Position numbers and translations under genes: made by a program. From positions 1-35,916 of the forward strand of contig VGWC01000022.1 of assembly GCA_016873775.1 (NCBI GenBank): a stretch of DNA of 35,916 nucleotides. Direction: 5' to 3'. Below the pieces are notes generated by a model. It made no database searches. It was not told where the DNA came from and saw only the letters and a program-made list of their open reading frames with translations. Origin of the DNA: Ignavibacteria bacterium (lineage in GTDB: Bacteria > Bacteroidota > Ignavibacteria > UBA10030 > F1-140-MAGs086). Shown piece by piece: positions 1-35,916 of this stretch (within the stretch, counting starts at the first letter, position 1; each line of letters begins with the position of its first letter).

Positions 1-270
1 ACACAAAACTATCCAAATCCGTTTAATCCGACAACAACGATTAGATTTGAAATTCCCGTAGGGGCAATTCATGAATTGCCCTTACAAACAACGTTGAAAA
101 TCTACAACGTTCTCGGTCAAGAAGTTGCAACGCTTTTAAACAATGAAACGATGGAAGAAGGAATGCACGAAATTCAATTCGATGCGAGCGGATTATCAAG
201 CGGCATATATTTCTATCGCTTACACGCCGGAACATTCTTGGAAACAAAGAAAATGATACTCGTGAAGTAG
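1..270 (+). CDS. C-terminal fragment of a T9SS-secreted protein (type A sorting domain)
   Basis: The frame is open from base 1 and ends at TAG 268-270, so only the last 89 codons of a longer gene are present. The fragment begins TQNYPNPFNPTTTIRFEIP, runs through LKIYNVLGQEVATLL and ends GIYFYRLHAGTFLETKKMILVK. This is the classic Por-secretion (T9SS type A) C-terminal sorting domain, which directs a protein across the outer membrane and is removed or anchored at the cell surface. The cargo domain lies outside the window, so its function cannot be told. Between FEIP and LQTTLKIYN there is an extra segment, VGAIHELP, encoded by a near-perfect palindrome (58-85) that looks like an in-frame repeat insertion. 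A hairpin terminator follows at 299-317. The family call is secure; the gene's role is unknown. Confidence 0.9.
   Translation, partial: TQNYPNPFNPTTTIRFEIPVGAIHELPLQTTLKIYNVLGQEVATLLNNETMEEGMHEIQFDASGLSSGIYFYRLHAGTFLETKKMILVK
58..85. repeat. 28-bp near-perfect palindrome inside the T9SS coding sequence
   Basis: Bases 62-81 (GGGCAATTCATGAATTGCCC) are a perfect 20-bp palindrome. Three outer pairs (58-60 with 83-85) extend it, with one mismatch at 61/82. It is read in frame as VGAIHELPL. Because it is palindromic, the opposite strand also encodes AIHELPL. It sits exactly where an ordinary sorting domain passes from the NPFNP strand to the LKIYNVLG strand, so it looks like a dispersed palindromic element tolerated in a loop. 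The insertion is an inference from comparison with the normal domain pattern. Confidence 0.75.
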
Positions 271-298
271 CGTGAAATTTCGTTTCAGTGCAAAAAAG

Positions 299-317
299 AA
301 ACCTTCGAGGTTTTTTT
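299..317 (+). terminator. Intrinsic terminator after the T9SS gene
   Basis: AAACCT (299-304), loop TCG, AGGTTT (308-313), followed by a run of T to 317. It lies 29 bases after the T9SS stop codon. Its presence argues against starting the next gene at the upstream in-frame ATG (272). Confidence 0.7.
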
Positions 318-403
318 CTGTACGTTTTTTTTTCAAGGGTAAAATTTCTAACTTCATCCCGCTTTTAAAATTTTTTCACTCTAATGAAGAAAAATATATT
401 CTT

Positions 404-1771
404 ATGAAGTTCTTCTATTCGTTATTTATTCTCGGTTCATTGATGTTCGCATCATCACCGGGAAAAGAACAAACGCACATACAATTTGAACAATATCAGT
501 TACCCAATGGGCTTACGGTTATTCTTCACGAAGACCGTTCTGCTCCTGTTGCCGCTGTCGTTGTTATGTATCACGTTGGTTCAAAAAATGAAAAACCAAA
601 ACGCACTGGCTTTGCGCATTTGTTTGAACACATGATGTTTCAGGGTTCGGAACACGTAGCAGACGACGAACATTTCAAACTATTGCAGGAAGTAGGTGCT
701 AACATCAATGGAACAACCAACGAAGATCGAACAAATTATTTTGAAATTGTTCCAAGTAATTATCTCGAACTTGCGCTCTATCTCGAATCCGACAGAATGG
801 GATTTCTTCTCCCAGCAATCACGCAGGAAAAACTCAACAACCAGATTGATGTTGTCAAAAACGAACGGCGACAAAGTTACGACAATCAACCGTACGGAAC
901 TTCATCAGAAAAAATTTCTGCGGCGATGTTTCCTCCGATGCATCCGTATCATTGGCCCGTGATTGGTTATATGGAAGATTTAAGCGAAGCGCAACTGGGC
1001 GACGTTTCAGAATTTTTCAAAACATACTATGCTCCGAATAATGCATGCGTTGCGATTGCCGGAAATTTTGAAACGAAACAAACAAAACAATGGATAGATA
1101 AATATTTCGGAGATATTCCTCGCGGAAAAAGTTTTGAACGTCCCTCTCCTATTCCTGTTTCGTTCAACGAAGACAAACGAATGATGTTTGAAGATAAAGT
1201 AAAACTTCCGCGATTGTATATTGATTGGGTTTCTGCTCCAATGAATACGCGCGAAGATGCCGTATTGGATGTTCTTTCCGATATTCTTGGCAGCGGAAAG
1301 ACGTCGCGAATGTATAAATCGCTTGTGTACGAAAAACAAATAGCACAAACAGCCGTTGCGTATCAAAGCGGAATGGAAATCGGCGGACAATTTGAAATTC
1401 AGATTACAGCGAAACCGGAAAAAACGCTTGTGGAAATGGAAACGGCTTTTGATAATGTGTTAGACAATCTTTTCAAAAACGGCGTTACGCAGAAAGAAAT
1501 TGATAATGCCCTTTCGCAAAAAGAAACACAGTTTATCAATTCACTTTCCACCGTGTTCGGAAAAGCAAATCAACTTGCTACCTATTTTACGTACACGGGC
1601 GAGCCGAATCGTATCAACAAGGAACTCGAACGGTATCACAACATTACGCCTGAAGAAGTAATGCTCGTGGCAAAAAAATATTTAACTGCTCCAAAAATTG
1701 TGTTAAGTATTGTCCCCGAAGGAAAAACTGATTTGGCGGCAAAAAATTCTATGATGTGGAAAGGAAATTAA
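404..1771 (+). CDS. M16 family zinc metallopeptidase (catalytic member)
   Basis: This 455-residue protein is an M16 (pitrilysin/processing-peptidase-like) zinc peptidase that probably acts in the periplasm. The N-terminus MKFFYSLFILGSLMFASS looks like a signal peptide. The inverted zinc motif HLFEH is at residues 72-76 in GFAHLFEHMMFQG, and the third ligand is likely Glu154 in VVKNERRQSYDN. The usual two M16 lobes follow, with NNACVAIAGNF at the end of the first and SGKTSRMYKSLVYEKQIA in the second. The frame is open back to an ATG at 272, but that extension crosses the terminator at 299-317 and adds a low-complexity leader. ATG 404 gives a clean signal peptide and was chosen. The next gene starts 2 bases after the stop and encodes a partner M16 protein. 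Substrates are unknown. Confidence 0.88.
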   Translation: MKFFYSLFILGSLMFASSPGKEQTHIQFEQYQLPNGLTVILHEDRSAPVAAVVVMYHVGSKNEKPKRTGFAHLFEHMMFQGSEHVADDEHFKLLQEVGANINGTTNEDRTNYFEIVPSNYLELALYLESDRMGFLLPAITQEKLNNQIDVVKNERRQSYDNQPYGTSSEKISAAMFPPMHPYHWPVIGYMEDLSEAQLGDVSEFFKTYYAPNNACVAIAGNFETKQTKQWIDKYFGDIPRGKSFERPSPIPVSFNEDKRMMFEDKVKLPRLYIDWVSAPMNTREDAVLDVLSDILGSGKTSRMYKSLVYEKQIAQTAVAYQSGMEIGGQFEIQITAKPEKTLVEMETAFDNVLDNLFKNGVTQKEIDNALSQKETQFINSLSTVFGKANQLATYFTYTGEPNRINKELERYHNITPEEVMLVAKKYLTAPKIVLSIVPEGKTDLAAKNSMMWKGN

Positions 1772-1773
1772 TT

Positions 1774-3261
1774 ATGTTGTCAATATATCAACATTCAGTA
1801 GTTAGTAGTCAGCGTTCAACTTTTGTGAAATGGATGAAATGTGTTTTTGGAATTGTTTTGTTTTCTGTTACGATTCAATGCACATTTTCATCGGATTTCG
1901 ACAGGACAAAACGACCGGAAGGACAAGAGGCTCCGAAAATTTCATTACCGCAAATTCAAAAAACTACGTTGAAAAACGGTTTGCAACTGTGGCTTGTGGA
2001 ACACCACGAATTACCACTCGTTGCAATGAATTTGGTTTTTCAATCCGGCGCCGCTTTTGATAAACATAAACCGGGATTAGCGGCAATGACTGCTGATTTA
2101 CTCGATGAGGGAACAACAACGCGAGACGCATTACAAATTGCCGATGAATTGGAATCTATCGGCGCATCGTTCAACATTTCGTCGAACTTTGATGGCTCGT
2201 ACGTTTCTGTACAAACACTCAAAAAACATCTCGAGAAATCATTGGAAATTTTTTCTGATGTGTTGGTGAACGCTTCTTTCCCGGATAAAGAATTTCAGCG
2301 ATTGCTAAAACAGCGACTGACTTCGTTAGTGCAGCAACGCGACCAACCGACAACGATAGCTAGTAATGCGTTCAATTATATTTTATATGGTTCCGAACAT
2401 CCGTACGGAAATAATATTACCGGCAACGAAGTTTCGCTAAAAGATATGCTGGCAAAAGATTGTGAAAATTTTTATCGCACTCATTATCGTCCCAATAACG
2501 CAACTCTCCTCATTGTCGGCGATATAACGCTCAAAGAAATTTCTTCGCGTTTAGAAACTGCTCTCGCAAACTGGAAAACGATGGAAGTACCATCAATAGA
2601 AATTCCTCAACCGAAAACAATTGCACAGCGAACGGTGTATCTGATAGATAAACCGGGAGCGGCACAATCTGAAATTCGCATCGGATATCCTGCGCTTTCA
2701 CGGAACACTCTCGATTTCTTTTCTGTAACATTGATGAATCGCGCATTAGGAGGACAATTTGCAAGTCGTATCAATATGAACTTGAGGGAGAAACACGGTT
2801 ATACGTATGGAGCGCGTTCAGGATTTTCGTTTGTCAAAGGAATTGGTCCGTTTTTTGCTTCGGCGGGAGTGGTAACTGCAAAAACCGATAGTTCGCTCAT
2901 CGAATTTTTCTACGAACTCGACAGAACACACAACGACGGTATTACATCAGAAGAATTATCCTTTGTTAAAAAAGGAGCAATCGGTGGTTTTGCATTGACG
3001 TTTGAAACTCCTTCGCAGATTGCAGGCGCATTGCAAAGTATTGTTCTGTACGGACTTCCGGAAAATTATTTCGAAAAATATCTCATGAATATTGAAAACG
3101 TTTCGCTTTCAGAAGTTCAAACTGTTTCACAAAAATATCTCAATACATCGAATATGGCTGTCGTTGTCGTCGGCGACTTGAAAACTATTCAAGATGGAAT
3201 TCTTGCATTGCAATTAGGAGACGTTGTGTTTTGCGATGTTGATGGAAAACCGATTCGGTAA
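1774..3261 (+). CDS. M16 family peptidase-like protein without the HXXEH zinc motif
   Basis: This is an M16-fold protein of about 495 residues, translationally close to the catalytic M16 gene upstream. Where the catalytic member has HLFEH this one reads GLAAMTADLLDEGTTTR, so the zinc ligands are missing. Typical M16 features are kept: LKNGLQLWLVEHHELPLVAMN, YRTHYRPNNATLLIVGDI and LGGQFASRINMNLREKHGYTYGARS. In several M16 systems an inactive subunit pairs with an active one to form the substrate chamber, and this adjacent pair fits that pattern (inference). ATG 1774 has an AAAGGA eight bases upstream. A second ATG at 1834 begins a more compact signal peptide, MKCVFGIVLFSVTIQC, and the stretch between the two contains a 7-bp tandem tract of the kind otherwise intergenic here, so 1834 may be the true start. 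Confidence 0.85.
   Translation: MLSIYQHSVVSSQRSTFVKWMKCVFGIVLFSVTIQCTFSSDFDRTKRPEGQEAPKISLPQIQKTTLKNGLQLWLVEHHELPLVAMNLVFQSGAAFDKHKPGLAAMTADLLDEGTTTRDALQIADELESIGASFNISSNFDGSYVSVQTLKKHLEKSLEIFSDVLVNASFPDKEFQRLLKQRLTSLVQQRDQPTTIASNAFNYILYGSEHPYGNNITGNEVSLKDMLAKDCENFYRTHYRPNNATLLIVGDITLKEISSRLETALANWKTMEVPSIEIPQPKTIAQRTVYLIDKPGAAQSEIRIGYPALSRNTLDFFSVTLMNRALGGQFASRINMNLREKHGYTYGARSGFSFVKGIGPFFASAGVVTAKTDSSLIEFFYELDRTHNDGITSEELSFVKKGAIGGFALTFETPSQIAGALQSIVLYGLPENYFEKYLMNIENVSLSEVQTVSQKYLNTSNMAVVVVGDLKTIQDGILALQLGDVVFCDVDGKPIR
1793..1820. repeat. Degenerate 7-bp tandem tract (4 units)
   Basis: The units are ATTCAGT, AGTTAGT, AGTCAGC and GTTCAAC. It closely resembles the tract at 24105-24139, which also opens ATTCAG(C/T) then AGTTAG(C/T). 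It lies at the extreme 5' end of the second M16 gene, or just upstream of it if the ATG at 1834 is used. Confidence 0.6.
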
Positions 3262-3292
3262 GTTGCTTAGTTGAAATAAACATCTTCAACAC

Positions 3293-3733
3293 TTGGATAC
3301 TGAGGCAGCAAAACGCACGTTTGAAAATTATTTACACGAAAAAAAACTTCGTGTAACTCCCGAACGATTTGAAGTGTTAGAAGCCGCAATGAATTTTGAC
3401 GGACATTTTGATGCAGACGAATTGTTCAGCGTAATGCGTTACAAAAAATCCAAAGTATCGCGAGCAACGGTGTATAATACACTCGAGGTGTTGCTCGCGT
3501 GCGGATTGATTTCGAAATATCGCTTTGCGGATAATTTATCACGATATGAGAGAGCATTCGGAAGACCGCGCCATGACCATCTAATTTGCCTTGGATGTGG
3601 CGAAATAATTGAATTTGTTGCACCGAAGTTAGAAAAAATTCAGAAAGAAATATGCGCACAGCATAAATTTTACCCACAAAATTCAACGTTGCAGATTTTT
3701 GGAATGTGTGAAAAATGTACTGTTGAAAAATAA
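3293..3733 (+). CDS. Fur-family metal-responsive transcriptional regulator
   Basis: This 146-residue protein is a ferric-uptake-regulator family repressor. The N-terminal winged helix includes LRVTPERFEVLEAA and KVSRATVYNTLEVLLACGLI, the DNA-recognition helix region. The C-terminal dimerisation and metal domain has HDHLICLGCGEIIEF and ends FGMCEKCTVEK, giving the two CXXC pairs of the structural zinc site. The segment SRYERAF has Glu where PerR proteins usually have the oxidation-sensing Asp context (RFD), so an iron- or zinc-type Fur is more likely than PerR. This cannot be settled by eye. The start is TTG at 3293; there is no in-frame ATG near the expected N-terminus and no clear ribosome-binding site. 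It is 31 bases from the M16 gene and is followed by a terminator. No binding site for it was recognised. Confidence 0.87.
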   Translation: MDTEAAKRTFENYLHEKKLRVTPERFEVLEAAMNFDGHFDADELFSVMRYKKSKVSRATVYNTLEVLLACGLISKYRFADNLSRYERAFGRPRHDHLICLGCGEIIEFVAPKLEKIQKEICAQHKFYPQNSTLQIFGMCEKCTVEK

Positions 3734-3748
3734 TGTTGTTTAAAATGA

Positions 3749-3786
3749 AAAACCATCAAAGTTTTTAGAACCTTGAGGTTTTTTTT
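3749..3786 (+). terminator. Intrinsic terminator after the Fur-family gene
   Basis: AAAACCATCAAAG (3749-3761) can pair, with small bulges, with CCTTGAGGTTTT (3771-3782). A run of eight T follows (3779-3786). It lies 15 bases after the stop codon. Confidence 0.65.
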
Positions 3787-3828
3787 ATGAACTGAATTAA
3801 ACTAATAAAAAATTTAACATCTGTAATA

Positions 3829-4138
3829 TCATTTTCTTCGTTTTACCATTGAACGCAAGATTCCATCTTGCGCAACATATAAGCGATAGAAATATAATCC
3901 GCTCGGAAAAATTGTTGCATCAAATTCTACTTGTTTAAAACCCGCGCTTTCGTTTTTTGTTGTATCAGTGTTGCAACTTCTGTTCCAGTTATATCATATA
4001 TTTTCAGCGATACGAACGCATCTTCCGGCAAATCATAACGAAAAATCGTCGTTGGATTGAACTGATTGGGTAAGTTTTTTGAAAGCAAAAATGTTTTGGC
4101 AGATTTTCTTGCACTGTTTGTGCATTGGCATTGTTAAT
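3829..4138 (-). pseudogene. Frameshifted relic of a T9SS type A sorting domain
   Basis: On the - strand this gap between the fur-like gene and surE holds the pieces of one sorting domain in different frames. First comes TVQENLPKHF. A shifted frame then gives LLSKNLPNQFNPTTIFRYDLP and LKIYDITGTEVATLI. Another shift gives ESAGFKQVEFDATIFP, SGLYFYRLYVAQDGILRS and MVKRRK, ending at TGA 3831-3829. At least two frameshifts and an early stop (TAA) in the middle frame make an intact gene impossible. No cargo domain is present, so it is an orphan tail. The segment VAQDGILR is encoded by a perfect palindrome (3854-3872) and recurs in the T9SS gene at the right edge of the window. Confidence 0.8.
3854..3872. 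repeat. Palindrome with 8-bp arms encoding VAQDGILR in the T9SS relic
   Basis: CGCAAGAT (3854-3861), TCC, ATCTTGCG (3865-3872) is a perfect inverted repeat with a 3-base loop. Read on the - strand it gives the core of VAQDGILR. A diverged copy lies at about 35884-35902 and encodes VAQNSILR in the same place of another sorting domain. Confidence 0.7.
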
Positions 4139-4217
4139 GAAAATCTAGGAACTGTTCGTAAGTTTCATTTCAAATATTCTGTACTTAACATAGTAAAAGT
4201 ACACAATGAAAGCAGAA

Positions 4218-5009
4218 TTATTTTTTCACCTTCCATTTCTCCAAAGCATCTAACATAGAATAGTTTGTCAAATCGTAATGAATCGGCGTAACGGAAATAA
4301 AATTATTCATCACGGCAATCTGGTCAACATTATCATCCGTATCGAGAACATCCAAATCGCCGGTGAGCCAAAAATATTCTTTATTTGCAGGGTCTCGGCG
4401 AGCATCAAATGTATCGTTCCACGTGGATTTTCCCATTCGCGTAATTTTTACTCCGCGAATTTTTTGCTCTTCGACAGGAGGAATATTGACATTGAGCAAC
4501 GTTCCTTGCGGTAAACCGTGTTTTAAAACTTGTTTGACCATTGTTTTAGAAAATTTTGCAGCGTAACGAAAATCGGGAGTTGTAAATGTTGCAAGTGATA
4601 ATGCAATCGAAGGAACTTCCATCAAAGTTGCTTCCGTTGCCGCTGAAACTGTTCCCGAATATATAACACTGATTGCTGTATTTGTTCCGTGATTGATTCC
4701 CGAAACAACAATATCCGGCTTGCTTTTGAGAATGTAGCGAATAGCAATTTTCACACAATCAGCAGGAGTTCCTTCAACAGCATAACCAAAAAGTTTTCCG
4801 TTATGAAAATGCGGCTTAACGCGTATTGGATAATTCATCGTGATGGCATGTCCAACTGCGCTTTGCTGGCGTTCCGGTGCAACAACTGTTACGTCGCCGA
4901 TTTTTTTTAATTCTTTCACGAGAGCAAAAATTCCCGACGCTTGAATTCCATCGTCGTTGGATACAAGGATGCGAAGATTTTTTGAAGACCTAACGAGTTT
5001 ATCTTTCAT
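4218..5009 (-). CDS. surE: 5'/3'-nucleotidase SurE
   Basis: This 263-residue cytosolic protein is a metal-dependent nucleoside monophosphate phosphatase (survival protein E). The N-terminal LRILVSNDDGIQASG contains the Asp-Asp metal-binding pair. VVAPERQQSAVGHAIT and EGTPADCVK are the SurE signature segments, and VVSGINHGTNTAISVIYSGTVSAA holds the Asn metal ligand region. Length is normal for the family. It is the last gene of the envelope block, 56 bases after panB, and probably shares its transcript. A weak stem (4182-4187 with 4198-4203) lies downstream but has no clear T run. Confidence 0.95.
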   Translation of the reverse strand: MKDKLVRSSKNLRILVSNDDGIQASGIFALVKELKKIGDVTVVAPERQQSAVGHAITMNYPIRVKPHFHNGKLFGYAVEGTPADCVKIAIRYILKSKPDIVVSGINHGTNTAISVIYSGTVSAATEATLMEVPSIALSLATFTTPDFRYAAKFSKTMVKQVLKHGLPQGTLLNVNIPPVEEQKIRGVKITRMGKSTWNDTFDARRDPANKEYFWLTGDLDVLDTDDNVDQIAVMNNFISVTPIHYDLTNYSMLDALEKWKVKK

Positions 5010-5065
5010 AGTTTTGAAAATTCAGTTGCTATCAACATTTTTTTTGAGACAAATTCTGTACGGTC

Positions 5066-5869
5066 TTATGAAAAACTTTCTTTCTCATTCGGAAATTTTC
5101 CTTTCTTCACATCATGTGCGTACTGGAAAAATGCGTTTTTTATTTCCGATGATAAGTTCAAATACTTTCGTACAAACTTCGGTGTAAATTCATCGAACAT
5201 CCCGAGCATATCGTACACTACGAGAACTTGACCATCACATTTTGCACCGGCACCAATTCCAATCGTCGGGATGGAAACCGTTTTTGTAATTGTTTCTGCA
5301 AGCGGAACAGGAATTTTTTCCAGCACCATTGCAAAACATCCGCTTTCTTCAAGAAGTTTTGCATCGTTCAATATATGTTCTGCTTCTTTTTTTTCTTTCC
5401 CCTGCAAATGATAACCACCGATTTGATGAATGGATTGCGGCGTTAAACCTAAATGTCCCATCACAGGAATCCCGAGAGAAGTTAATCTCTCAATCGCAGA
5501 GATTATTTGTTTTCCTCCTTCAACTTTCACTGCTTCCGCGCCGGTTTCTTTGAGAACTTTGCCACAATTTTTCACTGCATCTTCAACAGAAACCTGATAC
5601 GAAAGAAACGGCATATCGGCAACAACCAGCGCACGTTTCACCGCTTTCCGAACTATTTTTGTGTGATAAATTATTTCGTCGAGTGTTACGGATAATGTTG
5701 TTTCATTTCCTTGTACAACATTGCCAAGCGAATCGCCAACGAGAATAATATCAATTCCTGCTTCGTCCAAAAGTTGGGCAAGCAAAAAATCGTACGCAGT
5801 GAGAACAGCAATTTTCTCACCGGTTTTTTTCATTTCAATAATTGTCTTGGTGGTAACTTGTTTTTTCAT
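5066..5869 (-). CDS. panB: 3-methyl-2-oxobutanoate hydroxymethyltransferase PanB
   Basis: PanB transfers a hydroxymethyl group from 5,10-methylene-tetrahydrofolate to 2-oxoisovalerate, the first committed step of pantothenate and coenzyme A synthesis. The 267-residue protein shows the expected TIM-barrel landmarks: IAVLTAYDFLLAQLLDEAG, ILVGDSLGNVVQG with the metal-binding Asp, VVADMPFLSYQ, AEAVKVEGG, PVMGHLGLTPQS and PTIGIGAGAKCDGQVLVVYDMLG. Length is typical. It sits between lipM-like and surE with short gaps of about 60 bases, suggesting one transcript. No other pantothenate gene is in the window. Confidence 0.96.
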   Translation of the reverse strand: MKKQVTTKTIIEMKKTGEKIAVLTAYDFLLAQLLDEAGIDIILVGDSLGNVVQGNETTLSVTLDEIIYHTKIVRKAVKRALVVADMPFLSYQVSVEDAVKNCGKVLKETGAEAVKVEGGKQIISAIERLTSLGIPVMGHLGLTPQSIHQIGGYHLQGKEKKEAEHILNDAKLLEESGCFAMVLEKIPVPLAETITKTVSIPTIGIGAGAKCDGQVLVVYDMLGMFDEFTPKFVRKYLNLSSEIKNAFFQYAHDVKKGKFPNEKESFS

Positions 5870-5929
5870 CTTGAAATTATTTTAAAACACAAAAGCACAA
5901 AGATATTCGGAAAGGTCATCAAATATGGA

Positions 5930-6712
5930 CTATAAAATGTAACTACGTGCACGTTCAAGTTTCTCTCCTCGAAAAAACATTTCTTCAACTTCTAAAGGAA
6001 ATTCATCAAACTCAACTTTCCATTGCAACTCAAACCCACGTCGAATTGCAATGCTGATTTCTTCATACGAAACTTTTCTGTTCAACTCGGTTTCGATTTC
6101 TGTTGTTGTTTCATTCAAATGGAGAAAATGAGATTCGTTTTTCTCGCGATAAAATTTCGGAAGAGTTCGATGTTCCCAGCCAAGCATTATAGAACCGTGC
6201 TGCAACACAACATCACCAAATCTTCGTTGCGCACTTCCGATAATTTTTTTTCCATTCACTTGCACTTCGGAACGCGAAACACTTGAAAAGCATGCGGCAG
6301 AATGTTCGCTGAAATACATTTTTTCTGAAGAACTTGGAGTTTGAGAAAGAGTTGCATTTACGCCAAGCAGTTTTAAACCTCGCACCAATGCTTGACTGAT
6401 TTCACAATGAATTGGAGAAATATTTTTTCCGTTTGCAAACAGTACAACACTATACGTCAATTCTTCCGAATGATACACTGCTCTTCCTCCCGTTGGTCTG
6501 CGAACGATATCTACGTTTTCGGAAGCACATTGTTCTTTATCGAGAAAATCTTCGGATTGATGATGGCCCAGAGAAATTGCATACGGTTCCCATCCGTACA
6601 AACGAAGAGTTGGTACAATGTTCTTGTACGTTAACTTGCGCACAAGAAATTCGTCGTACGCCATATTCCAATTTCCATCGTGAAAACCAGTATTGGAAAA
6701 GAACATTTCCAT
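5930..6712 (-). CDS. Lipoate/octanoyl transferase of the LipM-LplA family
   Basis: This 260-residue protein belongs to the cofactor transferase family that loads octanoate or lipoate onto lipoyl domains of 2-oxoacid dehydrogenases and GcvH. It has RRPTGGRAVYH (about residues 71-81), the ligand-binding loop, and VNGKKIIGSAQRR (about 152-164), carrying the conserved lysine. It also has a Cys at 141 in AACFSS. A cysteine in this position is the mark of LipM-type octanoyltransferases, whereas LplA ligases usually lack it. LipM-like is therefore favoured, but LplA activity cannot be excluded. No lipA is seen next to it. It lies between lpxA (18-base gap) and panB (60-base gap). Confidence 0.85.
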   Translation of the reverse strand: MEMFFSNTGFHDGNWNMAYDEFLVRKLTYKNIVPTLRLYGWEPYAISLGHHQSEDFLDKEQCASENVDIVRRPTGGRAVYHSEELTYSVVLFANGKNISPIHCEISQALVRGLKLLGVNATLSQTPSSSEKMYFSEHSAACFSSVSRSEVQVNGKKIIGSAQRRFGDVVLQHGSIMLGWEHRTLPKFYREKNESHFLHLNETTTEIETELNRKVSYEEISIAIRRGFELQWKVEFDEFPLEVEEMFFRGEKLERARSYIL

Positions 6713-6730
6713 TCCAAAAAAATGCTCTCG

Positions 6731-7519
6731 TTATTTTTTCCCTGAGCCAATGATTCCGCGTGAACTTATTCGCACAAAATCATAGACACTCTGCATTTCA
6801 GGTGATAATGCGCCAAGATTTAAAATTGCATTCAACGCTTGCGTAACATTCATTTTCGACTGATACAATAAACGATAAACGGTTTCCAAACTTTCCAACG
6901 TTTCTTTGGAAAAATTTCTTCGCCGCAATCCAACGTAATTCAGTCCTTGAAATGAAAGTGGTTCTTGACCGGCAAGAATGTATGGCGGTACATCTTTTGA
7001 AACACGAAATCCACCGCCTATCATCGAATGTCTTCCCACGCGAACAAACTGGTGAATCGGGGTCATTCCTCCGATAATTGCGTGGTCTTCAATATGAACA
7101 TGTCCCGCCATATTTACAGCATTCGCAAGTATAACGCTATCGTTGACAACGCAATCGTGCGCAATATGAACGTACGCCATTATAAAACAGTGTTTTCCGA
7201 CAGACGTTCTCCCACGCGATTCTGTTCCGCGGTGAATCGTTGCATATTCGCGTACCGTTGTATAATCACCTACTTCCGTTACTGTTGCAACGCCGGTATA
7301 TTTTAAATCCTGGGGTTCTGTTCCGACAACTGCGCCGTGGAACAGTTTACAATGATTTCCGATTCTGCTTCCGTTTGCAACAATTACGTTGGAATGAATG
7401 GTGGTATTGTTACCGATGACCACATTGTCTTCGATGATTGAAAACGGACCAACAATAACATCTTCGCCAAGTTGGGCTTTTTCGCTGACTATCGCTTGCG
7501 GATGAATTGAAACACTCAT
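6731..7519 (-). CDS. lpxA: UDP-N-acetylglucosamine O-acyltransferase LpxA
   Basis: LpxA catalyses the first step of lipid A synthesis, adding a 3-hydroxyacyl chain from acyl-ACP to UDP-GlcNAc in the cytoplasm. The 262-residue protein starts SIHPQAIVSEKAQLGEDVIVGPFSII and continues as left-handed beta-helix hexapeptide repeats. It contains the LpxA signatures HRGT, YVHIAHDCVV with the catalytic histidine region, and GGMTPIHQFVRVGRHSMIGG. The C-terminal helical part is normal. AAAGGA lies just upstream of the ATG. The gene follows lpxC/fabZ after 6 bases, so the two are surely co-transcribed. Confidence 0.96.
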   Translation of the reverse strand: MSVSIHPQAIVSEKAQLGEDVIVGPFSIIEDNVVIGNNTTIHSNVIVANGSRIGNHCKLFHGAVVGTEPQDLKYTGVATVTEVGDYTTVREYATIHRGTESRGRTSVGKHCFIMAYVHIAHDCVVNDSVILANAVNMAGHVHIEDHAIIGGMTPIHQFVRVGRHSMIGGGFRVSKDVPPYILAGQEPLSFQGLNYVGLRRRNFSKETLESLETVYRLLYQSKMNVTQALNAILNLGALSPEMQSVYDFVRISSRGIIGSGKK

Positions 7520-7525
7520 AGGAAA

Positions 7526-8944
7526 TTATCCTTTCTTTTGTATCGTTGTTCGTTCAACTATCGTTGCACTCATTTCTGCTTCTGCAACAAGATTTCCATC
7601 AACAATTGCTTTCCCTTTCATAACACATATTTTACTCCTTCGATTGATAATTTCCATTTCTAAAATCAATTGGTCGCCAGGGACAACGGGACGACGGAAT
7701 TTCACATTGTTCAACGAAGTAAAATACATCAGTTTTCCATCCGGATTATCAACGCCGTTCAGCATTAATATTCCTCCCGTTTGCGCCATCGCTTCAATAA
7801 TTAATACTCCCGGCATTACCGGTTGTCCTGGAAAATGTCCCTGAAAAAATTCTTCGTTGCACGTAACGTTTTTTATACCGACAATTTTTTCATCCAACTG
7901 AAAATCAATGATTTTATCTACGAGTAAAAACGGATACCGATGCGGAAGGATGCGTTGAATTGCGTTATTATCAAATACAATTCCTCGCGTTGTATCAAAC
8001 TGATATTTCTTGACAAGTTTATTTTGTACATATAATTTCCGAATCTTTTTTGCAAACTCGATATTGCTGGCATGTCCCGGACGAGCAGCAAGTATTTGTG
8101 CTTTCATCGGTGCACCGATTAACGCTAAATCTCCAACTAAATCAAGTAATTTGTGACGCGCGGGTTCATTAGTGAATAAAAGTTCTTTTCCGTTCAATGT
8201 TCCTGTGTTCCCCAACAAAATGGATTCCCGTATTCCTAATTTTTCTGAAATACGCTCCACTTCTTCTTTGGATAGCGGAGGGTCAACAACAACAATGGCA
8301 TTATCCAAATTTCCGCCGCGAATCAATCCCGCATCGTGCAACGCTTCCACTTCGTGCAAAAAACAAAACGTACGCGCAGGAGAAAACTCTGTTACAAACT
8401 CTTTCTCCATATCGAACATTCCGGTATGCTGACTCCCTAATACAGGACTGTTGTAATCAATCACCACCGTAACACGATAATCATCAGTCGGCAATGCTAC
8501 AATATCAACGCCTTTTTGTTCATTCACGTAACGAACAGTTTGGTCAATAATCAAATAATCTTTCAGAGCCGATTGTTTTTCAATTCCGGCTTCAAGAATT
8601 TTTTCCACAAAAACTTTGGAACTTCCGTCACAAATCGGCGGCTCGATATTATCCAGTTCAATGATAATATTATCAATTTGCAATCCTACAAACGCCGCAA
8701 GCACGTGTTCTACGGTATGAACTTTTGCTTGTCCAAGTTGAATCGTTGTCCCACGCGCAACTTCAACGACATAATCTACAAGCGCGGGAATTTCCGGAAA
8801 ACCTTCCAAATCTACGCGCCGAAAACGTATGCCCGTGTTTTCTAACGACGGTAACATTTTCATTGTTGTATCTACACCTGTATGTAATCCCACGCCGGAA
8901 ATTATTACAGGTTGCTTGATTGTTTGTTGGTGCGACTGAAGCAT
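7526..8944 (-). CDS. lpxC/fabZ: Bifunctional LpxC-FabZ: UDP-3-O-acyl-GlcNAc deacetylase / 3-hydroxyacyl-ACP dehydratase
   Basis: This is a single 472-residue fusion. Residues 1 to about 310 are LpxC, the zinc deacetylase that commits the cell to lipid A synthesis. It has GVGLHTG near the start, the zinc motif HTVEHVLAAF, and ARHKLLDLVGDLALIG carrying the second His and Asp. Residues about 325-472 are FabZ, the fatty-acid-cycle dehydratase. It has ILPHRYPFLLVDKII, then QGHFPGQPVMPGVLIIEAMAQ with the catalytic His and Glu. The fusion is known from Bacteroidota and relatives and supports the lineage call. It joins the branch point between lipid A and phospholipid synthesis in one polypeptide. 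It lies between lpxD and lpxA. Confidence 0.96.
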   Translation of the reverse strand: MLQSHQQTIKQPVIISGVGLHTGVDTTMKMLPSLENTGIRFRRVDLEGFPEIPALVDYVVEVARGTTIQLGQAKVHTVEHVLAAFVGLQIDNIIIELDNIEPPICDGSSKVFVEKILEAGIEKQSALKDYLIIDQTVRYVNEQKGVDIVALPTDDYRVTVVIDYNSPVLGSQHTGMFDMEKEFVTEFSPARTFCFLHEVEALHDAGLIRGGNLDNAIVVVDPPLSKEEVERISEKLGIRESILLGNTGTLNGKELLFTNEPARHKLLDLVGDLALIGAPMKAQILAARPGHASNIEFAKKIRKLYVQNKLVKKYQFDTTRGIVFDNNAIQRILPHRYPFLLVDKIIDFQLDEKIVGIKNVTCNEEFFQGHFPGQPVMPGVLIIEAMAQTGGILMLNGVDNPDGKLMYFTSLNNVKFRRPVVPGDQLILEMEIINRRSKICVMKGKAIVDGNLVAEAEMSATIVERTTIQKKG

Positions 8945-9012
8945 TCGAATGTGGAATTTCTGTGATGAATATGTTGTTGGATGTTCTATTCGGAATCAGT
9001 ATTTCAAGATTA

Positions 9013-10044
9013 CTAAATGATTGTTGCTATTTTTTTCTTAAGTTCTTCCACTTCCTTAATCAATGAAGGAACCTGTCGAAGTGACACTTCCAATCGTTTT
9101 GCCACAGTATGTTCTTTTGCAGGATATCCTGAAAATATCTTTCCCGAAGTTGTTATTGGTTTTGTTACACCGGATTGCGCGCCGATCGTTGTTCGTTCCT
9201 CAATTTCAATATGTCCTGCAATTCCAACTTGTCCTCCAATAACACAATGCTTTCCAATTTTCGTACTTCCGGAAATTCCCGTTTGTGCAGCAATAACCGT
9301 GTGTTCTCCCACTATTACATTATGTGCAATTTGAATGAGATTATCCAACTTTGTTCCAGATTTAATGCGCGTATCTCCAAGCGTTGCTCTGTCAATAGCA
9401 CAATTCGCACCGATTTCTACATCGTCTTCAATAACAACTCTTCCTACTTGCGGAATTTTTTTCAATGAACCATCTTCATTCGGAACAAAACCAAATCCGT
9501 CGCTTCCGATAACTGTCCCCGAATGAAGAATCACGCGTTTTCCGATTTCCGTTTTCTCGCGAATCGAAATGTTCGAATATAAATAACTTTGCTCACCGAT
9601 ACGCACATCGTCTTCTAACACCGTATGCGATAAAATCGTAACATCGTTTCCAATATCGCAACGCTCGCCAATGACAACGTATGCGCCGATACTAACATTT
9701 TTTCCAATCGTTGTATCATTACCAATAATAGACGTAGGATGAATTTCTCTTTTCTCTTGCTGAATCGAAGTATGAAAAAGTTCAACGACGCGAAGAAACG
9801 CACGATACGGTTCGTCAACTTTCACAAACGTACACGCAATTCCTTCTGTTTGAAACGAACGCGAAACAATAATTGCCGCCGCCTTGGAAAACGCTATATA
9901 TTTTTCATATTTCGAATTTCCGACAAACGAAATTTCATTTTCTTTTGCGTCTTCAATTTTGGCGATGTTGCATATTTCAAGTTCGCCGTCTCCTACAACT
10001 TCGCCGCTTATTGTAGCCGCAATTTCTTCAACGGTCAATTTCAT
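9013..10044 (-). CDS. lpxD: UDP-3-O-(3-hydroxyacyl)glucosamine N-acyltransferase LpxD
   Basis: LpxD adds the N-linked acyl chain in the third step of lipid A synthesis. The 343-residue protein has the N-terminal uridine-binding domain ([22 protein letters not shown], then [14 protein letters not shown]). A long hexapeptide-repeat beta-helix follows, including [26 protein letters not shown] and [26 protein letters not shown] with the catalytic His region. The C-terminal helix is [23 protein letters not shown]. The start overlaps the stop of the preceding OmpH-like gene by 4 bases, so the genes are translationally coupled. Confidence 0.96.
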
Positions 10045-10559
10045 TTTCCGTATTGCTTCAGTCGCTCCAATACCTTTTCCGTTAAATCGTATTTTTCGCG
10101 AGAGTATAACAACAGAATTTCTCCGCTCTTATCGAAGATGTAATCATAATTATCTTCGTCCGCAATTTCCTTCAACACTTTAAATACTTTATTTTGAATC
10201 GGTTTCATCAACTCATTTTGCTTCGAGTACAATTCTCCTTGCGGTGAAAATTTCTTGCTTCGAAAATCCATTATGGACTTTTCCATCTGCGAGAGTTCCT
10301 TTTCCATTTCGGAACGTGTTTGTTCGGTTAGCACTAACCGTCTCTTGTCGTACTCTTCATACTTTTTTTGCCATTCGCTTTGCATAAACTGCAACGAATC
10401 CTGCCATTGTTGTGATATCGCATCAAATTGTCGCTGCACATCTTGCGCTTCGGGCAATTTTTCCATAATTGCCTTTAAGTTGATATAACCAACTTTTGTT
10501 TGCGAAAACGAAATTGATGAACAAATAATTACCGCACAAATTACAATGATTCTTCTCAT
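10041..10559 (-). CDS. OmpH/Skp-family periplasmic chaperone (second copy of a tandem pair)
   Basis: This 172-residue protein has a signal peptide ([19 protein letters not shown]) followed by [24 protein letters not shown], the conserved start of OmpH/Skp proteins. A long, charged coiled-coil region spans roughly 50-125. The C-terminus [32 protein letters not shown] forms the trimerisation core in this family. Skp holds unfolded outer-membrane proteins on their way to BamA. The neighbouring upstream gene is a paralogue with the same PEAQD and FDK landmarks, so this is a tandem duplication. The stop overlaps the lpxD start by 4 bases. Confidence 0.9.
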
Positions 10560-10590
10560 AATTTTTTCTTAAAAAAATAATACAATAATA

Positions 10591-10618
10591 TGCTGATTGC
10601 TAACTGCTAACTTCTTAC
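10591..10618. repeat. Degenerate 7-bp tandem tract (4 units)
   Basis: The units are TGCTGAT, TGCTAAC, TGCTAAC and TTCTTAC. It fills the short gap between the two OmpH/Skp genes and runs into the stop codon of the upstream one. Read on the other strand it gives GTTAGCA units like those of the tracts at 1793 and 24105. Confidence 0.6.
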
Positions 10619-11148
10619 TTTCCTCTTTTCAATTTCGAAAGCACATCAAACGTTACATCAAACGTACTTTCTCCATACAATAAAAACTGTATTTGCTCGT
10701 TCTTATCAAAGACGAAGGTAAATTTCTGCTCTTTGGCAACTTGTTCAATCGCTTTTAAGATTTTTTCTTTGATAGGAGTAAGTAATTTATCGCGCTGTTT
10801 TTCCAACTCGCCTTCTTGTCCGAGTTTTTGCTGACGAAAATCGTACGCTTTTTGTTCCAATTCTAATAATTCTTGTTGCGCGGTTTTCTTCGCATCTTCC
10901 GTCATCAATACAGATTTCTTCTGATATTCCTGCAATTTATCTTGATACGATTTATTGATTTTATCGAATTCATCTTGCCATTGTTTTCCCAACAACTCAA
11001 GTTTCTTTTGTGCGTCTTGCGCTTCCGGATATTCATCCAATATTTTTGCGGAATTCACATACGCAATTTTTTGCGTTTGCGAATACGTCGTTCTAAACAA
11101 GAACAACGAAATAACGAATAATGTAATTATGATGTGAATGTGTTTCAC
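10615..11148 (-). CDS. OmpH/Skp-family periplasmic chaperone (first copy)
   Basis: This 177-residue protein has the signal peptide HIHIIITLFVISLFLFRTTYS, then QKIAYVNSAKILDEYPEAQDAQKKLE, a coiled coil from about 50 to 130, and KFTFVFDKNEQIQFLLYGESTFDVT. The architecture matches the following OmpH-like gene. The start codon is GTG (11148-11146) with GGAG a few bases upstream. It follows bamA after 99 bases that include a 7-bp tandem tract. The order bamA-skp-skp-lpxD places outer-membrane protein chaperones beside the insertion machine and lipid A genes, as is usual in this lineage. Confidence 0.9.
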   Translation of the reverse strand: MKHIHIIITLFVISLFLFRTTYSQTQKIAYVNSAKILDEYPEAQDAQKKLELLGKQWQDEFDKINKSYQDKLQEYQKKSVLMTEDAKKTAQQELLELEQKAYDFRQQKLGQEGELEKQRDKLLTPIKEKILKAIEQVAKEQKFTFVFDKNEQIQFLLYGESTFDVTFDVLSKLKRGK

Positions 11149-11205
11149 GATTGCTCCAATGTTTTTATGATGAAATAAATTATTTAAAAACTCTAAACGT
11201 AATCA

Positions 11206-11247
11206 AACTTCCCACTTTCCACTTTCCACTGTATACTATCCACTATC
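11206..11247. repeat. Degenerate 7-bp tandem tract (6 units)
   Basis: The units are AACTTCC, CACTTTC, CACTTTC, CACTGTA, TACTATC and CACTATC. The tract abuts the bamA stop codon (11248) and lies in the bamA-skp gap. It is the longest of the five such tracts in the window. Confidence 0.65.
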
Positions 11248-13641
11248 TTAAAATCCTCTTCCGAACACAAAATGAAATTTCCATTTTTCCGGTTTTCCAT
11301 CGGGAATTCCTTTCGGTCCATACGCATCATCAAATCCATAGCCATAATCGAATCCTAACATTCCAATCGGAAGAACTAAAATGCGCGCACCAAAACCTGC
11401 AGAACGTTTCAAACCAAACACATCAACTTCCGACGAATTTGCCCACACATTTCCGCCTTCCGCAAACAAGAGAAAATACAACGGCATAGGATTAATTGAT
11501 AATGCAAAGCGAAGTTCAATAGAATTTTTGATATAAATTTTTCCTCCTGTGTTCTGTCCTTTACTTGTTTGTGGTCCAACTGTTCTATCGTCATATCCGC
11601 GCAACTGCGTCGTGGAAAAATAGCCGATACCTGTTCCTCCCATAAAAAATAATTCAATCGGCGGAACCAACGACGCATTTTCTCCCGGCACGATATATCC
11701 CGAGTGCATTGCAGAGTACAGGACAACCCGATTCGTACTAAACAACGGAAGATATTTTTCTCCTGAAAAAATCCATTTCTGAAAATAGGTTTTCTCGGAT
11801 TGAGGAAATGTTCGCACAACACGAGAAAGTTCGTACGAAAGTGAAAAGTTTGAACCTACTGATGGGAATATTGGACTATCTGTACTGTTTCTGGAAAATG
11901 CTTGCGAAAGTGAAATCTGTGTGGTTTTTCCTTCGTTGTAATAATTTGCACCGTTAAGAACATTATTCTGTTGAAACCGAACATTCCAATCGCCACGGAA
12001 AAAATCATCAGGCCATTTTAATCGTCTTCCAATTCTTCCGCTTACTCCAGTTTGTTGTAAATCAAAAACATACTGCTGTCGTGTATCGAAAATACTGAAT
12101 CCCACTAACGTTGGCGTATCGTATAACCACGGTTCAGTAAAATTCAACGAAAAAGTACGAAACCGATTTCCTTGACCAAATTGCCATTCAAAGTTCAATA
12201 TTTGTCCCGCACCTCCTGCAAGCGGGTCGCGAAGGGAAAAATTATTTATCGTAAAACCAATTGCTCCCGTTGCGCCAAATGCTTCACTATAACCTACTGA
12301 AGCATTCACTTCGTCACTGGATTTTTCTTCAACTTCGAAAAATAAATTCACTGTTTTATTATTCACAAGACGATAATCAGGACGCAATTTTTCCGGGTTG
12401 AAATAATTCAGTTGTTGAAGTTGTCGCAAACTACGGATGATTGCTGCGCGGTTAAACTTTTCTCCCGGAAGTGTATACAACTCACGGCGAATAACATTAT
12501 CCTGCGTTTTTGTATTGCCAACAATGGAAACATCGCCGTTCATAAATTGATTTCTCTCTCCGACGCGAATCGTAATATCTATCGAATCTGCACTAATCTT
12601 TTTTTCTTCCGGTTCAGCAGAAAACATCAAGTATCCGTTATCAAGATACAACGAAGCAACGTCCGTTTGGTCTTGATTGCTTCGTAAATTTTGTTCAAAC
12701 TTTTCTACGTTATAAATATCGCCGTTATTGAAACCGAGACGCGTATTCAATTCCTCATTCGTATAAACAGTATTCCCTTCCCACGAAATGTTTCGCACTA
12801 TGTACTGCGGTCCTTCATAAACATTGAGAAATATTTCCATCGTTTCATCTTCGCGTAAGTACGTTATCGAATCCGAAAGAAACTGAAAATCTTTAAATCC
12901 ATTCTTTCGGTAGAACGCAATCAGTTTCTGTTTATCTTCTTCAAATTTCTTTTTATCGAATTTCGCGCTCTGCCAGAACTTCCACCAAACGCTTTCATTC
13001 GTTTCAGAAAATTCCGATTTCAATTCATCGTCTTCATATTGTTCGTTTCCACTGAAATCAATTTTCTCAACACTTACTTCCGCTCCTTCGTCAATTGTCA
13101 ATTTCAACACTGCGCGTTTTCTTGCCAATGAATCACTCATCTCCACAGAAGACTGAATCTCGGTAAAATTGTACCCTTTCTCGGCGTATTCTTTTTTCAA
13201 CTTCTTGATTGCCTTCGAAATTTTTTGCGGCGAGAGCAATTCATTTTTCGAAAACTCAAGTTTTTTCTCAATATCTTCTTCGTTGAACTCATCGTTGCCA
13301 GTAATTTCCACACGTTCAAATCGAGGATATTCTTCAACAACAATAAGCAAATATATTCCATCGTTCACAATATTTTCCGAAAAAATTTGCACGTCGGAAA
13401 ACACATTCAGCGACCATAAACGCATTGCTGCTGTTCGTAACGCTTCGCCCGGAACGGAAATCGTATCGCCGATATTAAATCCAGAATTGCCAATGAGCGC
13501 CGAAGGTTCTGCTGTGTGCGTTCCTTCCACAGAAATTCCAAGTATAACGTATTGCTGCGGAGTTTGTTTTTGTGAAAACACAAACTCCGTACAGCAAAAC
13601 ATCACGAGCGATAATCTTAAAAGAAAAAAAGAAATTTTCAT
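11248..13641 (-). CDS. bamA: Outer membrane protein assembly factor BamA
   Basis: BamA is the Omp85 protein that inserts beta-barrel proteins into the outer membrane. The 797-residue protein has a signal peptide (MKISFFLLRLSLVMFCCTEFVFS). About five POTRA repeats follow over residues 30-430, recognisable from VEITGNDEFNEEDIEKKLEF, KIDFSGNEQYEDDELKSEF, NISWEGNTVYTNEELNTRL and VSIVGNTKTQDNVIRREL. The C-terminal half is a 16-strand barrel. The loop-6 motif appears as LRGYDDRTVGP, and the last residues KWKFHFVFGRGF end in the aromatic residue expected of outer-membrane barrels. The start overlaps the uppS stop by 4 bases. Confidence 0.96.
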   Translation of the reverse strand: MKISFFLLRLSLVMFCCTEFVFSQKQTPQQYVILGISVEGTHTAEPSALIGNSGFNIGDTISVPGEALRTAAMRLWSLNVFSDVQIFSENIVNDGIYLLIVVEEYPRFERVEITGNDEFNEEDIEKKLEFSKNELLSPQKISKAIKKLKKEYAEKGYNFTEIQSSVEMSDSLARKRAVLKLTIDEGAEVSVEKIDFSGNEQYEDDELKSEFSETNESVWWKFWQSAKFDKKKFEEDKQKLIAFYRKNGFKDFQFLSDSITYLREDETMEIFLNVYEGPQYIVRNISWEGNTVYTNEELNTRLGFNNGDIYNVEKFEQNLRSNQDQTDVASLYLDNGYLMFSAEPEEKKISADSIDITIRVGERNQFMNGDVSIVGNTKTQDNVIRRELYTLPGEKFNRAAIIRSLRQLQQLNYFNPEKLRPDYRLVNNKTVNLFFEVEEKSSDEVNASVGYSEAFGATGAIGFTINNFSLRDPLAGGAGQILNFEWQFGQGNRFRTFSLNFTEPWLYDTPTLVGFSIFDTRQQYVFDLQQTGVSGRIGRRLKWPDDFFRGDWNVRFQQNNVLNGANYYNEGKTTQISLSQAFSRNSTDSPIFPSVGSNFSLSYELSRVVRTFPQSEKTYFQKWIFSGEKYLPLFSTNRVVLYSAMHSGYIVPGENASLVPPIELFFMGGTGIGYFSTTQLRGYDDRTVGPQTSKGQNTGGKIYIKNSIELRFALSINPMPLYFLLFAEGGNVWANSSEVDVFGLKRSAGFGARILVLPIGMLGFDYGYGFDDAYGPKGIPDGKPEKWKFHFVFGRGF

Positions 13642-14468
13642 TTTCGTGTTCGTTTCCTTGTTAGCAATGAAACAATATTACGTTGTATTACGGATTTTTT
13701 TTGCACTTGTTCGCTTGTCATTCCGAATCGTCGTTCGCGATGCTGAAAATCTTTAATCGCTGTGTATAATTCTTCTCTGCGAAATTGGGGCCAATACAAT
13801 GGACTAACGTAGAGTTCCGCGTATGCAATTTGCCAAAGAAGAAAATTACTCACGCGCATATCTCCTCCCGTACGAATTAACAAATCGGGTTCGGGAATTT
13901 CTTTCGTCGAAAGAAATTGAGAAATCGTTTTTTCAGAAATAGTTTCGGGCGTGAGACGATGCTGAATGATTTCTTCCGCAATATGTTTCACTGCGTTCGT
14001 AATATCCCATCGTCCGCTGTAACTGAGTGCAAGCGTGAGCGTCAATCCTGTGTTGTGTTGTGTTTTTTCCGTTGCATCTGCTAATTCAGCCTGAATTTCA
14101 CGAGGCAAATTTTCTATTTCTCCAATACTTTTCATTCGCACATTATTTTTATGCAGTTTATCCGTTTCATCACGAATGGCACTCAACAGTAAACGCATCA
14201 GTAACGAAACTTCATCGCGCGGACGTTTCCAGTTTTCCGTAGAAAATGCGTACAGCGTCAGAAATTTCACTCCCAATTGCCCGCACACTTCAACGGTATC
14301 TCGCACTGATTCTACACCTTCTTTATGACCTGCAATGCGAGGAAGTCCATGTTCCTTCGCCCAACGACCATTGCCATCCATAATGATTGCAATATGAGCA
14401 GGGATGGTTCCGTTTGTCTTCAACTCGAGTTGAAGAACGTCATCGTGTTTATTCTTTTTTGAAGACAA
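13638..14468 (-). CDS. uppS: Undecaprenyl diphosphate synthase (cis-prenyltransferase)
   Basis: UppS makes the C55 lipid carrier for peptidoglycan and surface polysaccharides from farnesyl diphosphate and isopentenyl diphosphate. The 276-residue protein has the signatures IIMDGNGRWAKEHGLPRIAGHKEG (metal-binding Asp and substrate site), FLTLYAFSTENWKRP, PDLLIRTGGDMRVSNFLLWQIAYAELY and PLYWPQF. The start codon is TTG at 14468-14466; there is no in-frame ATG before the catalytic motif and no obvious Shine-Dalgarno sequence. It is the first gene of the envelope block and lies just downstream of the rpsT terminator. Confidence 0.95.
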   Translation of the reverse strand: MSSKKNKHDDVLQLELKTNGTIPAHIAIIMDGNGRWAKEHGLPRIAGHKEGVESVRDTVEVCGQLGVKFLTLYAFSTENWKRPRDEVSLLMRLLLSAIRDETDKLHKNNVRMKSIGEIENLPREIQAELADATEKTQHNTGLTLTLALSYSGRWDITNAVKHIAEEIIQHRLTPETISEKTISQFLSTKEIPEPDLLIRTGGDMRVSNFLLWQIAYAELYVSPLYWPQFRREELYTAIKDFQHRERRFGMTSEQVQKKSVIQRNIVSLLTRKRTRK

Positions 14469-14488
14469 GGTGCAAGTAAGAATGTGAA

Positions 14489-14529
14489 AGAAAAAAATAG
14501 AAAAACGGAGAATAGGAAGGTATTCTCCG
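14489..14529 (-). terminator. Intrinsic terminator after rpsT
   Basis: CGGAGAATA (14506-14514), 6-base loop, TATTCTCCG (14521-14529): a perfect 9-bp stem. On the - strand it is followed by a T-rich run (the A runs at 14490-14505). It lies about 70 bases after the rpsT stop. Confidence 0.85.
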
Positions 14530-14599
14530 CTTGCGAATCATTGCGCAAAATTCTGTTTCCCTTTCTAACAAAGGAATACAGATTTTCGTTCTCTGAAAC

Positions 14600-14854
14600 T
14601 TATGGTAATGTTTTTACAAACTTTGAAAGTTTCGATTTTTGATTTGCGGCTTTATTTTTATGAATAATTCCCTTTGACGCCATTTTATCAAGAACTTTTA
14701 TGGATTCTTTGAAAATCGGTTCGCCATCGGTTTTATTTTTTGCCACACGGACTTTTTTAATTGCTGTCTTTAATACTGTGTTTAATATTCTGTTATGCGC
14801 TCGCCGTTTTATAGCTTGACGCGCCGCTTTTTTTGCTGATGGATGATTTGCCAT
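14600..14854 (-). CDS. rpsT: Small ribosomal subunit protein bS20
   Basis: This 84-residue, very basic protein starts MANHPSAKKAARQAIKRRAHN and continues LNTVLKTAIKKVR, then KVLDKMASKGIIHKNKAANQKSKLSKFV. These are the landmarks of S20, which binds 16S rRNA early in 30S assembly. It is a single-gene unit: a terminator lies on each side (14489-14529 after it, 14941-14980 before it), and a promoter-like sequence is just upstream. The leader is A-rich with no Shine-Dalgarno sequence. Confidence 0.97.
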   Translation of the reverse strand: MANHPSAKKAARQAIKRRAHNRILNTVLKTAIKKVRVAKNKTDGEPIFKESIKVLDKMASKGIIHKNKAANQKSKLSKFVKTLP

Positions 14855-14890
14855 TCTATATTTTTTTGTTTGTTAAAAAAATTCGTGATG

Positions 14891-14919
14891 AATATACTGA
14901 ATCACTTATTGAAGAACAA
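14891..14919 (-). promoter_or_regulatory. Possible promoter of rpsT
   Basis: On the - strand TTGTTC (14919-14914) and TATATT (14896-14891) are 17 bases apart, matching a housekeeping -35/-10 pair at 4 and 5 of 6 positions. Transcription would start near 14883, about 30 bases before the rpsT ATG and after the terminator of the preceding gene. This is pattern recognition only. Confidence 0.4.
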
Positions 14920-14940
14920 TTGAAACACGTCGTTCCCTAT

Positions 14941-14980
14941 AAAAAAAGAAAAGCAACATTACTGTATCAATGTTGCTTTT
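14941..14980 (-). terminator. Strong intrinsic terminator after the octaheme nitrite reductase gene
   Basis: AAAAGCAACATT (14949-14960), 8-base loop, AATGTTGCTTTT (14969-14980): a perfect 12-bp stem. On the - strand it runs into a T tract (A run 14941-14947 on the + strand). It starts 20 bases after the stop codon and marks the end of the respiratory island. Confidence 0.9.
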
Positions 14981-14999
14981 CGTTCTGAGGAAATAAAAA

Positions 15000-16616
15000 T
15001 TATTTTGCTTTTTTCTTCTCTGCTATCATATTCTCGATAAACTTAATTCCTTCTTGTGACTGTGTAATGGACTCCGTTAGTGATTTTCTCGCAAGTTCAG
15101 GGTTATGAAATCCATCGGAATTTTCTGCTGTCCACCATTCCCAAAGCGTATGAGATTGGTCGTGATACTTTCGCGAAAGAATTAACGCAGAATCCGTAAC
15201 ACCTATATCTTTTGCGCGTTGGTATGTATCAATAAACTGCCCAAGCCAAAATTCCGCTTTCCGCATTTTCCCGCGAATATAATTCTGCACAGCATCAATT
15301 TGATATTCTGCTTCCTTTTCTGTCCATTTATTATGGCAATTCAAACACGTCTCTTTCGTCATATAACGCGCACTTTTTTGTCCGTGCCACGTGTATGTTT
15401 TGTTTCCTTTTTTCACTTCTGGCATGTGACAATCTTTACATTCCACTCCCGCGCGTTCGTGTTTACTCATCCAAAATGTTTCCATTTCGGGATGTTGCAA
15501 TTTCGAAAGCGATGCTCCTGTAACTGAATGCTTGAAATCTTTGAACGAATACGATTCCATTTTTTTATTGTAATCCAAAACATTCACCCATGGAAAAATA
15601 TTTGTTCGCGAATCGTTATACTTAATTGCATTTCCTGTTTTTGGGTCGTGACCGGGATTGCAATTATATTCCACGTGACATTGGGCGCAACGAAGATTAG
15701 AATCTTTTTTATTTAATATTCCAATAGCGCGAAAATCACGGAACATTATTTTTTGCATCGTTACTTGTTTGCTTTTTTCTTTATCATACGGATATGTTCC
15801 TTCGCCTCTGTCAACTACCGCTTCAATCAACGCATCACGAACGACACGCGGTTGTGTTCCGTGCGGGTCGTGGCAATGAATACAACCAACGGGATTTTTA
15901 ATATCACGAGCCATTGCAACCACTTTCGATGTTCTCGACCATTGCGCTTCCGGCGCTGCATCTCCTTTATATTTCCATTTTAATATCTGATCTGTAGATT
16001 TACAACTCAAGCACGTCGGATTTGCCGCTGTTGCGCTTTGTGAAAGAAATACTTTTTGCGTATCCGAAGATGGCTCAGCATCGGTAATTAAATCCCAAAC
16101 GTTTCCTGTTTTAGTAACATATTCCCAACCCTTCAATTGAAATCTTCCTCCATACGCGCGGTCTATAATGTAATGGTCGGTTACCATAAATGCATGACTT
16201 CGCGGTTCATTATGTTCTTTCGTAAAACCATGCGGCATCATCAGTTTATCAAATGTTGGCGAGCGGCTCGTCGTGGATGCTTTCTCCAATCGCGCTTTCG
16301 ATTGCATATTCACGTGCATAAACGATTCGTATTGATCTTTATGACAACTTCCGCATTTACTCAACGATACATCCGTTATCGGTTTTTTCGATGCGTCTTC
16401 CAAATGTTGCGGCAAATCCGAATGACACGCAACGCAATTCATTTTTTCGTGCTTGCTTCCTTTCCGCAAGTCGGCAACTTCGGTATGACATTCGTAACAT
16501 TGTTTTGCATCCACTGCTTTTTCTTTTTGCGGCAACGAAGTAATATTTGTTACAAACATTGGCGTAAGGGATGCTACGATAATAATAAAAAGGGAAAGAA
16601 TTAGTATTCGTTTCAT
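15000..16616 (-). CDS. Octaheme cytochrome c nitrite reductase (ONR/TvNiR type, ammonia-forming)
   Basis: This 538-residue secreted protein with an N-terminal signal peptide or anchor (residues 1-25) has eight heme c sites. Seven are CXXCH: 40-44, 61-65, 88-92, 245-249, 310-314, 393-397 and 424-428. The fourth is CLSCK at 202-206, the lysine-ligated catalytic heme of NrfA-type nitrite reductases. PRSHAFMVTD (catalytic Arg139), CAQCHVEY (catalytic Tyr317) and the His386 of SKHERAGVECKDCHMP match the NrfA active site. The sequence EYNC places a Cys two residues after the catalytic Tyr, as in the Tyr-Cys crosslink of Thioalkalivibrio octaheme reductase. Three extra N-terminal hemes separate it from pentaheme NrfA, and the CXXCK heme separates it from hydroxylamine oxidoreductase. 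The predicted reaction is six-electron reduction of nitrite to ammonium. It is downstream of actF with no nrfH in view. Confidence 0.92.
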   Translation of the reverse strand: MKRILILSLFIIIVASLTPMFVTNITSLPQKEKAVDAKQCYECHTEVADLRKGSKHEKMNCVACHSDLPQHLEDASKKPITDVSLSKCGSCHKDQYESFMHVNMQSKARLEKASTTSRSPTFDKLMMPHGFTKEHNEPRSHAFMVTDHYIIDRAYGGRFQLKGWEYVTKTGNVWDLITDAEPSSDTQKVFLSQSATAANPTCLSCKSTDQILKWKYKGDAAPEAQWSRTSKVVAMARDIKNPVGCIHCHDPHGTQPRVVRDALIEAVVDRGEGTYPYDKEKSKQVTMQKIMFRDFRAIGILNKKDSNLRCAQCHVEYNCNPGHDPKTGNAIKYNDSRTNIFPWVNVLDYNKKMESYSFKDFKHSVTGASLSKLQHPEMETFWMSKHERAGVECKDCHMPEVKKGNKTYTWHGQKSARYMTKETCLNCHNKWTEKEAEYQIDAVQNYIRGKMRKAEFWLGQFIDTYQRAKDIGVTDSALILSRKYHDQSHTLWEWWTAENSDGFHNPELARKSLTESITQSQEGIKFIENMIAEKKKAK

Positions 16617-16676
16617 AGTTATATTGATTGTAAGGGTGAAAAATAGTTTTTTAAAAATTCTTTTGGTTTTTTTCTG

Positions 16677-16748
16677 AAAACCTTCAAGGCTTGCTTTGAT
16701 GAAACATTATTACCAACATTTTTCAAAAACAATAACCTTGACGGTTTT
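16677..16748. promoter_or_regulatory. Long inverted repeat between actF and the octaheme reductase gene
   Basis: AAAACCTTCAAGG (16677-16689) and CCTTGACGGTTTT (16736-16748) are inverted repeats with one mismatch in 13, separated by 46 bases. On the - strand the actF-proximal arm with its short inner GGTT pairing runs into ATTGTTTTT, so it may act as a terminator or attenuator between actF and the reductase gene. The rest of the 198-base gap is AT-rich with no gene; a promoter for the reductase is likely here but I cannot place it. Confidence 0.45.
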
Positions 16749-16814
16749 CGCTATCTTTTTTCAACAAAAAATATGAAAAATATGCATCTTGTAGAGACAG
16801 CAACTTTTATTACG

Positions 16815-18002
16815 TTACGAATGATGGGGTAAACTTTCAACAAGCAACGGGTCGTTGATAGGAACACTATTCTGTTGGGAAAATGCTCGAAACGTACAAT
16901 AGAAAAACGCTGAAATTGCCGCCGCGAATATTCCGATTTCCCAAATACTGAATTGTGGTCCTTCTTTCATCAACGGCGGAAGTATCATCCAGAATAAATC
17001 TATCCAATGTCCAATCATTACGACAATGCAAACCTTGAGGAGTAATCCTTCGTTGCGTTTTGTCCATTGAGGAAGAAGGACGAAAAATGGAATAATCCAG
17101 TTGAATAATACGTTGGCGATAGTAAAAATAACCCACCCTCCGTGTTCCCGGCGGTTGAAATACACAACTTCTTCGGGAATGTTTGCATACCAAATCAAAA
17201 GATATTGACTGAACCAGATATACGCCCAGAATGTGCTAAAACCGAAAAGCAGTTTTCCGAGAAGAAATAAATGTTCGTTCGTAACAACGTTAGCAAGCAC
17301 GCCGTTTCTTCGTAAGAGAATTGCGATAACGGTAATTGCGGCAATGCTCGTCATAAACGTACCGGAAAAATGATAGATGCCGTAAATCGTGCTGTACCAA
17401 TGCGGTTCCAGAGACATAATCCAATCCATACTTGCAAGCCAATACGTCAGTCCCATAGCAACAAGAAACAACGCCCCATTTTTTTTGTTGCGAAAAGAAT
17501 ATTCAATTTCCCCGCGTTCATCCTGCAGTCGCGAATTTTTTAATATCGCTCGCGAAATGACAATCCATATTCCAAGAATGACGAACATTCGAATACTAAA
17601 AAATGGAATGTTGAGCCAAGTGGATTTGTTTTGCAGTAATGTATCGCGGGCAACAACATCGTGATGACTCCATTCATACAACGAGTGAATTCCAAACAAC
17701 GTAACGAGCAGGACGATGGAAAATATCGGAAGCGACGCGGCAATGGCTTCCGGAATTCTTCTGATAGCCGTTGCCCATCCTGCATTGGAAACATAGAGAA
17801 ACGAGAGAAATATCGTTGCTCCCACTCCTAACGAAACAAGATAGTATGCAGAAAGGAGAAAGTTATGCCACGCGCGTTCCGGAGAAACGAATATTCCGAC
17901 AAGAAAAATAATTCCGCCGAAAACTATTCCATTCTGGAATGTTCTCATCAATCGGGGCGAAGGAATAAATCGTTGATAAGAAAGGTTATGGTGATGCGTC
18001 AT
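16815..18002 (-). CDS. actF: Alternative complex III membrane subunit ActF
   Basis: This 395-residue, very hydrophobic protein has about ten membrane segments and is the small NrfD-like quinone-side subunit of alternative complex III. Family-like stretches include FLLSAYYLVSLGVGATIFLSFLYVSNAGWATAIRR, GLTYWLASMDWIMSLEPHWYSTIYGIYHFSG, FSTFWAYIWFSQYLLIWYANIPEEVVYF and HWIDLFWMILPP. ATG 18002 overlaps the actE stop as ATGA, so it was preferred over an ATG at 18068 that would overlap actE by 70 bases. It is the last recognisable act gene; no actG and no cytochrome oxidase subunit follows. Confidence 0.9.
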   Translation of the reverse strand: MTHHHNLSYQRFIPSPRLMRTFQNGIVFGGIIFLVGIFVSPERAWHNFLLSAYYLVSLGVGATIFLSFLYVSNAGWATAIRRIPEAIAASLPIFSIVLLVTLFGIHSLYEWSHHDVVARDTLLQNKSTWLNIPFFSIRMFVILGIWIVISRAILKNSRLQDERGEIEYSFRNKKNGALFLVAMGLTYWLASMDWIMSLEPHWYSTIYGIYHFSGTFMTSIAAITVIAILLRRNGVLANVVTNEHLFLLGKLLFGFSTFWAYIWFSQYLLIWYANIPEEVVYFNRREHGGWVIFTIANVLFNWIIPFFVLLPQWTKRNEGLLLKVCIVVMIGHWIDLFWMILPPLMKEGPQFSIWEIGIFAAAISAFFYCTFRAFSQQNSVPINDPLLVESLPHHS

Positions 18003-18589
18003 TGTTTTACTCCTGCAACGGTTTGTTGTTGTTTTTGTAACGAACGAACGTGCAAAATAACCTTCCATCGGTCATCGAAAGAAATCTGACTTGCCAGCGA
18101 AGGCATATTGGCTTGACCGTAGGTAAGAATATGAAACATTTGTCCATCTTTCATTTTCAATGCTTTATCTGCAAAGAGAGATGGAGGAGGCGGAAATCCT
18201 TTTTTCGTAACCGAACCATCGCCCGTTGCACTGTTTCCGTGACAAGGTGTGCAGAATGTTGAAAAAACAAATGCTCCGCGCGTAAGCCCTTTTTCTGTCT
18301 CAGAAAAAGGATTGATAAGTTCTTCTCCTGCACGTATTGCGTCTTCGGGAGTCGCTTGAAAATGAACGGGAAGAAATCCGCGAGCAATGGTATGTTCTGC
18401 GGGAAGTTGCAATGTTTTTTTATCTCGAAAGTTCGGGTTTGCAGATTGCGATTCGAAAGGAACAGAATACAACATTCCGGGAAGAAATTCTTTGTTGCGG
18501 AGAATGTATTCTCGTCGGAAGAACCACGCGCTTGCAACTACGAGAAGGAGAAGACAGAAAAGTATGATGTTTCCTTTTTTATGCGACAT
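17999..18589 (-). CDS. actE: Alternative complex III monoheme cytochrome c subunit ActE
   Basis: This 196-residue protein has an N-terminal membrane segment (residues 7-25) and one heme c site, CTPCHGNSATGDG. A Met candidate for the sixth ligand is in GQANMPSLASQI, followed by DDRWKVILHVRSLQ, the usual end of a class I cytochrome domain. In alternative complex III this subunit carries electrons from the Fe-S and heme chain to the external acceptor. The start overlaps the actD stop by one base and its stop overlaps actF. Confidence 0.9.
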   Translation of the reverse strand: MSHKKGNIILFCLLLLVVASAWFFRREYILRNKEFLPGMLYSVPFESQSANPNFRDKKTLQLPAEHTIARGFLPVHFQATPEDAIRAGEELINPFSETEKGLTRGAFVFSTFCTPCHGNSATGDGSVTKKGFPPPPSLFADKALKMKDGQMFHILTYGQANMPSLASQISFDDRWKVILHVRSLQKQQQTVAGVKQ

Positions 18590-19119
18590 TACTTTTTCTC
18601 CTTATCAATGCGTTCTTCCATTGCAACAAGATTGAATGGTTCAAACATCGTTCGCACGTTGCGCAAATCAAATGCGGCATCGCTTTGTTCCAACACAAGA
18701 ATAAAGCGATTATTGGTCGCACCTTCATAGACGATGTGGGGTTTCTTTCCGGGAAATAATTTTCGTAATGCAAAAAAGGTAATGACTGTTCCCACGCCTG
18801 CAAAGAGAACCATAATTTCAAACGTAACCGGCACAAATGCAGGAACGGAACTTAATGGTTTTCCTCCAACATTCACCGGCCAACTCTGCGACGATGTCCA
18901 GATTTGAAACCATAATTTTGCAACGGCACCTGCTAAGCCCAGTGCAAAACACACCCATCCCAATTTTGAAGGTTTGAGACCCATTGCTTCATCAAGTCCG
19001 TGAACGGCGAAAGGCGTATAAACGTCAACGATGTTGTATCTGTTTTCGCGTGCCGTTCGTGTTGCATTGACAATGTCGAGTTCGTCTTCAAAGACAGTAA
19101 CTAATAATCTTCTGCTCAT
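18589..19119 (-). CDS. actD: Alternative complex III subunit ActD (DUF3341)
   Basis: This 176-residue protein has the DUF3341 pattern: a soluble N-terminal domain ([20 protein letters not shown] and [15 protein letters not shown]). Two membrane helices follow (about 55-75 and 97-120), with [26 protein letters not shown] between and into the second. ActD is a structural membrane subunit. It overlaps actC by 4 bases and actE by one. Confidence 0.92.
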
Positions 19120-20489
19120 AAGTGTTCTCCGTTATTTTTTCGTCCGTAAGAAAGAACTCCTTTTACTTCGCCGATGGCAATCATCGGAAGAAACCGTGCA
19201 AATAAAAGAAAGAGCGTTAAAAATAAACCGAAACTTCCGACCAATGTTGCAATTTCAATAGAAGTTGGCGAATAACTGTCCCAACTGGCTGGGAGGTAAT
19301 CGCGCGTGAGCGATGTTGTGATTATCACAAAGCGTTCAAACCACATTCCGATATTGATAAAAATAGAAATGAGAAATACAAGCGCGACGTTTCTCCGTAT
19401 TTTCCTAAACCAAAATAATTGTGGACTAATAACATTACACGAAACCATAATCCAATACGACCACGAATACGGACCCAAAGCACGATTGATGAAAGTAAAT
19501 TTTTCGTATTCGTTTCCGGAATATAATGCGATAAAATATTCTGTTCCGTATGCCATCGAAACTATTCCGCCGGTTGCTATGATAATTTTACACATTGATT
19601 CAACGTGATGCAGTGTAATGTATTCTTCAAATCGTAATACTTTTCGAACAATCAACATCAATGTCAATACCATCGCAAAACCGGAAAAAACTGCTCCAGC
19701 AACAAAGTACGGCGGAAAAATTGTTGTATGCCATCCCGGAATAACAGACGTTGCGAAATCCCAACTCACAATCGTATGAACGGAAACAACAAGCGGCGTT
19801 GCTAATCCCGCAAGTAAGAGATAAATTTTTTCGTAATGCGACCACGTACGATTGGAACCGTTCCATCCAAAACTTAAGAAACCAAATATCTTTCTTTTAA
19901 AGTGGGATTGCGCGCGGTCTCGTATTGTTGCCAAATCGGGAATCAATCCGACATACCAAAACACAAAGGAAATAGTAAAATATGTGCTGATAGCAAACAT
20001 ATCCCACACGAGCGGAGAGCGGAAATTTACCCACAACGGACCGCGTTCATTCGGATATGGAATAACAAAGAACGCAAGCCATGGACGTCCCATGTGAATG
20101 ATGGGAAATATTCCCGCACATATCACGGCAAAAATTGTCATCGCTTCTGCGCTGCGATTCACGGATGTTCTCCATTTTTGACGAAAGAGAAAAAGAATTG
20201 CAGAAATCAATGTTCCCGCATGTCCAATTCCAATCCAGAATACAAAGTTCGTAATATCAAACGCCCAACCGATTGTATTGTTTAATCCCCACGTGCCGAT
20301 GCCTGTTGTTAACAGATATGTTACGGAAATTACTCCTGCAATCAACATCGTAAAAGAGATAGTGAACGCAAACCACCACGCAATCGTTGGTTTTCTTTCC
20401 AGCGGAGAACAAACATCGTTGGTAACATCATTGTATGTTTTATTTCCACCGATAAGCGGTTCGCGAAGAATAGAATATACTTCAGACAT
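19116..20489 (-). CDS. actC: Alternative complex III membrane subunit ActC (NrfD/PsrC family)
   Basis: This 457-residue integral membrane protein with about ten helices belongs to the NrfD/PsrC family, which forms the quinol-binding membrane subunit in alternative complex III. Landmarks are [71 protein letters not shown] and [23 protein letters not shown]. The start overlaps the actB stop by 8 bases. The pair ActC/ActF provides the two NrfD-like modules of the complex. Confidence 0.94.
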
Positions 20490-23421
20490 TGTTCACCTCA
20501 TCGCTGTTTCGTACAAGAGTCATATAACCAACGGCTGGTCTTGTTCCTACTTCTTCTAATACTTTGTAATATCGTTTGTCATTCATTCGTTTTGATAGTT
20601 CACTATTTTTATCATTCATATCGCCGAAAACAATAGCGTTTGCCGGGCACGATTGCTGGCATGCCGGTTGTATATCGCCGTCTTTCAATGCAACACCATT
20701 ACTTTTCGCTATGATTTTCGCTTCCTGAATTCGCTGAATACAGAACGAACATTTTTCCATTACGCCGCGCTCACGAACTACGACATCAGGATTGAGAACC
20801 AACTTCTGCATCTCGTCGCCGTGTTCGTAATCAAACCAATTAAATCGGCGAACTTTATACGGACAATTATTTGAACAATAGCGTGTTCCGACACAACGAT
20901 TGTATATTTGCTGATTCAATCCTTCTTCATTATGAACCGTTGCAAGCACAGGACATACAGTTTCGCACGGAGCGTTATTGCAATGATGACACATCATCGG
21001 CTGAAACGCAACGCTGAATGTATTTTCTTCTTCCTGAAAATATCTATCAATGCGAATCCACGTCATTTCCCGATTGCGTGCTATTTCATCTTTTCCAACA
21101 CACGGAATATTATTTTCCGATTGACACCCGATAACACACCCAGAACATCCTGTGCATTTTGTCAAATCAATCGCCATTCCCCAATGATGATTGTTGTACT
21201 GATGTTCTTCGGGCCATATACTTTCGTATTCATGTTTTGAAAAACTTCCCGCAGAGTTATCTTGAATATACGCGCCAAACGTTGTCTCCTGAATAATGGG
21301 ACGTCGTTCAGAGCCAGCAGGAACAAGATGTTCGGGCATTTGTAACGAATGATACTCCTGCGTTGCCGCCAAGCGATACTGTTCTTTTGTTTTTGAAACA
21401 GAACATTGCAACAGATTGTACGAAATACTTCCGTTCACAAACTGTAAAAATACTGCGGCATTTTTTCCTACAAGTTCGCCTTGGTTCACCGTTGGTTTCG
21501 CTTCGAACCATTCGGGACCAATATTGGTAAATCGTTCTGTTCCTTTTCTTCCGTATCCCAAAGCAACAGCAACAACATTATCACACATTCCCTGCTGAAT
21601 ATGCGTCGGAAGTTTTAACGTTCTTCTTTCGTTAGAAATCTGCGCAGTAATCTCTACAACATCATTTTCTTTCACACTCAAATGTTCTGCAGTTTTTTTC
21701 GAAAGCGAAACATAATTATCCCATACGATTTTCGTAATCGGATCCGGCAATTCTTGCAACCATGGATTATGTGCGTGTTTTCCTTCGCGAATAGAAATTT
21801 TCGGATACAGTATTAACGCCATCGCAGTCGTTTCACTTGAGCGTGAAATATTTTGTAACGATTGCTTTGAAAATTCCTGTACAGTATTTTTTCCCGATTC
21901 CACTTCTGCAAATCCATCGTGAACACATTTATCCCAAAATTTTTGAAAATCGTTCTCCTTCTTTTGCATTGTGAATACAGAATTTTTCCATTCATCACGA
22001 ATTGCATCATACGCAGTTTTCGGAGTATCCATCCACGCGTTTAAACTCTCGATAAGCGAACGCGTATTTCTCAATGGCTGGAGAACCGGTTGCGAAAGAG
22101 AATATATCCCTGCGCGAACTTCATTTTCATTCCACGATTCCAACGAATGATGTTCGGGACAAATAAATGTTGTTGCGCTTGATGTTTCATCGCTGCGTTC
22201 GCTGAAACTTATTGACAGTGGAATCGCTTCAATATGTTTCTTGAGTGCGTTTCCTTCCGGAATATCAAATAATGGATTGCCGTTGTAGATAAACAATGCA
22301 GAAATTTTTCCCTCCGTTATTTCGGAAATTAATTTCTGCAACTCGGTATCGTTTCCCCGATATTGTTTCGACGGCGTTTCAATATCTATCGTGTTTCCAT
22401 AATTGCTGAGTAAATGATTGATATAATTAGAAAGCAGTTGCAACTCAATATCATTCACCCCGCACACGACTAAACTTTTACCTTTTGCCGAAAGGAGTTT
22501 TCGCGCTAATTCGTTCACTTCGGCAATGGAAGATTTCCCTCCTTCTATCGTTGTTGTTAAATCGTAAAGAAAATTTTTGTACGCATTCGGCGAAATCGAA
22601 ATCCGTTTATCCGCATTGCTTCCCGTCAAAGAAACATTCGCTTCAATCTGTGCATGAAAAGAAAATTTTGAATTGTTTCCATTCAATATTTTTCCTTTGT
22701 GATAATCTTTTGTGAACTCAACGGGAGAAATCCACGTTCCGAGAAAATCCGCATCAACAGAAACAATAACTTCCGTTTTGTCAAATCGGTAATGTGGAAG
22801 AACGCGCGTTCCGTGTGTCTTCTCATGCGCATCAAGAATTGCAGAAACGGAAAGCGCATCGTATTCTATATGCTGTGCGTTGGAAAATCCGGAAAGAAAT
22901 TTCGCTATCGTGTTTCGCTGTGTTGGGCTTGAAATCGTATTCGAAAGAAATCGAACTGCGCCGTTGTTCGTTTGAATTTCTTTCAATGTATTTTTTATCG
23001 CGCTATCAATGTCATTCCACACTGTTTCTTTTCCGAGCATCGTCGGATTTTTCAAACGATGTGAATCGTACAACCCCAGAAGATGCGCTTGTCCAACTGC
23101 GCATAATCCTCCTTGTGAAATAGGATGTGAAGGATTTCCTTCAATTTTTATTGGACGACCATCGCGGTTTTTGGTAATGATTCCGCAAGAAGCATTGCAT
23201 CCACCGCACGTCGTTGCATAAAACGTGGATAAACCCGGCGTTATCTCTTCCGGTTTTACAAGAAAAGGAATCGCTTTATCAACTTTCGGCGCTTGACATC
23301 CGCCAAGTAACGCTCCAGCAAATGTAAATCCGGAAAGTTTTAAGAAATCTCTTCTGTCTATTCCACGATGAGGAATGGTTTCCTGTTCTCGTTCAAATTT
23401 AACGTTATGATATTCAGACAT
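20482..23421 (-). CDS. actB: Alternative complex III Fe-S/molybdopterin-like subunit ActB
   Basis: This 979-residue subunit joins a molybdopterin-oxidoreductase-like half to a ferredoxin-like half. Residues 22-41 hold a twin-arginine signal ([15 protein letters not shown]), so it is exported folded. An N-terminal Fe-S motif is present at Cys72, 75, 79 and 107 (CGGCNASC then GGLC). From about residue 743 the C-terminal domain has four cysteine groups, starting with [11 protein letters not shown], for a chain of [4Fe-4S]/[3Fe-4S] clusters as in complex-iron-sulfur enzymes. In characterised complexes the first half binds no molybdenum. ATG 23421 has AGGTGA upstream and follows the actA stop by 11 bases; an upstream in-frame ATG at 23454 would lie inside actA. 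Confidence 0.94.
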
Positions 23422-23432
23422 TATTTTTTCAC

Positions 23433-24095
23433 CTAATAATGACAAGTTGTGCAATCCGTTGATGCGTACACTTTTTTATTGTTCACGCCGTTTTTATTCA
23501 CGTCGCGATGGCAATTCACACACCATCCCATCGAAAGATTTCCGACTTGACGAATGCGCTCCATTGTTTCAACGGCACCATGACACGTTTGACATTGAAC
23601 ACCTGCGTTCACGTGCGGGCGATGGTCGAAGTATACGAAATCGGGAACGTTGTACACTTTTTTCCATTCAATGGGAGTTTGTTTCAATGACGGATTCGGA
23701 AGTAATTCATCATTCAACGCAAGCGACGAATAAATTTTTTTTAGTTCAGACGAAATAATTCGTTGCGGTTTGCGTTTTTCTTTCTCTGCAAGTTCATCTT
23801 CTGCGCGAACATTGGCAAACAGTGCAGTTACAAACTTGTGGCAATTCATACAAACGCTTGCTGAGGGAACTCCTGCGTTGCGACTTTTTTCTGCACCGAA
23901 ATGACAACTCAAGCACGGTATTCCGAGTTCGCCTGCGTGAAGACGATGTGAATACGCAATCGGTTGCACCGGTTCATATCCTTCATTATTTCCCGGAATA
24001 CGATAATTGACCGAGTAGGAATTGTAGAAAATCAGAATACTCAGTAATAATCCGACGACAAGAAAAACAGTTGTAATTGGACTTTTCAGTAACAT
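23433..24095 (-). CDS. actA: Alternative complex III pentaheme cytochrome c subunit ActA
   Basis: This 220-residue protein has an N-terminal membrane anchor (residues 8-24) and five CXXCH sites at 61-65, 82-86, 168-172, 192-196 and 215-219. The last one is only one residue from the C-terminus. Conserved surroundings such as PIAYSHRLHAGELGIPCLSCHFGAEKS match ActA. It takes electrons from ActB clusters and passes them to other cytochromes in the periplasm. It is the first act gene; the 102-base gap upstream holds a 7-bp tandem tract and a motif shared with the nar operon leader. Confidence 0.94.
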   Translation of the reverse strand: MLLKSPITTVFLVVGLLLSILIFYNSYSVNYRIPGNNEGYEPVQPIAYSHRLHAGELGIPCLSCHFGAEKSRNAGVPSASVCMNCHKFVTALFANVRAEDELAEKEKRKPQRIISSELKKIYSSLALNDELLPNPSLKQTPIEWKKVYNVPDFVYFDHRPHVNAGVQCQTCHGAVETMERIRQVGNLSMGWCVNCHRDVNKNGVNNKKVYASTDCTTCHY

Positions 24096-24104
24096 AGTAT
24101 TTAC

Positions 24105-24139
24105 ATTCAGCAGTTAGCGTTCAGCATTGAGTTGAAAGT
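24105..24139. repeat. Degenerate 7-bp tandem tract (5 units)
   Basis: The units are ATTCAGC, AGTTAGC, GTTCAGC, ATTGAGT and TGAAAGT. It lies in the narK-actA gap, immediately before actA, and closely matches the tract at 1793-1820. Confidence 0.65.
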
Positions 24140-24141
24140 AC

Positions 24142-24154
24142 ATTCGTTTGCAAT
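24142..24154 (-). promoter_or_regulatory. 13-bp motif shared with the nar operon leader
   Basis: ATTCGTTTGCAAT (+ strand) lies 47 bases upstream of actA. The identical 13 bases occur at 35677-35689, 58 bases upstream of the Rrf2-hemerythrin gene, in the same orientation relative to the gene. A third copy lies inside the narK-USP coding region (26369-26381), so a regulatory role is possible but unproven. Confidence 0.35.
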
Positions 24155-24197
24155 TTCGTAATAATCTCGAACAAAAATAACTTTTCACAATATTCAA

Positions 24198-25541
24198 TCA
24201 ACTTGGACGTTCGCATCCTTTGCGATTGTAATACCACCAATTAACATACGTTGCATACAACAGAAATACGATGAGACCATAATAAAAATTCGTCGCATTC
24301 CCCGTTGCGCCGATGATTAATCCGATGAGCGAAGAAAATATAAACGGACCGTACGCTGCGATAGCCGCAGTCCATCCGATTACTCCCGATGCTTGTCTCT
24401 GATTTTGTGCAAAGATAATTGGATATTGACGAAACGTTGCGGCGTTACCAATTCCTGCAAAGAAAAACATTCCGAGCATAATGGTAATAAACATCGGAAA
24501 TTGTTCGATACTTGTTGGCGCAACAAGTCCCATCGAAATCATCAATACTGAACCAATTATTAAGCCAATTCCGGTAATTGTTGTTAAAATTCCACCGCCG
24601 GTTTTATCGGAAACAAATCCAAAAATAACACGACTTGCAGAACCAATCAATGGACCATAAAAAGCATATTTCAACGGCTCAGGCGCATCGGGAAAATTTC
24701 CGTACAATGATTTTATCATCAACGGAAATGCGGCAGAAAGTCCGGAAAACGTTCCGAAAGTCATCATATACGTAACCGTGCAGTACCACGTATGTTTATC
24801 TTTGAAAATATCCAATTGCTCTTTGAATGATGCAGTAATTGGAACGCTTCGCAACATCCACCAACAAACTATCGTCATTACGATGAGAACCGGAATGTAC
24901 CAGAACGCCGCACTTTGTAAAAATATTTCCGAAGTCCCGAGAATTTCTTTGGTTTTTGGATTTATTTTTGTAAAAATCTGTGATGCTCCGTATGTCCCAA
25001 CTCCTAACATAATCGGCGTCATAAATTGCGCCAAACTTACTCCAAAGTTTCCAATTCCCGCTTGTATTCCGAGCGCAGTTCCTTTTAATCGTTTCGGGAA
25101 AAACAAATTTGTGCTTGGCATATATGATGAAAAATCTCCTCCGCCAAAACCTGCAGAAAATGCTAACACTAAAAAAATCCAAAACGGGGTTTCGGGATTC
25201 ATCACTGCTAATCCCAATCCGACACATGGAATTAGTTTAATGAACGTTGCTAATGTAATGACATTTCTCGTTCCATAAATGGGAAGTAAAAATGTATGAA
25301 TGATACGCAACGTACCTCCCGCAAGACCTGGCATTGCCGCGAGCCAAAAGAGTTCTTGGGTTGTGAACTTAAAACCAATTCCAGGAAGTTTGACAACAAT
25401 TGCGCTTACCATAAACCACGTTGCAAAGGAGAACGTGAGTGAAATTGTCGTAACCCAAAGAATTCGCCATGCAATTTTCTTTCCAGTGCTTTCCCAAAAA
25501 TCAGAATTTTCCGGCTCCCATCTTTCTAACCATTTACTCAT
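24198..25541 (-). CDS. narK: Nitrate/nitrite transporter NarK (NarK2-like)
   Basis: This 447-residue major facilitator protein has 12 predicted membrane helices. The N-terminus SKWLERWEPENSDFWESTGKKIAWRILW matches the NarK start of Escherichia coli closely. NarK landmarks follow: VKLPGIGFKFTTQELFWLAAMPGLAGGTLRI, FSAGFGGGDFSSYMPSTNLFFPKRLKGTALGIQAGIGNFGVSLAQ with the nitrate signature, and GFVSDKTGGG. It probably exchanges nitrate for nitrite across the inner membrane, supplying cytoplasmic NarG. ATG 25541 was chosen because an ATG at 25589 would overlap the upstream gene and adds a non-homologous leader. It is the second of two NarK genes in tandem. Confidence 0.92.
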   Translation of the reverse strand: MSKWLERWEPENSDFWESTGKKIAWRILWVTTISLTFSFATWFMVSAIVVKLPGIGFKFTTQELFWLAAMPGLAGGTLRIIHTFLLPIYGTRNVITLATFIKLIPCVGLGLAVMNPETPFWIFLVLAFSAGFGGGDFSSYMPSTNLFFPKRLKGTALGIQAGIGNFGVSLAQFMTPIMLGVGTYGASQIFTKINPKTKEILGTSEIFLQSAAFWYIPVLIVMTIVCWWMLRSVPITASFKEQLDIFKDKHTWYCTVTYMMTFGTFSGLSAAFPLMIKSLYGNFPDAPEPLKYAFYGPLIGSASRVIFGFVSDKTGGGILTTITGIGLIIGSVLMISMGLVAPTSIEQFPMFITIMLGMFFFAGIGNAATFRQYPIIFAQNQRQASGVIGWTAAIAAYGPFIFSSLIGLIIGATGNATNFYYGLIVFLLYATYVNWWYYNRKGCERPS

Positions 25542-25561
25542 AAATATTTTTCTTTCTTTTA

Positions 25562-27262
25562 TTATCGTACAATACGAAGTATTGGACAAGTAGCGTGTTT
25601 AAATACATCATACGTTCTACTTCCCATCAACAAACTTCCCATCGGAGAAGAATGATGACTTGCTAGAACAATCAAATCGGCAGAACGGTCATCGGCGGAA
25701 GCAATTATTTCGCTTGAAACATTTCCCTGACGAATTTCCATATCAATATCGGCGATACCGAGACCTTGAAACCGTTTTACTTCTTTATCGAGGAGTTGTT
25801 TTCCTTCCTTAATCCAATTGTCCCGAATTTCCTGCCATTCTGTTGAATTCGATGTTAACGAACCCGAATCGTGAAAACGATGTTCGACATATAACAATAC
25901 GAGTTTTGCGTTCGATGCTTTGCAAAGTTTGGAAACTGTGTCTGCTGTTTTATCTGCAAGTTGAGAATTTCCGACGGGATAAATTATTGTTTTAATGTAT
26001 TCCGGTTTGATAATTTCTTGTTCTCCGTTTGCAGGAACCGATTCAATATGATGACGAATTCGCGCTTTCCCACCTTCACTTACCCACGTTCGCGTCCAAC
26101 GGTGTTGTGCAACGCGCATTACATGAAATGCGACAAGTGCAATTAAAGAAAATACCGCAAACCCCCAAAAGAATGTTCCGGTAAATTCTTTCGAAAATCC
26201 CATCGCATTAGGAATAATTGCTCCTCCGAGTGCGCCGATTTCACCAATCATACTTCCGGCAACTGCTGTATTCGTAGGCCAACGGTGCGGAACAAGTTGG
26301 AATAATGCACCGTTTCCAGCACCAAGCGCCGCAAAACATATCATAAAAAATATCGTGGTTACGATGACATTCGTTTGCAATGCAGTGAGCAACATCATAG
26401 CAATAATTCCTACAAACACAACGGAGAGTGTTGTAATTCCTCCCCATCTGTCGGAAAAATGTCCGCCAAGAATTCGTATTCCGCTTCCCATGATTGCCGC
26501 AAACATTGTTAATTGTCCCGCCTCAACTTTCGTTACGCCAAATTGGTCGTGATAATATGTAGGAAGAAAATTTGAGAGTCCGATAAATCCGCCAAACGTT
26601 ATGATATAAATAAGATTGAAAACCCATCCATCTTTTTCCCACAAACATTTGATATGGTCTTTTATTGTTTCGTGTTGTTTTCTATCCGGCGGTTCTTTCG
26701 CCATAAATATCATAACAAGAATCGGAACAATCATAAACAGCGCACCGAATCCATATACTGTTTTCCACCCGTACGCTGCTGCAAGCGGTGGAGCGAGAAG
26801 CACTGCTAATACAGTTCCGCTATTTCCCGCACCAGCAATTCCCATTGCTAATCCTTTATATTTTGGCGGAAACCATCCCGAACCTAACGATAATGCAACT
26901 CCAAAACTTGCTCCTGCAATTCCTAAAAGAACGCCCATTGCAAGTACGTCGTTGTATGTTTCCACCATTACGTATCCATAGAGCATTGCAAAAAAGATAA
27001 GCGTCATTTCAACTAATGCCGCATTTTTTCTTCCGATGTACTGCGAAAGAATACCTAAAGGAAATCGCATTAATGCTCCTGCTAATATCGGAACAGAAAT
27101 CATAAACCCTTTTTGCGAAGGAGTGAGTTGAAACGTCTCGCTGATAAACGGCGCCATAGCACCATTTAAAACCCAAATTGCGAAACAAAAATCGAAGTAA
27201 AGAAACGCAGAAAACAGCGTCGGCCAATGACCTGATTTCAGAAATCGTTTTATGTTTTCCAT
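25562..27262 (-). CDS. Nitrate transporter (NarK1-like MFS) fused to a universal stress protein domain
   Basis: This 566-residue fusion has a major facilitator transporter with 12 helices at residues 1 to about 400. It has LGSGWFPPKYKGLAMGIAGAGNSGTVLAVLLAPPLA, a nitrate-porter signature, and a second GNGALFQLVPHRWP motif. Residues about 417-566 are a UspA-type domain: YIKTIIYPVGNSQLADKTADT, then LVLLYVEH, ADLIVLASHHSSPMGSLLMGSRTYDVFKHATCPILRI. The first glycines of the usual ATP-binding GXXGX9G(S/T) motif are replaced (ASHHSSPMGSLLMGS), so nucleotide binding is uncertain. The Usp domain would face the cytoplasm and may modulate transport. It is 14 bases downstream of narI and 20 bases upstream of the second narK. 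Confidence 0.92.
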   Translation of the reverse strand: MENIKRFLKSGHWPTLFSAFLYFDFCFAIWVLNGAMAPFISETFQLTPSQKGFMISVPILAGALMRFPLGILSQYIGRKNAALVEMTLIFFAMLYGYVMVETYNDVLAMGVLLGIAGASFGVALSLGSGWFPPKYKGLAMGIAGAGNSGTVLAVLLAPPLAAAYGWKTVYGFGALFMIVPILVMIFMAKEPPDRKQHETIKDHIKCLWEKDGWVFNLIYIITFGGFIGLSNFLPTYYHDQFGVTKVEAGQLTMFAAIMGSGIRILGGHFSDRWGGITTLSVVFVGIIAMMLLTALQTNVIVTTIFFMICFAALGAGNGALFQLVPHRWPTNTAVAGSMIGEIGALGGAIIPNAMGFSKEFTGTFFWGFAVFSLIALVAFHVMRVAQHRWTRTWVSEGGKARIRHHIESVPANGEQEIIKPEYIKTIIYPVGNSQLADKTADTVSKLCKASNAKLVLLYVEHRFHDSGSLTSNSTEWQEIRDNWIKEGKQLLDKEVKRFQGLGIADIDMEIRQGNVSSEIIASADDRSADLIVLASHHSSPMGSLLMGSRTYDVFKHATCPILRIVR

Positions 27263-27276
27263 AAATTATTCTTGTA

Positions 27277-27984
27277 TTATATGTTATGTTTTAATTTCCA
27301 TTCGGCATACCATCGCACAACTTGCGGCTTTCTCCATAAGTACGGATTCGGAATAACAAGAGCGTGCACAAGTCGCGTGAATGGGAAAAATGCTATCATC
27401 GTATATGCGCCGACAATATGAAACTTTACCATAAACGGCATTGCCGTGATATATGAAATATTTGGATTCAGCGTTAGTATTGACCATAAATATGGAGATG
27501 CCGATGCTGCAAACCACGCAGAACCCCATTGATGAAATATCGCTGTGTATAATCCTGAAAACACTTGTATCAAAAACATCACAAGAATTATCCAATCGGC
27601 AACACTTGTTACCATTTTCACTTTCGGCTCCTTCAATCTTCGCGCAATAACACTCACTAATCCAACGATGGTAAGTAATCCAAAAATAAATGCGGCAATT
27701 TCGAGTATGTATAATCGAAGCGGAATACTGTTCCACACAATTACTTTTTCCGGCAATAAGAATGCAATAAGATGTGCAAAAAATAACGTGATGATTCCAT
27801 AATGAAACGGAACAACGCCCCAAAAATGATGCTGGTTTTCAAGAAACTGCGACGACAAACTGGAAAACGAAAAACTCTGCATCACATATCTTCGAATAGA
27901 AACGAGTAAAAAAATCGCCAATGCGAGATACGGTAAAACAATAAATAATATTTCGTCAATGAAAAGCGGATTAGGATTTGCCAT
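27277..27984 (-). CDS. narI: Respiratory nitrate reductase gamma subunit (cytochrome b)
   Basis: This 235-residue protein has five membrane helices. NarI anchors NarGH at the inner membrane, oxidises quinol and passes electrons through two b hemes. The four heme ligands are visible: His61 and His71 in PFHYGIITLFFAHLIAF, and His189 and His207 in KFHIVGAYTMIAFFPFTRLVHAL. The 10- and 18-residue spacings match E. coli NarI. It overlaps narJ by 14 bases. Its presence shows that NarGH is membrane-bound and quinol-driven. Confidence 0.95.
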   Translation of the reverse strand: MANPNPLFIDEILFIVLPYLALAIFLLVSIRRYVMQSFSFSSLSSQFLENQHHFWGVVPFHYGIITLFFAHLIAFLLPEKVIVWNSIPLRLYILEIAAFIFGLLTIVGLVSVIARRLKEPKVKMVTSVADWIILVMFLIQVFSGLYTAIFHQWGSAWFAASASPYLWSILTLNPNISYITAMPFMVKFHIVGAYTMIAFFPFTRLVHALVIPNPYLWRKPQVVRWYAEWKLKHNI

Positions 27985-28507
27985 AGATTGGTTCTCCGTT
28001 GATTTGTTGAAATGTTTGTTGTAAAAGTATTTTTAATGCGTTAAATAAATGTGCATACGGATTTTGTTCTTCTGAAAATCCCGCGCATATTTTTTCCAGC
28101 GATGGAAACACATACGAACAAACAAATTCCGTTGCTTCATCGTGTTCCATTTTTTCAATCAATAATAATACGTACGAAAGATGATCGGGAAGTTCAGTAG
28201 TTTCGGAAATATCGTACTCGCGAAGCAACCCCCGCATTGTAACAAGAAACGCACCTCGCTCGTATTGTTCGCCGTATAAATGCCATCCGATTTCCAGACT
28301 TGCAATCGGATTGATATCAAACGTTCTTGTATAAAGTTCTTCAAAATCTTCCGAAGAATATGTTTTTGTTGCTTCAACAAATTTTTGAAAAACATTCAAT
28401 GCGTTTTCATTTTCTTCTTCAAGAAAAAAACCACATTCCTCCATTCGTTTGCGATAATCAAACGAAGGATATGAGAGAAGCGGAACGAAACGTGCGATTG
28501 AAGACAT
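27971..28507 (-). CDS. narJ: Nitrate reductase molybdenum cofactor assembly chaperone NarJ
   Basis: This 178-residue, mostly helical protein is a TorD/NarJ-like chaperone. It binds apo-NarG, helps insert the cofactors and holds the complex until it reaches NarI. It starts MSSIARFVPLLSYPSFDYRKRMEEC and contains EELYTRTFDINPIASLEIGWHLYGEQYERGAFLVTM, a NarJ hallmark, then LPDHLSYVLLLIEKM. ATG 28507 has AGGAAG upstream and lies 7 bases after narH. The frame is open back to 28639 but that would run inside narH. It overlaps narI at its 3' end. Confidence 0.93.
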   Translation of the reverse strand: MSSIARFVPLLSYPSFDYRKRMEECGFFLEEENENALNVFQKFVEATKTYSSEDFEELYTRTFDINPIASLEIGWHLYGEQYERGAFLVTMRGLLREYDISETTELPDHLSYVLLLIEKMEHDEATEFVCSYVFPSLEKICAGFSEEQNPYAHLFNALKILLQQTFQQINGEPIYGKS

Positions 28508-28514
28508 ATTCTTC

Positions 28515-30005
28515 CTACAATCCTCGTTCCGGTCCTTCGACAAAACCAAAACCGGCAAGCGTACGATGTTCGTGTGGATCTTTGAGCATTTCAATTGCTT
28601 CTTCGCGGTGCATTGGCGGAATGACAAATCTGTCTTCAAACGTGCAAAGCGACGTAAGACGATAAATCATTTCTGCTTCTTCTTTCGAACATTCCGCTTC
28701 GGTAAGAATTTTTTCCGCCGTCTTCATATCAATATCGCCAACTGTCATTGCACGGCGATACATCCGAACTGCTTTTTGTTTTTTCAACGCATACACAATT
28801 TTTCCCTGATGTCCTGCACCAAAAAGATTTCCGAGAAATTGTAACGGTACGCGCGCTTGTTCAATATCGTGGAAAAAATCTTTCGAAATACTGCTTACCG
28901 TATCATCGTTTTTTTGCGCCATCACGGGAGACATCGGCGGAACATAAAACAACATCGGAAGTGTGCGAAATTCAATATGCGGAGGCAAAGCAATTTTCCA
29001 TTCTTTCACAAATTTATACACGGGAGATTGTTGCGCAGAATCAATTACCGATTCGTGAATACCGTTTTGCAATGCAGCGGCAATTACCGCAGGGTCATTG
29101 GGGTTTAATATCATTGCACGTTGCGCATCAATTAAATCTTCGTTCGAAGATTTGGCAACTTCCTCAATTTTATCAGCGTCGTACAACAACACACCGAGAT
29201 AGCGAATTCTTCCAACGCACGAATGAAAGCACGCAGGCGCTTGTCCCGTTTCCAAGCGCGGAAAACACAGAATACATTTTTCCGATTTTCCCGTTGACCA
29301 GTTGTAAAATGATTTTTTATACGGACACGCGGCAACACACGCACGCCACGCGCGGCAACGTTTTTGGTCTATCAATACAATCCCATCTTCGCCGCGTTTA
29401 TACAATGCTCCCGAAGGACACGCGGCAACACATCCGGGATTTAAACAATGATTGCAGATTCTCGGAAAATAAAAAAACACTAATCGCTCAATTGCAAAAA
29501 GTTGCTCGCGTTGTTCTTCGGATAATCCTTTCAAGTTCGGGTCATTTTCCGCATACACCGGAGAACCACTCAAATCATCATCCCAATTTGGTCCTGCTTC
29601 AACATTGATATATTCTCCAGTAACCAACGAAATCGGTCGAGCAGTTGGTTGGTCAGAACCTTCGGGGGCGTTGAACAATTCATCATATTTGTATGTCCAC
29701 GGCTCATAATAATCGTCCATACTTGGCATCGAAGGATTATGAAAAATATCAGTAATCGTTCGCGCTTTGTTCGTTGATTTCAAATGCAATTTATCATTCG
29801 TAACATCCCAACCGCCGCGGTACTTGCTTTGGTCTTCCCATTTGGTAGGAAATCCGGTTCCGGGTTTTGTTTCAACGTTGTTCCACCACATATATTCTGC
29901 GCCGCGTCTATCCGTCCAGATATTTTTGCACGCAATACTACATGTGTGGCAACCGATGCATTTATCGAGATGAAATACCATTGATATTTGTGAGCGAACA
30001 TTCAT
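28515..30005 (-). CDS. narH: Respiratory nitrate reductase beta subunit (Fe-S)
   Basis: This 496-residue iron-sulfur subunit passes electrons from NarI to NarG. It has four cysteine groups: CIGCHTCSIACKN near residue 16, ICNHCLNPGCVAACPSGALY, CRAWRACVAACPYKKSFYNW and CILCFPRLETGQAPACFHSC. The Trp in CRAWRAC replaces a cysteine and marks the [3Fe-4S] centre, as in E. coli NarH. The family-specific stretch EYMWWNNVETKPGTGFPTKWEDQ is present. There is no signal peptide, so the subunit is cytoplasmic. The 48-base gap to narG holds a 7-bp tandem tract. Confidence 0.96.
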   Translation of the reverse strand: MNVRSQISMVFHLDKCIGCHTCSIACKNIWTDRRGAEYMWWNNVETKPGTGFPTKWEDQSKYRGGWDVTNDKLHLKSTNKARTITDIFHNPSMPSMDDYYEPWTYKYDELFNAPEGSDQPTARPISLVTGEYINVEAGPNWDDDLSGSPVYAENDPNLKGLSEEQREQLFAIERLVFFYFPRICNHCLNPGCVAACPSGALYKRGEDGIVLIDQKRCRAWRACVAACPYKKSFYNWSTGKSEKCILCFPRLETGQAPACFHSCVGRIRYLGVLLYDADKIEEVAKSSNEDLIDAQRAMILNPNDPAVIAAALQNGIHESVIDSAQQSPVYKFVKEWKIALPPHIEFRTLPMLFYVPPMSPVMAQKNDDTVSSISKDFFHDIEQARVPLQFLGNLFGAGHQGKIVYALKKQKAVRMYRRAMTVGDIDMKTAEKILTEAECSKEEAEMIYRLTSLCTFEDRFVIPPMHREEAIEMLKDPHEHRTLAGFGFVEGPERGL

Positions 30006-30013
30006 AGTAAGTT

Positions 30014-30048
30014 TCGTGTTTAGTGATTTATGATTCGTGGTTCGTATT
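30014..30048. repeat. Degenerate 7-bp tandem tract (5 units)
   Basis: The units are TCGTGTT, TAGTGAT, TTATGAT, TCGTGGT and TCGTATT. It fills most of the 48-base narG-narH gap. It is the only sizeable gap among the nar genes. Confidence 0.55.
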
Positions 30049-30053
30049 TTTTG

Positions 30054-33000
30054 TTACCAAATCAATTCCGGAAGTTTTCGAACGAGAATATGTGTGTCTC
30101 TGTTACAACCGATTGGTCCCCAATAATTGAAATGAAACGTGAATTGTCCATACCCTCCAATCATCAGGTTTGGTTTTAATCGTGTGCGCGTTAAACTGTT
30201 ATGTCCTCCTGCGCGTTTATTGTTTCGCAACGGAGATTTCGGAACAGAATACGTGCGTTCAGGTGAATGATAGATAATGCAAATTCCACGAGGTATTCTT
30301 GCACTTACTGCGGCGCGAGTTACAACAACTCCATGGTCGTTATGCACTTCCACCCAATCATTATCATTTACCCCGATGTCTTCGGCATCTTTATCATTCA
30401 TCCAAAATGGCTCTACTCCGCGTGAAAGTGTTGTCATTCTTTGATTATCTCCATACGTTGAGTGAATGTGCCATTTCCCGTGTGGTGTTAAATAATTCAG
30501 CATTTTTGTTTTTCCAACTTCGATGCTGAACCGTAAATCAGCATATTGTGTCGGAAGCGGTTTCGGTTTATACGTTGGAAGATGTTCGCCGAAATGAATA
30601 TATCCGGGATGGTCAAGATAAAAATGTTGACGACCTGTAAGCGTTCTCCAAGGAACAAGCGCTTCGACGTTGTACGTGAACGGTGAATACGCACGCCCGT
30701 TTTCTGTTAATCCCGACCACATCGGACTATTGAGCAAACGCATCGGTTTTGATTGAAGTTCTTTGTAGTTCACTCGCATACCGCGATTTTTTTCTGCAAG
30801 TTGCACAAGCGGAAGACCAACTTTTTCTTCCATATTTTTATATGAACGATATGCAAGTTCACCGTTTGTAACAGTTGCAAGATGTAGAATCGTATTGGCT
30901 ACATTAACTCCATCTTTCAGCGAAGGGTATGTTTTTCCATCAAAAGAAACTGTTGGTTGAGTTATCAGCATTTCATCGTAGTAATCATCAATCGCATATT
31001 TTGTTCCGTGCGCTCCAAGTCCGTTTTGGCGAACGAGTGGACCAAAAGAAATGTATTGGTTATGAACATTTTTGTAATCGCGAACGACAACAGAAAAATT
31101 TGGCATTGTTTTTCCTGGAATTGCTTCCACTTCTCCTTTTATCCAATCTTGTATTTTCGGTTGTGCAATTTCTGCGGCAGAATCGTGAGCAAGCGGCGTT
31201 GCGACAAGTTCTTTGACGCTTTCAGGAAAATGTTTTTTTGCAAGTTCAGAAAATTTCTTTGCAATGGCTTTGAAAATATCCCAATCGCTTTTCGATTCCC
31301 AACACGGCGGAACTGCAGCAGAAAGCGGATGAATAAAACTATGCATATCCGTCGAATTCAAATCCGCTTTTTCATACCATGTCGCCGCTGGCAAAACGAT
31401 ATCAGAATACAATGCAGAAGTATCCATTCGAAAATTCAAATCCACAACCAAATCCATTTTCCCCTGAGGAGCAATTTCATGCCATACAACTTCTTTCACA
31501 GAATCTTTCGCCATATCCTGCGAAATTTTATTTGTATGCGTTCCCAAATAATGATGAAGAAAATACTCGTGTCCTTTTGCACTCGACATCAACGCATTCC
31601 CGCGCCAGATATAAAATACTCGTGGCCAATTTTCTGAAGCATCCGGGTCTTCAACAGAAAATTTGAGTTTTCTTGATTTTAATTGTTCAATGACATACTT
31701 CACAATTTCTTCGTTTGTTTTCGCCCCGTTTGCATCTGCTTCCTTTACCAGTTCGATAGTGTTTTTGTTAAACTGCGGATAAAATGGAAGCCATCCGTTG
31801 CGAACAGCTTTCACTTGTACATCCATTGTGTGTCCTTTTGCAAGTGAATCCGGTTTCTGATGTTGCGGAACTGTGTGATAATCGGTAAAATCTTTTTCAT
31901 ATCTCCATTGATCGGTATTCACATAATGCCAACTTGGAGCATTTTGTTGCCGTGAAGGCCCATACCAATCTTTTGCAAATGCTATCGCTCCCCACGGTTC
32001 TCCCGGCGCAAGTTTTTCTTGTCCAACATAATGCGCCAAACCACCACCGTTGACGCCAACGCAACCGCAAAACATTAATGCGTGAATTCCCGCACGATAC
32101 ATCAAGTTTGCGTGGTACCAGTGATTGATTCCTGCGCCGATAATTATTGTACATTTTCCGTTTGTGTACTCTGCTGTACTTCCCCATTCGCGAGCAAATT
32201 TTATCAAATCGCTTCTCCCAATTCCGGTATATTTTTCGCTCCACGCAGGCGTATACGCTTTAGTTTCGTCATCATAATTCTTGGGATAATCGCCTTTCAA
32301 ACCTCGATTTACTCCATATTGCGCCATCAGTAAATCATACACGGTTGCTACAGTAATTTGCTTCCCATCAGCAGTAGTAATGTTTTTCACCGGAACATCA
32401 CGATGAATATTTTTCCCTTCGCCAAAATCATCAAAGCGAACGGAAACAGTGCCATCGTTGCTTTCAAGAAATGTTAGCGCGGGATTGATTTCACTTCCGT
32501 CTTGACCATCTTTCAAGAGTAGATTCCATTTTCCTTTTTCTGTTCCCCAACGAAAACCGGAACTTCCCATCGGCATTTTTGCTTCATTGCTTTTTTCATC
32601 CCACATCAAAAATTTCCATTCACCGTTTTCAACGGAAGCATACTTTTGTAAGTTGCTTGCACGAAGCATTTGTCCGCTTTCGTACGCGTTTCCTTCTTTT
32701 GTTAATTCTACAAGATAGGGAGCGTCGGTGTATTTCTTCGTATAATCAATGAAATACGGAACGTTTCGCTGATGGTGATATTCCGAAAGCAAAACGTGAT
32801 TCACTGCCATCCACCACGCTCCATCTTGTCCTGCATTAACTGAAACCCAATGGTCAGCATATTTTGCAACCTGATTAAAGTCAGGAGAGAACACGTACAT
32901 TTTTGTTCCGTTATGTCGTGCCTCTGCGGCAAAATGAACATCGGGGGTGCGCGTCATATTTAAGTTTGCACCCATAACGGCAAGTAGTTTCGCATTATAC

Positions 33001-33698
33001 CAATCTGCAGATTCATTCACATCGGTTTGCTCTCCCCACGTTTCCGGCGATGCAGATGGAAGGTCGCAATACCAATCATAAAACGAAAGTGATAAACCGC
33101 CAAGTAATTGCATTAAACGCGCTCCCGCAGCATAACTTACCATTGACATTGCTGGGATTGGAGAAAACCCTGCAATTCTATCTGGTCCGTGCGATTTTAT
33201 CGTATGAATATTTGCCGCCGCCATAATTTCCAAAACTTCATCCCACGAAGCACGACGAAACCCTCCTTTTCCTCGAGCGCGCTGATACCGTTGACGCGAT
33301 TCAGGATTTGATACTAATGATTTCCACGCATCCACTGGGTCTTCATATTCGCGTTTTACTTTTCTCCATAAATCAAGTAATGCACCTCGGATGTACGGAT
33401 ATTTCACACGCAATGGACTGTAAAGATACCACGAAAACGAAATTCCTCGCTGACATCCGCGCGGTTCGTACGGCGGAAGCGTTTTTTCCAACATCGGATA
33501 ATCGAGACCCTGCATTTCCCACGTTACGATTCCATCTTTGACGTGAATCATCCACGTGCAACTTCCTGTACAGTTAACACCGTGTGTACTTCGCACGACT
33601 TTATCGTGTTGCCAACGATTACGGTAAAATTCTTCCCAACTGCGAAGTTTCGGGTCAACTTCATCTTTCACCCAAGGAATTAAACTTTTATTATTCAT
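30054..33698 (-). CDS. narG: Respiratory nitrate reductase alpha subunit (molybdopterin)
   Basis: This 1214-residue catalytic subunit reduces nitrate to nitrite at a bis-MGD molybdenum centre. [4Fe-4S] ligands are His39, Cys43, Cys47 and Cys82 ([19 protein letters not shown]). The molybdenum-ligating Asp is Asp212 in [20 protein letters not shown], the NarG pattern and not the Cys or Ser of periplasmic relatives. [24 protein letters not shown] follows the E. coli sequence closely. No twin-arginine signal is present ([16 protein letters not shown]), so the enzyme faces the cytoplasm. The start overlaps the cytochrome gene by 4 bases. A nitrite oxidoreductase role was considered, but narJ, narI and narK argue for nitrate reduction. 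Confidence 0.97.
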
Positions 33699-34564
33699 AC
33701 ATTCGTTAATTTATTTTCTTGAACTAAAATTTTTCGAACTGCGCGAAAACGATTATTCCAAAAGACATCGAACAAACCAAGTAATATCAGCGAACCACCT
33801 AATCCGATTAACAGAAAATTGAGTTGCGATGTAGATTTATCCTGGGGATTTCTTTCGAGCGTGCTTTGAAAGTACGCAACAAGCGAAAGAACTTCTTCCG
33901 GTTCGAGCGCGTGCGTTTTATACACGGATTGCATTGTCGGAGTTGCCGGAGCAGATAACCATGTTGAAAGCGTTTTTCTGCCTTCGTATCGTTCGAAAAC
34001 TGTTGTTAATTCCGGCCCTAATGTTCCCCCTCCAAATCCTCCTATGCCAAATGTTGTATGACAAGAAATACACGGCGGTCCTCCATTTGTTAATCTTGTA
34101 TATCCTAAAAAAATATTTCTGCCGTTTTCTTTATCCTTTGGAGTAAAAGGTCTGTCGCTGATTTGTATCCCCATAAACTGTGATTTTTCTAATTTCGATT
34201 CTGTTTCGATGAGGTCGAGAAGAGCTTCCGCTCTTGCTTTATTCATTCCTTGCACTAACGGCATTATAGCGCCTCGCGACTCTTTTTGCAATTCGAGAGC
34301 ATAAGTATCACCTGCATCGAGCATCCCTTTTGGGTCGAGTAAAAATTTTACTAACCACGCGCGGTCCTTTCGTTGCGAAACATTTTTTAAATCGGGACCT
34401 GTTAATCTGCCGCCTCCGATGGTATGACAACTGACACAATTTTGTTTGAAATAATCTGCGGATTCTTGCGAAATTCCATTCGTCTTGCACATTAGTATTG
34501 CAACGAATATTATTGCAATTTTTGGAAAAAATAATTTTCGGAAAATATCAATTGTTAGTTTCAT
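33695..34564 (-). CDS. Diheme cytochrome c with C-terminal membrane anchor (NarC-like)
   Basis: This 289-residue exported protein has a signal peptide (residues 8-32) and two class I heme sites, CVSCH at 43-47 and CISCH at 165-169. Candidate Met ligands are at 101 (GAIMPLV) and 211 (TPTMQSV). The two cytochrome domains repeat the pattern [11 protein letters not shown] and [13 protein letters not shown]-terminal helix at about 248-269 anchors it with the hemes in the periplasm. A diheme cytochrome before narGHJI is known in Thermus (narC), where it belongs to the nitrate-respiration operon. Here it might instead link alternative complex III with the octaheme reductase (inference). Both ends overlap neighbours by 4 bases. 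Confidence 0.88.
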
Positions 34565-35619
34565 ACTGCTGCTTTTTCTGATGAAAATTGTTGCGTTACT
34601 TCATATTCCATTTGTTTGAGCATGGTAAGTAATTCTGTCTTTTGATGACATACAGTGCCGGCGAGTTCTAAATTTCCAAATTCCAGTAACAATTTATCTT
34701 TTTCTTTTTCTGGCAAATTATTTTCTGCCATAACAAATAAGATATTGTCTTCTTTCGTAATATGATTTCGCAAGAGAGCAATAAAATTTTTTGCTGGAAT
34801 GGAAAATTGAGCGAAGTTTGCTGTTCCGTTGTTCCCCATTTTTCCTAATGCATCGAGCATTTCTCGCACATACGAACGACCTTCTTCGTGTTCGTACAGC
34901 ATTACGGCAAGAGGTCCCATCTCACGTGAAAAACCGTTGCGTTCCATTGCGGGAAACAGGAATTTTTCTTCTTTTCCGTGATGACACGAGTCTGCAAATA
35001 ATTGAATAAATTTCAACGCATTGTTGAAGTATTGAGTGGAAATATGTTCGCCTCGTTCTGAACGTCGGATAAATATTTCCAATACATTGAGCATTCGCTC
35101 GATTGCACGATGCTCTTCTTTGAGAATTTCTGTAGGAGTTTTCATATTGCGTGTTTGTTGGGCAAGGTTTTTTTCTTCAGAAATCAATTCCATAAAATTC
35201 CACTTGTCGCTCATTTCCTTATTCAGGTCTTCTATTGTTTTTGTTTTTAACATTTCCAGCAAAACGTGTTTTGCTTCTTTCCACATCGGATGCAATGCGC
35301 AGGGATGTTCGTCTCCGCAGTTGGGAAATCCTGCAACACATTCGTCAAGTATTCCTTTTCCATCAATCGCGTGAACAATATCCATTAAATAGATATGTGA
35401 AGGTTTTCTACCGAGTTCAAAACCGCCACTGAGTCCTTTTTGCGAATGAATAATACCATCGCGCCCTAATGTTTGCATTACTTTACTTAAAAAATGATGC
35501 GGAATATTCAGCGACGATGAAATATCACGCAAATGAACTGGGGAATTGCTTTTTTGGCGTGTTAAGTACAACACGGATTGAATTGCGTATTCGCAAGATT
35601 TACTAAAAATTGCTGGCAT
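34561..35619 (-). CDS. Rrf2-family Fe-S regulator fused to a YtfE/hemerythrin-like diiron domain
   Basis: This 352-residue protein has two domains. Residues 1-140 are an Rrf2 winged helix: FSKSCEYAIQSVLYLT, then LRDISSSLNIPHHFLSKVMQTLGRDGII and KGLSGGFELGRKPSHIYLMDIVHAIDG. Three cysteines at 94, 101 and 107 (CX6CX5C) resemble the Fe-S ligands of NsrR and IscR. Residues about 161-345 are a hemerythrin-like bundle with His170, His214 and Glu218, His244, His286 and Glu290. This H, HXXXE, H, HXXXE set and its spacing resemble the diiron site of YtfE (RIC). In enterobacteria NsrR, an NO sensor, controls ytfE, so the fusion joins two known partners. It is the first gene of the nar operon and probably regulates it. 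ATG 35619 has no nearby Shine-Dalgarno; the frame upstream has no other ATG. Confidence 0.9.
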   Translation of the reverse strand: MPAIFSKSCEYAIQSVLYLTRQKSNSPVHLRDISSSLNIPHHFLSKVMQTLGRDGIIHSQKGLSGGFELGRKPSHIYLMDIVHAIDGKGILDECVAGFPNCGDEHPCALHPMWKEAKHVLLEMLKTKTIEDLNKEMSDKWNFMELISEEKNLAQQTRNMKTPTEILKEEHRAIERMLNVLEIFIRRSERGEHISTQYFNNALKFIQLFADSCHHGKEEKFLFPAMERNGFSREMGPLAVMLYEHEEGRSYVREMLDALGKMGNNGTANFAQFSIPAKNFIALLRNHITKEDNILFVMAENNLPEKEKDKLLLEFGNLELAGTVCHQKTELLTMLKQMEYEVTQQFSSEKAAV

Positions 35620-35627
35620 CGAATGTA

Positions 35628-35684
35628 AAACGAATAAGACTTTAATCTCCTATTACATTTTGTATGCCAATGTCTTATTCGTTT
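35628..35684 (-). promoter_or_regulatory. Separated 13-bp inverted repeat upstream of the nar operon (operator candidate)
   Basis: AAACGAATAAGAC (35628-35640) and GTCTTATTCGTTT (35672-35684) are perfect inverted repeats separated by 31 bases, lying 9-65 bases before the first gene. On the - strand TTGCAA (35686-35681) and TACAAA lie 18 bases apart and could be a weak promoter, which would put the distal arm in the promoter and the proximal arm after the start of transcription. The arrangement suits binding of a dimeric regulator to two half-sites, or an RNA hairpin in the leader. Confidence 0.6.
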
Positions 35685-35730
35685 GCAATACATTATTTTT
35701 TACATTTTCAAATAACTACTGGAATTATTA

Positions 35731-35776
35731 TTTCATTATTGAAAATATCTTTCGTTTTTTCTTTTCAATTGTGAAA
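35731..35776 (-). promoter_or_regulatory. Two TTTCA-N4-TGAAA boxes upstream of the nar operon
   Basis: TTTCATTATTGAAA (35731-35744) and TTTCAATTGTGAAA (35763-35776) share the same 5-bp arms and 4-bp spacer, with 32 bases between their starts, about three helical turns. The half-site layout is like that of CRP/FNR-type regulators, although the arm sequence is not the standard TTGAT. They are 112-157 bases before the first gene. Confidence 0.5.
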
Positions 35777-35777
35777 T

Positions 35778-35815
35778 AAAAAAATCCTTCATAGTATTCA
35801 AAACCTGAAGGATTT
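35778..35815 (-). terminator. Intrinsic terminator after the right-edge T9SS gene
   Basis: AAATCCTTCA (35782-35791), 14-base loop, TGAAGGATTT (35806-35815): a perfect 10-bp stem. On the - strand it runs into a T tract (A run 35778-35784). T residues on the other side mean it could work in both directions. It separates the T9SS gene from the nar operon leader. Confidence 0.8.
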
Positions 35816-35846
35816 ATATTTTTTTCCCCGAAACGAGATTTTCGTG

Positions 35847-35916
35847 CTACTTCATCAGCAACAATTTCTTTGTTTCGCTGAAACGCAAAATAGAATTTTG
35901 TGCTACATCTATTCTA
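35847..35916 (-). CDS. C-terminal end of a second T9SS-secreted protein
   Basis: On the - strand the frame is open from the window edge to TAG 35849-35847 and reads RIDVAQNSILRFSETKKLLLMK (split here as RIDVAQNSILR then FSETKKLLLMK). The ending FSETKKLLLMK is the last strand of a T9SS type A sorting domain; compare TFLETKKMILVK at the left edge. Only 22 codons are inside the window, so the cargo is unknown. The segment VAQNSILR matches VAQDGILR of the relic at 3829-4138, in the same place of the domain, and is encoded by a diverged copy of the same palindrome. A terminator follows at 35778-35815. Confidence 0.75.
   Translation of the reverse strand, partial: RIDVAQNSILRFSETKKLLLMK

Follow-up and report, generated by a model that had tools for sequence, protein, structure and literature searches.

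The locus considered here raises the question of whether one protein can combine an Fe-S regulator with a diiron effector at the head of a nitrate respiration operon. In a contig of an Ignavibacteria bacterium (VGWC01000022.1; the window below is the whole analyzed stretch of 35,916 nucleotides), one reading frame of 352 amino acids, counted from its ATG, joins an Rrf2 domain to a hemerythrin-like HHE domain (Table 1). Such a frame could represent a conserved architecture, a recent merger of two genes, or an error in the sequence.

Two predicted metal-binding domains in one frame

Both domains score far above the Pfam cut-offs (Rrf2 half, 111.8 bits with PF02082, cut-off 30; HHE half, 78.4 bits with PF01814, cut-off 25.3), so that neither match can be ascribed to chance. 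The initial annotation, which described a complete Rrf2 winged helix and a complete hemerythrin-like ligand set in a single frame, is confirmed on this point, including the residue numbers of the putative ligands (Cys94, Cys101, and Cys107 in the first domain; His170, His214, Glu218, His244, His286, and Glu290 in the second). Structure prediction, which had been proposed as a check on the chain, yielded an AlphaFold2 model with high confidence for both domains (mean pLDDT 90, pTM 0.61) and a flexible joint between them: residues 150-157 are disordered or of low confidence, and there is no confident interface between the domains.

Apart from the Pfam match, the Rrf2 half exceeds the cut-off of the rrf2_super model (116.2 bits; cut-off 73.3), is modeled by AlphaFold with pLDDT mostly above 90, and has its best PDB fold matches, in Foldseek, to RsrR, CymR, IscR, and NsrR. 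All equivalog cut-offs are missed, among them those of the NCBIfam models for NsrR (38.3 bits vs 182) and IscR (65.7 bits vs 207.55), and the IscR, RirA, and SUF-regulator models outscore NsrR. Four residues, Cys94, Cys101, Cys107, and His110, are invariant among the 22 aligned Rrf2 homologs. His110 aligns with His107 of IscR, and the Cys3His1 set of that protein (C92, C98, C104, H107) is matched, with the first cysteine loop being one residue longer than in IscR (x6 vs x5). His107 is a cluster ligand in IscR; the ligands of the [4Fe-4S] cluster of NsrR are three cysteines and Asp8 of the other monomer (PMC5411485). The place of Asp8 is taken, by eye, by Glu10, which is not conserved in three of the homologs (L031, L034, and L061), and His110 is retained in homologs that have no acidic residue at this position. 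Because the histidine is invariant and the acidic residue is not, a Cys3His cluster is the better prediction, and the fourth ligand is probably His110, as in IscR, rather than an NsrR-type carboxylate. Thus, from its sequence, the Rrf2 half appears to be nearer to IscR than to NsrR and, by the curated cut-offs, is neither, which weakens the NsrR part of the earlier designation "NsrR/IscR-like."

In the HHE half, the full set of predicted diiron ligands is present and is invariant in 36 of 36 homologs. The spacing of these ligands (44/4/26/42/4) is indeed, as had been claimed, close to that in YtfE (45/4/27/44/4), where the ligands are H84, H129, E133, H160, H204, and E208 (PMC9052748). When modeled alone, the domain reaches a pLDDT of 94. 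In sequence profile comparison, YtfE is the nearest solved protein (E about 1e-12), and in structural comparison, the model matches PF0695 and NMB1532 best, with YtfE not among the best 50 matches. The YtfE/RIC equivalog models are missed (TIGR03652, 20.9 vs 204.7; NF008221, 31.2 vs 254), and a Pfam search of the fused chain did not find the ScdA_N domain with its cysteine pair. Hence "YtfE-like" is apt for the ligand spacing and the sequence profile but not for the domain composition or the nearest structures. By eye, a related HHE domain shares a frame with a second HHE-like domain at L035:7545-8678, and another one shares a frame with a segment resembling the ScdA_N/DUF1858 type at L053:4096-4968.

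Table 1. Features of the fused frame, its upstream region, and the downstream operon (window coordinates)
Feature	Coordinates	Strand	Basis
Second, inverted half-site AAACGAATAAGAC	35672..35684	-	13-bp perfect inverted repeat with 35628-35640; window only
TGGCAT-N5-ATG element, sigma-54-like -24/-12 geometry	35656..35669	-	Conserved in upstream regions
Conserved half-site AAAGTCTTATTCGTTT, candidate operator	35628..35643	-	RGTCTD in upstream regions
Fused rrf2-hhe frame	34561..35619	-	352 codons open from ATG
Rrf2 domain, residues 6-134	35218..35604	-	Pfam PF02082, E=3.3e-32
Predicted Fe-S ligand motif C94-x6-C101-x5-C107-x2-H110	35290..35340	-	Invariant residues in homologs
Linker, residues 135-158, tail of ancestral rrf2 gene	35146..35217	-	Tail-to-ATG comparison with congener G001
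A7 run in linker, likely insertion place	35168..35174	-	With A6, Rrf2 frame ends on TGA of ATGA
Met159, ancestral hhe start codon, ATGA kept	35143..35145	-	Aligned with free-standing hhe starts
Hemerythrin-like HHE domain, residues 161-297	34729..35139	-	Pfam PF01814, E=8.6e-22
NarC-like cytochrome c, two CxxCH, ATGA overlap with fused gene	33695..34564	-	
narG	30054..33698	-	TIGR01580, 1512.9 bits
narH	28515..30005	-	TIGR01660
narJ (ORF start too far upstream, overlapping narH)	27971..28639	-	Lies between narH and narI; homologous to the gene at this place in G001
narI	27277..27984	-	TIGR00351, PF02665
NarK-type transporter with C-terminal universal-stress-protein domain	25562..27262	-	Profile match
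Second NarK-type transporter	24198..25589	-	Profile match

A junction one nucleotide away from two genes

In the only congener compared (G001), rrf2 and hhe are separate genes of the same operon, with the stop and start codons overlapping as ATGA; the two genes are separate also in another genome of the same order (G055). The fused frame retains the traces of this arrangement. Met159 aligns with the start codons of hhe in L004, L005, L008, L031, and other loci, and the distance from the codon of Lys139, in the tail of the Rrf2 portion, to this ATG is 60 nt in the window vs 59 nt in G001. Accordingly, the stretch from the last conserved Rrf2 codon to the ATG is longer by exactly one nucleotide, which is all that parts the fused from the split state; were the A7 run in the linker one A shorter, the Rrf2 frame would end as it does in G001. 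Overlaps of the same 4-nt ATGA type occur at the hhe/narC and narC/narG junctions of the window operon. Most of the window genes lack a Shine-Dalgarno sequence, so the test for such a sequence at Met159 carries no information.

Two other origins of the frame were considered and rejected. A chimera of unrelated genes produced by assembly is ruled out because the gene order from rrf2 to the transporters is identical in G001. Ribosomal -1 frameshifting at A_AAA_AAC would not give the two-gene product, the -1 frame having no stop near the ATGA.

The domain search across genomes that the initial annotation had proposed did not reveal a conserved architecture: the fusion was detected only in the window genome, and its nearest relatives encode two proteins. 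No second Rrf2-HHE fusion was found in 98 genomes of the order, in 396 genomes of phylum members, or among the 62 other loci obtained by scanning 84,980 species genomes (a scan that reaches close relatives only), and in a plasmid search, no place covered 80% of the fused protein. The single-chain layout is private to one genome and one nucleotide deep, and thus either arose recently or, with lower probability, reflects an error in the sequence.

An error would mean that the A7 run contains a sequencing or assembly fault of one nucleotide, or represents a minority variant, and masks an organism that makes two proteins from ATGA-overlapping genes. We consider this rather unlikely, even though the privacy of the fusion among the 98 genomes, the precise two-gene arrangement of the congener with the ATGA retained in the window, the similar overlaps at the neighboring junctions, and the return to two genes upon removal of one A all agree with it, because other parts of the same genome and the linker itself point the other way. 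A codon model run over 456 kb of this genome (20 sample stretches) gave 130 direct frame switches; the two dozen that looked most suspicious proved to be ordinary gene ends when read, and no frameshift damage was recognized among the junctions examined. Long frames of the sampled sequence contain 437 runs of 7 nt or more, which implies an error rate of less than about 1% per run, a rough value given that some of the long frames are antisense and subtle cases escape the scan. Among the 28 runs of at least 7 nt in coding frames of the window, 27 lie in frames without any sign of disruption. Codon use in the eight codons from A7 to the ATG favors the fused frame, with a likelihood ratio, calibrated on known genes, of about 3.7. 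Together, the absence of frameshift damage and the codon use favor a real, recent fusion, albeit not decisively.

A different in-frame continuation was noticed in L009 (G042:C174, positions 205-2292, minus strand), where the frame of an HHE homolog continues into a porin-like protein. A hydrophobic, signal-peptide-like segment would sit in the middle of this chain, which is either an odd fusion or the result of a lost stop codon; senseless in-frame mergers, therefore, also occur in such assemblies.

The explanation that we prefer, although its chances are only about even, is that the frame arose by a recent in-frame merger of an overlapping gene pair heading the nar operon, one gene for an Fe-S regulator of the Rrf2 family and the other for a diiron HHE protein. 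This explanation is weakened by the occurrence of the fusion in one genome only and by its dependence on a single nucleotide close to a homopolymer. The senseless merger in G042 and the failure to find a PF22085-type NorB or Hcp in the window genome also count against it.

The gene pair, the nar operon, and the control region

The position of the fused gene at the head of a nitrate respiration operon, as originally proposed, is borne out by the genes downstream: cytochrome c, narG, narH, narJ, narI, and two narK-type transporters (narC-GHJI-K-K), the first transporter with a UspF-type match at residues 424-563. Genes resembling those of alternative complex III come after the operon. A NarC-like diheme cytochrome c precedes narG in the window as well as in G001, G007, and G009, and the layout of the window operon matches narCGHJIKT of Thermus. 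Mesophiles have been described as having no NarC in their nar operons; the role of this protein in Thermus is described in PMC7694296. The window further encodes an NrfA-like cytochrome (15000-16616; Cytochrom_C552, E=1.8e-56) that is below the curated cut-offs of ammonia-forming nitrite reductases. Neither a NorB of the PF22085 type nor Hcp was found in the window genome, which leaves room for the HHE protein in NO handling.

A second cluster in the same genome (L116:9992-18384, on contig C1 of G000) contains three more Rrf2 genes, one of which (11435-11887) encodes a protein 50% identical to the Rrf2 half in the window, along with a YtfE-like HHE gene, hemN, molybdenum-cofactor-like genes, and multiheme cytochromes. 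Also in the window, the 472-amino-acid frame 7526-8944 reads, by eye, like an LpxC-FabZ fusion, a layout known from Bacteroidota.

Adjacent rrf2 and hhe genes are present in G001, G055, L031, L034, and L061. In two other lineages (L061:8001-11432 and L034:554-4717), rrf2, hhe, and a gene for nitric oxide reductase of the NorB type, including its cytochrome c-like domain, stand in a row, in what is probably an NO-response operon. In G003 (L121), genes for an Rrf2 and an HHE protein are located within 2 kb of an NrfA-type cytochrome; at L031, no respiratory genes are present among the neighbors examined. What the pair loci other than L031 have in common is nitrogen-oxide respiration. The gene pair is a stronger result than the fusion and seems to be a genuine module for the control of nitrogen-oxide metabolism; that it recurs in several lineages beside genes of the nar, nor, and nrf groups points to an apparently uncharacterized coupling of nitrogen-oxide sensing to a diiron protein.

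These neighborhoods bear on the nature of the signal. It is conceivable, if somewhat doubtful, that what the regulator senses is not NO but, in the manner of IscR or RirA, Fe-S supply, iron, or oxygen, and that the HHE domain handles oxygen or iron and so cues nitrate respiration. The order of the model scores, the invariant histidine at the place of IscR His107, and the lack of PF22085-type NorB and Hcp would all suit such a regulator, but no Rrf2 equivalog cut-off is reached, and in the loci examined, the pair lies beside norB, nrfA, or nar rather than isc or suf. NO as the signal is, in turn, suggested by the gene neighborhood.

Upstream of rrf2, the motif RGTCTD occurs within 50 nt of the start (at about 17-25 nt) in 9 of 11 regions, compared with a mean of 0.40 and a maximum of 4 upon resampling. 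About 50 nt before the start, TGGCAY-N5-WTG is found in seven of the 11 regions (never more than one in 3000 resamplings) and is replaced by TTGACA in three others. The element has the -24/-12 spacing of sigma-54 promoters, but the C typical of their -12 element is missing; RpoN is encoded in the window genome. The palindrome scores of the operator are mostly not significant for individual sequences; only the common half-site is. The extended box RGTCTWA is conserved in the regions of the window, G001, G055, G009, G007, G044, G059, G031, L027, and G058, and several of the rrf2 genes with this box head nar operons. The candidate box is placed where a bound repressor would block initiation, an arrangement that would fit autoregulation.

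Possible mode of action and comparison with known systems

Under the preferred explanation, a recent merger of an overlapping pair, the dimeric Rrf2 half would carry an Fe-S cluster on Cys94, Cys101, Cys107, and probably His110, and would bind the RGTCTWA box overlapping the promoter of its own operon, thereby controlling nar expression. Modification of the cluster by NO, by nitrite-derived species, or by a redox change would turn the operon on. The HHE half, tethered C-terminally by the flexible linker, may use its diiron site to bind NO or nitrite or to turn them over, as YtfE and NorA do, and would thus set the dose of NO that reaches the regulator and protect Fe-S centers; in the relatives, two coupled proteins would do the work of the fused chain. 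There are precedents in other systems: YtfE reduces nitrite to NO, which NsrR detects (PMC9052748), NorA is a diiron protein that binds NO (PMC9045102), and in Thermus, nsrR adjoins a gene for a ScdA-domain protein that has been suggested to restore the NsrR cluster (PMC5748679).

A more ambitious proposal is that the fusion is both real and functional, a DNA-binding Fe-S switch tuned by a diiron site for NO or nitrite, with slippage on A7 possibly adding the separate proteins. Such slippage could yield both fused and separate products since loss of one A restores the TGA/ATG overlap, but we regard the proposal as a whole as improbable. We see a similarly slim chance for integration of sensor and effector, an idea that goes back to the initial annotation, in which the diiron site acts on the Fe-S cluster within one chain or dimer, either by altering its state or by feeding it iron. 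Both metal-ligand sets are complete in one frame, the modeled fold and its flexible linker would permit such contact, and hemerythrin domains fused to other outputs are known as sensors (PMC9388753); however, the relatives manage with separate proteins, the predicted linker is disordered, the model has no confident interface between the domains (pTM 0.61), and the event is too recent for selection to show. If real, the natural fusion would fix the partners at 1:1, so that tuning of Rrf2 Fe-S sensors by HHE proteins would become directly testable, and it would show a gene merger one nucleotide past the two-gene state.

The initial annotation knew of no characterized protein of this layout, and our literature search likewise found no paper describing an Rrf2-hemerythrin chain. 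The finding amounts to a gene pair of a familiar type that has undergone a single fusion. The outputs known for hemerythrin-domain sensors are chemotaxis or enzyme domains, whereas here the output would be a DNA-binding Rrf2 domain; the ligand sets differ as well, His5GluAsp in hemerythrin vs the YtfE-type His4Glu2 set in the window chain. The diiron domain in one chain with a signaling output is a feature that the window frame shares with the multidomain oxygen/redox sensors already known (PMC9388753). With IscR and NsrR, the Rrf2 half has in common the winged helix, the three spaced cysteines, and the dimerization helix, but neither of these regulators has a C-terminal HHE domain. With E. 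coli YtfE, RIC, and R. eutropha NorA, the HHE half shares the His4Glu2 set and its spacing, but it lacks the ScdA_N cysteine pair and scores far under the cut-offs of the respective models.

The nearest known precedent is nsrRST of Thermus thermophilus, which encodes the Rrf2 regulator NsrR, the ScdA-domain protein NsrS, and the cupin NsrT within nitrogen-oxide respiration clusters (PMC5748679, PMC7694296). There, too, the gene for an Rrf2 Fe-S regulator adjoins one for a putative Fe-S-repair protein, and narCGHJIKT, like the window operon, starts with the cytochrome c NarC and ends with two transporters. The denitrification cluster of T. scotoductus also contains an Rrf2 gene and HHE genes (PMC3235269). 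Unlike the window pair, which is found at the head of nar, nsrRST is located at the nir/nor genes; its NsrS contains a ScdA domain, not HHE, and its genes are separate.
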